A stretch of 64,000 nt of DNA from Acidobacteriota bacterium (lineage in GTDB: Bacteria > Acidobacteriota > Terriglobia > Terriglobales > Acidobacteriaceae), in the NCBI GenBank assembly GCA_003225055.1, contig QIAU01000124.1:62001-126000 (forward strand), read 5' to 3'. Every line of letters starts with the position of its first letter. The first letter of the stretch is position 1. The notes beneath the pieces are model-generated. The model saw only the letters and a program-made list of their open reading frames with translations, had not been told where the DNA came from and ran no database searches. A program made the position numbers and the translations under genes. Below, piece after piece: positions 1 to 64,000 of this stretch.

Positions 1-3000
1 CATAGTACAAGGTGGAAAGGGCGCCGGTCGCGACCGCGCGATCGGTGGCATCGCCGTCAAAGTTGGAGTCGACTCCCGCAAAAATCGGCAATGGCGGGCC
101 TGATTGCGCTTCGAGGATCGTGGCTAGCTGCCAGCCACCTAGGAATGTATTGCGCGGTTTGAATGGCAGTTCGTAGATCGCATTTGCGGTGAAGCGATGC
201 CTAGCGTCAAACAGAGAGTCGCCGTAATTGTCGCCGTTGCGCCCGGGCGAAATGTACTGATTCACGAAAGTCGCAGCGGCCTCGTCCACGCTAATCTCAG
301 GATTCCCAATGGCACACGCTACAGCGTTCCGAAATCCGGTTGGAACGGCGACGGAAAACGCGCCGGGGCACGACGATCCCGGCGCGAACACAGGCGCCAG
401 GAGATTGTTGACGGTAGCGGGTGGCGGGCTGATATCGGGGACCAGAGTTGTGACCGCGATTTGAGCATTGCTGGCGGTGTCCAGAGAATGAGACCAGGTG
501 TAAGACGCCTGTAAAGTCAGCCCTCGGGAATAGCGTTTGACGACCTCGAGCTGGAGTGCGTTGTAGCGGGAGATCGCGTCGGTGACCAGATTGTAGAAGG
601 CGGCAAACGGAGGGGCAATGATGTTATTGGCAATATCAGCCGGATTTCTGGGAATGGAAGTAGGACTGGCGCCATTGCTGGGACGGAAGGCGTCGGCGAA
701 ACCGTCACCGAAGTTGGGGCGTGCGAGCTGCGCCAAGCGATGGCCATTGGCGCCCGCATAGCTGGCGTTCAAGAGCATGTCCTTGGTCAGCTGGCGAGAG
801 AGTGTCAGGTGCCAGCGTTCGGAATACGGGGTGCGAATCCCAGGATCGACACTGTTGACCTCATAGACAGACGTCGTGTCCAGGGCGGCAGGAGCTTGTC
901 TTCCATCAAAGGGAAAGAGATTGAGCACGCTGGGGGTGACAAAGGGAGCGTTGTTGCGGAACTGGTCGAGTACAAATCCGTAGATCCGATCATAATACAG
1001 GCCATAGCCGCCTCGGAGCACGGTCGTGTTATTCCCAAGCATGTCCCAGGCAAAGCCCGCGCGTGGGGCAAAATTGGTCTTGTCTGCGCAATACGGATCG
1101 ATATGGAATTGTGCAGTCGGCACCAAGGCGACATTCCTCATCCCCGCACCCACGGGAAGAGGCTGACACGCCAGGGGCTTGTCATTTTGCATGACAAAGG
1201 CATTGCTCAAGGCGTTGTGGACCTCGTGCATCGGCAGGTTCAATTCATAACGCAGTCCGAAATCCAAGGTGAATCGGGGAAACACTCGGAAAGAATCTTG
1301 CGCAAAAAAGGCGGACTCGGAATTCCGCAATCCGCGCAACCCACTGTTGCTATAAGTGTAGAAATTCTGAAGCTGGCCGGCGATCAGGCCACTCTGTAAG
1401 CTGGTCAGATCGCTGCTGACGACCCCCAGGGTCGGACGAATAAAGGCCTCAGAATTGTCGTCGGACTGAATGCGCCGGAACTCGGCGCCCGCCGCGATTT
1501 GATGTCTTCCTCTGATCCAGCCGACAGAGTCCTGCACATGAAAAACCCTATCGCTTCGGATCTGCGGGAAAAAGAAATTGCCTCCTGCCGGACTGAAGAT
1601 ACCCGTGGAAGTGAGGATGTAGGGCAATCCGTTCGCAGAATTATCCCGGCTGCTAAAGGGTTGACCGGCGAACGGGCCGGCGAAGCGGGCCATTCCTGCC
1701 TGAAGCGCAGCCGCAGGCGGAGTTTCGGTTTGAGTATTGTCGTCGATCCGATTCACAAAGAAGCGGAATGTATTGTAAATGTTTGGTCCAAGCGCCCAGT
1801 CATCCCCTACACCTCCATTCCAGTTCCGCTGGGTTCCGATCTCTCCAGTGCCGGGGATTCCATCCCCCAAAAGGACGAGGTCACCGTTGACCCCCGCCAG
1901 ACTGAGAAAGATCTTATGTGAGCCCAAGGCGCGATCGAGGCGTAGGAAGCCGTCGTCCTGACTGCGCGGGTTATTGAGTCTCGAGTGATAAATTGCAGCG
2001 ATCGAACCGGGTGCGGGCGTCGCGCTAGCGGCAGGATAGAAGCCCTGCAGAAGGGCCTTCCAGGCGGGATTGGTGACGGTAGCGAGGAAGTCGGCCGACG
2101 GCACCAGCGCATTTAAGGCCACCTGTTGTCTTTGCCGAAACCCTTCGTACGAGACCAGATAGAACGTCTTTTCAAATTTTCCACCTAATTGACCGCCAAA
2201 TTGATTCTGGTGGAACGGGTCCTTCTGCCCGGGCATATCAAAGAACGTCGGTGCATCAAGCAAGCTGTTGCGGAAGAATTCCCACGCTGATCCATGGGTC
2301 TTTTCTCCGCCGCTTTTGGTTACGATATTGACAATCGCGCCTGCGTTGCGCCCGTACTCTGCCCCAGCGTCGCTGGTAATGACGCTGAATTCCTCGATCG
2401 CGTCCAGCGGAACGCCACTGGTATTGATGTTCAGACCGGGCAATAACGGAACACCTGGGTCAGTACTGTCGCCGCCATTCAGCAGAAAAGTGTTAGACGT
2501 CGTGCGGGCGCCCGCCACGGAGTGGCCGGTGCCGATGACCCCGACACTGTCGCGTGTGACCCCAGGTTGGGTGAAGATCAAATCCGCGAAGTTGCGGCCG
2601 TTGAGCGGCAGTTCCTCCATCCGCAGCGGATCCAGCAGGCCACGGAGAAATGTTTGCTGCGGAACAATACTGACGTTGAGGCCAGCGACCTCTATGACCT
2701 CTTGCTCGCCGCTTACGCGCAACACTATGTTCAGCACCCGTACCTCATTGAGATCGAGATTGATGCCGTCGGCCAATTCCGGCGAAAAACCTTCTCGTTC
2801 CACTTTAAGGTGATATGTCCCGGCGGGAAGATTGACGAACGTGTACTCGCCGCGTTCATCGCTTGTACCCGACGCGGTAAGTTTGTTGTTTGCATCGCTA
2901 AGCGTGAGCCGAGCATTGCTGATTACGGCCTTGGACTCGTCGGCCACGGTGCAGCGCAACCGGCTCCCGACATCCGCGGACCAGGCGCAACGTGCAAACT

Positions 3001-3064
3001 GCAGTACGATCAGAATAGCCAACAAGTTGACGAAGAGCGTGTAATAACCTCTGCGTTGTTTCAT
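1..3064 (-). CDS. TonB-dependent receptor with carboxypeptidase-regulatory-like domain (3' end beyond window)
   Basis: An open frame runs from ATG at 3064 to the left edge without a stop (about 1021 codons), so the gene is cut by the window, not broken. Residues 1-29 form a signal peptide (MKQRRGYYTLFVNLL...). Residues ~30-115 resemble the CarboxypepD_reg beta-sandwich (DERGEYTFVNLPAGTYHLKV). A plug domain follows with the typical ELPLNGRNFADL and VTKSGG motifs, then a long beta-barrel rich in aromatic and Asn/Gly turns. This is the Oar-like/Cna-B-like receptor family expanded in Acidobacteriota, expected in the outer membrane. The substrate is unknown. The gene lies 72 bp downstream of a GAF-TonB protein on the same strand, which suggests a receptor/energiser pair. 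Confidence 0.9.
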   Translation of the reverse strand, partial: MKQRRGYYTLFVNLLAILIVLQFARCAWSADVGSRLRCTVADESKAVISNARLTLSDANNKLTASGTSDERGEYTFVNLPAGTYHLKVEREGFSPELADGINLDLNEVRVLNIVLRVSGEQEVIEVAGLNVSIVPQQTFLRGLLDPLRMEELPLNGRNFADLIFTQPGVTRDSVGVIGTGHSVAGARTTSNTFLLNGGDSTDPGVPLLPGLNINTSGVPLDAIEEFSVITSDAGAEYGRNAGAIVNIVTKSGGEKTHGSAWEFFRNSLLDAPTFFDMPGQKDPFHQNQFGGQLGGKFEKTFYLVSYEGFRQRQQVALNALVPSADFLATVTNPAWKALLQGFYPAASATPAPGSIAAIYHSRLNNPRSQDDGFLRLDRALGSHKIFLSLAGVNGDLVLLGDGIPGTGEIGTQRNWNGGVGDDWALGPNIYNTFRFFVNRIDDNTQTETPPAAALQAGMARFAGPFAGQPFSSRDNSANGLPYILTSTGIFSPAGGNFFFPQIRSDRVFHVQDSVGWIRGRHQIAAGAEFRRIQSDDNSEAFIRPTLGVVSSDLTSLQSGLIAGQLQNFYTYSNSGLRGLRNSESAFFAQDSFRVFPRFTLDFGLRYELNLPMHEVHNALSNAFVMQNDKPLACQPLPVGAGMRNVALVPTAQFHIDPYCADKTNFAPRAGFAWDMLGNNTTVLRGGYGLYYDRIYGFVLDQFRNNAPFVTPSVLNLFPFDGRQAPAALDTTSVYEVNSVDPGIRTPYSERWHLTLSRQLTKDMLLNASYAGANGHRLAQLARPNFGDGFADAFRPSNGASPTSIPRNPADIANNIIAPPFAAFYNLVTDAISRYNALQLEVVKRYSRGLTLQASYTWSHSLDTASNAQIAVTTLVPDISPPPATVNNLLAPVFAPGSSCPGAFSVAVPTGFRNAVACAIGNPEISVDEAAATFVNQYISPGRNGDNYGDSLFDARHRFTANAIYELPFKPRNTFLGGWQLATILEAQSGPPLPIFAGVDSNFDGDATDRAVATGALSTLYY

Positions 3065-3136
3065 ATGCTTTCCTTACCGGCGCGGCCGATTCACGACTCA
3101 ACGTCTGCTCTCGTCAAACCGCCCGGTTCCTCGCAT

Positions 3137-4531
3137 TCAGGGATGAAAGTCCAACCGGATCTCGATTTGCTGCTCGACGGGCTGACCGTCGCGCATCGCC
3201 GGCTTGTATCGCCAGCGCCGAACTGCAGCCAGAGCCGAGTCTTGAAAGATGGGCAGACCACCTGCGAATTCCGCTTTGGCCACCGTTCCATCCTTTCCAA
3301 TCCTGGCCTTGACCAGCACGAGGCTCCGGATTCGCCTCTGCCTCGCGAACTCCGGATATGCGACGGGAACGCTGTGAACCAACTGAGGCGGCTCCACCTC
3401 GCGGGCTTGTCGAGGCAAGCTAGGTGCTGGGACAAGGACTGCCGAGAGGCTGCCAGCTTGCGAAACGGAACTCAGAGTCGGAGGCGGAACCGCGTCCGCG
3501 ACGGCAGGTTGAGTTGCGGACCGGCTGGCCGTGGGCCCCTCGGACTCTCGACCAGACTCAGGCCGGGGCTCAACTTGGGCATGCTCCGCGCCTCGTACCA
3601 TCCGAACGCGTGGCAAAGTTGACGGTCGGATCGGCGCCTCTGGCGAAGTTGACGGTAGAATCGGCGGCTTGGCAACACGCCCCGAAATCACCTGGGTCGA
3701 GGCCGGAGGTGGAGAAGCTGCGGGCCGAATGGATACGGGTGCGGGCTGAAGGGAAACGGCCGCGGGCTCAGTGGATGCCGCCCCCGCATGGTGTCTATCA
3801 GCACGCGACCTCTGCTTACTTGTCCTTAAGAATGTTCTGGCGCCGACAACCACAAGAGCAGCGACTGCGGTAATCAGGATGAGAGTCGTTGCTCTCACTT
3901 TTCTGTGTAGGTTCGTTGTGCGGACCGGTGGTCTACTGTATCGAGGGACCAGTGCCAGACCGCTGCGGCGCAATAGTTGAACCGCCGGAGACACGGCGAG
4001 CCGTGTTTCTATGGCTGAAGCTTTGACCAGGGCGGTTTGAGTTGCCGGGGGTTTCCTTGCAATGCCTTCGCCTCGGACAAGTTCGGCAACATGATCCGAC
4101 ATGGTCTTCAACGCGGACACGTGGATCTCGGAAAACGCCCCGCGGATAGGCGAGAAAACTGCGAAAACTCCAATCACCGTGCCTTGGTCCTTGATGGGCG
4201 CCGCGATGATGGAGCGCACGCCGAGGGCGCGAATCACAGCCGTATCGACACGATCGTCGGTTTCCGAATCCTCGCAGTGCAAGACTTCTCCGCTCTGAAT
4301 GCAGAGCCCGGTAAAGCTGCGTTCTACTTGTAGTCGGATCCCTACGGGAGGAGCCATTGAGCCACTGCGGGCCCGGCAGAAAAAGTCGGCGGTTCCAGGT
4401 TCCAAAAGCGCGATGGCCGCGCCGAACGCGAGGGTCGACGTCTGCGCGCGCCGCGCAATCCGCGCCAGTTCATCAGCCAGGGCTAGCTCTGGCTGATTGG
4501 ACCTAACGCGCTGCGGAGCACTCTTCGCCAT
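3137..4531 (-). CDS. GAF domain - membrane anchor - TonB C-terminal domain fusion protein
   Basis: The 464-residue reading starts at MAKSAPQR; the frame is open about 50 codons further upstream, but that part is Arg/Gly/Ser-rich and unlike a protein start. Residues ~20-155 look like a GAF sensor domain (VERSFTGLCIQSGEVLHCED, RSIIAAPIKDQGTVIGVFAV). One membrane helix lies at ~214-231 (ATTLILITAVAALVVVGA). A Pro/Ser/Ala-rich linker follows, typical of a TonB periplasmic spacer. Residues ~372-464 match the TonB C-terminal fold (PVAYPEFARQRRIRSLVLV, AVRRWRYKPA). The arrangement implies a cytoplasmic GAF domain tethered to a periplasmic TonB domain. The gene is directly upstream of a TonB-dependent receptor on the same strand. 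What the GAF domain senses is not visible. Confidence 0.85.
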   Translation of the reverse strand: MAKSAPQRVRSNQPELALADELARIARRAQTSTLAFGAAIALLEPGTADFFCRARSGSMAPPVGIRLQVERSFTGLCIQSGEVLHCEDSETDDRVDTAVIRALGVRSIIAAPIKDQGTVIGVFAVFSPIRGAFSEIHVSALKTMSDHVAELVRGEGIARKPPATQTALVKASAIETRLAVSPAVQLLRRSGLALVPRYSRPPVRTTNLHRKVRATTLILITAVAALVVVGARTFLRTSKQRSRADRHHAGAASTEPAAVSLQPAPVSIRPAASPPPASTQVISGRVAKPPILPSTSPEAPIRPSTLPRVRMVRGAEHAQVEPRPESGRESEGPTASRSATQPAVADAVPPPTLSSVSQAGSLSAVLVPAPSLPRQAREVEPPQLVHSVPVAYPEFARQRRIRSLVLVKARIGKDGTVAKAEFAGGLPIFQDSALAAVRRWRYKPAMRDGQPVEQQIEIRLDFHP

Positions 4532-5181
4532 GCGTCCTTCGGCCTGAATTGATACTAAGCAGCAAAAAATGATCGGAGACGATCGTCCTCCGGGGGACGA
4601 CCGCGCCCGGACGTTCCAACCCCTCGTACCACCCTGCCCGCGCATTTTGCCGACAACCGTCCTGCAGGCAGCGCGGAGTTGCATGCACCCGGCTGGTAGT
4701 CGCCAGACTGGGCCAACTTATCCAGAGCTCGGAGACTCCTCTCTCCAAAGAGAGTTCCGAGTAGATGCAAAGAATTAAGGTATGTTCTGACCGAGGTGAG
4801 CTGTTGTCTATGCGGGAAAAACAGTATTTTCCGCGCGGGATTTACGTACAGGCAGTTTTTTGAACACTGCGCTAAGATGGCCGCAGTGAACACCATACCG
4901 ACAGCCAATACTTCCAATACTACTTAACCACGGATCGGGGCTTGTCGACACACGCCGGGGTGGTCGAACTTTCATCATTACGTAGAACGGTCCGGAAATT
5001 CCGGCGGGCTCGGTACGCCTTTACCCACGCGAAGCTCTCTCTTCATCGGTCTTCACCATCGCAGACTGGCGGATCACATTCCGCAAACCGCTCCATCGCC
5101 AGATCGCGCTGCCCAAGCGGTGTGCGGAGCGGAAAGGCGGCTTGTGGAATTTACGTTGCGGCTTATCCTTTAATTATTTCA
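4532..5181. other. Intergenic region without a recognised gene
   Basis: About 650 bases between two minus-strand genes. Short frames on both strands show no family resemblance. The stretch upstream of 4531 probably holds the promoter of the GAF-TonB/receptor unit. No convincing terminator or repeat was found. Confidence 0.4.
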
Positions 5182-6339
5182 TTATTTAGACCAAGCAGCT
5201 TGGATACGCTCCCGAACTCCTCGCAGCCTTTGCATGGGTTCGTTCGCATAGACGAACCGCACGTATTGGTCGCCCGAGTCTCCCCAGCTGCGCATGGGAG
5301 TTGCCGCGATCTTTCCTTTCTCGAACAAGAGACGCGCCGCGGCTTCGCAATCCATGCCAAGCTGCTTGACGTTGACCAGCAGGCACCAACCCCCGTGGGG
5401 AGGGATCACCGGCAGTCCGGAAAGTTCCTCGAGGAGAACGTCTCGGCGCTTTTGCCATTCCTCGACAGCTTCCGCAAGACCGTTTTCCTGGGTGGTGAGC
5501 GCGGCCGTGGCCCCTGGCATGGCAATCCCGACTTGGCAGACGACGTTTGCCATACTGACCCGGGCAACGTCGTTCATGAGCGAGGACGGCCCGACGATCC
5601 ACCCCACCCGCCAGCCAATCATGCGATATTCCTTGGTGACACACCCGACGGTGATGGTTCGTTCGGCCATAGCTGGGAGGCTAGCAGGATGAAGATAGGG
5701 CCGGCCGTCGAACAAGATCCGCTCGAGCGCCGCGTCATACAACAGCCAGGCATTCGTGGCCTCACAAAATTCAGCAATCTGCTCCCAGTCCTCGCGAATT
5801 AGATAGGCTCCGGTTGGAAAAGACGGGTTGACCATCAACACCGCTCGCGTACGCGGAGAAGCGGCACGCTTCAGAGCATAAAGGTCAAGTTTCCAGCCAG
5901 ACATTTCGGCGACGAACGGAATCAGCTTAGGCACGCCGGTCGCCAAGCGAACACGATTCAGCAACCCGGCGTAAATTGGATCTCCCAGAACCACCTCATC
6001 ACCGGGTTCGAGCAGTGCGAGCAGGGTGTTCAGAATTCCATTAAGTCCACCTGCAGAGATGATGCACTGAGTGCTCCAGTCATATTGGACGCCGGAAAGC
6101 TTGCTGACATGACTGGCAGCAGCCCGCCGCAACGCGTCCTGGCCAAGGAATGGCAAATAGCTGTTGCATGAGGCATCCTCGATGGCCTGATGTGTCGCGT
6201 GCATGGCGGCAGGTGGCGGGGCAACATCCGTGTCCATGTTCTCAAGCCGCAGGATCGAGGGATCGCGAGCGGCATCGGCTGCCTGGCCTATGCGATCGAC
6301 CGTGATACCTGCGACGTGGTGGAGGCGGGAGACAGACAC
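5182..6339 (-). CDS. PLP-dependent class I/II aminotransferase
   Basis: A 385-residue protein of the fold-type I aminotransferase family (aspartate aminotransferase superfamily). The start is GTG at 6339; no ATG lies near the N-terminus before MDTDVAPPP. Visible motifs are VNPSFPTG with the substrate/PLP Asn, LLYDAALE with the PLP-pyridine Asp, and TVGCVTKEYRMIGWRVGW, where the Lys of TKEY is the expected Schiff-base residue. RFVYANEPMQRLRGVRERI at the C-terminus carries the carboxylate-binding Arg region. Length is normal. The substrate cannot be read from sequence; capreomycidine-synthase-like or MalY-like members are alternatives. It is a single gene with no obvious operon partner. Confidence 0.85.
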   Translation of the reverse strand: MSVSRLHHVAGITVDRIGQAADAARDPSILRLENMDTDVAPPPAAMHATHQAIEDASCNSYLPFLGQDALRRAAASHVSKLSGVQYDWSTQCIISAGGLNGILNTLLALLEPGDEVVLGDPIYAGLLNRVRLATGVPKLIPFVAEMSGWKLDLYALKRAASPRTRAVLMVNPSFPTGAYLIREDWEQIAEFCEATNAWLLYDAALERILFDGRPYLHPASLPAMAERTITVGCVTKEYRMIGWRVGWIVGPSSLMNDVARVSMANVVCQVGIAMPGATAALTTQENGLAEAVEEWQKRRDVLLEELSGLPVIPPHGGWCLLVNVKQLGMDCEAAARLLFEKGKIAATPMRSWGDSGDQYVRFVYANEPMQRLRGVRERIQAAWSK

Positions 6340-7136
6340 TCGAATGTTCCGTAGGATTTATTTTTGCCGGAGCGCCTAGGATTTTACACGCTTTCAACTT
6401 CGTAACCTTGCGAGCGAAGATCCACCGGCAGTGACATCCGCCGCGATGCCCCCGCTTCCCGGGAACCACAACCGCTGCACGATGCTGGAGTGGTGCATGG
6501 CAATCGAGCATGACCGAAAGGATGGCAACAGTACGAAATTCTGCTGTGGCTTTTGATGGGGCGGCGGTTTGCTAATTCAATCTACAGTGTTCCTACACAA
6601 CGCCTTTCGCGCGATACGAATTCTGATGCCGCGTCGCGACGGGCGAACGATGGCAGGGACCTTCGATGGGCGTAGTAAAGAGACGTTGGACAAGTGGTTC
6701 TCGTTTTTGCACGAAACGAAGTGCGGCCTTTAGGGGGAAAGAGACCTCGGCGCGGACGATGAAACCGCTCTGATCACGCACTTCGGACCCCCCGGAACGA
6801 CGATTGAGGCGCTCGATGAACGTTTTTCACAAATTGCTCAGCCGGAAAATGCCGCGCAGTTTCGATGCCGAGCTGCTGCGCCGGAATGAGACAACGCATC
6901 GGCCTGAATTAAATTATAACCGTCAACACTTGACCTGACGGACAGCGCCGGCAAGTCTCAGGTGGTCGGACACGGGGACAGGATTCGGAGCCGGACATCG
7001 CCACCTTGCTGATTTAGCGACCACCCGCCCGGAATGACTGCGAGACGGATCAGCCAAAGCCAATGCACAACAAATATACTGACCGGGGGCGATTTTGCCG
7101 CCGCCGCTCGTCCAACCTGCACGTTGAAGAATAACC
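6340..7136. other. Long region without a supported gene
   Basis: Nearly 800 bases. One plus-strand frame starting at an ATG near 6651 runs about 80 codons with a single TAG, and could be a remnant, but it matches no family I recognise. The rest holds only short frames. No tRNA, repeat or clear terminator was found. Confidence 0.35.
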
Positions 7137-8018
7137 ATGACCCTGAGAAAAAGGTTTGTCGCAAGGTCCGCCGCTATTATCCTGGCAACATCTTCGCTTG
7201 CCTTGGCTCAGAAAAGCACGACACCTGTTGTGAAAACCGGCTAAGCTCCCGTAAACGGCCTCAACCTCTACTACGAGATTCACGGTAGCGGAGAACCTCT
7301 GATCCTGTTGCATGGCGGAGTCGTGGGTATCGCCACGTTTGGTCCGAATCTGGCTGCGCTATCCGAAAAGCGCAGGGTCATCGCCGTCGAATTGCAGGGT
7401 CATGGGCACACGGCTGACATCGACCGACCTCTGAGTTTCGAGTCAATGGCCGATGACATCGCCGCGCTCATCAAGTATGTGGGAATCCAGAATACTGATG
7501 TTACGGGTTATTCGCTGGGCGGCGGAGTTGCCCTGCAGACCGCCATACGGCATCCCAGATCAGTGCGCAAGCTGGTGGTCGTCTCGGCTCCCTTTAAGCG
7601 TGATGGATTTTACCCCGAGCTCCTCGCCGCAATGGGGCAGATCGGTCCCTCTGCCGCCGAGGGTATGAAACAGTCTCCGCTGTACCAGCTCTATCCGAAC
7701 ATCAATTGGAGTCGCTTATTCACCAAGCTCGGTGAGCTGCTCAGGAAGGATTATGACTGGTCGAAGGAGGTTGCCACCATCAAGGCGCCCACCATGATCG
7801 TGTTCGCGGATGCCGATGCCGTCCGCACCGCTCACATCATGGAGTTCTTCGGCCTACTCGGCGGCGGTCAGAAGGACGCCGGTTTGGATGGTCCCGGAAG
7901 GCCAGTGGCCCAGCTCGCCATCTTGCCCGGCCTAACGCACTACAATATTAGCTCCTCGCCCGCGCTCGCGACGGCCGTGACCCCGTTTCTCGAAGCACCC
8001 ATGCCAGCACCCAAGTAA
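7137..8018 (+). pseudogene. Secreted alpha/beta hydrolase interrupted by an in-frame stop
   Basis: Reading from ATG 7137 gives a signal peptide (MTLRKRFVARSAAIILATSS, ending LALAQ). The frame then meets TAA at 7242-7244 and continues without any frame change into a good alpha/beta hydrolase. The residues before and after the stop (PVVKTG / APVNGLNLYYEIHGSGEPL) are what the family shows at its beginning, so one codon, probably TAT or TAC, has become TAA. Catalytic elements are intact: oxyanion LLHGG, nucleophile elbow GYSLGGG, acid region VFADADAV and His in PGLTHYN. A TTG at 7308 could only start a product lacking the first strand and the signal. Nonsense pseudogene or a single-base error are the two readings. 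Confidence 0.8.
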
Positions 8019-8114
8019 CTCAAACAAATGCGCGTGTCGATTTCTCCGAAGCCAGGGCGTCTGGTGCTGCTCCCGAGTAACGTAAGTGCTCACGGGCAAC
8101 TCGGAAAGGGTATT

Positions 8115-10073
8115 TCAGTCGGCCAGGCCCATGCGGACGAGCAGCTTTCTGAAGCGCGGGTCGTGGCGGAGTGGTTCGAACCGGCGGCCGGGCACTTTGA
8201 GATAAGTAAGTTCGGGATCACGCTCCTTATACGCCTCTTCCAGCCAAGCGAAAGCCTCGTTCCGCTCACCCAAGGCTCCATGGAGAATCGCGATGGAACC
8301 GGACGGCACAAGCCCCCTGTCATGTTGTTGCTTCAGCTTGGCTAGGATCCGGCGCGCTTTCTCTCGGTTGCCCACTGTCGCATAGGCAAAACCAAGGTCC
8401 AACACGAAGTTTGTATCGTCGGTTCCGGAGATCTGTACCGCTTGTTGAAATTCGTCAATGGCTTCCTCATGCTTTCCTTGATTCAAGTAAACCCAGCCTA
8501 GAGTCTGGTGGGCTGGCGCAAAATGAGGATTCAGTTCCAAGGTTTTCTGCACTTGCTCCAGCGCCTCGTCGTAACGGCCCGCTACGAGCAACCTGCCGGC
8601 TAGGGCATTGTTGACCGGCAAAGACAGCGGATCGAGGTCTCGAGCCCGCCTGGCTTCCGCAATCCCCTCGTCTAATCGCCCTACGTACACCAGATAGCCG
8701 GCATACCAGTGGTGAACCCGGGCATCACCTGGGTTGAGCTCCAAGGCGCGCTTGTATTCTCGCTCGGCCGTAGCCCAATCCCACTCATGAGTCTCAGCGA
8801 TGAATGCCAGGGATGCGTGGGGTTCGGCCAGAGTCTCATCCAGTTCGATGGATTTCAGCGCTGCTGCCTTGGCTTGGAACAGAGCATCTTTCGACGGAAA
8901 CCCACCTCGAAATCCGAGCAGGGCGTAAGCGTCAGCCAGGCCGCTATACGATAAGGCGGAGCTCGGGTCTCGGGCGATCGCCTGGCGGAAATACGCGATG
9001 CTTTTGTTCAGCGCATCTGACGTTCGCTGGTTGAAGTAGTAGCGGCCCTTCAGGTAATCCTCGTGAGCTTCGGGGTCAACAATGCTCGTAGGTGCCAGTC
9101 TCGCTCGCTCTTGGGGCGTGAGGCTGATCTCGATTCGCTCGGCGATGCTCCGCGCGACCTCCTCCTGTAAGGCGAGAATGCTTCGGTATTCTCGCTGGTA
9201 TTCTTCTGCCCAAATGTGCTCGTCGGTCGCGCCGCGAATCAACTGGGCGTGGATGCGAATTCGACCTCCCTCCCGCATTACCGACCCTTCGACAATGGCA
9301 TCAACCCGGAGGGTTCTGGCAATCTCTGGCACGGAAAGCTGGGTGTGCTTGAATTGCATCGTCGACGTGCGGGAAATAACGCGAATGCCGTGGATGTTGG
9401 AGAGCCGTCCGATAAGCTCCTCGGTCATGCCGTCGGCGAAGTACTCTTGCGACGGGTCTCCGCTTAAGTTTTCCAACGGAAGCACAGCCAGGGAACGAAT
9501 CACCGGGGCTGCAGGAGCTGCCGTTTGATGCCGCCATTGGTGCCAGCCCCAAGCGACAACGGCGACGGCGCACACTGCGATCGCAATGAGCCACAACCTG
9601 CGGCCACTACGAGCCAGTGGCGTCTGCGCAGCCGCTGGAGTTGGGGCGACGGCGGACGCTACAGCGGCAATTTCGGCGCCATCCGCGTTCACGGGTGCAA
9701 TGAAGCGGTACCCTCGTCGCGCCAGCGTCTCAATGTAGCGAGGCTGATCGGCAGAGTCGTTCAATGCCGCCCGCAGGCGTTTGACTGCCGCGTTCAAGCT
9801 GTGTTCGAAATCGACAAACGTATCCGCCGGCCAGAGCGTTTTCTGCAGTTCCTCGCGCGTGACCAGTTCCCCCGGCCGGTTCAGCAACATCTTCAAGATG
9901 GCAACCGGCTGGCCTTCCAGGCGAACCCGCATTCCCTCCTTGTGCAACTCCTGCGTGTGGGGTGCGAAGTCGTACATGCCAAAGCGCACCACGTTCGACT
10001 TGGCTGGGCTGGCCACCTGTGCAGGACTCCCGAGGGCGAAGTATATCCCGATTTGTGAAGTCGCGGCAGTCAT
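8115..10073 (-). CDS. CadC/ToxR-type winged-helix membrane regulator with TolB-like and TPR domains
   Basis: A 652-residue protein. Residues ~34-125 are an OmpR/CadC-type winged helix (REELQKTLWPADTFVDFEHS, YIETLARRGYRFIAPV). A single membrane helix lies at ~137-155 (LWLIAIAVCAVAVVAWGW). Residues ~180-300 resemble the FlgO/TolB-N-like domain often placed there (AVLPLENLSGDPSQEYFADG, RVISRTSTMQF). From ~330 to the end there are tetratricopeptide repeats. The DNA-binding part would be cytoplasmic and the TPR part extracytoplasmic. This architecture is very common in Acidobacteriota. It is divergent from the cupredoxin gene at 10203, a plausible but untested target. M1 has a weak ribosome binding site; MYDFAPHTQ at residue 33 is a possible later start. 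Confidence 0.85.
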   Translation of the reverse strand: MTAATSQIGIYFALGSPAQVASPAKSNVVRFGMYDFAPHTQELHKEGMRVRLEGQPVAILKMLLNRPGELVTREELQKTLWPADTFVDFEHSLNAAVKRLRAALNDSADQPRYIETLARRGYRFIAPVNADGAEIAAVASAVAPTPAAAQTPLARSGRRLWLIAIAVCAVAVVAWGWHQWRHQTAAPAAPVIRSLAVLPLENLSGDPSQEYFADGMTEELIGRLSNIHGIRVISRTSTMQFKHTQLSVPEIARTLRVDAIVEGSVMREGGRIRIHAQLIRGATDEHIWAEEYQREYRSILALQEEVARSIAERIEISLTPQERARLAPTSIVDPEAHEDYLKGRYYFNQRTSDALNKSIAYFRQAIARDPSSALSYSGLADAYALLGFRGGFPSKDALFQAKAAALKSIELDETLAEPHASLAFIAETHEWDWATAEREYKRALELNPGDARVHHWYAGYLVYVGRLDEGIAEARRARDLDPLSLPVNNALAGRLLVAGRYDEALEQVQKTLELNPHFAPAHQTLGWVYLNQGKHEEAIDEFQQAVQISGTDDTNFVLDLGFAYATVGNREKARRILAKLKQQHDRGLVPSGSIAILHGALGERNEAFAWLEEAYKERDPELTYLKVPGRRFEPLRHDPRFRKLLVRMGLAD

Positions 10074-10202
10074 GTCACCACACGCCGGAAGACCCCGCCA
10101 ATCAACAACTTTCGTTATCGCCTACGTTTCACCCGCTTCGTATTGACCCCCCGGGGAGGTCTGGACAATTCTCGCTGCCGGACCTGATTTTGTGGAGGAG
10201 CT

Positions 10203-11216
10203 ATGACGAACCTGTTTCTAAGACAACTTCACTTGACTCTCCGCTGTTGCGCCTTACTGATTGCTCTTCTTCTTCCGCTTTCGGCGCTGGCCGATACCTG
10301 GCAACTGCAGGTCGGCGCGCAGAACGGTGACAAGGCACATCAAGCACTTGCCTTCTTGCCCAACGAGATCTGGATTCACTCCGGGGACAGCATTACGTGG
10401 ACATTTCAAACCAACGAGGTCCACACCGTCACTTTTCTGCAACCCGGGCAGGTGCGCCCGTCCCGCTTTGCCGGATGTCCGAGCGCCCCGAGCGGCGTCA
10501 CACCCGATTTCTCCGTCTTCGACGGCACCGCCTGTGTCAACAGTGGTGTGGTATCGAACAATAGCATGTTAGCGAGCCCGCCGACCTACACGGTGATTTT
10601 TCCCGTGACCGGCAGTTTTAAGTTGGTTTGCCTGGCTCACCCCAATATGACAGCCACTATCCATGTGCTGGCGTTGTCCACGCCGTTGCCCCACGATCAG
10701 GCCTTTTACGACAAACAGGCCAACCGGCAACGCGCCGATCTGCTTTCCGATGTGATGACATCCGCGCACAACCATCCCGGCTCCAATGACGTAACCGCCG
10801 GAGTGGGACACATTATGGGCAACGGCGGCGGAACTCAAACCATCTCGGTCATGCGCTTCATGGATGCGACGAAAGTGATCCATGTTGGCGAGACCGTGGA
10901 GTGGACGAGCGCAGAAGCAGTGACCAACCACACAATCACCTTCGGCCCCGAGCCCGACCCTCTAAACCAGATTCCGCCCTCTGCCAACGTCACGATGGAT
11001 GCTGATGGCGCCCGTCACGCCTTCATCACCTCTCCCTCTGACGTCGTACACTCCGGATTTATCACCCAGCCGCCGCAAGATCGTATCGGTCTGCCACAGG
11101 CCCCGTTGAGCGTGACGCGCTTCCGCGTGACCTTCACCCAGCCCGGCGTTTACCAGTACAAATGCGTGCTGCACGATGAGTTGGGAATGGTGGGAGAAAT
11201 CATCGTTTTGCGGTAG
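10203..11216 (+). CDS. Exported protein with two cupredoxin (plastocyanin-like) domains
   Basis: A GGAGGAG site precedes ATG 10203. Residues 1-30 are a signal peptide ending ALLLPLSALA. Domain 1 has the type-1 copper ligands His74 (NEVHTVTF) and Cys143, His146, Met149 (LVCLAHPNM). Domain 2 repeats the pattern: His243 (VTNHTITF), Cys321, His324, Met329 (YKCVLHDELGM). Both sites look complete, so the protein should carry two blue copper centres outside the cytoplasm. An electron-carrier role is the family expectation; the partner is unknown. Domain 1 is long (about 110 residues between first and second ligand), with an insertion containing a possible Cys92/Cys111 disulfide. A decayed single-domain cupredoxin lies at 16324. 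Confidence 0.85.
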   Translation: MTNLFLRQLHLTLRCCALLIALLLPLSALADTWQLQVGAQNGDKAHQALAFLPNEIWIHSGDSITWTFQTNEVHTVTFLQPGQVRPSRFAGCPSAPSGVTPDFSVFDGTACVNSGVVSNNSMLASPPTYTVIFPVTGSFKLVCLAHPNMTATIHVLALSTPLPHDQAFYDKQANRQRADLLSDVMTSAHNHPGSNDVTAGVGHIMGNGGGTQTISVMRFMDATKVIHVGETVEWTSAEAVTNHTITFGPEPDPLNQIPPSANVTMDADGARHAFITSPSDVVHSGFITQPPQDRIGLPQAPLSVTRFRVTFTQPGVYQYKCVLHDELGMVGEIIVLR

Positions 11217-11254
11217 CCGAAAAACCGTAAAGGCGCGGCATGGCGTGCGTTTAC

Positions 11255-11437
11255 CGAAAATTCCTTTCAGAGCCGTACTCGGCGGCATTGATTTCTTTGT
11301 CTGTACCGTCTACTCCGACTCGCAAAACCTTGACCAGCACCCCCCCGACCATTCGGCAGTTCGTCCCCCGAAGGCTTGTTCAGCTCGGCGAGATGGACGC
11401 TGTTGGCTTTTCCAGGAAATACACTGATAGCTTTCAT
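11255..11437 (-). pseudogene. N-terminal stub of a glucose 1-dehydrogenase-like zinc alcohol dehydrogenase
   Basis: From ATG at 11437 the minus strand reads MKAISVFPGKANSVHLAELN, the start of the archaeal/acidobacterial glucose dehydrogenase family. After a run of seven C on the plus strand (11340-11346) the frame shifts, and the next family segment appears one frame away (VLVKVLRVGVDGTDKEINAA). The rest of the ~350-residue protein is absent. It lies 30 bp downstream of the GH63 gene on the same strand, so glucosidase and glucose oxidation may once have been co-transcribed. Family call from memory of the N-terminal signature. Confidence 0.7.
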
Positions 11438-11466
11438 TTTTCGTGTCTCCGTTTACCTTGCTTTCG

Positions 11467-14151
11467 TTAGCCTGCGAACGCGATGCCAGCGGCTCTTTCG
11501 CGTTTTGTGGGTTTACCCGATTCGCCGCTTTGCTGCAGCATTTTGGCGACCAGGCCTGTCCAACCAGTCTGATGACTTGCGCCTGCGCCCCGGCCCGTAT
11601 CGGCGTGGAAGTATTCGTGAAAGAGAACAAGATGGTTCCAGTTGGGATCGGTCTGAAATTTGGTAATCTCGCGATAGACCGGGCGTTCGCCTTTTTCATC
11701 GCACAAGAAAATTTTCGAGAGCCGACGCGAGAGTTCGGCCGCCACTTCCCACAACGTAAGCCTGTTGCCGGAGTGCGACGGGAATTCGACTTTGAAGTCG
11801 TCGCCTAGATAGTGATGAAATTTCTGCAACGACTCGACCAGTAAGTAATTTACCGGGAACCAGATCGGCCCGCGCCAGTTGGAATTTCCGCCGAACAGGC
11901 CGGTACTCGATTCCGCAGGTTCATAGGTGACTCGATAGTCCATCCCGTTCACCGCCAACGTGTAGGGATGATCTTTGTGGTATCGGGAAAGCGCGCGTAT
12001 GCCGTAGGGGGACAGAAATTCGTTCTCATCGAGCATGAGTTCCAGCACCCGGCGCAGCTGGTCGCGCCCAACAATGGACAGCAACCTTCTTTCCGCTTTG
12101 CCGCGAGTGCGCATGCAAGCCACGTTGCCGATCAGGTCGGGGCGATTGTCGATGAACCATTCCAGACGGCGCTTGAATCCGGGCAGACGGTGCAGCAGTT
12201 CGGGTTCGAGCGTCTCTACCGCGAATAGCGGGATAAGACCGACCATGGAGCGGATCCGCATGGGATATTTGCGCCCATCGGGGAAGCGCAGGACGTCGTA
12301 AAAGAAACCGTCCATCTCATCCCAGAGTCCAATGCCATCATTGCCCCGATGATTCATGGCATGGGCGATGTAGATGAAGTGTTCCCAGAATTTGCTGGCG
12401 ACGTCTTCGTAGGCGGGATCTTCGTTGGCCAACTCCAGGGCAATGGCGAGCAGGTTCAGCGTGTACATGGCCATCCAGCTAGTGCCGTCGGACTGCTCGA
12501 TGGAACCGCCGGTCGGCAGAGGAGCGCTACGGTCGAAGACCCCAATGTTGTCGAGACCGAGAAATCCGCCCTGGAAGATATTCATTCCATCGGCGTCCTT
12601 GCGGTTCACCCACCAGGTGAAGTTCAGGAGGAGTTTGTGGAACACGCGCTCCAGGAATGCGCGATCCCCTTTGCCGCTGCGCTTCTTGTCGATCTTGTAC
12701 ACGCGCCACGCCGCCCAGGCATGGACTGGTGGATTCACATCTCCAAATGCCCACTCATAAGCCGGGAGCTGCCCGTTGGGATGCATGTACCACTCGCGCA
12801 GCAGCAGGACGAGTTGCTCCTTGGCGAATTCACAATCCACCAGCGCGAGTGGGACGCAGTGGAACGCCAAATCCCAAGCGGCGTACCAGGGATACTCCCA
12901 TTTGTCGGGCATCGAGATGACGTCTGCGTTATAAAGATGGGGCCACTGGCTGTTGCGCCCCCCCTTTCGCTCAGCCGGAGGAGGCGGACTGCCGGGGTCG
13001 CCTTCGAGCCACTGCCGCACGACGTAGTGATAGAACTGCTTGGACCAGAGCATTCCGGCAAAGCCTTGGCGCATCACGTTCTGGGCGTCGGCGGAAAGGT
13101 CCGGGGGGATAACAGTGCGGTAAAACTCGTCCGCTTCATTTTTGCGCAGAGCGAACAGCCGGTCGAAACCGTCAAACGCCGCCTCACTCACTCCAGAGAA
13201 TTCAATATCGGTGAGCCGCAACCGGAGCGTCACGCTGGCGCCGGCGGGAATTTGCAAGTTGTAGTGTGCGGCCGCCTTGGTGCCCATGGGCTGGGGGACA
13301 ACGGCGTCGCGTCTGCCGTTCACAATATAGTCGTTGATTCCGTCCTTCACGCACGCGCAGCGGTTCTCAACCCCGAACAGACGCTTCAGGTTCGTCTCAT
13401 TTTCGGTGAAAAGCAGTTGGGGCGAACCTTCGCAATAAAGCCATCGTTTCCCCAAAGTTCGCTGGTCTAGCTCAATGCCTCCGGGGATCTGTCGCATGTC
13501 GGGACGAGCCTCATCGCTGCCCCGCGACCACGTGTTCCGGAACCATATTGTCGGCAACAGGCGCAGCGGCGCCGCTTCGGGACCACGGTTGACCGCGGTG
13601 ATCTTGATCAAAATGTCTTCAACGTCGCCCTTTGCGTATTCGACGAATACGTCGAAGTAGCGGTCGTCGTTGAACACGCCCGTATCGAGCAGTTCGAATT
13701 CAGGCTGGTCCTTTCCGCGACGGCGGTTTTCTTCGACTAGCTGCGAATAAGGAAACTGAGATTGCGGGTACTTATACAGATACTTCATGTAGGAATGGGT
13801 GGGAGTGCTGTCCAGGTAGAAGTAGTATTCCTTCACATCCTCGCCGTGGTTGCCTTCGTTTCCTGTAAGGCCGAACAGGCGCTCTTTCACAATGGCATCG
13901 CGCTCATTCCACAGGGCTAGGGCAAAGCAAGTGAATTGGTGGCGATCGGAGATCCCGGCGAGCCCGTCTTCGTTCCAGCGATACGCCCGGGAGCGGGCGT
14001 GATCATGAGGCAAGTACTCCCAGGCATTGCCGTGCGGGCTGTAGTCCTCCCGGACCGTGCCCCAGGCACGTTCGCTGAGGTAGGGACCCCAGCGCTTCCA
14101 ATGCTTCTTGCGTTGTTGCGATTCCTGCAGCCGAACCTCTTCTTGAGTCAT
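11467..14151 (-). CDS. Glycoside hydrolase family 63-type glucosidase
   Basis: An 894-residue protein matching the bacterial glucosidase/mannosylglycerate-hydrolase-like (GH63, six-hairpin toroid) family. Family stretches seen: [20 protein letters not shown] at the N-terminus, [31 protein letters not shown], and [20 protein letters not shown], where the Asp lies in the region expected for the general acid. No signal peptide is visible, so the enzyme is probably cytoplasmic and acts on alpha-glucosides. Length is typical (about 880). A glucose dehydrogenase remnant follows immediately downstream. Confidence 0.9.
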
Positions 14152-14164
14152 GTTCGTGCTCCGA

Positions 14165-14630
14165 TCAACTCAGATCACGTGCAGCAACCAGGCGAACCCA
14201 TCCGCGATTTGCGTTGCTTTCGAGGGGATGCCCGTCAGGGTCTTTGAAGAAAAACGCTCGGATTCCGGCGGCGTTCTTGTTCCAGTCGGGCAGGCGCTGA
14301 GGTGCCGAGAAAGTGTGCTCAACCTTATTCTTCATTCTTCCGGAGCCAGGCATAGGCTTTATCCATGTCACTCACGATGATCGCAAGGTGCTGGAATGAG
14401 CCGCCATTGCTACGCGCATTCAGAGCAATCGGGCGCCCTTTTCGGAACAAGATACTCCGTCAGCTGGATATATTCATGCCCCAGTCGCATGCGGACGATG
14501 CGCACGCGTGCTCCGATGACACCTTCCAGATGGTCGTAGCTCTCACCAGCGACCTCGATATCAGACACCTTTTGAAAACTGAGCACGCCGGAGTAGAAGT
14601 TGACGGCACAATCCAGTCCGAGCATTCCGG
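14165..14630 (-). pseudogene. Broken VOC/glyoxalase-fold protein
   Basis: Three reading frames together give a vicinal-oxygen-chelate protein. Segment 1: AVNFYSGVLSFQKVSDIEV ... YIQLTEYLVPK. A one-base excess in the T4 run at 14439-14442 shifts the frame. Segment 2 continues as ...IALNARSNGGSFQHLAIIVS, then DMDKAYAWLRKN. A 7-bp tandem duplication (ATTCTTC twice, 14327-14340) shifts it again. Segment 3 finishes NKVEHTFSAPQRL ... FFFKDPDGHPLE. The N-terminus is also degraded. Two independent lesions, one of which is not a homopolymer slip, make a true pseudogene likely. Confidence 0.8.
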
Positions 14631-14674
14631 CAGCACATTCAGCACCGTAGGGTGGTTCGTGGGAGACATGCGGA

Positions 14675-15433
14675 TTAACGATGCATCAGACCTTTCAGTT
14701 CACGAAGATCGGTAGCGGCAGCATCGGAGACCAGGCAAAACCGCATATCTCCGGATTGCCACGCCGACCAGTTGTAGCCCCGGCGCGATCCCGAATTATC
14801 GGGAAGTCCTTCTGACTCCCGGGCAGGCCAGATGAACAGGTTAACGAAGTGCTTGCGGCGGGCATAGACCAGCGCCGCGACATTGTGCCCATCGACCACA
14901 TCCAGGCGCCCGCCCAGCAGCGAAAAGCCTTGTTCAGAGTAGTCAGAAACCGGAGGGATGAAATCCAGCTTGCCGTCGAACCACGGCTTCACCGTGTGCT
15001 GGTCGGTCGATTGTACATCGGTTAAATGTCCCGGCTGCAGGGAGCGTACATGGGCGTCAATCAGTTCGGCACTAATTCGCGCCGACTGTGTCCGTGATGG
15101 AGACAGGAGAAGCACAATCATAAGCGCAGCCGCTGCAGCGGCCAGAACGCTGAACGCTGGAGCAAGAAACCATTTTCGCGAGCTCACGGCATCGACGCGT
15201 TCTGCGCCCGTGGCCTGCGCGAGTTGCTTACGAAGCCGCTCACGGAACTGGGGCGACGCGTGCTCGTACAAGTTGCTGTTATGGAGAAGTGCGCGCAAAG
15301 ACTCGATCTCTTTCAGTTCGGCTTGGCATTCGAGGCAGCTCTCCAGATGACTTTCAAATTCCGTCGACCGTACTGCGTCTAGCTCACCGTCAAAATACCC
15401 GTGAACCGTGGTTTTCGTTAATTCGCAGTTCAA
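14675..15433 (-). CDS. Anti-sigma factor with zinc-finger N-terminus
   Basis: A 252-residue protein. The N-terminus has the zf-HC2 pattern: Cys3, His11 region and HLESCLEC (His29, Cys33, Cys36). One membrane helix lies around residues 88-108 (FLAPAFSVLAAAAAALMIVLLL), leaving a C-terminal part outside. It overlaps the stop of the ECF sigma gene by 4 bp (ATGA), the usual translationally coupled sigma/anti-sigma arrangement. It should hold the sigma factor at the membrane until a signal releases it. The signal is unknown. Confidence 0.85.
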   Translation of the reverse strand: MNCELTKTTVHGYFDGELDAVRSTEFESHLESCLECQAELKEIESLRALLHNSNLYEHASPQFRERLRKQLAQATGAERVDAVSSRKWFLAPAFSVLAAAAAALMIVLLLSPSRTQSARISAELIDAHVRSLQPGHLTDVQSTDQHTVKPWFDGKLDFIPPVSDYSEQGFSLLGGRLDVVDGHNVAALVYARRKHFVNLFIWPARESEGLPDNSGSRRGYNWSAWQSGDMRFCLVSDAAATDLRELKGLMHR

Positions 15434-15996
15434 AGCATCTCCTTCGCGGCAGCAGCAGTCAGGGTTCGCTGTAAACGTTCGCGCGCTCGGGACAAAGTGG
15501 ACATTACAGTGCCAATCGGAATTCCAGTAATCTCACCGATCTCCTTATAGGAGCACCCTTCCAGTTCCCTTAGCACGAGCACCTCTCTGGAGCGTGGGGA
15601 TAAGGATTCCAACGCCAGCATCAACCGTTGGCGTTCATCGGCCTGGGCCGCCACAGTCTCAGGGGTTGCCGAGGGCCGTTGATGCACTTCTTCATTGAAT
15701 TCTGTCATCAATCCCGATGGTCGATTCTTCTGCAGCCAGGTGTAGCAGGTGTTGCGGACAATCTGCAGCAGCCAGGCCCGCGCGTCGCCTCCGTGAAAAC
15801 GGTCGAAAAATCGGTAGGCGCGCAGCATGGCCTCTTGGACTACATCCTCCGAATCGGCACGGTTTCGCAGCAACCACCGAGCAAGATTGGCGGCGCTGTC
15901 CAGATGGGGCAACACAAGTTGCTCGAACCGAATTCTGTCTTGCGCCTCTAGCACGTCCCAGGTCCCTAGGCTCCAATGTATTAACTGCCGCTGCAT
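15430..15996 (-). CDS. ECF-family RNA polymerase sigma factor
   Basis: 188 residues. Region 2 is visible as LARWLLRNRADSEDVVQEAM and WLLQIVRNTCYTWLQKNR. Region 4 is visible as LSPRSREVLVLRELEGCSYK with the helix-turn-helix IGEITGIPIGTVMSTLSRAR. It is first in a two-gene unit with the anti-sigma factor, overlapping it by 4 bp. The start at ATG 15996 gives a slightly long N-terminus; a later start is possible. Target promoters cannot be stated. Confidence 0.9.
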   Translation of the reverse strand: MQRQLIHWSLGTWDVLEAQDRIRFEQLVLPHLDSAANLARWLLRNRADSEDVVQEAMLRAYRFFDRFHGGDARAWLLQIVRNTCYTWLQKNRPSGLMTEFNEEVHQRPSATPETVAAQADERQRLMLALESLSPRSREVLVLRELEGCSYKEIGEITGIPIGTVMSTLSRARERLQRTLTAAAAKEML

Positions 15997-16323
15997 GCAT
16001 TTTATTCCTGCAGATCCAGCTCAGAAAGTTAGGCGCGGTGGGATCGGTGGAATGGAATAAAGCTGGCTGCCTGTGGTTTATGCAGGTGTAGCACGTCCAG
16101 ACAGGCGGCGCGACCCCAGAATCTGACTTGACCTGTGGGGGGTAGCGTCGCCTGTATCCATCGGATGTGGCGGGACGACATGTCTGAACTGGATGCGCAA
16201 TGGCGAAAAATAGCTGTGCGATCCGAACCCCAGCGGTTTCATCGAGTACGACCATACTTTAATGACGGAATCGACCCCGATCGCCAGCCATGATGGGGGT
16301 CAAGTCCAAGGCCCGGGATACTG
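15997..16323. other. Intergenic region, probable sigma-factor promoter side
   Basis: About 330 bases upstream of the sigma/anti-sigma unit. Nothing with family resemblance was found before the cupredoxin remnant begins near 16324. Confidence 0.35.
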
Positions 16324-16416
16324 ATGAAAAGTATTCATACACCTTCACCAAAGCAGGCACGCACTCGTACTAGTGCAGCATTCACCCAAAGACGGGGGGA
16401 AATCGTTGTTCGGTAG
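16324..16416 (+). pseudogene. C-terminal remnant of a plastocyanin-like protein
   Basis: The plus strand reads DEKYSYTFTKAGTHSY, then TAG at 16371-16373, then CSIHPK. A small deletion shifts the frame to a terminal GEIVVR and TAG at 16414. This is the Cys-x2-His copper-binding end of a cupredoxin (usual form YTFTKAGTYSYFCSIHP), with an aromatic codon turned into a stop. The N-terminal part is not recognisable. It sits 44 bp before the DUF2231 remnant, so a small operon seems to have decayed here. Confidence 0.65.
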
Positions 16417-16459
16417 TCAACATCCGTTAGCGACGTCAACAGACTGGATCAATGCGAAT

Positions 16460-16890
16460 ATGGTGAACCCTTTCGATGTGCAAACGATTGTGCCGGCAAA
16501 ACCCGCACAGCACCTCGGGCTCATCCATTTTCCGATCGTTCGGTTTATGATTGGAGTTGGATTTGATCTGCTATCGAGAGAAAAACGCGATTCACAACCT
16601 GCCAGCGCCGCCTATTTTGAACCTATCCATTACTGCGGCGTCTGTGCTTCCTGCAGTTGGGACGGGTCTGCTAGCCTGACAGTTTGCTCTTGAGGGCAAG
16701 CGGCTCAAAGGTCTATTACTGTTGCACATCAGGGTAGCCTCAGTTGCCGCGGAGTTGCTGATTGCGTCGTGGTGGGTACGCTGGCGGACGCGCAAAGCGG
16801 AACCGGTATTCCCAGCCCGGATACCGCATTCCTGTCGAACTGCTCGGAGTAGCCGCCATCGCGCTGACAGCGCATCTCGGCTCATTTTAA
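16460..16890 (+). pseudogene. Decayed DUF2231-like membrane protein
   Basis: ATG 16460 begins MVNPFDVQTIVPAKPAQHLG, followed by LIHFPIVRFMIGVGFDLLSR, typical of small four-helix DUF2231 membrane proteins. A one-base insertion near 16618 changes frame. The next part, NLSITAASVLPAVGTGLLA, meets TGA at 16677 where Trp is expected, then QFALEGKRLKGLLLLH and ELLIASWWVRWR. A further shift near 16820 leads to PVELLGVAAIALTAHLGSF and TAA at 16888. Three lesions in 430 bases indicate real decay. Confidence 0.65.
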
Positions 16891-17204
16891 GTGGGGCAAC
16901 CCATGATTCACGCCGATCACTTCAACGCAATTCGAGCACACGTGGAGCACGGTGTACCTTTATGATCTGTTTCTCCACTTCATCAATCGTCGAGACTGCA
17001 GGAATGAAATAAACAGCAAAAGGTCTCGATTTTCAGAAAGCCAACTCCCGTGAGATTTTTGGGGCGACTCGCTGCGCCTGAATCCAAGCTATTGTCCTTG
17101 TCGATAACGAGTTTGGGCAGTCGACATTGGCCGTCGCCTGGCCCCACCTCTCCAGATTACTGACGTAGGGGATTGCCACAACCCCTACAATTTACCAGGT
17201 GTAA
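16891..17204. other. Intergenic region
   Basis: About 310 bases between the DUF2231 remnant and the 3' end of the exporter gene. No gene, repeat or clear terminator recognised. Confidence 0.35.
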
Positions 17205-18785
17205 CTAGTCAATTGCGTCGACAGAGGCTGCCGATTTCACAGGAATCATCTTCCAGGCAACGATGCTGCTGGCGATGCCGAGGCCGGCGCACAGCATAGT
17301 TATCAAACGGAACCCCGAGACAAAGGCCTGTGCGATTCCGGTGCGAATTATGCCAGACCTGGCCGGATCGAGACTGGCAGGAAGCTGGAGGCCGGCGAGT
17401 TGAATAGCATTTGCCTCAACTTGCTGTGAAACGGCGGAAGGTATGCCAAAGTGCCATAAAAAATGGGCCAATCGGAAGGCGAAGACGCTTACCATCAGGA
17501 CTCCAAAGATGGCAATCGCCAGAACACCGGCAACTCGGGCAACAGCATTGTTGATGCCCGAGGCCGTCCCGGCATGATCCCCATCAACCGAACTCATGAC
17601 CAGTGTAGTCAAAGGAGCCACGCTGACCGCCATACCTAAACCCAGGACCACAAATGCGGGGAAAAATGTTCTCCAGTAACTGCCTGTTGTCCCGGGCATA
17701 GCGAAGAGCGCAAAGCCAAGGGCAGCAATAAGCGGACCAACTATCAGCGGGGTTCTTGGCCCGTAACGTGTGACCAGCCCACCGGACCAGCGCGAAAGGG
17801 AGAACATAAGCAAAATCATGGGCAGCATGGCCGCGCCGGTAGCAGTGGCCGAATATTGGCGTACCTGGATGAGGTTCAGGGGGAACAGGAAAAAGAAGAT
17901 TCCTAAAGCAGCGTACAGACATAACGTCAGCAGGTTGGCACCCGCGAACGCCCGCGATTGAAACAGTTCCAAGGGAACCATGGGCGAACTAACCTTGGCC
18001 TCCGCTACCACAAACCCGACCAGACAAGCCGCGCCCACGACCAAGCTTCCGAGAACCAGGGGATCTCGCCAGCCGTGCGTCTGCGACTCAATTAGGCCAT
18101 TCACGATTCCACCAAGTCCGGCGGATGCGGCCAGAGCGCCTAGCCAATCTATGTGCCCACCGACCGGATTGCGGCTTTCCGGAACATGCCATAAGGTGAT
18201 TGCGACCACTGCAGCGGCCATTGGAAGGTTAATGAAGAACACCCAGTGCCAAGAAGCATGTTCAATAAGCCATCCACCCAATACCGGCCCCATCGCCGAA
18301 GTGATGGCAGTAAAACCCGACCAAGTCCCGATAGCACGACCTCGAGAATCCTCCGTGAAGCTCGCGCTGATAATGCCGAGGCTGCCGGGCACAAGAAGGG
18401 CCGCGCCGATGCCTTGTATCGAGCGTCCCACAATCAACTGCCGGATGGTCGGGCTAAAGCCGCAAACAGCCGAGGCCGCGGCAAACAGGAGCACTCCAAT
18501 CACAAACATGAAACGTCGGCCAACGATGTCGCCGAGGGCGCCTCCTGCCAGAATTAAGGCAGAGAGAAACAAACCATACGACTCGATGACCCACTGTACA
18601 TCCACGACGGTCGTGCGAAAGCTGGACTGGAGCGCAGGAAGAGCGACATTGACGACCGTGCTATCGATGAATGCCATGCTCGAGCCGAGGATCGCGGCCG
18701 CCAATACCCAGGGACCGGATTTGTCGCGGCAAGGAACGCCATCACCGGCTGAGCGAATTATTCCTTCATCACAGGGCGGCTTCAT
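17205..18785 (-). CDS. DHA2-family (EmrB/QacA-type) MFS drug exporter
   Basis: 526 residues from ATG 18785 (MKPPCDEGIIRSAGDG). The frame is open further upstream, but that part is not protein-like. About 14 hydrophobic helices. The first helix region carries the DHA2 signature SMAFIDSTVVNVALPALQSS. Motif A is LGDIVGRRFMFVIGVLLF, and motif C-like VPGSLGIISASFTEDSRGRA follows. It is expected in the inner membrane as a proton-coupled multidrug exporter; the substrate is unknown. It is divergent from the receiver/thioredoxin-reductase-like gene at 19016, with about 230 bases between starts. Confidence 0.88.
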   Translation of the reverse strand: MKPPCDEGIIRSAGDGVPCRDKSGPWVLAAAILGSSMAFIDSTVVNVALPALQSSFRTTVVDVQWVIESYGLFLSALILAGGALGDIVGRRFMFVIGVLLFAAASAVCGFSPTIRQLIVGRSIQGIGAALLVPGSLGIISASFTEDSRGRAIGTWSGFTAITSAMGPVLGGWLIEHASWHWVFFINLPMAAAVVAITLWHVPESRNPVGGHIDWLGALAASAGLGGIVNGLIESQTHGWRDPLVLGSLVVGAACLVGFVVAEAKVSSPMVPLELFQSRAFAGANLLTLCLYAALGIFFFLFPLNLIQVRQYSATATGAAMLPMILLMFSLSRWSGGLVTRYGPRTPLIVGPLIAALGFALFAMPGTTGSYWRTFFPAFVVLGLGMAVSVAPLTTLVMSSVDGDHAGTASGINNAVARVAGVLAIAIFGVLMVSVFAFRLAHFLWHFGIPSAVSQQVEANAIQLAGLQLPASLDPARSGIIRTGIAQAFVSGFRLITMLCAGLGIASSIVAWKMIPVKSAASVDAID

Positions 18786-19015
18786 GCACGCTCTGGATGC
18801 TTTCGTGGATGCAGGAGATTCGAAAATGTCAGCAGAATATTTCGGCCAAGCGATGGTTGCGCCGGTCCGGTGCGGGTTGTGGGTGCCATTTCGTTTCAAC
18901 CAAATTGCGCCAGTCGTAGCCGTATACCAAGAGACTCCCATCGGCGGCGGAATTTTTTTGTATCCATCTGCTGGTCTTCGCAATCATCCTGTCAAAACGA
19001 GGCCTGCGAGCAATC

Positions 19016-20686
19016 ATGCCAAAACCAATCTTGCTGAGCGTGGATGATGATTCCGACGTGTTGCGGGCGATTGAGCGCGACCTGCGATCTCAATACGGAG
19101 CCGAGTATCGGATCATGGGCAGCGACTCTTCAGAGCAAGCGCTGGACATTCTGAAGCAGTTGAAGGTTCGCAACGATAGCGTAGCCCTGCTTCTGGCCGA
19201 TCAGCGCATGCCCGGCATGGACGGAGTCCAGTTTTTGCAGGAGGCCATGCGCATATACCCCGAGGCAAAGAGAGCGTTGCTCACCGCCTATGCCGACACA
19301 AGCGCTGCCATCAGTGCCATCAATCAGGCGAGTATCAATTACTTCTTTTTGAAGCCCTGGGATCCACCTGCCGAGCGTCTGTATCCGCAGCTAGATGACA
19401 TGCTCGACGATTGGCAGGCTTCCCATCGGCCACCCTTTGAGGGAATCCGAGTCTTGGGGACGCGCTGGTCGCCGCGTTCTTATGAGCTGCGAGATTTCCT
19501 TGCACGGAACCATGTGCCCTATCAATGGATCGATATAGAACTCAGCGGCAATGACCCCGAAACCAAGCGCCTTCTGGAAGCATTGGGGCCGGAGGCGACA
19601 AAGCTTCCAGTCGCGCTCTTCCCCGATGGGACGAAACTTCTCGAAACCCTACCGGCGCAGGTGGCACAAAAAGTAGGCTTGCGAACCCGGGCTCAGACTA
19701 GTTTCTACGAGCTGGCAATTGTTGGTGGGGGACCCGCTGGTTTGGCAGCCGCAGTTTATGGCGCTTCGGAAGGGCTGCACACGGTGATCGTCGAACGGGA
19801 AGCTCCCGGCGGCCAGGCTGGAATGAGTTCGCGAATTGAGAACTATCTTGGCTTTCCAACCGGTTTAAGCGGGGGCGATCTGGCCAGGCGCGCGGTGGTA
19901 CAGGCCAAACGGTTCGGAGTCGAAATCCTGGCCCCTCAGGAAGTTACCGGCGTCCGGACGGAAGGGCCTTACCGGATTCTGAAATTGGCCGATGCCAACG
20001 AAATCTCCTGTCATGCTCTGATGATCGCCACGGGAGTCCAGTGGCGTCGTCTCTCAGCTCCTGGCGTCGATAGGCTGCAGGGCGCGGGTGTCTACTACGG
20101 CGGTGGTGCTACGGAAGCTCTCTCCTGTAAGGGCGAAATAATCTATGTGGTTGGCGGAGCAAATTCCGCTGGACAGGCAGCAATGAACTTCGCTAAGTAT
20201 GCCGATCGAGTTGTCATACTGGTGCGTGGAAACTCGCTTTCCGGCACGATGTCGAAGTATCTGATTGATCAGATTCAACAAACGCCCAACGTCCAGTTGT
20301 GGAGGCATGCGAGCGTAGCCGAAGTGCATGGCGACTCACACCTTGCAGAGATTTCGATCCTTTGTTCCGATACGAACGCGGTAGAACGAGTTCCAGCCAG
20401 TGCCATGTTTATTTTCATCGGCGCGTTGCCGCAAACGGACTGGCTGGGAGATACGGTCGAGCGCGACGAGCGCGGATTTATTCTTACTGGGCCCGATCTC
20501 ATTCGCAAAGGGGATCGTCCCAAAGGATGGATTCTCGACCGAGATCCCTTTCTTCTCGAGACCAATGTTCCCGGAGTTTTCGCGGTAGGAGATGTGCGGC
20601 ACGGATCGGTCAAGCGCGTCGCGTCTGGAGTCGGCGAGGGATCCGTGGCCGTCCAGTTCATTCACCAATATTTGAGCAAAGTTTAA
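19016..20686 (+). CDS. Response-regulator receiver fused to thioredoxin-reductase-like flavoprotein
   Basis: 556 residues. Residues 1-~130 are a receiver domain with the acidic pocket Asp10-Asp12, phospho-acceptor Asp62 (ADQRMPGMDG), Thr90 and Lys113 (FLKPW). Residues ~143-220 resemble a glutaredoxin/thioredoxin fold (IRVLGTRWSPRSYELRDFLA, KLPVALFPDG), but the active-site CxxC position reads WSPRS. Residues ~230-556 are a thioredoxin-reductase-like domain with FAD motif IVGGGPAGLAAAVYGASEG, NADPH motif VVGGANSAGQAA and the C-terminal FAVGDVRHGSVKRVASGVGE. The redox-active CxxC is replaced: GVYYGGGATEA at 359-368. FAD/NAD(P)H binding looks kept; classic disulfide chemistry looks lost. It abuts the histidine kinase gene (stop and start touch), so it is the likely partner. 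Confidence 0.9.
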   Translation: MPKPILLSVDDDSDVLRAIERDLRSQYGAEYRIMGSDSSEQALDILKQLKVRNDSVALLLADQRMPGMDGVQFLQEAMRIYPEAKRALLTAYADTSAAISAINQASINYFFLKPWDPPAERLYPQLDDMLDDWQASHRPPFEGIRVLGTRWSPRSYELRDFLARNHVPYQWIDIELSGNDPETKRLLEALGPEATKLPVALFPDGTKLLETLPAQVAQKVGLRTRAQTSFYELAIVGGGPAGLAAAVYGASEGLHTVIVEREAPGGQAGMSSRIENYLGFPTGLSGGDLARRAVVQAKRFGVEILAPQEVTGVRTEGPYRILKLADANEISCHALMIATGVQWRRLSAPGVDRLQGAGVYYGGGATEALSCKGEIIYVVGGANSAGQAAMNFAKYADRVVILVRGNSLSGTMSKYLIDQIQQTPNVQLWRHASVAEVHGDSHLAEISILCSDTNAVERVPASAMFIFIGALPQTDWLGDTVERDERGFILTGPDLIRKGDRPKGWILDRDPFLLETNVPGVFAVGDVRHGSVKRVASGVGEGSVAVQFIHQYLSKV

Positions 20687-22072
20687 ATGGCAGACCAATC
20701 AGAGCTATTGCAGTTCCCAACATTCGCCGACCTGCCGGAAGACCAGATTGATTGGTTTCTCGCTCAGTCGCAGGAGATTTACGTTAAGGCGGGTGACATC
20801 TACGCACGCCAAGGTGATCCCGCAGACGCAATGTTCGTGATGCTCGACGGGCAATTTCAGTGGCGAGGTGAACTGGCCGGCGAAACAATCGTAATGGCCA
20901 GCAAGGTTGGAGATGTCACCGGAGCCCTGCCATATTCGAGGATGAAGCAGTTCACGGTGACTGGAAGAGCCATCACCGATGGCCGCGTTTTGCGATTTCC
21001 AGCATCGCTGTTTCCGGAACTGATCCAACATATGCCTGAGTTGGCCAAGCGTCTGGTAGGGCTGATGTCAGACCGGATTCGCGAAGCCACACGATTTGAG
21101 CAACAGCGCGATCGGCTTGCTGCCTTGGGGAAGCTCTCTGCCGGGCTCGCGCATGAGCTCAACAATCCTGCCTCAGCGGCGAAGCGCGCCACCAGCCAGT
21201 TGCGCGACATGCTGAAGCGCATTAAAGATGCAAGTCATGAGCTGGGACGGCACGAGCTCACGGCAGCGCAGAAAGCAGAGATCGAAAACCTCGAGGCTTC
21301 GATTACCGGAAGTAACCAACCTCCGCTCGACGCGTTGGCTGCGAGCGATCTTGAGGAACGAATCGATTCCTTATTGCGCGGCCATGGGCAGAATGGTCTC
21401 TGGCAACTCTCGGCAGACCTGGCGCGGCATGGGATCAAGCCGGAAGCACTGGAATCGCTGTTCGCGAAAATGGATGCCGACACCGCTCGTGCAGCACTCG
21501 TCAGGCTGGCTGCATCGGTCGAGGTCGCGACTTTGTTGAATGAAATTGAGAGCAGCGCGTCGCGAATCTCAGACCTTGTTCTGGCTATCAAGGAATACAC
21601 ATTCATGGACCAGGCGCCGGTACAAAATGTCGACGTGATAAAAAGCCTGGAAAACACGCTTACAATCTTGAACCACAAGCTCAAACGCGGAGTGGTGGTG
21701 AAGCGCGACTACCAACGTGTTCCTCTTCTCGTCAATTCCTTCGGCAGCGAACTCAATCAAGTCTGGACCAATCTCATCGACAATGCCATCGACGCAATGG
21801 GCGGCAAAGGCGAGCTAAGGGTGCGAACTTACCGTGACGATTCCTGCGTAGTGGTCGAGATCGGCGACAATGGTCCGGGAATTTCGCCCCAGATAAGAGC
21901 GCATATCTTTGAACCCTTCTTCACCACGAAGGCAGTCGGACAGGGCACCGGGCTAGGTCTGGATACGGTGCAGCGTATTGTGAAGAAACACCGGGGCAGT
22001 ATCCAGGTTAACTCAGAGCCGGGCGACACCCGTTTTCAAGTGTGGCTGCCATTATCAGAAGCTGCGGGTTGA
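20687..22072 (+). CDS. Histidine kinase with N-terminal cyclic-nucleotide-binding-type domain
   Basis: 461 residues; ATG 20687 directly follows the TAA of the preceding gene, so the two are one operon. Residues ~10-125 form a cNMP/Crp-type jelly roll (VKAGDIYARQGDPADAMFVM, LDGQFQWRGELAGETIV). The H-box follows at His156 (LSAGLAHELNNPASAAKRA). The HATPase domain has the N-box TNLIDNAIDAMGG, G1 GDNGPGI, the F-box region FFTTKAVGQGTGLGL and the C-terminal RIVKKHRGSIQVNSEPGD. No membrane segment is seen, so it should be cytoplasmic. The natural phosphorylation target is the receiver of the upstream fusion protein. The ligand of the N-terminal domain is not known. An 8-bp inverted repeat (22088-22095 with 22126-22133) lies just after the stop. 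Confidence 0.9.
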   Translation: MADQSELLQFPTFADLPEDQIDWFLAQSQEIYVKAGDIYARQGDPADAMFVMLDGQFQWRGELAGETIVMASKVGDVTGALPYSRMKQFTVTGRAITDGRVLRFPASLFPELIQHMPELAKRLVGLMSDRIREATRFEQQRDRLAALGKLSAGLAHELNNPASAAKRATSQLRDMLKRIKDASHELGRHELTAAQKAEIENLEASITGSNQPPLDALAASDLEERIDSLLRGHGQNGLWQLSADLARHGIKPEALESLFAKMDADTARAALVRLAASVEVATLLNEIESSASRISDLVLAIKEYTFMDQAPVQNVDVIKSLENTLTILNHKLKRGVVVKRDYQRVPLLVNSFGSELNQVWTNLIDNAIDAMGGKGELRVRTYRDDSCVVVEIGDNGPGISPQIRAHIFEPFFTTKAVGQGTGLGLDTVQRIVKKHRGSIQVNSEPGDTRFQVWLPLSEAAG

Positions 22073-22119
22073 CTTGCACGGAAGCAGCGCCGGTGTGCCG
22101 ATTGCGGTGCACGCCCACC

Positions 22120-22368
22120 CTACTTCACCGGCGAGGGCGTTTTGTAGTCTGGCTTTGGCGGCGAGCATACCGAGTCAAACCATCGGCTGATATACACCTC
22201 GGCGTGGCCTTCACCGCAGTAATGTCTGGCTCCAGGCGCGCTCGCGGCTTCGGAATTCCATCGACGCACAGTGAGTTCGGAATCTCCGCATTGAATCACA
22301 AACCAGTGGATGGGATGGTTATCTACAATTCCGCAAACTTCACATCTGAATTCCTGCAGCGCTGTCAT
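22120..22368 (-). CDS. Small Cys/His protein, probably zinc-binding
   Basis: 82 residues. Cys9-x2-Cys12 (FRCEVCG) near the N-terminus and Cys51-x3-His55 (HYCGEGH) later form a plausible zinc site; an invariant-looking RW (VRRW, ISRW) pattern surrounds it. I have seen similar short proteins in Acidobacteriota genomes but know no function. It converges with the histidine kinase gene. The frame on the opposite strand shows no family features. Confidence 0.55.
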   Translation of the reverse strand: MTALQEFRCEVCGIVDNHPIHWFVIQCGDSELTVRRWNSEAASAPGARHYCGEGHAEVYISRWFDSVCSPPKPDYKTPSPVK

Positions 22369-22485
22369 AAGTTCCTGTCCCGCTCGCGTGAGTGTTCAAT
22401 CTCCAATCGGACCATGCCGCCTGCCCCAGGAGCGCGATCATCCCGGCGAGATACCGCATGTCGTCCATAACGTCTTCAGATGTCT

Positions 22486-22953
22486 TCAGTCCTTGTCCAG
22501 ATATTCATCAGGAACATCGTCCTCTGGCACCTCGCGCGTGCGAACCTCCCTTTCATCAGCGGCCTCGGCGTTCTCCACGCCCGCCACAACGTCGGCTTCG
22601 AAAGCGTTACCTTCCTCGAGCAACTCGTCGACACTCTCCGAATCTGCACTTTCGATTCTGGATATTCCTTGCTGATCTCCCGATTGTTCGCCCGAATGCG
22701 CCCCCAGTCCCTCCCGTGGGAATGCTCTACTCGTAGTCAGTTTTCTCTTTCCAGCCGGTGCTTTCGGAGCGTTGGCCATCTTATCGGCGGTTTTCTTCTT
22801 GCCGAGGCTCGTCGTTTTTGCCGCTACACTCTTCCGAGCATCCTTCTTCTTCGCCAATTTCTTCTTGGCTGACTGCTTCGTTGGAGTCATTTTGCCAACG
22901 GCGGTTCTCTTCGATTTCGTTCTCTTCTTCTTAGGTTTCTTCTTGGCATGCAT
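22486..22953 (-). CDS. Bipolar protein: Lys-rich N-terminal half, acidic C-terminal half
   Basis: 155 residues. Residues 1-~75 are almost only Lys, Ala, Arg, Thr and Ser (AKKKLAKKKDARKS), like histone-H1-type bacterial tails. Residues ~100-155 are acidic and look conserved (ESVDELLEEGNAFEADVVAG, EVPEDDVPDEYLDKD). The acidic end resembles a short domain that occurs, often alone, in many soil bacteria; its function is unknown to me. Nucleic-acid binding through the basic half is an inference from charge only. Intact, single gene. Confidence 0.65.
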   Translation of the reverse strand: MHAKKKPKKKRTKSKRTAVGKMTPTKQSAKKKLAKKKDARKSVAAKTTSLGKKKTADKMANAPKAPAGKRKLTTSRAFPREGLGAHSGEQSGDQQGISRIESADSESVDELLEEGNAFEADVVAGVENAEAADEREVRTREVPEDDVPDEYLDKD

Positions 22954-23654
22954 AGCCGCAGTCTACCACCGGTCACGGTTCGCCGCCTTTCCATCCTGCT
23001 ACGAGTGCTACGAGGTCAGGTGCTGGGCGCAGGACTGTTGTGGCGGCCATTGGCTTCTATTTCTATCATCTCAGAAGGGTAGCTGCGACCAGCACTCCGA
23101 CTCCGAGCTTCCGCAGGAGAGAGGCGACAAACTAGGGTGGGTTAGCCATGCCCGACGAATTTTTGGAAGCTGAGCTGCACAGTGCTCGTCTCAATCGAAG
23201 GCATGCTGCCTCTCCTGGCTTTTTACCGGCTGCAAGGATGAGCTTGTCAGGCGGGACCGTGGCAAAGATCTCATTCGTTAGGCACAGAAGTTGAGCGTTG
23301 TAGCCCGCCTGCATAGCGCCGCCCTCTCCCGGCGTCCTGAAATCCAGCTTCACCACTTATCCAATGAGGTCGATGGTGAAGTCCGGCGCGGGAAAGCCAC
23401 AGACCAATGTCTTATCAAGCGCGTAGTGACCCTGGCGCGGAAAAACGGTGGCGACACGGAGATGCCCTGAAGGATTAGACCTCCTCAAGGAACTCGGCAA
23501 GCGAACGATAAGCAGCCGCGAGAGCGACCACGAGGTTAGCGGTCGTTAGATCGGCCGTTTTCTTCATATCCGCGGGAATGGGGCGTTCTATCTGCCAATG
23601 TGATTTAATGATCAAATCATTTCCGGGGGCCTCCCTCTTCCTGCCGACTCCCCC
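22954..23654. other. Gene-poor region with one possible 30-codon frame
   Basis: About 700 bases. A minus-strand frame at 23475-23567 reads MKKTADLTTANLVVALAAAY and ends FLEEV; it could be a very small gene but has no support beyond its composition. Another minus-strand frame at 23132-23356 has no recognisable domain. No repeat or terminator was seen. Confidence 0.3.
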
Positions 23655-24134
23655 CTAATGCCCCTCAGCCCGGAGATGCTCTTGCTTGTCGAGGGTTTCC
23701 GCTGCGGCGATTCCGAGCCTCTTGAGGGAGCTGTACATTTGTCTTTTTTCTCTCTGGGAGAGCACGGACATAACAGCTTCAAGGTCGTTGGCATGTTTTT
23801 CGAAGCACGATGCTGCCAATCGTTTGCCCTGTTGCGTGAGCTTCACGATGCGTGCGCGCCTGTCGTCAGGGCTGGATTTGCGGACGACCAGGCCGCGTTT
23901 TTCGAGACGGTCGACTGCGGCGGTCATGGAGCCACTGGCCAGCAATACTTTACCCTGAATCTCTGAGATCGAGAGAGGACCTTTATGCAGCAGGGCCTCT
24001 AATGCCGCGAAGTCCGTGAGGCATAACCCCGCCTTGGCAATGCTCTGCTCAGCGAGCTGCCGGAGTCCGTGGTGACTCCTCGTCATCACTAGCCAGAGCC
24101 GAGGTGCTGTAAGGTGACCGATGCTCTTCTTCAT
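23655..24134 (-). CDS. MarR-family transcriptional regulator
   Basis: 159 residues. Central winged helix with FAALEALLHKGPLSISEIQG, LASGSMTAAVDRLEKRGLV and the wing KSSPDDRRARIVKLTQQGK, a standard MarR pattern. It starts 9 bp after the DoxX stop on the same strand, so it is the second gene of a DoxX-MarR operon and may autoregulate it. The effector is unknown. Confidence 0.9.
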   Translation of the reverse strand: MKKSIGHLTAPRLWLVMTRSHHGLRQLAEQSIAKAGLCLTDFAALEALLHKGPLSISEIQGKVLLASGSMTAAVDRLEKRGLVVRKSSPDDRRARIVKLTQQGKRLAASCFEKHANDLEAVMSVLSQREKRQMYSSLKRLGIAAAETLDKQEHLRAEGH

Positions 24135-24143
24135 GCCACTCTT

Positions 24144-24620
24144 CTATGAAACAGCTTGCGCGCGCAGCGGCCCCTTGGCCGGGGACAACAGCAGCCGGTC
24201 AATCGAAACTGCTCCGGCGCCGCGAATGGTCACGAAGACCGCAATCGCGAGCGCCAGCAGGTGATACTCATAACCTTCACCCTTCAGCGCACCAGTCCAA
24301 TTCATAAAGAAGCCGACCTTCCCATGGACCATGGCAATCGCCACGACCATGTTGCAAAGGATTCCAAACGCCGCGATTCGCGCAAGGAATCCCAGGATGA
24401 GACCGAGCCCCCCGAAGAATTCCGCGACAATCGCCAAGAATGCAAACACCGCGGGAATGTGCATGGCGCGGGTGAAGAAGCCCATTGTGCCGGTAAAGCC
24501 GTATCCCCCGAACCAGCCCAACATTTTCTGGGCACCATGTGCGAAGAACACCACTCCCAGCACGAGCCGGAGGACTGTCGTTGCCGTGTCATTGTCGGTG
24601 GCAATCAATTTGCGGATCAT
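24144..24620 (-). CDS. DoxX-family membrane protein
   Basis: 158 residues from the second of two close ATGs (24620); it is better spaced from the AAAGGAA site than the ATG six bases upstream. Four hydrophobic helices with the family pattern LRLVLGVVFFAHGAQKMLGW and FGGLGLILGFLARIAAFGIL. DoxX proteins are small inner-membrane proteins linked to oxidative stress or thiosulfate:quinone metabolism in some species; the exact role here is open. First in an operon with a MarR regulator. Confidence 0.88.
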   Translation of the reverse strand: MIRKLIATDNDTATTVLRLVLGVVFFAHGAQKMLGWFGGYGFTGTMGFFTRAMHIPAVFAFLAIVAEFFGGLGLILGFLARIAAFGILCNMVVAIAMVHGKVGFFMNWTGALKGEGYEYHLLALAIAVFVTIRGAGAVSIDRLLLSPAKGPLRAQAVS

Positions 24621-24904
24621 AAGCATTTCCTTTCAAGCGAAGCTTTCTGCCCAAGGCAAGCAGCGGTACAGTAAACACAGATGATTATTCTCTAATAAGG
24701 ATTCTTTTGATCGAGATAAATGGAAACGAAGGTCGGGCAGCCCGGCAACCCCGGCTGTAGGCAAAATGGCGGTAGATTTGGCTTGGGTGCCGTGGTGGGG
24801 GGTTGGAAAGATCGCAGCTTCTTGCCAGGCTTACCGCGCGGCCAGCCGCCGCCCAGGAACCGATATATTTCAACAAACGAATGCAGTTCCCTGCTGTCAT
24901 TCGC

Positions 24905-25269
24905 CCTAGTTCAAGGCTGCCGGGAGAAGATGCGCCATGGGTTCGCACGCAGGCGATTTGCAGGGAGCGAAGGGCGGCAACTGTGAACGAAAAAGCCTGA
25001 ATATTGCTCCCAACCAGAGGCGGAGAATGCCCCACGGTCCACCGTCAACACCTCGTCTGCTACCCCCGGGAAGTGCGTCGAAAGCGGGCTGGATTGCGGC
25101 GCGAAGGTCAATCGCAACATGGCGATGCACGATCTCTTTGCAGAACTTCTCCGTCGGTTACCAGCCGCTCTCGGTCGGTGATCAGTTTTCCAGCAAGCGC
25201 CGCGCATCAACCGATGTGGTGAGGAGCGCCAACCAGATACTTTGGGATGTTGGAGTCGATCAGAATCAC
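24905..25269 (-). pseudogene. PIN-domain (VapC-like) toxin remnant
   Basis: A GTG at 25269 begins VILIDSNIPKYLVGAPHH, the typical N-terminus of a PIN-domain toxin with the first catalytic Asp. The frame then stops (TGA after PHHIG), and later toxin parts appear in other frames: KLITDRERLVTDGEVLQ, then HRHVAIDLRAAIQPAFDALP, then VADEVLTVDRGAF. At least three frame changes occur. The C-terminal part is not recognisable. The toxin cannot be made as a whole. Confidence 0.7.
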
Positions 25270-25488
25270 GGCTGCAAACCGCGTATATATCCCGCTTCGA
25301 TTTTCAGCAAGCATGCTATCGATATCACCAGCAGGATATCGATGCTGCACCGCGCGCCGCACCGTTTCGAGCTTTTTCTCCAGACTGCCGATGAGCTCTC
25401 TGCGGCGCGCAAGGTCGAGCGCCTGCCGCACCCATTCTGCAATCGACATGCGCCGGGAGCGAGCCGCCCGCTGAATCTCCATGGCCAT
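25270..25488 (-). pseudogene. VapB-like antitoxin with frameshifted 3' end
   Basis: The frame from 25488 reads MAMEIQRAARSRRMSIAEWV then RQALDLARRRELIGSLEKKL, a ribbon-helix-helix-type antitoxin. Near the end an excess T (run 25301-25304) turns the expected LAEIEAGYIRGL into LAENRSGIYTR and carries the frame straight into the toxin start, giving an accidental antitoxin-toxin N-terminus fusion of 93 residues. The original 5' end, with the first RHH strand, is also disturbed upstream of 25488. Its partner toxin is ruined, so the module is dead. Confidence 0.65.
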
Positions 25489-25543
25489 GGCAATGCCGGA
25501 GGTGCGCCCGGCAGGTAGAAGAAATGCGCTTTAACGTGCAGAG

Positions 25544-25560
25544 ACCGAGGTTACCTCGGT
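25544..25560. repeat. 8-bp inverted repeat upstream of the VapB-like gene
   Basis: ACCGAGGT-T-ACCTCGGT is a perfect 8-bp dyad with a one-base centre, 56 bases upstream of the antitoxin frame. RHH antitoxins bind such dyads in their own promoters, so this may be the old operator; it could equally be a chance or IS-end sequence. Confidence 0.45.
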
Positions 25561-25639
25561 GGCGCATGTCCATGCTCGAGAAAAGACTGCTCAAACCAAC
25601 ACCAGTATCTGTAAGACGCTCGTGCCCGCACTTGTCAAT

Positions 25640-26110
25640 AAAGTTGTGTTTAACAGATTCATGCCGTAGTCTCGAAACGGGATTGAGACATGGCATTGAA
25701 CTGGTGAAGCACGGGCGCGATATTCTTGCTCATGGTTTTCCATCGCCCCTGCTTCCCGGGAAGAAACGGCGGGGCCGAGTTCGAGCTTTAGGATCTCTTC
25801 CAAGTGGAAGTAACCAACACTGTTGCGGGGCATCATTTCCAGTTGACCGTTAATGGCTTCTACGACATTGGTCGCAGACAGAGAGCGGCGAATGGTTTCC
25901 GGATAGCTGAGAAAAGCCAAGCAATGCAGGCACTTCTCACGCAGTTCACCGGTGAAAGGGAAACAGTTTTTGGCGAAGCAATCGCACAGTTGTTGCGATG
26001 GAACGCGAGCCCGACGACGATGAGCGCCATAGCGCATGCCATCGGCTGGGTGGAGCAGATCATGGCGAGATCGATCGGCTTTAGCCTACAAAGCCGGGAA
26101 ACTGACAACC
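25640..26110 (-). pseudogene. IS256-family (mutator-type) transposase remnant
   Basis: C-terminal half of a mutator-type transposase. The minus strand reads HCLAFLSYPETIRRSLSATN, NVVEAINGQLEMMPRNSVGY, FHLEEILKLELGPAVSS, followed in a second frame by the Gln/Phe-rich end (QFNAMSQSRF-like). The N-terminal catalytic part is absent and the frame is broken. No flanking inverted repeats were found. It lies next to the dead toxin-antitoxin pair. Confidence 0.75.
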
Positions 26111-26297
26111 CTCCTCTGCGCAATGTAGAGCAGTGGAGCTCAGCTGGCTTATAGGCGCTCCTCGCCCAGCCATCCCGACCGATCCGGCTTTTTGAGAAAA
26201 CCTGATAATGCCGCTAGGGAGTTTTTCGGTTTCGACGTAACATTTCTCCGGCTCGGGAATCTTACTTATGTTGTTGGTATTCCGCGGGTTCAACCCC

Positions 26298-27017
26298 ATG
26301 TCTTCGCGCACAGATCCTCGCAGGTTTAAGGCCCTGAGCCGGCGTGAGCTGCTCAAGCTCACGCCGATCGTGGCCTTGGGCTCATTTGCGATAGCAGGGC
26401 TACAGAAGCCGCTCCTCAAGGCCGGACTTGATTTCAGCGACTGGGCTTCAGCAAAGCTGTTTCGTTCGGGGCACCTTGCGCCCACATTTCGAGACTCCGA
26501 CCTCACACCTTTCGACCGGTTCCCCATTAACGACTACGACGTGGACGACCCGGGAGTCGACTTCGACGAGTGGACCCTGACCGTGTCCGGTGCAGTTCAG
26601 AAGCCAGGAGACTACACTTTGGACCAGATCCAGGCTCTGCCCAAGCTCACGCAGAACACGCGGCATGTTTGCGTGGAGGGATGGGACGTGATCGGCCAGT
26701 TCGGGGGAGTGCGCCTGTCAGACTTCCTCGAGATGATCGGCTCAGATCCGACGGCGCGCTTCATCAGCCTAGAGTGCGCGGATGACTACTACGAGTCGCT
26801 CGATATGGCCACGGCCATGCATCCGCAATCTTTGCTCTGCTACGAAATGTACGGCCATCCCCTGACCCGTGAACACGGGGCGCCGCTGCGCCTGCAGATC
26901 CCGACCAAGATCGGCTACAAGCAGGCCAAATATCTCACTGACATCAAGGTTGGCCACGTTCTCGAAAAAATCGGCTATTGGGAAGATCAAGGCTATTCCG
27001 AATTCTATGGTCTGTAG
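26298..27017 (+). CDS. Tat-exported molybdopterin-dependent oxidoreductase (sulfite oxidase/MsrP-like)
   Basis: 239 residues from ATG 26298. The N-terminus carries a Tat motif, SRRELLKL, followed by a hydrophobic stretch (PIVALGSFAIAG), so the protein should be exported folded. The oxidoreductase-molybdopterin domain follows, with Cys125 in RHVCVEGWDV as the expected Mo ligand, and GHPLTREHGAPLRLQIPTKI and YKQAKYLTDIKV later. The gene lies 17 bp before a cytochrome b gene, which should supply or accept electrons at the membrane, as MsrQ does for MsrP. The substrate is not known; sulfite, methionine sulfoxide or others are possible. Confidence 0.87.
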   Translation: MSSRTDPRRFKALSRRELLKLTPIVALGSFAIAGLQKPLLKAGLDFSDWASAKLFRSGHLAPTFRDSDLTPFDRFPINDYDVDDPGVDFDEWTLTVSGAVQKPGDYTLDQIQALPKLTQNTRHVCVEGWDVIGQFGGVRLSDFLEMIGSDPTARFISLECADDYYESLDMATAMHPQSLLCYEMYGHPLTREHGAPLRLQIPTKIGYKQAKYLTDIKVGHVLEKIGYWEDQGYSEFYGL

Positions 27018-27034
27018 CCAATGAGGAGATGACC

Positions 27035-27730
27035 ATGGCAACTCGCACGATGACAATCGAAGACGCCAAGGCCGGCGAGGTGACACATGCGGTATATGAG
27101 CACCCTTTTTTAGTGCGCCTCTGCCATTGGCTGAATGCAGTATCGCTGTTCGTCATGGTGGGAAGCGGGCTGCAGATCTTTCGGGCATTTCCGAGCTTCG
27201 GGTCAAAAATTCCGCAGAAAAATCTCCTCGATTGGCCTAAGGCTCTGGCACTCGGCGGTTGGCTGGGAGGTGCTCTCCAGTGGCACCTCACCTTCATGTG
27301 GATCTATATCTTGACCGGTCTTGTCTATGTCGGCTACCAGGTTTTCACCGGCAACTACAGGCAGGTGCTGTTTGTGAGGCGCGATGTTCCCGGAGTGTGG
27401 CCAATGGTGCGCCACTACTTCTTCTTCGGTCCTAAGCCGCCTGTTAGGGAGGCTTACAACCCGCTGCAAAAGTACTCCTATACATCAGCAATTGGATTGG
27501 GCATGCTGTCCGTGCTGACAGGTCTCGCGATATGGAAACCAGTGCAGTTCTCGTGGCTGGCGTGGCTGATGGGGGGCTTTCACCTGGCACGGCTGTGGCA
27601 TTTCCTTATCATGTGGGCGATGCTGTCGTTCGTCTTCGGACATTTGGTGATGGTTGTCCTGCATGGCTGGCAGAACTTCGCCTCCATGTTGACGGGATGG
27701 AAGAAGGACTCGGGATACGGTTCGGAGTAG
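27035..27730 (+). CDS. Cytochrome b561-type membrane subunit
   Basis: 231 residues. GAGGAG (27023-27028) sits 6 bases before ATG 27035, which fits better than ATG 27029. At least four helices are seen, with heme-ligand-type His in FLVRLCHWLNAVSLFVM, WHLTFMWIYILTGLVYVGYQ and LWHFLIMWAMLSFVFGHLVM. It matches thiosulfate-reductase/formate-dehydrogenase-type cytochrome b. It is paired with the exported Mo-oxidoreductase just upstream, so together they form a membrane electron-transfer unit, probably with the quinone pool. Confidence 0.87.
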   Translation: MATRTMTIEDAKAGEVTHAVYEHPFLVRLCHWLNAVSLFVMVGSGLQIFRAFPSFGSKIPQKNLLDWPKALALGGWLGGALQWHLTFMWIYILTGLVYVGYQVFTGNYRQVLFVRRDVPGVWPMVRHYFFFGPKPPVREAYNPLQKYSYTSAIGLGMLSVLTGLAIWKPVQFSWLAWLMGGFHLARLWHFLIMWAMLSFVFGHLVMVVLHGWQNFASMLTGWKKDSGYGSE

Positions 27731-27767
27731 CGGTTGTTTCTGGTAGTGAATCCAGAGTGCGTAACGA

Positions 27768-28427
27768 ATGATGCCGGAAGGGGTGACTTCACTGAACAAG
27801 CCAGCCGCGCAACCCAGTGAAGACTTGCTGATCCGGCACATTCAGGATGGTGAGCATGAGGTTTTCTACGAGTTGATTCGGCCCTACGAACGGTGCGTCT
27901 ACCGCACGGCATTCGCCATTTTGCGCAATGAGGCCGACGCGGAAGATGTGGCTCAGGAAGCGATGCTGAAAGCTTTCAAGAACATTGGCCAGTTCCGTGG
28001 GGAGTCGCGCTTCAGCACCTGGCTGATCCAGATCACCGTCAATGAGGCGCGTATGTGGAGAAGGAAAGAACACGCCCACCTGATGGAGCCGATCGTTAAC
28101 CGCGAGGGCGTAGAGGGAAACTACGTCCCTCGGGACTTCGCCGACTGGCGGGAGATTCCTTCCGAGACTCTGGAGCGGAAAGAAATTCGCGACAAGCTGG
28201 CGGAGGCACTGGAGTCGCTGGGACACATCTACCGCGACGTCTTCGTGCTGCGGGACATGCAGCATTTGAGCATCGAGGAGAGTGCAAGAGCTCTTGGGGT
28301 CTCCGCTGCGTCCGTCAAAACGCGGCTGCTGCGGGCCCGGCTCATGCTGCGTGATCTCCTGGCGCCGGGACTCGGCGGGAATTGGAGCACAAGATTGCCT
28401 TTTGCAAAAGGAACCAAGCCATGGTAG
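27768..28427 (+). CDS. ECF-family RNA polymerase sigma factor
   Basis: 219 residues. Region 2: LIRPYERCVYRTAFAILRNE, ADAEDVAQEAMLKAFKNIGQ, FSTWLIQITVNEARMWRRK. Region 4: HIYRDVFVLRDMQHLSIEES and ALGVSAASVKTRLLRARLML. It follows the Mo-oxidoreductase/cytochrome b pair by 37 bp and overlaps the anti-sigma gene by 7 bp. A role in switching the upstream redox genes on is a reasonable inference from position. Confidence 0.9.
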   Translation: MMPEGVTSLNKPAAQPSEDLLIRHIQDGEHEVFYELIRPYERCVYRTAFAILRNEADAEDVAQEAMLKAFKNIGQFRGESRFSTWLIQITVNEARMWRRKEHAHLMEPIVNREGVEGNYVPRDFADWREIPSETLERKEIRDKLAEALESLGHIYRDVFVLRDMQHLSIEESARALGVSAASVKTRLLRARLMLRDLLAPGLGGNWSTRLPFAKGTKPW

Positions 28428-29005
28428 TCAACTGCGAACAAGTCTGGCAGGAGATCTCCAACTACCTCGACGATGATGTGGATGTGGATGTGGACTTGCG
28501 CGCCGCCATGGAGGCGCACTTCCGGGAATGCAAGCGCTGTCGAGCCGTGCTCGAGGGCACGCGGAACGTGATTCAGTTGTATGGTGACGAGCGCATGATC
28601 GATGTACCACTAGGATTTGGTCATCGCCTGCAGCGACGACTGGAGGACAACATGCAGTCCCGCCGACGCAGATTTTTGGGCTGGATGGTCGCCGCCGCGG
28701 CCGCCGTTCTGGTCACCGGGAGCTTCGAGATCGCGAGATCTTCTGTTTTCAGGCGCCCTGAACTGCGCTCCGAACACGCGCAGGCCGGGAGCGGCCTCCC
28801 GCCAGACATGATGATCGTAGTTTCACCCAACGGAAAGATCTTTCACGCTTCCGGATGTCCCTTCATTCATGACAAAGCGCATGTTCGGACCATCGTGGTA
28901 CGGGAGGCGATCAAAGAGGGCTACGCCCCGTGCGTGCGCTGTATGAAGAAATATTTGCGGGCAGACCTTAGCTCCCCAGAGTCCCTGGCGGACGCGCAAA
29001 GGTGA
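28421..29005 (+). CDS. Anti-sigma factor with an extra C-terminal Cys/His motif
   Basis: 194 residues from ATG 28421, overlapping the sigma gene. The N-terminal zinc finger shows His33, Cys37, Cys40 (HFRECKRC). A Val-Asp repeat (DVDVDVDL, from three GATGTG units) precedes it. One membrane helix lies at ~87-102 (GWMVAAAAAVLVTGSF). The extracytoplasmic part contains His142, Cys146, His150 and Cys171, Cys174 (FHASGCPFIH ... APCVRC), similar to the short metal-binding motif of Ada-type N-terminal domains. This looks like a metal or redox sensor on the outside of the membrane, in keeping with the Mo/cytochrome genes upstream. Sensing is inferred, not shown. Confidence 0.85.
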   Translation: MVVNCEQVWQEISNYLDDDVDVDVDLRAAMEAHFRECKRCRAVLEGTRNVIQLYGDERMIDVPLGFGHRLQRRLEDNMQSRRRRFLGWMVAAAAAVLVTGSFEIARSSVFRRPELRSEHAQAGSGLPPDMMIVVSPNGKIFHASGCPFIHDKAHVRTIVVREAIKEGYAPCVRCMKKYLRADLSSPESLADAQR

Positions 29006-29205
29006 GGGAACGATAAACGGGCTTGAGCGCTCGAATCACAGACTGACACCTCCGCTGAACTCTGCGGCAATGCGTGGCGCTCGGCTGATAGCGCCCATCC
29101 GACTCCCACCGCAACTTTTCTTACAGTATTAACGGGCGGCGGTAACTTAACTTCCATCAAAGTGACGAATCTGCTTTCCGCCGCTGCGAATCGCTTATAG
29201 ACGAA

Positions 29206-29510
29206 ATGCGGATGGCTCTTTACAGGCAGGGCGGCGACGCTTCGCAGTCGCGGGCGAGAGAGTGGCGGCGTCACAGACCCGCTGAGGGCCCTCTCACCGT
29301 GACCGAAGAGCGCTTGTTCCTGTCGGCAGTAGACGCCGGCAGCGAGGAGATTTCCGTGTTCCTGGTTGACGTAACTCCATGCGGCGGCGGCGAATCCGTT
29401 GCCGTAGCTCAACACGGAGATCTCGTTTATGTTATGGACACGGGCGTCACCAGTAACGTAGTAGGGTTTCCGCTTGGAGCCGGCCAAAATGGATGCGCCT
29501 GGACCAATAG
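29206..29510 (+). pseudogene. Fragment resembling a YVTN/lactonase-type beta-propeller
   Basis: The plus strand reads LFLSAVDAGSEEISVFLVDV and then VAVAQHGDLVYVMDTGVTSN, VVGFPLGAG, which is the repeat pattern of 7-bladed beta-propeller proteins of the lactonase/6-phosphogluconolactonase type. Only about one and a half blades are present; flanks are not similar. The opposite-strand frame has no domain features. Fragment call rests on pattern memory. Confidence 0.45.
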
Positions 29511-29549
29511 GGTTACAGATCTAGGATTACAGATCTAGGGTTACAGATC
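29511..29549. repeat. Short tandem repeat, 14-bp unit, about 2.8 copies
   Basis: GGTTACAGATCTAG, GATTACAGATCTAG and GGTTACAGATC follow each other directly. The repeat lies at the end of the beta-propeller fragment and about 30 bases before the 3' end of the ArsR gene. Confidence 0.85.
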
Positions 29550-29581
29550 CCCGACGAGGCCCGGTCTAGGTTCTAGCCGGT

Positions 29582-29866
29582 TCAGCGCCATCGGCCAAGT
29601 TTTGCCAGCGCCTCGGTGTACCGTTTCATCGTTTCTGGGGTAGCACGGTTGTAGACAAATTGCCCCTCCCGGCGGCACTCGATCAATTGTGCATCGGCCA
29701 AGATTTTCAAGTGATGCGACACCGTACCGGGCGTTAATCGTTGGCGTTCTACGAGTTCACCGCAAAACACTTCCTTCTTGGCCGCTATGGCCTGGTAAAT
29801 GCGCAGGCGGGCCGGATCGGCCAGAGCCTTTGAGATCCTTACCACTTGTTCGATGTCCATTGCCAT
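29582..29866 (-). CDS. ArsR-family winged-helix regulator
   Basis: 94 residues from ATG 29866 (MAMDIEQVVRISKALADPAR); the frame is open to 29950, but that extension is Phe/Ser-rich and unlike the family. Winged helix: LTPGTVSHHLKILADAQLIE and CRREGQFVYNRATPETM. No clear metal-binding CxC motif is present (one Cys in VFCGEL, one in ECRREG), so it may respond to something other than arsenite-type metals. It is divergent from the SDR gene at 29999, a likely target. Confidence 0.85.
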   Translation of the reverse strand: MAMDIEQVVRISKALADPARLRIYQAIAAKKEVFCGELVERQRLTPGTVSHHLKILADAQLIECRREGQFVYNRATPETMKRYTEALAKLGRWR

Positions 29867-29998
29867 TTCAACTGATTCTATCCGGTGGGCACACCTGGAA
29901 CTGGATATTGATGCGAAGAAAGTGAAACTTATCATTTTGATAGTCATCAAAATGTACGAAGCAACTCAGCTCACTCGGTGGATTCCAAAAAGGACGTC

Positions 29999-30748
29999 AT
30001 GAGCAGACTCACAGGAAAGGTTGCGGTTGTTACAGGTGGGAACAGTGGAATTGGGATGGCAACGGCCAGGCTCTTCCGGGCCGAGGGCGCCAAGGTCGCG
30101 ATTTCCGGTCGGGACCAGAAGACGCTGGATGAAGCCGTGAGGGCGATTGGAGGGAACGTTATCGGCATTCGCTCCGATGTCTCCAAACTGGCTGATATCG
30201 AGAAGCTTTTCACCGTGGTGGTCGAGAAGTGGGGGAAACTCGACATTCTGTTCGCGAATGCTGGAATTGCCAAGTTTGCTCCGGTTTCGGATGTGACGGA
30301 AGCTCATTTTGACGAAATCTTCGACATTAATGTTCGCGGTCTGTTCTTCAGCGTTCAGAAGGCGCTTCCCCATCTGAACGACGGAGCTGCGATCGTGCTG
30401 AACGCCTCCGTCGTGGACGATGCCGGTCTGCCCGGAGCTAGCGTCTATTCCGCCAGTAAGGCTGCGGTTCGCTCTTTTGCCCGAACACTGACGGCGGAAC
30501 TGGCCGACCGAGGCATCCGCATCAACGTCGTCAGCCCCGGCCCGGTACCCACTGGCATACTGCGGCGCAACGGCATGTCGCCCGAAGCCATTGATGAAAC
30601 TCTGCGCGGGCTTGTCTCGCAGGTTCCACTGAAGCGCCCTGGGAAGCCAGAAGAGGTGGCCAGCGCGGTGCTTTTCCTTGCGGCGCCGGAGTCCTCTTAT
30701 GTCGCCGGAGTCGACCTGAAAGTCGATGGAGGAATGGGACAGGTGTGA
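29999..30748 (+). CDS. Short-chain dehydrogenase/reductase
   Basis: 249 residues from ATG 29999, preceded by an AAAAAGGAC site. Classical SDR motifs: TGGNSGIG (cofactor), NAG, catalytic Ser in VLNASVVDDAG, YSASKAAV (Tyr and Lys) and SPGPVPTGI. The basic residue in AISGRDQKTL suggests NADPH preference. The substrate is unknown. It is divergent from an ArsR-type regulator with 132 bases between starts. Confidence 0.9.
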   Translation: MSRLTGKVAVVTGGNSGIGMATARLFRAEGAKVAISGRDQKTLDEAVRAIGGNVIGIRSDVSKLADIEKLFTVVVEKWGKLDILFANAGIAKFAPVSDVTEAHFDEIFDINVRGLFFSVQKALPHLNDGAAIVLNASVVDDAGLPGASVYSASKAAVRSFARTLTAELADRGIRINVVSPGPVPTGILRRNGMSPEAIDETLRGLVSQVPLKRPGKPEEVASAVLFLAAPESSYVAGVDLKVDGGMGQV

Positions 30749-30833
30749 GCTGTCGACGGACGAAACCACCGCTTGATCAGAGCCATCGTTGGAGGTTACA
30801 GAGAGAAGGGTTCCTAGACGGGATGTACCCCAG

Positions 30834-31460
30834 TTACTCGGCGCCCAGTCGTTTCCGTGCTGCATAAGCCGCGACTTTCAGGCGGTTTCCGCACAGTCGC
30901 ATACTGCACCAGCGGCGGGTTCCTTTTTTGCTGGTGTCAAGAAAATGCAGCGCGCATTGTCCGCACTTCCGCACACGTGTGTGATCGACTTCGGCAAACA
31001 ATTTGGCGGCGCTATAGGCCAAGGGAGCGAAAAAGTCTTCCGGTTTGCGCGTTTCAAAAGACAGGTCCATACGGTGTCCATTTTCAGTTTGCTTCAAACT
31101 TGTCAGCATGGGATGCGCCGCGAGTAGCGCATTCAGCTTCTCAATGATGGCGCGATGAACATTGCCGCCAGCTTCCCACCTGACAACTTCCTTTCTCAGT
31201 TCCTCTCGAAATTCGCGCATCTCTTCTAACGTTCGCCGGGCGCAAGCGGATTCCTCCCAGTGTTGTTGAAGATGTGCCATTTCCCGGGGACTCAATAGTT
31301 CCGCTGCTCGAAACCAACGCAGCAGGGCGGTGAAATCCGGAAGCAACTCCTGGGCTTCGCCGTTCTGAATCGGGCGCGTGTTGAGGAAGTCCAAGGCAAG
31401 TTGATTTCCGAGGAAGAGAAATCCATCGATCCACTCTGGACGCTCCCTGACTTTGGTCAT
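30834..31460 (-). CDS. CGNR zinc-finger / ABATE-domain regulator
   Basis: 208 residues. N-terminal ABATE-type domain (GNQLALDFLNTRPIQNGEAQ). The C-terminal CGNR zinc finger has RKCGQCALHFLDTSKKGTRR, then WCSMRLCGNRLKVAAY, with four Cys. The family is regarded as DNA-binding regulators. It is divergent from the alpha/beta hydrolase gene at 31610, its likely target. The 150-bp gap contains an A/T-rich stretch suited to promoters. Confidence 0.88.
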   Translation of the reverse strand: MTKVRERPEWIDGFLFLGNQLALDFLNTRPIQNGEAQELLPDFTALLRWFRAAELLSPREMAHLQQHWEESACARRTLEEMREFREELRKEVVRWEAGGNVHRAIIEKLNALLAAHPMLTSLKQTENGHRMDLSFETRKPEDFFAPLAYSAAKLFAEVDHTRVRKCGQCALHFLDTSKKGTRRWCSMRLCGNRLKVAAYAARKRLGAE

Positions 31461-31609
31461 TTAATGGTACAACTCACAAATGAAAACACCGATAATGAAA
31501 CTTTATACCGGTTAGGTATATCTGATGAGGAGAGGGCGACCGAAGACTCACCCAGCGAAACGGTGCATCCAGTTCAGTCATTGCCCACAACTTGTAAAGG
31601 AGATCAACG

Positions 31610-32485
31610 ATGACCAGCTTTCACTCTGCCACTATAGACGGAAACCAAATCTTTTATCGTGAAGCCGGCCCCAAACCGGCGCCACACATTCTCTTGCTGC
31701 ACGGATTTCCAACCTCCTCCCACATGTTTCGCAATCTCATTCCACGCCTGGCCGACCGCTTCCATGTGGTCGCTCCCGACCTGCCGGGCTTTGGCTTCTC
31801 CGATGCACCGGACCGCAAGAAGTACCGCTATACGTTTGAGCAACTGGCGAAGACCATCGACAACTTCACTCAGGCGATCGGCCTCGACCACTACGCGATT
31901 TATGTTTTTGATTACGGTGCTCCCGTGGGGTTACGACTTGCTCTGGCGCACCCGGAGCGAATCACCGCAATCGTCTCGCAAAACGGCAATGCATATGAGG
32001 AAGGTCTAAGCCAGGGCTGGAATCCAATCCAGAAATACTGGCAGGAGCCAACACCCAAGAATCGAGCCGCGCTTCGCGATTTCCTCACCCCAGAAGCCAC
32101 GAAGTCGCAGTACCTGCACGGCGTCCAGGACGAAAAACTGGTGGCGCCGGAAGCCTACACCATCGACTCTGCTTTGCTGGCCCGGCCTAGCAATGAGGAG
32201 ATCCAGCTTGACCTGTTCCTCGACTATGCGAGCAATGTGGCTCTCTATCCCAAGTTCCAGGAATATTTTCGTGCGAAGAGGCCGCCGTTGCTGGTCGTCT
32301 GGGGCAAGAACGACCCGTTCTTTCTCCCTTCCGGTGCGGACGCGTTCCGGCGTGACAATCCGAATGCCGAGGTGCACCTCTATGACACGGGCCACTTCGC
32401 GCTGGAGACGCACCAGGTGGAAATAGCAGATACCATCCGGGAATTTCTCAACCGGACTGTGGCGGCGCAAGCCAGTGCCGCCTGA
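31610..32485 (+). CDS. Alpha/beta hydrolase, haloalkane-dehalogenase/epoxide-hydrolase type
   Basis: 291 residues; AAAGGAG lies upstream. HGFPTSSH is the oxyanion region. The nucleophile elbow reads VFDYGAPVG, so the nucleophile is Asp rather than Ser, as in haloalkane dehalogenases and epoxide hydrolases. VVWGKNDPFF holds the acid and DTGHFALE the catalytic His. Length is normal and there is no signal peptide. Its actual substrate is unknown; a xenobiotic or epoxide is plausible. It is divergent from the CGNR regulator. Confidence 0.87.
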   Translation: MTSFHSATIDGNQIFYREAGPKPAPHILLLHGFPTSSHMFRNLIPRLADRFHVVAPDLPGFGFSDAPDRKKYRYTFEQLAKTIDNFTQAIGLDHYAIYVFDYGAPVGLRLALAHPERITAIVSQNGNAYEEGLSQGWNPIQKYWQEPTPKNRAALRDFLTPEATKSQYLHGVQDEKLVAPEAYTIDSALLARPSNEEIQLDLFLDYASNVALYPKFQEYFRAKRPPLLVVWGKNDPFFLPSGADAFRRDNPNAEVHLYDTGHFALETHQVEIADTIREFLNRTVAAQASAA

Positions 32486-32599
32486 GGCAATTGACTAGGG
32501 GAATCCGACGGGAACCCAGCCGCCGATTATGCGCAAGCAGGTGGTCTCCGACCGGTCTGGAAACCTTGCTTTCCCGCCTTGGAACAATAAGGGTCATCG

Positions 32600-33247
32600 A
32601 TGCATGTCGTTTCCGTAAACGTGGGTCTGCCACGAGAAGTCGTCTGGAAGGGCATGGCCGTTCGGACGGGAATCTATAAAGAGCCCGTGCCAGGCCCGGT
32701 GAAAATCGGCAAACTTAACCTCACTGGCGATCGCCAGGCAGATCTCACGGTCCACGGTGGCGCCGACAAGGCTGTCTACGCCTACCCTTCCGAACACTAC
32801 GCCTATTGGCGGCAGGAGCTGCCGGGCGTCGCGCTGTCGTGGGGGAACTTCGGAGAGAACCTCACAACTGAAGGGCTGAGGGAAGACACCCTCTACATCG
32901 GCGATTGTTTAAAGTTCGGATCTGCCGTACTGATAGTGACCCAGCCCCGCATGCCCTGTTACAAATTGGCACTCAGATTGCGACAAGATGACATGATCAA
33001 GGGCTTCCTGGCAAGCGGGCGCAGCGGATTCTATTTCTCGGTCCTGGAGCCTGGCAGCGTTGCTGCAGGCTCGGGGATTGAAATCGTAAGGCGAGACCCC
33101 AATCGCGTGACCGTTCGTGATATCGGACAGCTCTATCTTGGCGCGAAGCGCGATCCGGAGCTACTTGAACGAGTAGGCAGGCTGAGCGCGCTGCCCCAGA
33201 GCTGGAAGGCCGAACTGCGGGTGCGAGCACAGACCAGCAGGCGTTGA
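32600..33247 (+). CDS. MOSC-domain protein (YiiM-like)
   Basis: 215 residues. Family pattern DRQADLTVHGGADKAVYAYP, SEHYAYWRQELPG, WGNFGENLTTEGL and the conserved Cys in TQPRMPCYKLALR, where MOSC proteins bind the molybdenum cofactor. The C-terminal helical part is typical of YiiM. YiiM is linked to reduction of N-hydroxylated compounds; that role is only inferred here. It stands alone on the plus strand behind the hydrolase. Confidence 0.87.
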   Translation: MHVVSVNVGLPREVVWKGMAVRTGIYKEPVPGPVKIGKLNLTGDRQADLTVHGGADKAVYAYPSEHYAYWRQELPGVALSWGNFGENLTTEGLREDTLYIGDCLKFGSAVLIVTQPRMPCYKLALRLRQDDMIKGFLASGRSGFYFSVLEPGSVAAGSGIEIVRRDPNRVTVRDIGQLYLGAKRDPELLERVGRLSALPQSWKAELRVRAQTSRR

Positions 33248-33269
33248 CCTCGCGTCTACTTGTGTTGAT

Positions 33270-34057
33270 CTACTTGGCGCTCAACCGCAGCAGGGCAGCT
33301 CCGAGTATTCTGCCCTGCCGGGGTTCTTGAACGAATGCGATCAGGGGCAGATTGCGGCAGTCCAGCGCAGGCTCCAGCTTCACCTGAACGTCTTCGGATA
33401 GGCCTTGCCCTGGCTTCAGGACACCAACCTTCGCGAGACTCCCGACCGCGGAAACATGGGTCAGCTTGTGTCCCGCATTTTCACCGGCAGAAACTTGCGA
33501 CTCCGCACGGTTCAAAGCAAGAACGCACACGTCAGCGGGCCAAAAGAGAAGGCCAATGGTCCGGTATCCAGATGAGCGTGCAAGGCATTTGAGGGATCTG
33601 CCGCGATGACCGAGAGATGGACGGGGATCTTTGGGCTATCCAAGGCCTTGGCAAATGCCTTCTCGGCCAAGCCAGGAGCGCTACCGACGAATTCGCTTGC
33701 GCCATCGACCACCATTTGCGGTGTGCAGACACTGTCTAGCCCGAAGCGTTTGGCATATGCGCTTTGTCTCTCGCTATACAAGCGAGCTGAGTACGGGTCG
33801 TTCCACCCGATATGGTTCCAGTAGTCGACGTGCTCGCTGAGCACAATCATTTCCGCCCCGGCTACGGGCTGCCGGTCGAGCCTTTCCAGGAACCTGTCTG
33901 TGGGAGGGCAGCTAGAGCAACCTTCGGAGGTAAACAGTCCACCAGCACGGGAGTGCGAGCTTCCGCTTTACGAGCGGTGTTGGCGCTCCGCGCCACCAGC
34001 GACGCGGTGCGGGAAACGACGCCTAACAGAGGAAACAAATGCGGTCTTGAATGTCAT
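33270..34057 (-). pseudogene. Frameshifted DUF1223 exported protein
   Basis: Two frames supply one DUF1223 protein. The central part reads LFTSEGCSSCPPTDRFLERL, then EMIVLSEHVDYWNHIGWNDP and FGLDSVCTPQMVVDGASEFV, keeping the thioredoxin-like CSSC. A one-base change near 33525 moves to the frame LALNRAESQVSAGENAGHKL ... GRILGAALLRL. A second missing base near 33940 separates TPVLV from LFTSEG. The likely start is ATG 34057 with a signal-like N-terminus, itself shifted once more. Three lesions; the protein cannot be produced intact. Confidence 0.75.
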
Positions 34058-34359
34058 GGTGGACTTTGCCCACATGGAGAGTTGATGCGCGCCCAACATT
34101 AAAGTTACGCTGGATCTGAAGCGCATAGCGGCCGAAACTGTCCTTTCCGGCTGCACTCCAGATCCATTGGTTTCGTAACGGATGTGCGTGCGCATATCCC
34201 AAAATCATGCGCTGTGCGCGGGGCATTTGACCAAAAGGTGGTGTGGTTCGCTGTAGCTGCCCTGGTGAGAAGCAAGGCAGTTACTGCCCCCTTGAGTGTT
34301 GTCGACGGACCGTCACGTCTCCCGCCTGCGCGGATTGACGGAACGCCCGTCGCTCCGCC
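34058..34359. other. Intergenic region
   Basis: About 300 bases. Short frames on both strands show no recognisable domain. Confidence 0.35.
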
Positions 34360-34884
34360 TTATTCTCTATCCGACCGGGGGTGAGCGTCTTTGGCAGCGT
34401 CACGCTTTATCTGAAGCCTCGCCTCTTGATCCAGGTTGTGGACTGCCCGTTGCGTTTCGCGAACCATCAAGTAGCACCCGGAAACCAGCCCGATGACTGC
34501 GGATGCGCCGGTCACAATGGCAACTGCGGCCGCAATCTCGAATAGCGGTCTGCGGTCGTAGTAAGCCGCAATCGAACCTCCGACCGAAACCAAGGCGGAC
34601 GCGGAGAACAGGCCGAGTCCTGCATAGAACATTCCAAGAGCCTTCACCAATAGTTGCGCCCGAACCTGCAATTGCCCAAGTTGACTGGACCACGATTCAT
34701 AGGCTGGGCTGGCGGGATCAATGCCGGCCAAAGTTGCGGCTACCACGCGCGTGCGGTCCACCACGCGTGCGAGCCGGTTGCTTGTGCCGAGCGCCAGGAC
34801 AGAAGAGGCGTTGGTGAGAATGGCGGGCGCCACGACGGCGGTTAGGACGCCAAACGGGTTAGTGGTGCTGGCGGTATATTGCAA
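34360..34884 (-). CDS. DUF2721-type small membrane protein
   Basis: 174 residues. Helix 1 with LTAVVAPAILTNASSVLALG, then NRLARVVDRTRVV, the usual DUF2721 opening. Two further helices follow (LGLFSASALVSVGGSIAAY, IAAAVAIVTGASAVIGLVSG). Integral inner-membrane protein of unknown function. Ends with charged residues. No operon partner. Confidence 0.75.
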   Translation of the reverse strand: MQYTASTTNPFGVLTAVVAPAILTNASSVLALGTSNRLARVVDRTRVVAATLAGIDPASPAYESWSSQLGQLQVRAQLLVKALGMFYAGLGLFSASALVSVGGSIAAYYDRRPLFEIAAAVAIVTGASAVIGLVSGCYLMVRETQRAVHNLDQEARLQIKRDAAKDAHPRSDRE

Positions 34885-35054
34885 GGTTAATACCTGGAAT
34901 TGGTCTCCTCTAAGGCGCTTCCAGCGCGCTTGAGATCGGTTGTGACATTCGGGGACAGCCTATTCTCGCGAAACGCCCCGAAGCGACTGTTCTGGGCACC
35001 AATACCGGGCGAACATTGGCCGATTGATTGGCCCACGCACAACCCGGGTCCCTG

Positions 35055-35091
35055 AGCCCTCCACGACTGTCACGTACTGAGGGCTTTTTTT
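35055..35091 (+). terminator. Rho-independent terminator-like hairpin
   Basis: AGCCCTC (35055-35061) pairs with GAGGGCT (35079-35085) and is followed by T6. The orientation fits plus-strand transcription, although no plus-strand gene is recognised just upstream; it may stop antisense or read-through transcription toward the NmrA-like gene. Confidence 0.5.
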
Positions 35092-35109
35092 CACGGCGTG
35101 CACTCGGAC

Positions 35110-36012
35110 CTAGGCCGCCGCCGATTTGCCCTCATACAGCGGAACAAATTCCTCCGTCACGAACCTTTCGTAAGCCGTCGGCGTCGTGTTCTCCGTCGAG
35201 CGCGGCTCCAAAGCTCGCATATAGTTTGCGTTCAAAGCGGCTGACATTTCCAGAATGAGATCAGCCATATTCGATGACATGCCAAGCTGGATCAAGGCTG
35301 CCCGCACCTGCTGATCCGGTGCTTCAGTGTATCGGAGGTCGGGTTTGCCCACCGCTCTCCCGATGATCTGGGCGACTTCGATCATGCTGAGGTTCCGCTG
35401 CCCCAGCAATTCGCGTGTCTGCTTCTGGTGGAAGTCCAGATTCAACAACGCACTTGCGGCTGTTTCGCCGATATCGCGCGTGGCGATCATGGGAAGCTTC
35501 AGGTCGGGGCGCAATGGGCCGACCGCCATGCCTGTCATTCGGATGATGCCAATTTGTGCGGGCGTATTTTCCATGAAGTAGCCAGCACGCAGGTGCAACA
35601 CATTTAAGCCGTCAATTCCATTAAGCTGTTCCTCAAGGTAATGCAATCCCACGACTGGACCTGTCTTCTCAGGCTTGTCCGCCCTTATGCTGCTCAGCGT
35701 GACCACGTGCGTCACGCCCGCACTCCGAAGAGCCGTGGCAATCGCATCACTCACACGGTTTTGAAATGCCCGAAAATCGGAGCTAGCGAGGCTGGGAGGC
35801 ATGATCACGTACACGGCCTTCGCTCCCGCAAAAGCCTTGGTGATACCCGCTGTATCGATGAGATCGGCAGCAAACGGCTCTGCGCCTTCCCCGACAAGAG
35901 CCTTCAGACGGTCAGGATTCCTGCCCACTACGCGAACCTTCTTACCTCGGATTAAGAGAGCCTTCGCAACAACGCTTCCGGTATGACCAGTTGCACCAGT
36001 GACAACGTACAT
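35110..36012 (-). CDS. NmrA-like NAD(P)-binding protein (atypical SDR)
   Basis: 300 residues. GGAG six bases before ATG 36012 favours this start over the ATG 12 bases upstream. The N-terminus MYVVTGATGHTGSVVAKALL has the GxxGxxG nucleotide-binding loop. VRVVGRNPDRL suggests NADP(H). IMPPSLASSDFRAFQNRVSD and VVTLSSIRADK follow the NmrA/QOR2-like pattern. No catalytic Tyr-x3-Lys is obvious; some members are redox sensors rather than enzymes. Single gene. Confidence 0.83.
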   Translation of the reverse strand: MYVVTGATGHTGSVVAKALLIRGKKVRVVGRNPDRLKALVGEGAEPFAADLIDTAGITKAFAGAKAVYVIMPPSLASSDFRAFQNRVSDAIATALRSAGVTHVVTLSSIRADKPEKTGPVVGLHYLEEQLNGIDGLNVLHLRAGYFMENTPAQIGIIRMTGMAVGPLRPDLKLPMIATRDIGETAASALLNLDFHQKQTRELLGQRNLSMIEVAQIIGRAVGKPDLRYTEAPDQQVRAALIQLGMSSNMADLILEMSAALNANYMRALEPRSTENTTPTAYERFVTEEFVPLYEGKSAAA

Positions 36013-36741
36013 AGCACTCTCCATCTGGTGTTTCGATTTGCCTACCGTCCGTGGGGCTTCAATAATACAGCCTCTGCCAATTAGGACGCGCCAGCGAGTA
36101 CTACACCAAGGCCTTTGAGGCGCGGAAACACGCCAGCGACGGCGCGAGGCTGCTGATCACCGGCAACGACGGTTCAAACGTCGTGGCGCCCAGCCATTCG
36201 GGCGCAAACTGGCGCGCAATCGCAGGCAAACGGAGAAGGCCGTTACCGAGCAGAGCGTCGAACCGCCCGCTGCATTCGGAACTGGCTGGCTGCTACAAAA
36301 TCAAGTGGCTGGATAGAAGAGGGTCGCCCCGCGAAGCTCCCGTGACCGCGGAGCTGGTTGATCTGTCAACATGGGCTGGGCTGGCTCATTTCCGACCGTC
36401 GGCGTATGGTGTGTCATGCTCGAACTCGTCTGACCTACTTGCGAAGTACATAAAAAGTCGACAAATTGGTAGGCTAACCCGGTTCAAGCCTTCAAAGCAT
36501 CGCTGTACTTGAGCAACAAGCCCGCGCTGAAGCGGGGTGCCGTCTAGCCCGAGCCAGCGTGGGCACATGGGAGGAGCGAGTGCGGTGCGAGCGTTACCTG
36601 GCAAGTATTTTTCCGCAAGCTGCTCCTCGCAGTCAAAATGCATGCGAGACTATGGCTAGAATGGCCCGGCATAGTAATGCCCTTAGCAGCAACGGCGCAG
36701 ACTATGCTGCGCCGGAATCTGTATAACTCTGGATTGCAGGC
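36013..36741. other. Region without a supported gene
   Basis: About 730 bases. Frames on both strands (for example 36183-36512 plus and 36386-36643 minus) have no recognisable domain. The last 60 bases probably include the promoter of the MFS gene. Confidence 0.35.
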
Positions 36742-37974
36742 ATGGGTCTGCCAAGCGTTTCCAACAAACGTCGTTGGTTCATCATCGGCCTGCTCTTTAC
36801 AGCCTCATTAATCAACTATCTAGACCGGGCTGCGATTTCCTTCGCGCTGCCGTGGATCGCAAGAGATTTCCATCTGACTCCGGAAAGCAAGGGATTGCTG
36901 CTCTCTTCTTTTTTCTGGTCCTACGCGCTGATGCAAATTCCCATTGGCTGGTCGGTTGACCGCTTCGATTTGCGCTGGCTCTATCTTGGAGCATTTGTCC
37001 TTTGGTCATTCGCACAGGGCCTTACCGGATTGGCGGATAGCCTCGCAGTTTTGGTTAGTTTGCGCATTCTTCTCGGCGTGGGGGAGTCAATCTACCTTCC
37101 GGGAGGGAGCAAGATCGTCAGCTTGCTGTTCACGAGGAAAGATCGCGGTCTGCCCTCAGGACTTTTTGATTTCGGCACCCGAACGGGTTTGGTCGTTGAA
37201 GGCTTCCTGGTCCCTTGGCTCTTGATGCGTTATGGATGGCGCCACACTTTCCTTCTGCTAGGCCTTGTGGCTCTCGGGTGGATAGTCCCGTGGTTTTGCG
37301 CTTTTCCATGTCGGGTGCGGACAGTAAACAGCACCGTGACCTCACCAGTATCCGAGAAGGCGCTGTCCATTAATTGGAAGGCAGTTGTCGACCGCAATTT
37401 GCTGGGCATCTGCCTAGGATTCTTTTGTTTTGATTACTACTGGTATGTGCTGGTCACGTGGTTGCCTGACTACCTCGTTACGGCCCGGCACCTCAGCATC
37501 GTACAGGCAGGTTTTTATGCCTCTGTCGCGTTCTTTACCTTCGGGCTTGCTGAACCGATTGGAGGATGGATCGCCGACAGGCTCATCCGACGAGGCTGGA
37601 ATGAAACCCGAACTCGAAAGGGAATGGTGACGGTGGCTTTCTTTATGGGTGTCTTTCTCACACCAGCCGTGCGCGCCTCCGATACCAGGATAGGCATTGG
37701 GCTATTGATGGGAGCTTCCTTGGTCGGTCTCTCTACCGGCAATCTGCTCGCAATTCTCCAGAGCTGTGCGCCGGGCGAGCAAATTGGCATTTGGACGGGA
37801 GCGGAGAACTTTGCAGGGAATCTCGCCGGAATCCTAGCCCCACTTGCGGTGGGATTCTTGATTACGCGGGCCGGCTCACATGCTCCGGGTTTTGAGCTGG
37901 GCTCCATCGTTTTGCTTCTGGGACTGCTCCCCTACTGGTTTCTAGTCGGTGAATTGAAAACCGCTTCGTTTTGA
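36742..37974 (+). CDS. MFS transporter, anion:cation symporter (hexuronate/glucarate-like) type
   Basis: 410 residues with about 12 helices. The N-terminus RRWFIIGLLFTASLINYLDR, then AAISFALPWIARDFHLTP, is typical of the ACS family (ExuT/GudP-like). LRILLGVGESIYLPGGSKIV matches the family motif after helix 4. Expected substrate type is an organic anion such as a sugar acid; not proven. It stands alone. Confidence 0.85.
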   Translation: MGLPSVSNKRRWFIIGLLFTASLINYLDRAAISFALPWIARDFHLTPESKGLLLSSFFWSYALMQIPIGWSVDRFDLRWLYLGAFVLWSFAQGLTGLADSLAVLVSLRILLGVGESIYLPGGSKIVSLLFTRKDRGLPSGLFDFGTRTGLVVEGFLVPWLLMRYGWRHTFLLLGLVALGWIVPWFCAFPCRVRTVNSTVTSPVSEKALSINWKAVVDRNLLGICLGFFCFDYYWYVLVTWLPDYLVTARHLSIVQAGFYASVAFFTFGLAEPIGGWIADRLIRRGWNETRTRKGMVTVAFFMGVFLTPAVRASDTRIGIGLLMGASLVGLSTGNLLAILQSCAPGEQIGIWTGAENFAGNLAGILAPLAVGFLITRAGSHAPGFELGSIVLLLGLLPYWFLVGELKTASF

Positions 37975-38293
37975 CTGGCTGAGGGCCGCAGCGGGGCAAG
38001 TCCGTCAATGTGAATGGAACCCGCCAACTCCACATCAAACTGCTCACATTCGATCTTTCGGACGCGCTTTGTTAGTGCTTGCCCGAGCAATGCATACCGT
38101 ATCGTGGGGAGAGTTCCAGGTCTTTCGGTGGTTGAACCCTCCCCACGTTTGAGGACCTTGCACAGGTCGACCCGCAGTGTAAAGCGGGCCGGACGTTTGA
38201 GACATGAAATTTTGATTAAAGCTGAGATGGTGATGAGATCGACCGTTCTGTCTGAGCCCTGGCGTAACCGCTGGAGTGAACAATCCAGGCGAA

Positions 38294-38640
38294 TCAGCTG
38301 GCGCTTGCGAAGGGATTTACGATACCTATGCCGGTAATCGTTAGTCCCGCACGAAGATCGTCCGACAGGACCTGGGCTGCACCAGCCTCGAGGGCCGACG
38401 CCACGATCTGCGGCGTCCCAGAACTCCATCCCGGCTTCACCTTCGATTCGAAATGCCGTCGAGAAATCGGCGGCTGCGGACTCGACATCAGATTGCGTAG
38501 CTGCTCACGACAACGCCAGCCGATTTCTCGATGTCGGACGCGCAATCTTTCGCGTAACACCTAAGTTCAGAACTCCTGACATACCCCCCAAGAACAGTTA
38601 AGACCTGGTATCCGAGAAGTCGCCTACTGCGGACCAAAAC
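38294..38640 (-). pseudogene. Second PIN-domain toxin remnant
   Basis: The C-terminal toxin part reads QIVASALEAGAAQVLSDDLR, then AGLTITGIGIVNPF, the classic end of a VapC protein with the last acidic pair. A one-base insertion near 38411 separates it from AFRIEGEAGMEFWDA, and an earlier part with VTRKIARPTS is in yet another frame. The N-terminal strand with the first Asp is missing. It lies between the MFS gene and a transposase remnant. Confidence 0.65.
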
Positions 38641-38693
38641 CTGTCCGCTTTTTGAATTTTCTGATCGCGAGTCGGTACGGCATGCTAGCCACC

Positions 38694-39075
38694 ATGAAGT
38701 CGTCTTCTCGGCAACCAGAGCTTTTGCCTGCTCCGCCTGCCCTGTCGGGTAGCACCATGGCGAACCCTCACGTTTGTGTCCAGACCGAGGGCAACCACCG
38801 AGCGATCCTGGTTCATGGCATAGTCTTTTCCCATCTTTTCCCATTACTCCACCCAGGATCGCGCCGCGGAAGCCTACGCCATGGCTACGCTTTTCGAATC
38901 CGGGTACGCCGGTCAAAACCATATCGCTCGCTGGTTCGGCTATTCGACGCGAACTCTTCGCCGCCACCAACGGCGTCTCCAAGTGGGGGGATTGAGGCTC
39001 TGGCGCGACCTTAGGCCGATGCAAAAGCCGCGTGGCATTCAGGCCTGGCACGTGGAGCCGGGCCACGAACGCTGA
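38694..39075 (+). pseudogene. N-terminal remnant of an HTH-containing IS transposase
   Basis: Two frames together give an upstream part, HVCVQTEGNHRAILVHGIVF, and then DRAAEAYAMATLFESGYAGQ, NHIARWFGYSTRTLRRHQRR. This helix-turn-helix start is known from a group of DDE transposases. A frame change near 38850 separates them, and the catalytic domain is absent. No inverted repeats seen. Confidence 0.6.
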
Positions 39076-39289
39076 GGGTGCCGCCTCCATCGACTTCCGG
39101 AGGGTACCGAATCAGACGCCGGAAAAATACGCGAGATAGTCGAAGACCGGGCCACCCAACCTTCTCCTCTTGCCACGTGATCAAGTAGCTGAATCCGGGA
39201 AAAGGAAGAGCAGCAGTCACAAAGAATTGCGCGATGATGAAATGCTAGCCCATAGAACCGATGCTAGAACCTAAACGCCCCGACCTCAG

Positions 39290-39664
39290 TCAATCTGCCA
39301 ACAGCCAAGCCAACGCTTCTTCGCGAGTTTTGAAAATAGGAAAATCTCGACGGGAAAAGATTTTCAATCTCTCATAGAATTGTGTGGGAAAGCTTCCTGC
39401 TCCGATCCACGCAGTTTTCCTAATGTGAGGCTTATCGAAGACCGCGCTTTCCTTCATGGTCCGAAGAGCTTCTTCGTCAAACGAGGCCCCGGTGAAATCG
39501 GTGAGCAGCAGAACCGAACCACGGGGCTGGGTGATTACATAATCTGGAACTGCCCGGGCGATCCGCTCAACATCGGATGCCGGACAGTTCGAGAAGTCCA
39601 CGAGCAGTATTTGTTTTCCGCCATGAGTAATGAACTGAATGCGTTTCGACAGGGTTGTTGTCAT
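39290..39664 (-). CDS. SpoIIAA-like (STAS-related) protein
   Basis: 124 residues, intact. Pattern: FITHGGKQILLVDFSNCP, GSVLLLTDFTGASFDEEALR, KTAWIGAGSFPTQFYERLKI, FSRRDFPIFKTREEALAWLL. This matches the SpoIIAA-like family, a STAS-fold group without the conserved phosphorylatable Ser context. Function unknown; cytosolic or membrane-associated. Confidence 0.7.
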   Translation of the reverse strand: MTTTLSKRIQFITHGGKQILLVDFSNCPASDVERIARAVPDYVITQPRGSVLLLTDFTGASFDEEALRTMKESAVFDKPHIRKTAWIGAGSFPTQFYERLKIFSRRDFPIFKTREEALAWLLAD

Positions 39665-40729
39665 ATTCGATTCCTCGTGACACTCATCGCGATCGAAAAA
39701 TCTTTACTGCAACGAAACTGTCAATGAGTGATCAGCGGACGACGCCACACTCGCAACATTATCCCTGATCGTGCCCAGACGCGAGACATCACCTTTTGCC
39801 CGATGTTAGCATCAAGTCAGGTAGCCGGTTGGGCTGAGTTGTCTTAAGGGAATGCGCGCGCTAGGGAATGCGCCCGTTGGTTTGGGGATTTGGCAAACAA
39901 ACTTTGGCAAACAAACACGGACCGAAACTGACTGACGAGGAGCCGGAGACTTCTCGGTTGCGGCTGGAGCCAAGGACGGCTGCGTTCAGAAAACCACAAT
40001 CCCGCATCTCCTAAGCCGTTGATTTCACTGCACGCTGAATTGCCGAAATGTGTCTTCCACAAATGCCTGTCTTTTGAAGCTTGATTGTAAGTCTAATCTG
40101 TGGTTTGCCATAGAACTCGTGATTGAGTCCGATCCTCGTCCCCTGACCGAGGGCCACACCCTACTGTCGCGCCACACCGACGCGATCGAGACTGCCGAGG
40201 TTTAGCAAGAATCGCCGGACCATATTCCTGCATCGTATTTGATTCCGAAATGGTGCTTTCGTCCTGGTCGTATGCACCTGCCATGAGCGGTAGCCAGAGT
40301 GTTGATAGGGGTTCCTGGAGGCCCTACGCCGCAGCATCTGCCGCGGCCGTTAGCCTCAGTTTCACCGAGGAGGTTAGGGCGCGTGTCCAGGGCTTTTTTG
40401 ATTTCGCAATGTTTATGGGCGCTGCACCCCCGGCACCGCACTTGGTGGCATAATGGGCGGCATCCGTTCGCTTGGCCTTCTGCCTTCTTTCTACCGGGGG
40501 TACCCGGGTGGTTCTGGGTAGGTTTGAATGCGTTGGGGTCCCTAATACTGCCGCAGCAGCATCCTTCATCCGCCGTTAATGGCCGGCCCGATCCAATGTT
40601 GCTGCATGCGTGGGGTGATGGTCCGATCGCCACCTTGGCGCCCATTACCGTGCCAGGCGCAGTTCATGATCGCATATTGAGTTCAACACCGGTGTACAAG
40701 AAATTATTGGAAAGGGAGGAAGGAACAAA
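39665..40729. other. Long region without a supported gene
   Basis: More than 1 kb. Frames on both strands (for example 40202-40645 minus, 40299-40838 plus) have biased compositions and no family resemblance. A purine-rich ribosome binding site (GGAGGAAGGAAC) ends the stretch in front of the gene at 40730, whose promoter should lie here. Confidence 0.4.
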
Positions 40730-42322
40730 ATGGGACAGTTCACACAGTTGCCGAGCATCAGCCACTACACCGCCTACCGACCGCGTCCTTTCACGCGCGA
40801 GGAGCGGGACCGCGTCACCATCTTGTACGGGGGCCTGACATGGAAGCACGAACGGCTAATGCAGGGCGCTCTCCACAACTTACAGTACAATGCCGAACCC
40901 CTGCCCAACATTGCCCGCGACGATCTGGACGCCGGAAAGGAATTGATCGACGTAGGCGCGTGTTGCCCCACCATTTTCACCACTGGAAGTCTGGTCAACT
41001 TTCTTAAGAGGGAAGTCACTCTACATGGGAAAGAAGAGGTAACGAACAAATATGTTTTTCTGACAGCCGGAGCTTGTGGACCGTGCCGCTTTGGCCAGTA
41101 TCACGAATCATATGCCATGGCTCTTGATGGCCTGGGTCTGCGCGACTTCAGGCTTTTTCTCCTGGCCCAGGACGAACTCGACCAGGGTTCAAACGGGGGC
41201 GGGGGCCTAGACATCAATATGCCGCTCAGCCTCGGGCTTATTTGGGCCATTCTCTGCGCAGACTTGCTGATGGACCTGGAGTACATGACGCGACCCTATG
41301 AGATCAATCCTGGTCAGACGGAACGCGTACTAAAAGAGAGTGTCGAGTATTTATATGAAGTGTTTCGGAATCGACCCGATCATGGCAAAAAGTACGGGGC
41401 GTTGGCGTGGCACTTGTTGAGCAACTACTTCGCGCGTGCCTTGCGTGAGGTGCGCAAGAAGTGGGACGTCATCGAAGTCGATCGCCTGCGGGTGAAAGCA
41501 AAGGTGAAAGTCACGGGAGAGTTCTGGCTACAGACGCACGAGGGCGAGGGCAATTACAACATCAAGCGCTGGCTTGAACAGGAGGATTCCGAGGTGGTGC
41601 CTCCGCCTGTCGCGGTATGGCTGCATTACCTTCTACATCCCACTATCCGCAAACTTGAGCATCGGAACTCGAAGGCAAAACATCCTCACGCCCAAGCACT
41701 AGCACTGCATACGCTGGAGCGCATCTACCGCGCCACCTATAACCGACTTCGCAGGGCGCTGGCGAATCTTCCCAACGAACTGCCCGACCAGGAAGAACTG
41801 AAGCGGCTGGCAGAACCCTTCTATCACTTCGAGCTTCGCGGGGGAGAAGGACACATGCTGATTGGGAAAGCGCTTCATGCTTATCACCACAAAAAAGCCC
41901 ACATGATCTGCGAACTCTCTCCCTACTCGTGCATGCCCAACACGATGTCTATCGGCGCGATGGCCAATGTCATTGGCAAATATCCCGACCTGCTTTATGC
42001 ACCCATTGAGGTGAAAGGCGATTCGGAAGTGCATGCCCTCTCCCGTTGCCAGATGATCCTCACCGAGGCAAAAATGCGGGCGCAGGCGGAATTCGAAGAC
42101 GCCTTAAACAAGACAGGCCTGACGGCCGAAGTCATTCGCCAGTACGAGGCACAGCACCCGAAAGTACGCAGTGCTACTTACCGCGTGCCGCATCTTGGCT
42201 ATGCAGGAACTGCCGCCAATTACGTCCTGCATCTCGCTCGAAGCTGCCGACTCCGCCCGGAGTTGAGCCAGGACCCGAACGATAGAAGAGAAGGGGAAGC
42301 GAGGACGGCCGCTTATGTCTAA
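40730..42322 (+). CDS. 2-hydroxyacyl-CoA dehydratase (HgdB)-like protein
   Basis: 530 residues, strong ribosome binding site. The protein matches the HgdB/BcrB-like side of the 2-hydroxyglutaryl-CoA dehydratase superfamily in its DUF2229-associated form: VGACCPTIFTTGSLVNFL (Cys78, Cys79), TAGACGPCRFGQYHESY (Cys116, Cys119), CELSPYSCMPNTMSIGAMAN (Cys394, Cys401) and Cys440 (ALSRC). These are candidate ligands for an Fe-S cluster, possibly of the double-cubane kind described for related proteins. The stop overlaps the activase start by 8 bp. The substrate is unknown. The family is best known from anaerobes; here it lies in a genome with aerobic-looking functions. Confidence 0.8.
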   Translation: MGQFTQLPSISHYTAYRPRPFTREERDRVTILYGGLTWKHERLMQGALHNLQYNAEPLPNIARDDLDAGKELIDVGACCPTIFTTGSLVNFLKREVTLHGKEEVTNKYVFLTAGACGPCRFGQYHESYAMALDGLGLRDFRLFLLAQDELDQGSNGGGGLDINMPLSLGLIWAILCADLLMDLEYMTRPYEINPGQTERVLKESVEYLYEVFRNRPDHGKKYGALAWHLLSNYFARALREVRKKWDVIEVDRLRVKAKVKVTGEFWLQTHEGEGNYNIKRWLEQEDSEVVPPPVAVWLHYLLHPTIRKLEHRNSKAKHPHAQALALHTLERIYRATYNRLRRALANLPNELPDQEELKRLAEPFYHFELRGGEGHMLIGKALHAYHHKKAHMICELSPYSCMPNTMSIGAMANVIGKYPDLLYAPIEVKGDSEVHALSRCQMILTEAKMRAQAEFEDALNKTGLTAEVIRQYEAQHPKVRSATYRVPHLGYAGTAANYVLHLARSCRLRPELSQDPNDRREGEARTAAYV

Positions 42323-44615
42323 CAAGGCCTTGTTCCAGATTCAGCCCCTGCTGATCGATCCCTGCCCGACACAACCGTGTGCGGCCCCGGAAGCGACGGT
42401 GAATGAAGCTGGGGGAATGGTGTGTGGCATAGATGTGGGGAGCACCACCTGCAAATATGTGCTCGCCTCTTCGGACGGCGAGGTGCTAGCGCAGGCCTAT
42501 GAGCGCCACAACACCAAACAGGCAGAGAAGGTGTTGGAGTTCCTTGCCCGGCTCGAAAGCGAGTACGGTCTTACACCCGAACGAGACCGCATCTTCTTCA
42601 CGGGATCAGGAGCGGGGATTATCGCTCCTCTTGTCGGCGGAAAGGTGATTCAGGAAGTGGTGGCGGTAGCCGCAGCGGTTGAGAAGCTGCATCCTTCAGT
42701 GCACTTCGTAAGCGAGATCGGCGGCGAAGACATGAAGACGATCTTTTTCCACGGCAACGGGCCGAGCAAGAGTAAGCAGGTTCTGATGCAAAGCGCCTGT
42801 TCCGGCGGCACAGGCACCTTCATTGAGAAGACAGCTCGCAAATTGGAAATTCCGCCGGAGCAGCTGTCAAGAATGAAGTATTCCGGTTACACGCTGCATA
42901 AGATCAGCAGCAAATGCGGCATCTTCGCCGAAGCAGATGCCAATACCTTGCTGAAAGCCGGGGTTTCGGTCGAGGAGATCATCGCCTCTTTATTCGAGGC
43001 GGTGGTGTACCAGAACCTAGCTACCCTCACGCGTGGTAATACTCCGTCTCCCGACATTCTGCTGCTGGGCGGCCCGAACCTGTTCTTTATCGGCCTCCAG
43101 GAGGCATGGCGGCATCACCTGGTCAGACTCTGGCAGGAGCGCAAGATCACGTTGCCGGGCGACGCCGATCCGGCCTCCCTGATCCGGGTTCCCGAGAATG
43201 CTCTTTATTATGCCGCCCAGGGTTGCATCGAAATCGCCCGCAGGGAGCCAAACTTGGTCGGCGTTTATCAAGGCGCGGGTCAATTGCGATGGTGGATTGA
43301 AGAAGGCCAACACGAGGAGAAAAAGAAACTCGGCCGAGGTGGGTTGTGGAAGGACCGGGAAGAGCTGGAGTCGTTCAAAGCACGCTACGGAGGCAATGGC
43401 CACGGCTCTAAAAATGGCAATGGGCATCGATCCTCGCCAACTGCTCCGAGTGTGGAAGAAGCCGGGAATCTCGGACCGGTGGGCGTGGGTTGCGATTTTG
43501 GATCCACGACGGCAAAAGCCGTCTGCCTCTCGCCTCAGAAAGACTTGCTCTTTTCTTGCTATGCACTCAGCAAGGGAAATCCCATCGAAGACGCCAAGGC
43601 TCTATTCCGGCAGATTCGCGGGGCGGTTGGCAATGGAGAGATCCTGGGGTTGGCGATTACCGGCTATGGCAAAGACCTATTGAAGAACATTCTCGGCGCC
43701 GACTGCCCGGTGGTGGAGACTATCGCTCATGCCACGGCTGGCTTGCACTTCTTTCCTGACGCCGATTGCATTTGCGACGTGGGTGGGGTGGACGTCAAGA
43801 TCATGATCCTGAACAACGGCGCGGTAACCGATTTCCGGCTGAACTCCCAGTGCTCGTCTGGCAACGGAGCTTTCCTGCAGGGGGTGGCTGAGCGCTTCAA
43901 CATTCCCATGAACGAAATGGCTGACGGAGCCTTTCGTGCCCAGGCGATGCCCCAACTCTCCATGGGATGCGGAGTCTTCCTGCAAAGCGACATCGTCAAC
44001 CAGCAGCGCAAAGGGTGGCAGGCCGATGAGATCCTGGCCGGTCTCTGCGCCATTCTTCCATTAAACGTCTGGATTTATGCGGGTGGCTTAAACAATCTTC
44101 AGCAGGTAGGGAAAAAGTACATCCTGCAGGGCGGCACGCACAGAAATCTTGCCGTAGTAAAGACCCAGGTGGATTTCATTTTGTCCAAGATTCCCGAGGC
44201 CGAAGTTGTGGTACATCCCTACTCCGGCGAAGCCGGCGCCATCGGTGCTGCCATGGTAGCGTTGGAATGGGCCGAGAAAGGTGGTCGAACTGCGTTTCGA
44301 GGGTTCGATGCGATTGAGAAGTTATCGTATAAGACAGCCACCTCGATCGATACAGTCTGTCATTGGTGTCCTGTCAACTGTCAGCGCAGTTTCATTGACG
44401 TTGAATTAGCCGAAGGAAGCGGACGTGAATGGAGCAAGGTTCCGCTTGCGAAGGGATGGGAGCGCGTTATTGTGAACAACTCCTGCCCCAAGGGTCTGGT
44501 GGAAGACCTAAACGAGATGAAGGTCATCAAGGCCGGAATCGAGAAGACAAAAAATGCCTATCCCAATATTGCAGACATGGTTCGCAAAGAAGCATTCCGC
44601 CGCGCCGCCAATTAA
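42315..44615 (+). CDS. Tandem ASKHA ATPase (acyl-CoA dehydratase activase, two fused modules)
   Basis: 766 residues. Module 1 (~35-340): CGIDVGSTTCKYVLASSDG (phosphate loop), QSACSGGTGTF and SKCGIFAEADANTLL (the two Cys that bind the bridging [4Fe-4S] in HgdC). Module 2 (~395-660): VGCDFGSTTAKAVCLS, NSQCSSGNGAFLQGVAERF and MGCGVFLQSDIVNQQ. Both modules keep ATP and Cys motifs, so one chain could form a pseudo-dimer around one cluster, while HgdC is a homodimer. The C-terminal tail adds CHWCPVNC and NNSCPKG, another possible cluster site. Middle gene of a coupled three-gene unit; the expected job is ATP-driven electron delivery to the HgdB-like partner. Confidence 0.87.
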   Translation: MSNKALFQIQPLLIDPCPTQPCAAPEATVNEAGGMVCGIDVGSTTCKYVLASSDGEVLAQAYERHNTKQAEKVLEFLARLESEYGLTPERDRIFFTGSGAGIIAPLVGGKVIQEVVAVAAAVEKLHPSVHFVSEIGGEDMKTIFFHGNGPSKSKQVLMQSACSGGTGTFIEKTARKLEIPPEQLSRMKYSGYTLHKISSKCGIFAEADANTLLKAGVSVEEIIASLFEAVVYQNLATLTRGNTPSPDILLLGGPNLFFIGLQEAWRHHLVRLWQERKITLPGDADPASLIRVPENALYYAAQGCIEIARREPNLVGVYQGAGQLRWWIEEGQHEEKKKLGRGGLWKDREELESFKARYGGNGHGSKNGNGHRSSPTAPSVEEAGNLGPVGVGCDFGSTTAKAVCLSPQKDLLFSCYALSKGNPIEDAKALFRQIRGAVGNGEILGLAITGYGKDLLKNILGADCPVVETIAHATAGLHFFPDADCICDVGGVDVKIMILNNGAVTDFRLNSQCSSGNGAFLQGVAERFNIPMNEMADGAFRAQAMPQLSMGCGVFLQSDIVNQQRKGWQADEILAGLCAILPLNVWIYAGGLNNLQQVGKKYILQGGTHRNLAVVKTQVDFILSKIPEAEVVVHPYSGEAGAIGAAMVALEWAEKGGRTAFRGFDAIEKLSYKTATSIDTVCHWCPVNCQRSFIDVELAEGSGREWSKVPLAKGWERVIVNNSCPKGLVEDLNEMKVIKAGIEKTKNAYPNIADMVRKEAFRRAAN

Positions 44616-45816
44616 AGATCGCTCGCAGCTGCGCGTAGGAATCCCCAAGGTACTGAACATATGGAGCACCCACCAGTTCTGGGTAGGTTTCCTGAAGGCA
44701 CTTGGGATCTCCCCGGAAAACATTATCTTCAGCTCGGACACTTCCGAAGAGCAGGGCCGCGAATTTGGAAAAGGGCGTGGGACTGTCGACTGCTGCTACC
44801 CAGTGAAGTGTATGAGCGGCCATTACGGTGAACTGATCTTCGGACAAAAGAAGAAGATCAATATTCTGCTTAGCCCGATGATTCATTCGTTGCCCTCGAT
44901 TCTTCATGGTCACGTCGTAGACACGGTCACCTGCACCCGAGTCATGGCCGGGCCGGAAAATATCAAGGCCGGATTCATGAAGGAGAATGACGTATTCGTC
45001 GAGAACGGGATCGTCTACGCTTCCCCCTTCGTGAGTCTTGGGGATCGCCAGCTGGTTTCAGGGCAACTGTATACCTCGCTGAAAGACATTCTCAATTTAG
45101 ATCCCGATGAAACGGAACGAGCCGTTCAGGCCGGCTACCAAGCTCTCGAGAATTTCACCACACGGGCCCGCCAGCGCAGCCGTGAGATTCTCGCCTGGTG
45201 CGCACAAAATCAGAAGCCATGCATTCTCGTTCTCGCTCGTCCCTATCACATGGATACCGGTATTGGCCACGAGATCGAAGCCGAGTTGCAGGCGCACGGT
45301 TATCCCATTCTGTGGCTGCAGTATCTGCCTGGCGATGCCGACCTGATGAACTGGCTTTTTGCAGAAGACATGCGGAAAGGACGCATTAAGACTCCCTTCG
45401 ATATCTCCGACGTATGGACGTCCTCTTACAGCAGCAACACCAACGAGATCATGTGGGGAGCGAAGGTTGCGGCACGTTGCCCGTGGATTACCTGCGTGAT
45501 CCGGCTTTCGAGCTATGAATGCGGGATGGACCAGCCAACCTACACGCCCACCCAGAAGATCGTCGAGGCGACGGGAACGCTGTTTTTCAAGTTCGGTGAT
45601 TTGGATTCCACGAAGCCTGCGGGCAGTATCAAAATCCGCGTAGAAACAATCGTTCACTACCTAGCGAAGTACTCCGGCAGCATCATCGGACGAAAACTGA
45701 GTTGGCTATCGGCCGATTGTCCATTACCACGGACATCGAGAGAGCGCACACCCACTCGGGCTATGGCCGACGAGGCTCGGGCGGCAGAGCCAAAGCAACT
45801 CGTCGTTCTCCACTAG
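44554..45816 (+). CDS. DUF2229 / acyl-CoA dehydratase activase-related protein
   Basis: 420 residues from ATG 44554, overlapping the activase gene by 62 bases; no later ATG exists before the conserved VGIPKVLNIWSTHQFWVGF, so the true start is uncertain. Family segments: GTVDCCYPVKCMSGHYGEL, THE-type region VVDTVTCTRVMAGPENIKAG, LVLARPYHMDTGIGHEIEAE, then CPWITCVIRLSSYECGMDQ. Several Cys are in the positions expected for Fe-S binding. In many bacteria this domain is fused behind the activase in one very large protein together with the HgdB-like part; here the three parts are separate, and the HgdB-like gene comes first. The last ~40 residues are not conserved-looking. Confidence 0.83.
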   Translation: MPIPILQTWFAKKHSAAPPIKDRSQLRVGIPKVLNIWSTHQFWVGFLKALGISPENIIFSSDTSEEQGREFGKGRGTVDCCYPVKCMSGHYGELIFGQKKKINILLSPMIHSLPSILHGHVVDTVTCTRVMAGPENIKAGFMKENDVFVENGIVYASPFVSLGDRQLVSGQLYTSLKDILNLDPDETERAVQAGYQALENFTTRARQRSREILAWCAQNQKPCILVLARPYHMDTGIGHEIEAELQAHGYPILWLQYLPGDADLMNWLFAEDMRKGRIKTPFDISDVWTSSYSSNTNEIMWGAKVAARCPWITCVIRLSSYECGMDQPTYTPTQKIVEATGTLFFKFGDLDSTKPAGSIKIRVETIVHYLAKYSGSIIGRKLSWLSADCPLPRTSRERTPTRAMADEARAAEPKQLVVLH

Positions 45817-46085
45817 CGCATAGTCTGTGGTATTTCTCGATCGGCCGACGAATATTGTCGGATGCGCGTATTCGCACTCAAGCTTCGCCGTATTCCATCC
45901 AGCCGCGTCCGAGTATTGTTTCTCGTCGCGCAGAGAAGACGAGGGCCGCCATAAATTGCTCGCCAAGTGTTTCCTGGGCTTCTCCCTAGCTCACTAACGA
46001 CTATATGGAGCGCTGCGCGTCGATTGGCGATTCGTATCAGGCGTCGCCATTTTGACATTTTACCTTCACGTCATCCAGCAGTACC

Positions 46086-46678
46086 TCACTCCTGCACTCC
46101 TTCCTGCTGTGCCCAGAAGCGCAAGTCGCCGACTGGACGGAAATAGTTCTTAAAGACCCAATTCGCGACACGGAGACCCTGAACTCGGGCGGTGCGGTCC
46201 GAGTTGCGATAGCGGATACCGACGTACACACGCGCGTTGATGACCTCTTTCTCGGCCTGGGATAAACGTGTGAAGGTGCGGGTCTTCTGCGCGGCGTTCG
46301 GGTTCGTCGTGGTCATTTGAAAATTCAGCACATCGCTGCCGAAGAGAAGTCGCAGCACATGAGAAATCGCGCCACGGGTGGAGGCGTGTCCAGAGGGGTA
46401 CTCGGGAAATGAGGTGTGTTGCTGAGTGGCTGCCAAGCAGGATCGACTTCGGTGGCTGGATTGCCATCCTGGTCGCCCACCCGGATCGCAGTGATCGGAC
46501 GCCAAAAGTTGTAAAAGTACTTGCTTTCCCAGCAGGCGATCCGGGCATCGGCGAGCGCGGCCTCAGCCAGCGCATACATGCGAGCCGGTATCGCTGCTTC
46601 GTACGTAAGCAGAGTTGTCAGAGGTGAGAGAACATCTGAACGAGTGATGAAGGCGCTTGTTGCCGAACTCAGGCGCAT
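46086..46678 (-). pseudogene. Vanadium-haloperoxidase/PAP2-type protein, 3' fragment with frameshift
   Basis: Frame A: ADARIACWESKYFYNFWRPI then TAIRVGDQDGNPATEVDPAW, the signature of vanadium-dependent haloperoxidase-like PAP2 proteins. A one-base change near 46430 moves to frame B: TSFPEYPSGHASTRGAISHV, with the Ser-Gly-His active-site motif, and ARVYVGIRYRNSDRTARVQG. The N-terminal ~250 residues, including the export signal, are missing. The fragment begins where another small frame (46669-46887) ends. Confidence 0.75.
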
Positions 46679-46887
46679 CGAAGCTTATTGAGGCTGAAGT
46701 TCCCAACTAAGGTTACGCGCCGGTCTTCGCTGTCTTCGCCTTCCCTGCCTTCCAGCGAGCTTTTCGGGGCTCGGGATATCCCTGCGTTCGGTTCAGCGGA
46801 CATCGTAGACTTTTTCCGCCTGCGCGGGACACCGTCAGGAGACTGAAGCACAGCGAGAGCCTCTCGTAGCTTCGACCTTTTGTTCAT
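46669..46887 (-). CDS. Small basic protein, probably truncated at its 3' end
   Basis: 72 residues. A GGGAGGG site precedes ATG 46887, which supports real translation. The sequence is Arg/Lys/Ser-rich (MNKRSKLREALAVLQSPDG, EDRRVTLVGNFSLNKLRCA). The last part resembles the first strand and helix of a ribbon-helix-helix domain (RVTLVGNFSLNKLR), cut off where the haloperoxidase remnant begins. That reading is tentative; the rest is unrecognised. Confidence 0.4.
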   Translation of the reverse strand: MNKRSKLREALAVLQSPDGVPRRRKKSTMSAEPNAGISRAPKSSLEGREGEDSEDRRVTLVGNFSLNKLRCA

Positions 46888-47428
46888 AACCCTCCCCGGC
46901 TGAACCTAGATTCTGCGGGTAGAAGCCGACATCGAATGGCTTGATATTGCGCTCCGGCGGCCGGTTTTGCAAACCCAGACGCCCTTTATTTGCCCTTTAT
47001 TAGCCCTGTCATACGGACCAAAACGGGGAAGCTACTTACGGCCGGTTTTTTTAGCGATGGGCACGGGTTTCGCGCCGAAACTGTGGATGTTCTCGCAGAA
47101 TTCCCTTCCTGTGCGGAAATCGAGCAGACGGCCTCTCCGTTCGCTGCACAGACCGCCCGGGCGGAATAGGGGTCCTCCAAATTCTAGATCTTTGCGTCCA
47201 AGATCTGGATTGGCGTACGGGTAGCGGGAAATGCCCTGCAGATCCAGTCGCCTTAACTTCCCTTAAGTTATGGAGAAACCTGACCATAGCGCCGGGAGAG
47301 GCATCAACATTCTTTGGCCAGCGCCGTGCAGCTCCAAAGGTATCTGGCGCGGCGGGAATCGACTAAGTCATGCTCTACCTCGGTAATTGCGGGTCCCTTT
47401 GCCGGCTGCGTCGTCAGGAGATCGTATC
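46888..47428. other. Region without a supported gene
   Basis: About 540 bases. Only short frames. A GCCCTTTATT-type direct repeat (near 46981-47003) and a weak AACTT/AAGTT dyad near 47255 are the only structures seen. The promoter of the PilT-like gene should be here. Confidence 0.35.
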
Positions 47429-48658
47429 GTGTCCACTCTCGCCAAACCGACGTTTACAGAAAACAACAGCACCTCCGATGCAGCGGTTGCCTCGCGGGTT
47501 CCAACACCGGCTTTACTGTCCGCTATGCTGCGCAGTTCTGAGAAGATAAGCGATCTGATTTTCTCGCCCGGCCGACCCCCGCTGGTCGAGCGGGATGGAC
47601 GCCTGGTACCGGTGCGCATAACCCAGCTCCCGGTGCTGACTGCGGAGCACACACGGCAAATTGCCTCCGACCTGATCGGCAACAACACCCAGGCACTGAC
47701 CGGTCTTCGAGAACAAGGTTCCTGCGACGTCTCCTACAGCCTGGCGGGCAAGTCCCGCTTCCGTGTCAACGTATTCATGCAGCGGGGCAGCTGTGCCATC
47801 GTAATGCGGGTGATCCCCAACACTGTGCCCGATTTTGCGGTCCTCAACCTACCACAGCAGCTCGCCGAAGTGGCTGACCTGCGCAACGGCATTGCGCTCG
47901 TCACCGGCCCTACCGGTTCCGGGAAGTCTTCCACGTTGGCGGCCATCATTGACCTGATCAACCAGAAGCACTCATATCACATCGTCACCATCGAAGATCC
48001 GATCGAATTCCTGCACCCGCACAAGAACTGCACGATCCACCAGCGCGAACTGCATAGTGATACGCCCAGCTTCGCATTCGCGCTGCGCGCTGCTCTCCGA
48101 CAAGCTCCCAAAGCCATTCTTGTAGGCGAGATGCGGGATAAGGAAACCATTGAGATCGCCATGGAAGCAGCCGAGACCGGCCACTTGGTCCTCTCTACCT
48201 TGCACACCATCGATGCCTCCAAAACGGTGGAGCGCATCGTGGGTGTCTTCCCGCTGGCCGAGCAGCATATGATTCGCAACCGCCTGGCCAAGAGTTTTCG
48301 CTGCATCGTCAGCCAGAGGCTCGTTCCACGGAAGGATGGATGCGGAAGAGTGGCGGTCATAGAGATCCTGAAGTCAACTCTCCGCACGCGAGAGTACGTG
48401 GAGAGAGGAGAAGCGGAAGGGAAGACGCTGCTGGACGCGATGCGGGCCGGCACGACAGAAGGTATGCAACACTTCGATGGCGAAATCGAAAAGCTCATCC
48501 GCGCTGGCTCAATTGATCTCGAAACTGGGCTGACATACTCCACGAATCCCGGGAACCTTCGTCTGGAGTTGGCTGATTTCGTGGGTTCTCCCCCGGCCAC
48601 CCAGCCATCGGCGCCATCGAAGGAAGCAACAGATACTGAAGTGGAGATCGAACGGTAA
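47429..48658 (+). CDS. PilT-like type IV pilus retraction ATPase
   Basis: 409 residues from GTG 47429, with AGGAG nine bases upstream. Type II/IV secretion ATPase motifs: Walker A GPTGSGKSS (~residue 161), Asp box TIEDPIEFLHPHKNC, Walker B ILVGEMRDKETIEIAMEAAE, His box GHLVLSTLHTIDASKTVERI. The N-terminal part (SEKISDLIFSPGRPPLVERD) fits PilT/PilU. The expected role is hexameric cytoplasmic retraction motor; no other pilus genes are in the window. The C-terminal ~25 residues are Ser/Pro/Thr-rich. Confidence 0.87.
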   Translation: MSTLAKPTFTENNSTSDAAVASRVPTPALLSAMLRSSEKISDLIFSPGRPPLVERDGRLVPVRITQLPVLTAEHTRQIASDLIGNNTQALTGLREQGSCDVSYSLAGKSRFRVNVFMQRGSCAIVMRVIPNTVPDFAVLNLPQQLAEVADLRNGIALVTGPTGSGKSSTLAAIIDLINQKHSYHIVTIEDPIEFLHPHKNCTIHQRELHSDTPSFAFALRAALRQAPKAILVGEMRDKETIEIAMEAAETGHLVLSTLHTIDASKTVERIVGVFPLAEQHMIRNRLAKSFRCIVSQRLVPRKDGCGRVAVIEILKSTLRTREYVERGEAEGKTLLDAMRAGTTEGMQHFDGEIEKLIRAGSIDLETGLTYSTNPGNLRLELADFVGSPPATQPSAPSKEATDTEVEIER

Positions 48659-49329
48659 GGGAACGGGGCATTGAGAACGCAGGTTATGTCCGCTCGGCAT
48701 TATGCTCTCACTCGGAAATGACGGTCGAAGAACCTGTCTAGCTCGGCCTTCCCCTGCGCCGCGGCGCAGGTAGAGCTTCCGTTGGATGCCGTACCTGGCG
48801 GAATATCGGCGCCCATTTCAACTTCGCAGTAACCGGCCGCATTTCATCCGGCACCACCCATGTTTGTGCACGCCGGTTTGTTTAAAATCGCCTTTTCGCT
48901 GCGCCTAGACGGGGGTCGGATATCTTCGATTGTACAAGAGGTCTTTCGGAGATGCCGTGAATACCGAAGTCCACCACGCCGAGAAGATGAGTCTCGTGTT
49001 TTTCTCCTGAACCCAAGTCCGTCAGAGGACAGAAGAATACAGAAGATCGCCCTTTTGAGAGGGTTGGGCCACTCTGATGTATTGAGGATTGTTCGATAAC
49101 TTGCAGAGGTAATGGGCACCATCGGACGCCCGCAGAGGCTGTGAATTGAGCTCCGCCACGCAATTTGCGGATATGCTGGATTACAGAGATCCAAGCATTC
49201 ACAATCACCTCCTTGGCTCAGAGAAGGGCTTTGTGATTGGCTGGCATTGAACAATGGAGAGGGCTGCAGTACGGAAGAAAACAGAAAAATGGACCGGTGG
49301 AGGCGTATACACCGGCTATTAGACATTTT
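48659..49329. other. Region without a supported gene; contains an 18-bp palindrome
   Basis: About 670 bases. Frames on both strands (48844-49326 minus, 48860-49099 plus) show no domain. A perfect palindrome CCTGCGCCGCGGCGCAGG lies at 48753-48770, about 95 bases after the PilT-like gene; no T-run follows it. Confidence 0.45.
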
Positions 49330-50229
49330 CTAGCGACGTTTTAGAGCCTCGAGCTCATCCAGGGTACGAGGCCAGTCGGATTGCAGCAGCCGGGACAGGC
49401 TTCGATCCGCCAGAAGTCGGCCGCCGGTTTGGCAGGGAGCACAATAATTGGTCTCGTTGTCAGCGTAACGAATACGCTGAATTTTCTCGCCGCACCTCGG
49501 ACACGACTCCCCATAGCGTCCGTGAACGGCCATGCCCTTGCGGAATGCGGTCACCTTTTCCGGAAACCCAGTCTCCGCTTCTGCGCGCAGCTGGTCGATC
49601 CAGAACCTGAGCGTGTCGCGCGTCGCCGCGAACAGCCGCTCCCACTCATCCGGTTTTAGCTTTTGCGTTAGGGCGATAGGAGACAATCGGGCAGCGTACA
49701 AGATCTCGTCTGAATACGCATTGCCGATGCCACTGAGTATGCGCGGGTCGGTAAGAGCTCTCTTGAGCGTGCGGTTTTCAGCCGTCAGCGCGTCACGAAA
49801 TGAGCTGAGATTGCTGGTGAAGACGTCGATTCCCCCAGGATCTACGGACTGCAATGCCTCTTCGCCCCTGAAGACATAGAGCGATGCACGATGCTTTGTG
49901 CCGACTTCCGTGAGCACGAGAGAGCCGTTGGGAAAATCGAAAGCTGCCCGGCTCTGGCGACCCGCCAGCTTTGCTCCTCGGGAGCGCCAGTGCAAGCGGC
50001 CGGCAATCATCAAGTGCAGCACCAGCCAGAGATCGCCCTCCACTCCAATTGCGATTCGTTTGCCGATTCGCCGCAGATCGCGGACAATGTGCCCTTCCAC
50101 ATCCGTAACCGAAGGTTTTGCCGTACGAAGCAAGAAGGGGCTCGCCAGCCGTATTTGCTGGATGGGCTGTGCCCCGATCCGTGGTTCAAGCGCACTGAGG
50201 TAGGCGGCAATATCCGGCAGCTCCGGCAT
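49330..50229 (-). CDS. Fpg/Nei-family DNA glycosylase
   Basis: 299 residues. The N-terminus MPELPDIAAYLSALEPRIG has Pro2 as the catalytic nucleophile and Glu3. Lys in IGKRIAIGVEG is the conserved beta-hairpin lysine. Helix-two-turn-helix: DPRILSGIGNAYSDEILYAA. The C-terminal zinc finger has CPRCGEKIQRIRY and NYCAPCQTGG. Base-excision repair of oxidised bases is the family role. PELPDI rather than PELPEV suggests a divergent Fpg/Nei-like subgroup, so substrate range may differ. It is divergent from the S4 gene (54 bp apart). Confidence 0.9.
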   Translation of the reverse strand: MPELPDIAAYLSALEPRIGAQPIQQIRLASPFLLRTAKPSVTDVEGHIVRDLRRIGKRIAIGVEGDLWLVLHLMIAGRLHWRSRGAKLAGRQSRAAFDFPNGSLVLTEVGTKHRASLYVFRGEEALQSVDPGGIDVFTSNLSSFRDALTAENRTLKRALTDPRILSGIGNAYSDEILYAARLSPIALTQKLKPDEWERLFAATRDTLRFWIDQLRAEAETGFPEKVTAFRKGMAVHGRYGESCPRCGEKIQRIRYADNETNYCAPCQTGGRLLADRSLSRLLQSDWPRTLDELEALKRR

Positions 50230-50283
50230 ATTTAGTAGCTTGCAGGTTGCGCCAGCGCTTTTGCAAGCAAGCTAAGATAGATC

Positions 50284-50670
50284 ATGGCCGGTGTTCGGAT
50301 GGATAAGTGGCTCTGGGCTGCCAGATTTTTTAAGACGCGTAGCCTGGCTGCCCGAGCCTGTGAACTCGGCAGAATTCAGTCCGATAAGCAGCTCGTCAAG
50401 CCTGCACGGGAAGTTCGGGTTGGTGACATCTTGCAGATTAGGACCGAGGGGGGCGATCTTGAAGTCGAGGTCTTGCTTCTCAGCGAAGTGCGCGGCCCGG
50501 CGTCCGTAGCTCGGACCCTGTATCGGGAAACAGAATCGAGCCGTGAACTCCGACTCAAGATCGCAGAACAGCGCAGGGGAGGCATGAATTTCACGCCGGC
50601 CCCCCACAGCAAACCCTCCAAACGCGACCGTCGAAAGATACGCCAGTTCAGAGGAGAAGACGGAATCTAA
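50284..50670 (+). CDS. S4-domain RNA-binding protein, Hsp15 type
   Basis: 128 residues. The S4 fold is visible as MDKWLWAARFFKTRSLAARA, CELGRIQSDKQLVKPAREVR and VGDILQIRTEGGDLEVEVLL. The C-terminal part is basic (KPSKRDRRKIRQF). Hsp15 proteins bind free 50S subunits carrying nascent chains; that role is inferred by family. MAGVRMDKWL has a second possible start at residue 6. Confidence 0.87.
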   Translation: MAGVRMDKWLWAARFFKTRSLAARACELGRIQSDKQLVKPAREVRVGDILQIRTEGGDLEVEVLLLSEVRGPASVARTLYRETESSRELRLKIAEQRRGGMNFTPAPHSKPSKRDRRKIRQFRGEDGI

Positions 50671-50766
50671 ATGAGCGGCCACCCTCCACTCTTCGCGTTT
50701 GTTGCCCGATGCGATCCTCTGCAAAATTAAGTTAGCAATCGGCAGAGTTGAAGAATCCAATACAAG

Positions 50767-51882
50767 GTGCGGCTTCGAAAACGCTTAGTTGCTTTCATTA
50801 TCATTGCTCAATCGTTTCTTCTTTTGGCGCATTTTGTCCTGTATGAGACGTGGACATTTTCGTCTCCGAACGGCCATAGTGCTGGACCACTGTGGATCAA
50901 CCTGGTTGTCGGCTTTCTGTCAGTGACATTCGTTCTCGCTTCGCTACTCGCCTTTCGCTATACAAATGCCTTTGTGCGCACGTTTTACAGGGTTGCTGCG
51001 GTTTGGGTGGGATTACTGAGTTTCCTCGCTATTGCCGCCGCTTGCTGCTGGATTATTTTCGCGGTGGCGGTTCTGGCTGGGCTGAATGCCGATTTCCATC
51101 GGATAGTGGAACTGCTGTTCGGAGTTGCAGCAGTAACGGGATTCTGCGGGATTCTTAATGCAAGCTGGACGCGAGTCACGCGAACCACGGTGCGGCTCGC
51201 AAACTTGCCGGCCGCGTGGCGTGGCCGAAAAGCAGCCCTGATCAGCGATTTGCATTTAGGACATGTGCGGAATAGTGGTTTTCTGCGACGTATGGTTGCG
51301 CAGATTTTGAGGGAAGAGCCACACGCAATTTTTATTGCCGGTGATTTGTATGACGGCACGGCCATCGACGCAGCGCGGGCAGCGGAGCCATTGGCCCTGC
51401 TATCGGCGTCGCACGGCGTGTATTTCGTTGCGGGGAATCATGAGCAATTTGGGGATGACAGTAAATACCTTCAGGCCATTGCAGCGGCTGGTGTGCGTGT
51501 GCTCAACAATGAAAAAGTGGAGGTAGACGGTTTGCAGATTATTGGTGTGCCGTACCGGAATGCGTGGCGCCACAACTCGTTGGCGTCGGCCCTCCACAGC
51601 ATCCGTTTGGATCGCGACCGTGCGAGCATTTTGTTGACACACGCACCCGACCATCCCGAAATCGCCGAGGCCGCGGGCATTTCTCTGCAACTTTCCGGGC
51701 ATACCCACCTCGGCCAGTTCATACCTTGGAGCTGGATAGCGCGGCGAATTTACCGGCAGTTCGTATACGGCCTAAGCCGGATCGGGAAAATGCAGGTCTT
51801 TACTTCGAGCGGAGCAGGAACGTGGGGACCACCCCTACGACTTGGATCGAATCCCGAGATAGTGGTGTTGCAGTTCGAGTAA
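50767..51882 (+). CDS. Membrane-anchored metallophosphoesterase
   Basis: 371 residues from GTG 50767. The first ~150 residues contain about four hydrophobic helices (LVAFIIIAQSFLLLAHFVL, LWINLVVGFLSVTFVLASLL). The calcineurin-like domain follows: DLHLGH (~161), GDLYD, GNHEQFGDD, LLTHAPDHPE and GHTHLGQF, all metal-ligand motifs present. This is the YkuE/YaeI-like group, where some members act on UDP-diacylglucosamine-type or phospholipid substrates; the substrate here is unknown. Confidence 0.87.
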   Translation: MRLRKRLVAFIIIAQSFLLLAHFVLYETWTFSSPNGHSAGPLWINLVVGFLSVTFVLASLLAFRYTNAFVRTFYRVAAVWVGLLSFLAIAAACCWIIFAVAVLAGLNADFHRIVELLFGVAAVTGFCGILNASWTRVTRTTVRLANLPAAWRGRKAALISDLHLGHVRNSGFLRRMVAQILREEPHAIFIAGDLYDGTAIDAARAAEPLALLSASHGVYFVAGNHEQFGDDSKYLQAIAAAGVRVLNNEKVEVDGLQIIGVPYRNAWRHNSLASALHSIRLDRDRASILLTHAPDHPEIAEAAGISLQLSGHTHLGQFIPWSWIARRIYRQFVYGLSRIGKMQVFTSSGAGTWGPPLRLGSNPEIVVLQFE

Positions 51883-52467
51883 AAGTTTAGTAGGTTGCGG
51901 CAGCGGCCGGAGCCAGCTGCAGTCGCAACGACCAGATTTCCTTCTTGATATTCAGCCATCTGTCGTTGAGCAAGGATGTTCCGGGTTTCGGTCCCATGAA
52001 ATCAGTTCGACGCTCGACCCGCTGGACGAAGCATTGGGTCTGGCTGACGTATGGATTAGTGAAGTCGAAACAGAATTTCGTTCTTAATCTCATTTCCGGC
52101 GCATCACTTCTGGCTGGCTCTTGCCTTTTTTTGGCAATGCTCCACTTACCTATCGGCACGAATCAGTCGCTGAACTGGAACAAATAGGCGATTCGGAACA
52201 CGGCGAAATAGCTCGTAAGTGCCATTTACGCGTGCGGCCGAAGTGAGTAGCGTGTGGGCAACCCGACCCCAGACAAGTCCAGTTCATTCCCCCGAACTCG
52301 AGTCTTGGTCCCTATTTTCCCTTGGTGAGATTTTGAAAGAGACGTTGCCTACGGCTACGTATAACACAAGGACCGAAGCTGGATTGAGAACGTTGACCAG
52401 ACCCCAGCCAGTTCAGAAAAGCCAGGCTGTGCGATCAGATCCGCTGTGATTGTGATTGGGCGTGGTG
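51883..52467. other. Region with a possible degraded C-terminus only
   Basis: About 585 bases. A minus-strand frame ending near 51887 reads NDRWLNIKKEIWSLRLQLAP, which looks like the amphipathic end of a longer protein, but no family can be named. Otherwise nothing recognised. Confidence 0.3.
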
Positions 52468-52587
52468 ATGGCAAAAGTAATTGAGTTCTACGTGCCGGAC
52501 GGGTTCCAAAAGATCGCAAAATGGATTCCGCCCGAGCAACGCGGCAAGATCATTCCGTTTCCCGCGCCAGAAAAGAAGTCGGCGTGA
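52468..52587 (+). CDS. Very small conserved-looking protein
   Basis: 39 residues: MAKVIEFYVPDGFQKIAKW, then IPPEQRGKIIPFPAPEKKSA. Short proteins with the same KVIEFY start and a KxIxFP element occur in Acidobacteriota as far as I recall; function unknown. Only a weak purine stretch precedes the ATG. Listed because the composition is clearly protein-like. Confidence 0.5.
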   Translation: MAKVIEFYVPDGFQKIAKWIPPEQRGKIIPFPAPEKKSA

Positions 52588-52838
52588 GTTCGGGAACGGC
52601 GCGCCAAATACCGTAGCCCGTCCTCGCCATTTCTCTTCGGCGGGCAGGGCCATTAAAAATGGCCACTGATAACCACGCTCGATGGGAGCGCGAAAAGTGG
52701 CATGCTGTTCAGCCCTTACTGTCAGGATAGAACCCGAGTCACAACGGATCTCGCGCTTGGAAGAGACAGGTCAGTCTGCACTAGTGCTACTTCCCGGAAT
52801 GAAGCGTACGCAGAAAGGTGGAATTTTCGCGTAACTGA

Positions 52839-53394
52839 CTATTCGCAGCTAGTCCTTGTTGCCTGAACCTCAGAGCGCTTGTTATCAAGCTGTTCTTTCT
52901 CTTTAAGCAATCGGTTTATCTCGTCGGTAAACTCAAGTAGTTTTTTCGGATCTTGCTCGACGGCAGCTTGCTTGCAAAGCTCCATCCAAGGGTCTGCCTG
53001 TTCGCCCTTTGTGCTATCGCAGATGTCGCGAATAGTTAAGATGAGTTTTGATGGTTCATCCGTGCTGACCACCGTGGCGTCTGGCAGATTTTTCAGAGCA
53101 GCCCACGGCGAAGGAATAATCTCGATGATTTTTCCTTGCGCGTTACGCTTGCGGAACACTTCCGCCAGCCCCTTGCATGTATCGCTTGGAAGAGTGCTGC
53201 CGAAGATGACTACACCGAAAACACGACGCTCAACTCTGTTCGCGTACGTAATCCTTTGACTTAGACGTTGTGACGTCGAAGCCGTGGTATCGCAGGAGTA
53301 GCCCACGGTTATGGTTCAGCCTGGGATCGATGCTAGCCGACAGGACACAAATCGGCCCTTCCGGTTGTTGGGTCGTTCGCTCGGGTATGTTCAC
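52839..53394 (-). pseudogene. Receiver-like protein with a frameshift
   Basis: An AGGAGG site precedes GTG 53394. Frame A reads GPICVLSASIDPRLNHNRGL, LLRYHGFDVTTSKSKDYV, a degenerate receiver start. Near 53258 the frame changes to RVFGVVIFGSTLPSDTCKGL and GKIIEIIPSPWAALKNLPDA, the middle of the same fold. The usual phospho-acceptor Asp appears replaced (VVIFGSTL). The C-terminus is a Lys/Glu-rich helix. One indel breaks the gene. It follows the HTH remnant on the same strand. Confidence 0.6.
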
Positions 53395-53462
53395 TTTCTG
53401 ACGCACCCTCCTGTGCGCATCTGCCCGGTGCTGGGATGTGGCAGAAATGTAACACAAACGAT

Positions 53463-53625
53463 CTACTGAGCACGTAGCCAGTGCGCAAGGGATTTTAGGG
53501 TCAAAGCGAAGATAAGTGCCGATTCGGAATGACGGAATGCGACCAGCTTTCGCCTGCTTGAAGATCGTCGTCTGGGATTGTCTGGAATTGTTGGATGAAC
53601 TGTTGGAAGGGCTACTTGCTGTCAA
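53463..53625 (-). pseudogene. Excisionase/MerR-type helix-turn-helix remnant
   Basis: The minus strand reads TTIFKQAKAGRIPSFRIGTY then LRFDPK, the core of an excisionase-type DNA-binding domain. A one-base change near 53490 separates this from LAHWLRAQ and TAG at 53463, the usual end. Directly upstream of the receiver-like pseudogene; the two were probably one operon. Confidence 0.6.
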
Positions 53626-53686
53626 TCAAAGGAATTCTCTATGATGTCGAGCTAGAAGCTGTTCTTTTGCGTTAGTTTTTGCGCCC

Positions 53687-54082
53687 TTGAACAACGTAGT
53701 TTCCTACTCCAAGCGCCTTCTCTTTGTCGATGACGAGGACAGCATCCGCGCGATGCTCCCACTCATCTTGCAGGGACACGGGTTTGACGTCAAAACTGCA
53801 GCCAGTGTTCCGGAAGCACTCCAGGAAATACAAAGCAGCAAGTTCGACGTACTGCTGTCGGACCTGAATATTGGCGAGCCAGGCGACGGGTACGAGGTCA
53901 TTCGCGCCGTGCGGCAGGCTAATCCAGGTTGTGTTGCGATTATCCTGACGGCGTACCCTTATGTCGAAGGTGCTCTTGAAAGTATCCGCCATGAGATCGA
54001 CGACTACTTCGCGAAACCGGCCGACATTGATGCCCTGATCGCGACGTTGCAAAAAAGATTAGCCGCGCGGCTGCCCTATTAA
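53687..54082 (+). CDS. Single-domain response regulator
   Basis: 131 residues from TTG 53687 (no ATG at the domain start). Receiver motifs: LLFVDDEDSIRAMLPLILQG with the acidic pair, phospho-acceptor Asp in VLLSDLNIGEPGDGYEVI, Thr in IILTAYPYVEGAL and Lys in YFAKPADIDALIATL. There is no output domain. An inverted, truncated near-copy of its 3' end lies at 56449-56550. It is divergent from the HTH/receiver remnants. Its partner kinase is not in the window. Confidence 0.8.
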   Translation: MNNVVSYSKRLLFVDDEDSIRAMLPLILQGHGFDVKTAASVPEALQEIQSSKFDVLLSDLNIGEPGDGYEVIRAVRQANPGCVAIILTAYPYVEGALESIRHEIDDYFAKPADIDALIATLQKRLAARLPY

Positions 54083-54130
54083 GCTTCTAAGTTTCCTACC
54101 ATGGAACCTACTTGGAACTTCGGTCTAGTC

Positions 54131-54875
54131 TTACGCAGCAACGTCTTCGAGCCCCTTTCTATTTCGTAGGTGGACTCGTAGGACCGACCCTTCCACAGCA
54201 TTTCCACAGTAGCCCGTCCGAGCCATTCCCACGGCGCAGGTCAGAACGTAGGCTGGTTGTGAGCAGTTTTCGGGGGAGGGCTGTTCGACGGGCGTCCCAT
54301 GACTCAATGAGTCCGGGGCGCTTTCGTTTTTTACGACAGCGATCCGCGATCCGCTCCGCCTGCTGGGTGATGGCGTCAATGGGAGCAAGTCCAGTCCACG
54401 CTGCACGATAAAGAATTCACCGATTGCCGCAGCTGCCACGACGACGGGCACGCCAATAATCAAGATGAGCAGCACGCCCTGCAGCACGCCTCGATACCAG
54501 CGTACCTCGCTCCAGTGTCGACCCGGTAGCTACCGCCGTCTACCTTGAGAGCATAGCGCTCAAGCACAACCGGTTGAGCTCCTCCGAGCGTCGTACCCTC
54601 GAGCGAGCCGGGAAACTGTCCGGCCGAGGCCATCGGTATGGTCGCCGGGTCGAAAGATTGGTCCTTCAGAGGACCGGATTGATACATCACGCTGGCGTCG
54701 GCCCGGACAACGCGGATGAAGCGCCATTGCTTGCCAGAGCATAATCGTCGCCTTCGGCAATGACCCAATGCTCGCCCTGGGTAGTCACCTGGCGCAGCAG
54801 ATTCTCTCCGATGACACGGGCTTGATCACCGAGTTCCTTCCGCAGCGACAGGTAGCGCTCCAAACCGATGTACAA
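54131..54875 (-). pseudogene. Sensor histidine kinase, N-terminal remnant
   Basis: Three frames give the sensor part of a CusS/QseC-like kinase: GLERYLSLRKELGDQARVIG, then VVRADASVMYQSGPLKDQSF and LERYALKVDGGSYRVDTGAR, then the second membrane helix VLLILIIGVPVVVAAAAIGE and the HAMP start FFIVQRGLD. After that the sequence decays; H-box and ATPase domain are missing. It is divergent from the response-regulator C-terminus at 54961. Confidence 0.6.
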
Positions 54876-54960
54876 GGAAGCGCCGGGCCAGCGTTAGACA
54901 GACCACCATTCTTGCTGCATGCCAGGCACTGAAGCGAAAGCGCAGCGAGCGGCTTTCGCA

Positions 54961-55232
54961 GCAAGTCAAGCGCGCCGGACATCGCATTGAGTTGACCTCC
55001 AAAGAGTACACCCTCCTGGAATACCTGATGGTCAATGCCGGCCAGGTGCGGTGCTTTCACACAACATGATCATCGCACATGTATGAACCAGGGTTTCGAC
55101 GGGATCACGAATATCTTAGATGTTTACGTTCGCCACCTCCGCAGCAAGATTGACAGCGCGCATAACTCCCGGCTCATTCGAACCGTGCGCGGCGTCGGCT
55201 ACACCATAACGGCGGGTGATGACGATGACATA
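54961..55232 (+). pseudogene. OmpR-type response regulator, C-terminal remnant
   Basis: The plus strand shows the winged-helix output domain: HRIELTSKEYTLLEYLMVNA then GQV, a short damaged stretch, and GFDGITNILDVYVRHLRSKI, DSAHNSRLIRTVRGVGYTIT. The frame changes once near 55050. The receiver domain is absent. Together with the kinase remnant this was probably a copper- or envelope-type two-component system, now lost. Confidence 0.65.
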
Positions 55233-55369
55233 TTGAGGATGCGCCTCTACCCTGCCAAGGCCCGTCCAACGGTAACTGACATTCAACGGCACGGACAGCA
55301 ATTTTTAGCGTTGCAAGGAACTCTCCGGCCCCAAGATTGTTGGGGCGGGTTTCAGTGCATTGAAAGATA

Positions 55370-55446
55370 TGGTAGGCACGTGGGGACTCGAACCCCAGAC
55401 CTCTACCGTGTCAAGGTAGCGCTCTAACCAACTGAGCTACGCGCCT
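55370..55446 (-). tRNA. tRNA-Val (anticodon GAC)
   Basis: The minus strand folds into a full cloverleaf: acceptor AGGCGCG with CGTGCCT, D-stem GCTC/GAGC, anticodon arm CTACC-TTGACAC-GGTAG with GAC, variable loop AGGTC, T-arm TGGGG-TTCGAGT-CCCCA. Discriminator A and an encoded CCA follow. An integrase remnant ends at its 5' boundary. Confidence 0.95.
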
Positions 55447-55690
55447 ACTGTTTGGATTCTATCACTTGCGGGCCATCCAAAATCCCGACCGTACCAAACC
55501 GTACCAAATCGCCCAAAAAATTTCGCGAGCCCGCCGTCACCTGTTGCTTCGCCGTCAGCTCCACATAGATCGCATCGAGCGTCTGCTTCACGCCCGACTC
55601 GATCGGTTGCATGTAGACGTTCACCGTGGTGTCGGCCTTGCTGTGACCCAAAACGCCTTGCACGTCTTTGACGCCACCCTTCTCCTCTCT
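55445..55690 (-). pseudogene. Tyrosine recombinase (integrase) C-terminal remnant
   Basis: The minus strand reads VKDVQGVLGHSKADTTVNVY then MQPIESGVKQTLDAIYVELT. It keeps the LGH His and the catalytic Tyr (NVYMQ) of phage-type integrases. The upstream catalytic domain is missing beyond about 55690. Its TAG stop (55445-55447) overlaps the first bases of tRNA-Val, so an element probably used this tRNA as its target. The remaining gene cannot be active. Confidence 0.75.
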
Positions 55691-55767
55691 GCGCCAAAGA
55701 GGAACGCGCGGGATCGGCGCGATGGTGTCGCGCCGACCCTACGTCGCAGCAATCGGTATCTTTACTG

Positions 55768-56370
55768 TTGGCGGATCTGTTCACGGTTTTCGTTTGGAAG
55801 CGGTGGCACGACCGAGAGATTTCCGCTACTTCATCGCCTTATGGAATACAGTTGAGCGTAACAGCTCCGGCAAGCATCGCACCGACGCAAGTGCAACTCC
55901 AGGTCGAGGCCTCAGAGTCGGCAGCACAGGCGCAGGTTGCCACCCGCCAGCAGGCGGTTTCTATGGACTCTTCCGATCGTGGCAGGCGCCTGGTACAAAA
56001 GGCCGTCGGCCTGGAGGCTCTGACCGACGAGGACGAGGTCAAAACTACTGTTTTTGTGAGGCGCACGCGTGGGCAAACGGGCAAGGGCACGGTTCCTGAT
56101 GACATTCCATCGTCGCTGGTGTCGATTGCGCAACCGACCGGCAGTGCAGGGAAGGATCTGAGCACCGTGCTTTCCGTACAGGCGCCTCTTCCTCAGTTAG
56201 CAATTACCGTTTCTCAACGGTCAGCCGGTCAAGATCCAGGGCACGATCACGGTAAAATTCGTGCCACCATGACACGGCTGATTCATCGCTTCCCGGACCT
56301 ACGGAACACTCTCCGCAGAGGTCCTCGCCCGAACTCAGATGCAAAGCCGCTGCCAGAACGGAGTAAATGA
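55768..56370 (+). CDS. Hypothetical protein, doubtful
   Basis: A 200-codon frame, Gln/Val/Ser-rich (TAPASIAPTQVQLQVEASES, AQAQVATRQQAVSMDSSDRG). No domain, signal peptide or membrane helix was recognised. The opposite strand also has a shorter open frame. It lies between the integrase remnant and the inverted response-regulator fragment, so it may be part of the former mobile element or not a gene. Confidence 0.25.
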   Translation: MADLFTVFVWKRWHDREISATSSPYGIQLSVTAPASIAPTQVQLQVEASESAAQAQVATRQQAVSMDSSDRGRRLVQKAVGLEALTDEDEVKTTVFVRRTRGQTGKGTVPDDIPSSLVSIAQPTGSAGKDLSTVLSVQAPLPQLAITVSQRSAGQDPGHDHGKIRATMTRLIHRFPDLRNTLRRGPRPNSDAKPLPERSK

Positions 56371-56448
56371 AGCTAGAAATGCTATAGCCGAAGGGATCCG
56401 GCCTCTGCCGACTCCGACATACTGCGGAAACTCACTGTCTGGCAAGAG

Positions 56449-56550
56449 CTACTCAGGTATGGCGGGAAGCTTAATATAATAGGGCACCTGCGCCGCTAAT
56501 CTTTTTTGCAATGCCGCGATCAGGGCATCAATGTCGGCAGGTTTCGCGTC
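56449..56550 (-). pseudogene. Inverted fragment of a response-regulator 3' end
   Basis: The minus strand reads DAKPADIDALIAALQKRLAA then QVPYYIKLPAIPE and TAG. DNA and protein are nearly the same as the 3' end of the response regulator at 53687-54082 (there AKPADIDALIATLQKRLAAR); I count about six differences in some 70 aligned bases plus a 5-base insertion before AAGCTT. Nothing of the receiver lies further upstream. Confidence 0.75.
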
Positions 56551-56593
56551 CGTCAGTGCTCCCGACGTCTGGAAGACCGAACCCATAGCAAAA

Positions 56594-56615
56594 GGGCTCC
56601 GTGTTTCGGGAGCCC
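56594..56615 (-). terminator. Intrinsic terminator of the secreted-protein gene
   Basis: GGGCTCC (56594-56600) and GGAGCCC (56609-56615) form a 7-bp stem with an 8-base loop; on the minus strand it is followed by T4. It lies 19 bases after the stop of the gene ending at 56634. Confidence 0.75.
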
Positions 56616-56633
56616 TCTCCCTAATTGCTAGGT

Positions 56634-58655
56634 TTAAAGGGGGTTGATTAGCACATACCCCGAGGTCAGGACCGCGCTCTTCTGGTACAAGAAGCCGAGA
56701 GGCCCGGTAACGACGACCGAGAAGTTACCGATGCTCGTCCCCAATGCTGAAAGGTCGCAAGCCTCGAAGGTGAAGAGGTATCCGGGGTTATTGTTAAGCA
56801 CGCCATCACCCGCAAAACTGACGCACGTACCGTTGTGGGTGATGGAGCGCACACCATCGACGCTCTGCAAGTTCATTCCTTGCGATGGGTCCTGGTAGGA
56901 CAGGCTACTGTTCTGGGGCTGTGAAGCGCTGTCGTGGAACTTCGCGTGATCGTGATTGTAGTCCTCGCCTTCCCCTTCATCCTGATCATGCCGACATGGA
57001 TTGTTTCGTAGCACGTTCCGAAAATTATTGTATCGGAAAGTGGGCATACCACCCGTGGCAGGATAAGCAAGATTAAGTAGACCTCCATACTCGGCGGTCG
57101 AGCTTCCACCGAATGTGTTGGTGGTCCCCGGAATGTGAGCACCGCCAAGCTGCCATATGCAATTCTCATCCTCGGTTTGAGCTGTCGTGAACAGGGGGTA
57201 AAAGTTAGCTCCCTTCGGCGGATTCACGCAGTCCTTACCTGGGACCGGGTCTGCGGGATTCGAGAAGTGGCGCTGGCACGGAGGATTCGTATCGAACTCG
57301 ATCCTGGGCAGGTTGGCTTCAAAGGCCACCCGACCGTAGTTTCTGCTTTCCCCTTTTGTGCCTTTGAACAGAGGACTTGTAAATTGTACCGGCTCGGCAT
57401 GCAGCGAACGATCCCGGGTCGTGTTCGTAAACGTTCCCGGCCACACTAACTGGTAAGAGACTCCATCGAAGTCGATGTCCGAATCGGTGCAGCCGCCAAT
57501 CGGTACAAATCCAACGGCCCCAGCCGTAGTTGCGTCGAAGCAGAAGTTATCATCCTCCGCCCCGTCAAGGGCACTATCCAGATCGTGGACGCCATCCACA
57601 AGACACGTCCCATCCGACCCATTTACCGCATTGCAGTACTCGAAATGGCCTAGCTCGTCGGAAAAAGCAATGTTGAACGAGTGGGCTGCCCACGGCACCC
57701 GGGTGTGCTCGCTAGAGGTAGCGTATATGGTGTGGAAATCGTGAAAAGTTTGCGTGCAAGTTGCGCCCGTCGGGTCGAACTTGAGCGAAGCGAAGCCATT
57801 GGCCGAGCTGGCGGTCATCGACCCACTCTGATTGGTAGTCAAGTCAGTGATCGTAATCTTTAGCCCGTTCATCGTGTCGTGCAAGTCGATACGCAGCAGG
57901 TCGCCCGAGTTGTAGAAGAGAGTGTCCGTGGTGGGTGTAAATGTAGCGCCGTTTTGCATTTGTGGGCTTGGAGGGCCACCTGGCATGCCGCTTTTTGTGA
58001 TGAACGCGAAGTTAACATACTCTACGGGGCTCCCTCCAGGTCCGCTGCAACCTCCAATGCTGCCGGTGTTCAAGTTCTGCGAAAGGCCGAAGGTGAGAAG
58101 CGCGGAGCACCAGCGGTTGGTGTTGTCACAACTACTAAACCATCCCGGCGGGTAAAACTGCATTTCCATGAAACCCGTGCCGGGGTGGCTGCCAATGTAG
58201 TCCGTCAGTGTCGGGTCTGAGCCATCAAAGATGTTGTTATCGCTGTTTGGTGTGCAGGGGATGTTCGGCCGACCCGGAGACCCTCCTGGGTTGGGTGCGG
58301 ACTGATCGTCGCACAAGGCCATACCAACCCAGAATGTCGGGTGGAGTTGGAAATTGAAGGTTCCACCGGTGCCGTTCTGGTTGGGTTGGGTCGGGGGATC
58401 CTTCGGCAGCCTCAGAAAGTAAACGCCGGTGTTCCCCGAGCCCGGAACGTCGGAGTAGAAGAGAAGCGCAGACTCGTCGTGACCGGTATACGCACCCCCG
58501 TATCCGATGGAATCATAGACCTCCGTGCATAGAATTCCACTCCGATCGTTGCAATCAAGGGCGTTTTGCCGGAAGCCCGAACTGCTTTGCGCACAGGTCA
58601 TACATCCCAGAACGAATAGAACGAACAACGGCAGAAGCCAAGGTAGTCTTCGCAT
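56634..58655 (-). CDS. Large cysteine-rich secreted protein of unknown function
   Basis: 673 residues from ATG 58655, preceded by GGAGG at good spacing; the frame is open for 77 more codons but without a start signal. Residues 1-~22 are a signal peptide (MRRLPWLLPLFVLFVLGCMT) whose LGC could also be read as a lipobox. The mature part is rich in Cys, Gly, Asn and Asp, with beta-type segments (TGVYFLRLPKD, HPTFWVGMALCDDQSAPN, DDNFCFDATTAGAVGFVPIG). I recognise no named domain. Most of the many Cys would be disulfide-bonded outside the cell. It sits 545 bases downstream of a TonB receptor gene on the same strand, with a terminator between. Confidence 0.75.
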   Translation of the reverse strand: MRRLPWLLPLFVLFVLGCMTCAQSSSGFRQNALDCNDRSGILCTEVYDSIGYGGAYTGHDESALLFYSDVPGSGNTGVYFLRLPKDPPTQPNQNGTGGTFNFQLHPTFWVGMALCDDQSAPNPGGSPGRPNIPCTPNSDNNIFDGSDPTLTDYIGSHPGTGFMEMQFYPPGWFSSCDNTNRWCSALLTFGLSQNLNTGSIGGCSGPGGSPVEYVNFAFITKSGMPGGPPSPQMQNGATFTPTTDTLFYNSGDLLRIDLHDTMNGLKITITDLTTNQSGSMTASSANGFASLKFDPTGATCTQTFHDFHTIYATSSEHTRVPWAAHSFNIAFSDELGHFEYCNAVNGSDGTCLVDGVHDLDSALDGAEDDNFCFDATTAGAVGFVPIGGCTDSDIDFDGVSYQLVWPGTFTNTTRDRSLHAEPVQFTSPLFKGTKGESRNYGRVAFEANLPRIEFDTNPPCQRHFSNPADPVPGKDCVNPPKGANFYPLFTTAQTEDENCIWQLGGAHIPGTTNTFGGSSTAEYGGLLNLAYPATGGMPTFRYNNFRNVLRNNPCRHDQDEGEGEDYNHDHAKFHDSASQPQNSSLSYQDPSQGMNLQSVDGVRSITHNGTCVSFAGDGVLNNNPGYLFTFEACDLSALGTSIGNFSVVVTGPLGFLYQKSAVLTSGYVLINPL

Positions 58656-59199
58656 AGTTGCCTCCTTTCCGAATCTTTTTTGGGAACTGAAATGTGGGCC
58701 TTGTGAGCCCGGTGAGATTGAGTTGTCCTTATAGTCTTTCTCTGACTTTCTAACTTCGCAGTGGGCCGCACCCGGACACGAGAGATCATTCAGGCGTGGG
58801 ACGTCGGTCCGCTTCGTGAAGCCGCAGAATCCAGAGTAGCTGTCAGGTAAGGGCCGTGCACGCACGAGACAGATTCGTATGGCCACGGTGCGTGGCTTTG
58901 CTCAGACTTATTCAGTTACGCAGTGGGCTGTGCAACCCGCACAAAGCGTCCTTACGTGCACGCGGGTCTCTCCATTTGCACGCTCACAGACAATCACTGA
59001 TCCAGAACGGATGTCTAGCAGGTACACACGGTAGGTAATTACGGAAAAACCTGTATTAGCCTTAGCTATTTAGCTAAGGGTAAAAGAACTCGCTCCGCTG
59101 TAGCACGCCAGACCACAGCGGAGCGAAATGTGATGCATCAGCAATTCTCACCACATGTAGCGAAGACCGAACTGCTTCGCTAAAATGCGCGGTCACACA
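58656..59199. other. Intergenic region with hairpins between receptor and secreted protein
   Basis: About 545 bases. Besides the strong hairpin at 59090-59126 there is a dyad CCTTAGC-TATTTA-GCTAAGG (59060-59079). The 150 bases before 58655 should contain the promoter of the secreted-protein gene. No gene was recognised. Confidence 0.45.
59090..59126 (-). terminator. Strong hairpin, probable terminator of the TonB receptor gene
   Basis: A perfect 12-bp stem: TCGCTCCGCTGT (59090-59101) with ACAGCGGAGCGA (59115-59126), 13-base loop. On the minus strand it is followed by GTTCTTTT. It lies 74 bases after the receptor stop. Confidence 0.6.
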
Positions 59200-62100
59200 T
59201 CAAAACTCCAGGTGCATGCCGAGCCGAAGTACGCGGCCGGAAACCACGGTGCTGCTGATAACTCCGAATGACTTGGATCCCAGGGTAGTCCCGGGAGCAT
59301 CGAAGACCGTGTGGTTCAGGATGTTGTTGATGTCGCAGCGAAACTCCAAGCGATAACGCTCTCCGTACGGATAAAAGACTTTCTTCACGGACACGTCCCA
59401 ACGCCGGTCGAAGGGCGCGCGCAGAGAATTCCGGGTGGTATCCCCATACTGGCCAGGGCTGTTGGCCACGAATGCGGCCGGATTGAACCATTCCGCAAGT
59501 TGGGCGGCTTGGGAACGGTCGCCTGAAAGGTGAGGATCGCCAATCTGGTTAGGCCTGTCGTATCCCACGCCCGTCAAAGAGGCATCCTTCCCGGTGATGA
59601 CTGTGAAGGGATTTCCTGACTGAAAGACGTGATAGCTGGCGATCTGCCAACCTCCGATCGCCTGGCTCAGGAAGTGCGGAACGGCAAAGATTTTCGGAAT
59701 TTCGTAGATGTACGTGATGACGGCTACGTGGGTCCGATCAAAATCTCCGGGGCCGCGTTCGCCGCCTGGATTGGACGGGTCTTGCTGCGTGCAACTCCCG
59801 ATCACCTCGGTGGAGCATTCGTCGATCACCCTCGACCAGGTGTAGTGACCCTGGAACTGCAGGCCATGAGAGAACCGCTTGGCGAGGAGCGCCTGCAAGG
59901 CGTTATAGGAGGTGTTCAGGTTGGAAGAGTAGCTCGGCATGGAGGCATAGAGCGGAGCGTAGATACGGCGCGCGTCAGTGTTCTTGGTGGTGGCGCCGGT
60001 CCTGTAGACAGCCGGGTTCGCCTCGTATCCGTTATAGCCATGCACCGTCAGATTGCCCACGTAGCTGGTCTGCAGAGCCAAAGTCCCTGAGAGCTGCCTC
60101 TCGATCGTGAGACTGAAGTTCTGGTTGTACATCGGACGGAAGGCACGAGTCAGACCTTCCACGGTGGCGGGCAGCTTGAACACGGCTGCGCTCGGATTGA
60201 CCAGATACGGGTATGGATTGGGGGTGTTTTGGTAGGGGTTGGAAAGCGGGCCGGGATTGTTCACCGTGTTCGACAGCGAAAAGGGCTGCGTCCCATGAAT
60301 CACCGGCTCGGCAACCAGCGGATCGTAGGAGATCCCATAGCCGCCACGGACCGAGGTCCGGCCATCGCCGAAAACGTCCCACGCAAAGCCCACACGCGGA
60401 CCGAAGTTCTTCCATGCGGTGTGATAGGGGAACTGCGGATCGGACTGGTAGACCGTCCCCAAGGGGGCGGTAGGAAATGTTTGCGACTGGATGCCAGGAA
60501 TGAACATCGCCTGTTGCCCCAAACTCTCCCGCCACGCAGTATAGATGTCCCAACGCAAGCCCAAGGTCAAGGTCAGGCGACTGGAGGCCTTCCAGGTGTC
60601 CTGGCTATAGAATCCCACGGGGTAATAATGACCAGACGCCACACTGCCGGAACTTTGCTTGAAATTTACCGGTGTTCCCAGGAGGAAATCCGCTACTGTG
60701 TTTTTCGTAATGCTGCCATCAAATGTGAAGGTTCCGGCGGAGGTGCTGCTATTGGGTCTACCGTAACTGATACGTTCCACCAGGGCCCCCCACTTGAATT
60801 CATGGGAGCCATGGACCCAATCCCAATCCTGCGCCAAGCCGTAATCACGCCCCTTACGTTCATCGATGGTGGGCGCCGTCGCGCTGAAGTGGCCGTTTAC
60901 GGTGATGGTCGGGAGGCGTTTTATCGGATATTGGTCCACGAAATTGGTCGCTCCCAAATCAGCGAGGGTCGTGTGCACCGAGTCGGACTCATCGTAGATC
61001 CACCTCGTATACGAGGCCCTGGTCGTGGATAACAGCGATGGAATCCAGGTCCGGACATAGTTCAGCGTGGCCGTCTTGGGAAATTGAGTGCTCGGCGCGG
61101 GCGAATAGCCGGGGATACTCTGTACCGGACTGGCCGGGAACGGAAGGGTTGCCCGCCGGTAATCGGAGAACCAGCGGAAACTCAGCCGATCCTGCTGAGT
61201 GGCGGCGAAATCAAACTTGCCGGTGATGCCGTCTCCGGTGGTCGGATTGGGACCGGAAAAGGAAAGGGCGCCGGTGGCAAGGTTCGGCAGAGGAATCATG
61301 CCCAGGATCTTTACCGCAACCGGGTCAAAGCGGCTGGGGTCAATTTGATTCCCGAGGAAAGGCAAGTGGGTCAGCGGATCGATCGGTTTTGGATTGGACG
61401 CGCTGAAATCTCCCCGACGTTCCGCGTCTGTCGGCGGGAACGGCGTGGAGGTCTGAGAAGTCTGATGAATGCGCAGTCCCTGGTAGGCGACGAAGAAGAA
61501 GAGCCGGTTCTTGACGATCGGTCCGCCGAACGTGGCGCCGAAATCATGCGATCTCAGGAACGGCTTGGTTGTGCTGAAAAACGGCGTCGAATCGAAGGCG
61601 TCGTTGCGGATAAATTCCCAAGCGCTGCCGTGCAGTTGATTACCGCCGGACTTGGTTACCGCGGCAAATACGGCGGTGCCTCGCCCATACTGGGCGGAGA
61701 CGCCCGAAGTGACGACCTGCACCTCCTGAATTGCGTCGGGGGCTGGCAGTTCAATTGCCTGGCCACGATGCGCAAAATACATACTTCCGCCATCGAGCTG
61801 CACATTGGTCGAGAACGAACGATTTCCCTCGATGTTCAAACGTTGCTGGTTGCGGTTGACGTTGTTGCCCGGACTCACATGTTGCACCCCTGGCGTGTAA
61901 TTGAGGGTTTCGATGACGTTCCGGTTGCTGATCGGCATTTCAGTGATCAACTTGTTGTCCACAAGGTTGCCCAGTGTGTTCGACCGGGTGTCGACTTGGG
62001 GGGCGTCTCCCGAGATGAAAATGCTTTCCCTGGTTGTACCAAGCTGCAGCAGTAGATCTACACGGGCATTTTGAAAAGCCACCAAGGTTACGGGAGTGCG

Positions 62101-62376
62101 GACGACCTGTTTGAAACCGCTAAACGAAGCTGCCACGGAATATGCACCCGGCGGCAGTTCGCGGACCAGGTAATCACCGGCCGCATCTGTTTTGATATGG
62201 AAGGTCTGTCCGGTTGCAAGATTCGTGACGACAACCGGTGCTCCGGGGATGGACAGCCCACTGGGGTCGCGAACCGTCCCAACAATCGCGCCAACCGGCG
62301 TCTGAGCCATCAAGCTGAGCACGAACAGCAAAACTGCCACTACCAGTGCTGCGCAACGAGAATGAATGCTTGTCAT
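59200..62376 (-). CDS. TonB-dependent receptor with carboxypeptidase-regulatory-like domain
   Basis: 1058 residues from ATG 62376, with AGGAAA just upstream. Signal peptide with LVVAVLLFVLSLMAQ. Regulatory-like beta-sandwich at ~30-115 (IVGTVRDPSGLSIPGAPVVV, DAAGDYLVRELPPGAYSVA). Plug with EMPISNRNVIETLNYTPGVQ, SGVSAQYGRGTAVFAAVTKS. The long barrel ends YRLEFRCDINNILNHTVFDA ... RVLRLGMHLEF, with the C-terminal aromatic expected for outer-membrane insertion. Full-length and intact. Genes for uronate transport and oxidation lie upstream on the same strand, so uptake of a uronate oligomer such as pectin fragments is a reasonable inference. Confidence 0.92.
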   Translation of the reverse strand: MTSIHSRCAALVVAVLLFVLSLMAQTPVGAIVGTVRDPSGLSIPGAPVVVTNLATGQTFHIKTDAAGDYLVRELPPGAYSVAASFSGFKQVVRTPVTLVAFQNARVDLLLQLGTTRESIFISGDAPQVDTRSNTLGNLVDNKLITEMPISNRNVIETLNYTPGVQHVSPGNNVNRNQQRLNIEGNRSFSTNVQLDGGSMYFAHRGQAIELPAPDAIQEVQVVTSGVSAQYGRGTAVFAAVTKSGGNQLHGSAWEFIRNDAFDSTPFFSTTKPFLRSHDFGATFGGPIVKNRLFFFVAYQGLRIHQTSQTSTPFPPTDAERRGDFSASNPKPIDPLTHLPFLGNQIDPSRFDPVAVKILGMIPLPNLATGALSFSGPNPTTGDGITGKFDFAATQQDRLSFRWFSDYRRATLPFPASPVQSIPGYSPAPSTQFPKTATLNYVRTWIPSLLSTTRASYTRWIYDESDSVHTTLADLGATNFVDQYPIKRLPTITVNGHFSATAPTIDERKGRDYGLAQDWDWVHGSHEFKWGALVERISYGRPNSSTSAGTFTFDGSITKNTVADFLLGTPVNFKQSSGSVASGHYYPVGFYSQDTWKASSRLTLTLGLRWDIYTAWRESLGQQAMFIPGIQSQTFPTAPLGTVYQSDPQFPYHTAWKNFGPRVGFAWDVFGDGRTSVRGGYGISYDPLVAEPVIHGTQPFSLSNTVNNPGPLSNPYQNTPNPYPYLVNPSAAVFKLPATVEGLTRAFRPMYNQNFSLTIERQLSGTLALQTSYVGNLTVHGYNGYEANPAVYRTGATTKNTDARRIYAPLYASMPSYSSNLNTSYNALQALLAKRFSHGLQFQGHYTWSRVIDECSTEVIGSCTQQDPSNPGGERGPGDFDRTHVAVITYIYEIPKIFAVPHFLSQAIGGWQIASYHVFQSGNPFTVITGKDASLTGVGYDRPNQIGDPHLSGDRSQAAQLAEWFNPAAFVANSPGQYGDTTRNSLRAPFDRRWDVSVKKVFYPYGERYRLEFRCDINNILNHTVFDAPGTTLGSKSFGVISSTVVSGRVLRLGMHLEF

Positions 62377-62526
62377 ATTTTCCTCACATAAGTCACCGCG
62401 CGATCGCGTGATCAACGGGGCAACGGAATTCTTACAATTTCTTGCCTTTTTCTGAACCCCGGTCTCGGGTTCCCCACGGAACTCTTTTGTTGGCCCTGCA
62501 TCAGCGTGCTACCCCCAACTCGACCC

Positions 62527-63267
62527 TCACCTGAATGGTTCAAGCTTCGGAGCGAGGATATGAATGACTGCAAGTACAACCAGATATGCTGACCCTAGAC
62601 TGATGAAGACAGGCCGATACGAACCCGTCCCCTGCAGGATGTAGCCGACAATCTTTGCGATCGGCATTCCGCCCACTGCGCCCCCCATGCCGCCCAAGCC
62701 GACGACCGACCTGACCGCGCGCCGCGGGAACATGTCCGATGCGGCGTTAAAAATCTTGACCGACCAGCCCTGGTGGGCCGCGGCAGCCAGACTAACCAGC
62801 AACACGCCGGTCCACAGGTTCGTCGCACTCGACTCCGCGACGGTCTTGATGGAAGCCGGGAAACTGCCGGATTCGCCGAGTCCCAGCGCGAACCGAGCCG
62901 CGCCGAAGCCAAACAAAGAGTGGGCCAGGGCATGAGCCATCGCGGCAACACTCCACAGGAACACCGCGAGCGAAAAACCTTTGCGCGTGCCGAGCCAGTC
63001 CATCACCCGGCCCACAATCAGCAGGCCGCCGGCATACGCCCTCTGGAAGGCAAAGACGATGTAGCTATAGTCAATGTCGTTCCAGTGAAGTTCGGTTTGC
63101 AGAATGGGCCTGAGCAGGCCTATAAGTTTGCGGTCAATGTAGTTCACCGTGGCGGCGAAGAACACCCGTCCACAGATGATCCAGCGATAATGGCCAATGA
63201 CGGGGACACCCGCGGGGACTGCCACTGGCACCTGCGCTACCGCGATTCCATCCTTGGGTTCGGCCAT
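62527..63267 (-). pseudogene. Hexuronate-type MFS transporter with a large internal deletion
   Basis: 246 residues in one frame. The N-terminal half is normal: IICGRVFFAATVNYIDRKLI, LGTRKGFSLAVFLWSVAAMA, FALGLGESGSFPASIKTVAE. Then the sequence jumps to VLLVSLAAAAHQGWSVKIFN, SDMFPRRAVRSVVGLGGMGG, the last third of an ExuT-like transporter. About 180 residues (roughly helices 5-8) are missing at the join ESSATNLWTG. The frame is kept, but the protein can hardly transport. The gene is 150 bp upstream of the TonB receptor on the same strand. Confidence 0.8.
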
Positions 63268-63299
63268 ACCGCCTGCACTCGTGTTCCCCGCTCAACAGC

Positions 63300-63535
63300 T
63301 CATCCCGCCACCCCTGCCCTGCCGCACTCCAGATTCTGGCCGAGGATAGCGACCTGCGCGCCGCAACCGCTCAGGGCGCAAGCGAGCCCCCCCCGCCCAA
63401 AATGCCGGTGCCACCTTTGACGACCGCCCTCTGTCCGGTGAAGTCGTACATCGCCGCAAGCTTTTCCCGGCTGAAGGGTGCAGGCTTGGCGTACTTCTGC
63501 TTATTGTGAACCGCTTCCGCTCCAGGCCGCGGCAT
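63300..63535 (-). pseudogene. N-terminal remnant of an SDR (mannonate-dehydrogenase-like)
   Basis: From ATG 63535 the minus strand reads PFSREKLAAMYDFTGQRAVV then KGGTGILGG, the nucleotide-binding start of an SDR. In a run of eight C (plus strand 63387-63394) the frame shifts; the continuation LACALSGCGAQVAILGQN lies in the next frame. The rest of the ~280-residue enzyme is gone. The type of SDR and its place beside the transporter and the UxaE-like gene fit D-mannonate oxidation. Confidence 0.65.
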
Positions 63536-63702
63536 GGGTTTGCCTCCGGGTCACCTAGTCGGCGCCCAAAATTGTAGGGTTGACATACAAGAGAAAACAC
63601 GAAAGTATCTCTATTGTCAAATAAAACAACATTGTATTCTATAAAACGCAGGGTCCACGGCCCCGGCTGTGTCCATGCCGGACGCTGTGGCGAGGCTCGA
63701 AA

Positions 63703-64000
63703 ATGAAACAGGTTCCGCAGTCGCAACGTTTAGTCCTGGCAAAGTATTCCTTACGGAGTAGACGACCGTTTTGCTCATCAGGCGAAGGCACAGTTGCGCG
63801 CGTGCATGCCGGCTGCGCCATCTGGCCTGGCGATCGTGCCCGTCTGCAACAAGTCCAATCGCGAGCACGTTATAGTTGGTTCCAAGCCCGGCAGCGTGCG
63901 TGCTGCGGCCGAAGCGGCCGTGCGCGAACTCGGTTGGACCCGGCCCTTTCGCATCGACGCCGACCACATCACTCTGGAGACTGTGGACGGTTTCCTTGAT
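63703..64000 (+). pseudogene. Tagaturonate/fructuronate epimerase-like gene, frameshifted, cut by the right edge
   Basis: ATG 63703 reads MKQVPQSQRLVLAKYS. One excess T near 63751 shifts the frame, and the family sequence continues as YGVDDRFAHQAKAQLRACM, AIVPVCNKSNREHVIVGSKP, GSVRAAAEAAVRELGW, FRIDADHITLETVDGFLD, open at the right edge. It matches the UxaE-type epimerase start as I know it. Divergent from the SDR/MFS/receptor genes, which it complements in a uronate pathway. Whether the rest of the gene is intact lies outside the window. Confidence 0.7.

Follow-up and report, generated by a model that had tools for sequence, protein, structure and literature searches.

Glycerol ester reductases (Ger) form alkyl ethers from glycerol esters, and PlsA is plasmalogen synthase. 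PlsA homologues with two activation domains have been validated as Ger, with alkyl ethers produced on heterologous expression (PMC13274423), and the same Ger result is reported in PMC11150832 and PMC8788747. In the literature Ger and PlsA are described as not separable by sequence and as working in anaerobes, and the two enzymes tested in these papers were active when expressed anaerobically. Known Ger/PlsA systems are those of Thermotoga maritima (Tmari_0479), Desulfatibacillum alkenivorans and Clostridium perfringens (PlsA-PlsR); two PF01869 domains are reported for Ger (PMC13274423), and the Ger/PlsA giant measures about 150–159 kDa (PMC11150832). Other close systems are HadBC with HadI, HgdAB with HgdC, BzdNO with BzdPQ (class I benzoyl-CoA reductase) and DCCP with DCCP-R.

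The locus studied here lies in a stretch of 64,000 nucleotides of an Acidobacteriota genome, hereafter the window. It holds three real and intact ORFs, P1, P2 and P3, with the following features:

40730–42322, + strand: P1, 530 aa, an HgdA/B-type fold half without a Pfam family (fold and Cys conservation)
42315–44615, + strand: P2, 766 aa, tandem ASKHA activase with BcrAD_BadFG twice (PF01869, 1.4e-68; HgdC 1hux, 6.3e-26)
42417–43214, + strand: first activase half of P2, about residues 35–300, Cys 162/201 (alignment A6)
43485–44282, + strand: second activase half of P2, residues 391–656, Cys 513/552 (alignment A6)
44358–44486, + strand: P2 motif C682-x2-C685-x3-C689 ... C724, a possible extra Fe-S site (conservation)
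44541–44546, + strand: GAGAAG within P2, a putative weak Shine-Dalgarno-like site for P3 (letters in the aligned rows)
44554–44615, + strand: out-of-frame P2/P3 overlap of 62 nt, holding the conserved P3 ATG (locus comparison)
44554–45816, + strand: P3, 420 aa, DUF2229, a second HgdA/B-type fold half with core Cys 81, 127 and 323 (PF09989, 1.2e-38, and fold)

The two PF01869 activation domains ("BB") reported for Ger are present in P2, the Ger/PlsA giant resembles the giants of order P2-P3-P1 found in this work, and ATP-driven ester reduction would be the likely chemistry in common. Unlike Ger/PlsA, which was compared by its description, the window set consists of three proteins with P1 first, and has a conserved P2/P3 frame overlap, extra Cys and hosts with haem-copper oxidases. 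HadBC/HadI and HgdAB/HgdC share with it the activase family, the HgdA/B fold of both halves and a three-Cys core, but the activase dimer is here fused into a single polypeptide that also has an extra Cys domain, P1 stands outside PF06050 and P3 belongs to DUF2229. BzdNO/BzdPQ is likewise a heterodimer with an activase pair, and BzdN matches in fold, whereas the P3 positions that align with the distal double-cubane ligands hold no Cys and there is no PF06050 match. DCCP and DCCP-R have the fold and the activase in common with the window set, which differs in being a heterodimer of distant halves, and the canonical double-cubane ligands were not found in P3.

On the basis of these architectures, the chances are about even that P1-P2-P3 is a split PlsA/Ger-type, ATP-driven, low-potential Fe-S reductase, most likely converting the acyl ester of a membrane glycerolipid to an ether. 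The evidence gathered in this analysis consists of domains, homology to fused giants, folds, Cys conservation and gene layout; the lipid-ester substrate and the alkyl-ether product are inferred from the papers on enzymes with two activation domains.

Fused and split relatives

The locus in the window falls in a distinct clade called type A, which comprises 38 of the 80 named loci. The sister type B shows 38–50% identity over all parts and also has P1 first, but joins P2 and P3 in one protein of about 1200 aa, in contrast to the separate P2 and P3 of the window; the fusion was observed in 35/35 type-B loci having both parts. Type B occurs in Solibacter/Solibacteraceae MAGs, in Bryobacteraceae and in the window's own genome (C114).

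In three giants, L055, L056 and L057, the P2-, P3- and P1-like parts follow one another in that order within a single protein. The profiles of P1, P2 and P3 matched all three giants tested, with E values for P1 of 4e-35, 2e-27 and 4e-13, so that homology to the giants extends over the full length of the set, although P1 is remote from them (25% identity). By their architecture, these giants are probably PlsA/Ger. The first-pass annotation had proposed a split version of a fused giant in which the HgdB-like part had come to stand first, and the giants bear out both points, P1 being first in the window and last in the giants. A search of a plasmid collection with P3 gave nine records, all giants and all below 60% identity.

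Gene layout and the P2/P3 overlap

The ORF coordinates confirmed the coupling of the three genes and their overlaps of 8 nt (P1/P2) and 62 nt (P2/P3), as described in the first-pass annotation. Of 17 comparisons of P1–P3 with six type-A relatives, 14 gave a dN/dS of 0.038–0.082, and the remaining three had saturated dS, with pN/pS of 0.135–0.171. The three genes are under strong purifying selection. Across 31 loci the P1/P2 spacing ranged from -79 to +167 nt, with starts chosen automatically, and the 8-nt overlap was not conserved. The P2/P3 overlap of type A measured 56–80 nt in 27/31 loci, exactly 62 nt in 14 of them, and P3 was in the +1 frame relative to P2 in 28/31.

This frame relation, together with the constant fusion in type B, could indicate that programmed frameshifting joins P2 and P3 into one product, a P2-P3 fusion. 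We regard this as very unlikely, as the P3 ATG keeps its position in 27/29 rows and an in-frame stop lies 90 nt or less upstream of it in 28/29. Moreover, GGAG, GAGG, AGGA or AAGG precedes P3 in 17/29 rows, and one of these or GAGA in 26/29; the window itself has GAGA alone among such letters. Loci L061, L063 and L093, with broken or mis-set P2/P3 frames, were left out of the ATG and Shine-Dalgarno-like counts. In a Hydrogenobacter MAG (G446), P3 is located on a separate contig, which also speaks against frameshifting.

Folds and conserved cysteines

The two PF01869 domains identify P2 as the tandem activase previously annotated, each half being an HgdC/BcrAD-type ASKHA domain with two Cys. 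In alignment A6 (65 of the 78 loci having P2, plus the window), C162, C201, C513, C552 and C689 were invariant across the 66 rows, and C682, C685 and C724 were present in at least 90% of them. The CxxCxxxC motif was also found in giants L055 and L057 and in C-type proteins.

Of the profile searches suggested in the first-pass annotation, those with DUF2229 and BcrAD_BadFG matched P3 and P2, respectively, but that with HGD-D (PF06050) gave nothing: P1 and its relatives had no match (0/77 rows of alignment A4 among the 25 families listed; best E 0.011 for any family), and the only Pfam match of P3 was DUF2229. P1 was left unnamed by Pfam and NCBIfam searches, and nothing relevant came from searching PDB sequences with either P1 or P3 or with their profiles. 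Profile comparisons of P1 with P3 (0.07) and with HGD-D (0.16) were both not significant. The P3 profile reached HGD-D proteins with an E value of 1e-4, C323 lining up with the conserved Cys of their KFCDP motif.

The predicted folds place both proteins in the BCR I-HAD-DCCP superfamily, in spite of the missing PF06050 match. The top 11 PDB hits of Foldseek were DCCP, HAD or BCR chains both for P1 and for P3. In model comparison the structural relatives of P1 were DCCP, HadC and BzdN; VIA Z was 10.6 for P1-HadC vs 7.5 for the best unrelated row, and 13.8 for P3-BzdN vs 8.5. P1 thus models as one half of the 2-hydroxyacyl-CoA dehydratase/benzoyl-CoA reductase/DCCP fold, and P3 is, by its modelled fold, the second HgdA/B-type half and not an accessory protein. 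DUF2229 as a second HgdA/B-type half, as the models have it, would account for how the proteins of a large and poorly described family are built. These folds support an ATP-driven Fe-S reductase as the class, as the first-pass annotation had supposed.

The same folds and activase, with matches of P2 to TIGR00241 and, far below cut-off, to benzoyl-CoA reductase models, would also suit an enzyme that acts on a CoA ester in the manner of 2-hydroxyacyl-CoA dehydratase or benzoyl-CoA reductase. This is unlikely given the lack of PF06050 in P1 and its relatives and the restriction of P3 to DUF2229; a PF06050 protein is also missing from the window's own genome, and no recurrent CoA-pathway gene was found near type-A loci. 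Highly unlikely is a role in activation or repair, in which the set would switch on some other metalloenzyme by reducing it instead of acting on a metabolite: P2 is similar to activases and has a weak likeness to methanogenesis marker 15, but P1 and P3 appear to be full HgdA/B-type halves like catalytic subunits, and no metalloenzyme gene recurs in the neighbourhoods.

All the cysteines listed in the first-pass annotation were found at their positions (P1 78, 79, 116, 119, 394, 401 and 440; the P2 pairs and motif; the P3 set, including 80, 81, 86, 309 and 314), and P1 has two more at 176 and 506. Conservation was followed for P1 in alignment A4 (76 of the 80 named loci plus the window; L073, L094, L109 and L122 left out) and for P3 in A5 (63 of the 66 loci having P3, plus the window). 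Only part of the list proved to be a core: P1 C78, C119 and C401 and P3 C81 are common to giant or C-type relatives, and P1 C116 is common to types A and B. The remainder is confined to type A, with P1 C79, C394 and C440 in 0/40 type-B rows and P3 C80, C86, C309 and C314 in 0/33, so that the refuting condition named in the annotation, homologues lacking most of the listed Cys, holds for this part of the list. The list had also missed P3 C127 and C323, present in 31/31 and 33/33 rows. In type A, near-invariant Cys amount to seven in P1 and up to seven in P3. P3 C80 and C314 co-vary (C/C in 27/31 rows, S/G in the same four Aquificaceae-type rows), which is weak evidence of contact because a single clade is involved.

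DCCP ranks among the best fold hits of P1 and P3, and the extra type-A Cys might build an enlarged cluster in a DCCP-like double-cubane reductase of small molecules. This reading is improbable. The positions tested were BzdN Cys 36, 263 and 293; the distal ligands Cys 263 and 293 (PMC11971306) face non-Cys residues in the profile alignment with P3, and the profile alignment for P1 was not significant. The first beta-alpha loop has no Cys in P1 or P3, and DSSP placed P1 C394 and P3 C314 in strands, P1 C440 inside a helix and P3 C309 where a helix ends; none of the four lies at one of the three helix starts round the cluster. A canonical double cubane in P3 is not supported by these alignments. 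A double cubane with six or seven Cys per half had been the first idea, and it was demoted when the BzdN mapping gave no distal ligands in P3.

Candidate reaction, hosts and neighbouring genes

In the proposed split PlsA/Ger-type reductase, P2 would hold a bridging [4Fe-4S] cluster by Cys 162/201/513/552, with an extra Cys site at 682–724, and might take electrons from a ferredoxin-like donor. It would spend ATP to push electrons singly into the P1/P3 heterodimer, where each protein would carry one Fe-S cluster between two Rossmann-like domains. With three core Cys, P3 would leave one iron open, as BzdO/HadB do, and it may be the catalytic half, passing electrons and protons to the carbonyl of the ester; the ether would then arise as water is lost and a further reduction follows. 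The clade-specific Cys perhaps serve oxygen tolerance.

Hosts of type A are mostly Acidobacteriota but also Aquificaceae, and MAGs labelled Bacteroidota, Planctomycetota, Spirochaetota and Binatota; they include oxygen-respiring soil and hot-spring bacteria, and COX1 was found in 8/8 acidobacterial type-A genomes. A P2 homologue was detected in 43/64 Aquificaceae genomes, and all 14 PF01869 matches over the cut-off were type-A P2 (eight Aquificaceae-type MAGs). Ether lipids are described for Aquifex, Planctomycetaceae and some Acidobacteria, in literature at the level of these taxa, and Aquifex pyrophilus is reported to be rich in ether lipid (PMC5487899). According to PMC10087280, Solibacter usitatus, which makes brGDGTs, has homologues of PlsAR but no ElbD, and several SD4 Acidobacteria have alternative elb genes. 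Tentatively, and with less assurance than for the reaction itself, type A may be an oxygen-tolerant glycerol ester reductase in three parts, to which Aquificaceae and some of the aerobic Acidobacteriota would owe their ether lipids; the Cys confined to the clade and the conserved frame overlap would be adaptations to its assembly in oxygen-respiring cells. Glycerolipid esters (from the literature) and use in aerobes (from COX1) are thus candidate answers to the two points that the first-pass annotation had left open, substrate and use.

Several observations count against the lipid reading: P1 is remote and without an HGD-D match, no P2 homologue was found in 21/64 Aquificaceae genomes, type A is scarce in Acidobacteriota (7/396), no lipid gene consistently adjoins it, PlsA/Ger is described in anaerobes, and the elb genes offer an alternative. 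No description of a split type-A system was found in the literature searched, outside which lie the primary Ger/PlsA and DCCP papers, and we make no claim of priority for it. Ether lipids of bacteria, among them the brGDGTs that serve as palaeothermometers, come from organisms that live in oxygen, and a compact set of three genes, as a candidate in Aquificaceae and aerobic Acidobacteriota, raises the question of whether an ATP-driven Fe-S ester reductase works there. The type-A genes are a testable candidate for ether-lipid making in oxygen-respiring bacteria.

No universal partner gene was found in the neighbourhoods surveyed. The window has an MFS gene at 36742–37974, which was not counted as a linked Spns-like MFS since it lies 2.7 kb away and resembles D-galactonate transporters. 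Among the 35 type-A loci with an upstream gene, a TetR weakly similar to the acyl-CoA regulator FadR was found upstream in nine and a Spns-like MFS in eight, both likenesses being distant or far below curated cut-offs.

The module and its gene overlaps

The three coupled genes claimed in the first-pass annotation were found as plus-strand open reading frames with overlaps of 8 and 62 nt, and the cysteine positions that it had listed in the products P1 (530 aa), P2 (766 aa) and P3 (420 aa) were all recovered.

The module and its neighbours in the window
40730–42322, + strand: P1 ORF, 8-nt overlap with the P2 ORF
42315–44615, + strand: P2 ORF, 62-nt overlap with the P3 ORF
44554–45816, + strand: P3 ORF
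35110–36024: NmrA-like protein
47387–48658: T2SSE (type II/IV secretion ATPase)
49330–50229: Fpg-type DNA glycosylase
50767–51882: metallophosphoesterase

An MFS transporter gene (window 36742–37974) lies 2.7 kb upstream; its nearest model was the D-galactonate transporter, with a score below the cut-off. When the module was compared with six relatives of its own clade (type A, with separate P1, P2 and P3), dN/dS was 0.038–0.082 in 14 of 17 comparisons, dS being saturated in the other three.

The overlap between P2 and P3 measured 56–80 nt in 27 of 31 type-A loci, and exactly 62 nt in 14, with P3 in the +1 frame of P2 in 28 of the 31. Frameshifting at this overlap is a rival to internal initiation. 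In 27 of 29 rows, the window among them, the P3 ATG occupies one shared xAT-G site, and 17 of the 29 have SD-like letters before the ATG (26 counting GAGA, the case of the window); an in-frame stop in the P3 frame was found no more than 90 nt upstream in 28 of the 29. From these three features, the overlap is read as a putative internal initiation coupling P2 with P3. No such overlap was found in stop-to-stop frames of L176, a locus of an Aquificaceae genome (G461) outside the overlap set. In the Hydrogenobacter MAG RSWP5 (G446), P2 and P3 are located on different contigs of the same genome. There, the place expected for P3 behind P2 is taken by a gene judged by eye to be diaminopimelate-decarboxylase-like (L089, 11669–12919).

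Split and fused relatives

The module is real and conserved, a split form within a superfamily that has been little described. Type A consists of three ORFs led by P1 (31/31 loci with both P2 and P3 seen), and in its sister clade, type B, P1 precedes a P2–P3 fusion (35/35 loci with both parts seen). In type C, a P2–P3 fusion is followed by a separate HgdB-like protein. The giants L055, L056 and L057 (1408–1527 aa) carry P2-like, P3-like and P1-like parts in that order; they were matched by the P1 profile (4e-35, 2e-27 and 4e-13, respectively) and by the P3 profile (4e-41, 1e-43 and 2e-18), and single-sequence BLAST detected the P1 part in L055 only. In a P1 tree made by a quick method, the 39 type-A rows and the 41 type-B rows were each set apart from all others by a single branch (SH-aLRT 97 and 99). 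The genome of the window contains one copy of each type. Two more single-domain BcrAD_BadFG proteins are encoded there, apart from the module (G000:C216:9035-9901 and G000:C255:13378-14259). In L013 (G005, 4342–14609), a type-B module adjoins a type-C module in divergent orientation.

Folds and cysteines of the three proteins

P2 contains two BcrAD_BadFG domains (Pfam, 1.4e-68), and its second half matched the activase HgdC (1hux) at 6.3e-26. Among 66 aligned P2 rows, C162, C201, C513 and C552 were invariant and the motif C682-x2-C685-x3-C689 plus C724 was conserved in at least 90%. The latter lies outside the region alignable with solved activases, and CxxCxxxC is also present in two giants and in C-type proteins.

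P3 was assigned to DUF2229 (Pfam, 1.2e-38); no Pfam family was matched by P1, nor did PF06050 match the family of P1. The AlphaFold2 models (mean pLDDT 86.2 for P3 and 85.6 for P1) were compared with the PDB by Foldseek, and the top 11 hits of each were all DCCP, HAD or BCR chains, at low TM-scores (0.29–0.45) and with other proteins intermixed from rank 13 on for P3. VIA-align gave Z 13.8 for P3 against BzdN (4.3 Å, 273 residues) and 13.6 against HadC, the best unrelated row being 8.5; for P1, Z was 10.6 against HadC (4.6 Å, 279 residues), 9.8 against BzdN and 9.5 against DCCP, with 7.5 for the best unrelated row. Judged by these matches of predicted models, P3 can be assigned as one HgdA/B-type half and P1, with less confidence, as the other.

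P1 C78, C116, C119 and C401 were present in all 37 type-A and all 40 type-B rows, whereas C79 (36/37 type-A rows), C394 and C440 (both 37/37) were found in none of the 40 type-B rows. Likewise, P3 C81, C127 and C323 were kept in all rows (31/31 type A, 33/33 type B), and C80, C86, C309 and C314 were found in 27, 18, 19 and 27 of the 31 type-A rows and in 0/33 of type B. In the giants and C-type relatives with inspected alignments, P3 C81, C127 and C323 were also kept, as were P1 C78, C119 and C401 (leaving aside the end of C_L022, and D_L056/57).

In the available text of PMC11971306, the catalytic [4Fe-4S] cluster of BzdO is held by three Cys and the [8Fe-9S] cluster of BzdN by six, the latter at helix starts; similarly, the core Cys (three each in P1 and P3) stand at or beside helix starts in the predicted models. 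In profile comparisons, P3 C323 aligns with a Cys conserved among HGD-D proteins (E 1e-4), and the distal-cubane Cys positions of BzdN correspond to non-Cys residues in P3, which makes single clusters more likely in P3 than a canonical double cubane.

Hosts and candidate function

Relatives of P3 were detected in 63 of 396 Acidobacteriota genomes, type A by identity in seven, own genome counted. Type A accounts for 38 of 80 named loci, mostly from Acidobacteriota. By MAG-record labels, seven are from Aquificaceae, Aquifex or Hydrogenobacter, and single or few MAGs from Bacteroidetes, Planctomycetia, Spirochaetes and Binatia; the type-A locus L092 is labelled Acidobacteria, yet is listed within the Aquificaceae-type family of G446. 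In that family, a P2 homologue was found in 43 of 64 genomes (33 at ≥67%, 10 at ~42–60%). Three of these ten were inspected (L173, L174 and L175 of G454, G456 and G506; 46–51%): P2 is cut near residue 613 with the CxxC part fused to P3, P1 comes last in both loci that showed it, and the only complete P1, that of L173, follows type B in its Cys pattern. In eight Aquificaceae-type genomes (completeness not stated), type-A P2 accounted for all 14 PF01869 matches above the cut-off. COX1 and POR_N were both present in 8/8 acidobacterial type-A genomes, compared with 8/14 and 10/14 controls, respectively. The enzyme kind is already known; what is new here is its three-part, Cys-rich form in oxygen-respiring hosts.

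PMC13274423 describes homologues of plasmalogen synthase (PlsA) that carry two activation domains as validated glycerol ester reductases (Ger), which yielded alkyl ethers on heterologous expression. The accessible parts of PMC11150832 and PMC8788747 cover expression in E. coli, the modified PlsA of T. maritima and a proposed reduction–protonation–dehydration route. As excerpted, PMC10087280 gives Solibacter usitatus, an aerobic brGDGT maker, PlsAR homologues without ElbD; Solibacter MAGs carry type B. Aquifex pyrophilus is reported as rich in ether lipids, and Aquificaceae and Planctomycetaceae as containing dialkyl glycerol ethers (available portions of PMC5487899 and PMC5552659); Ger homologues are listed for MAGs of Planctomycetota, Spirochaetota and Bacteroidota (PMC11868695, in part). 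Of the type-A loci that have an upstream gene (35), nine carry a TetR gene directly upstream, weakly like FadR at a score below the cut-off, and eight a Spns-like MFS gene. Taken together, the Ger/PlsA papers, the host ether-lipid reports and these upstream genes make glycerolipid ester-to-ether reduction the best reading of the module, with roughly an even chance of being right; that the module is an ATP-driven Fe-S reductase of some sort is highly probable. The proposed function is testable and geobiologically relevant.

Behind P3 in L072 (12847–15540) and L076 (12856–15600), a radical SAM/SPASM protein and two small proteins are encoded on the opposite strand. The 233-aa small protein had no Pfam or NCBIfam match and the 234-aa one no NCBIfam match; the radical SAM/SPASM protein is weakly like many radical SAM families, including the tetraether synthase Tes (3e-9).
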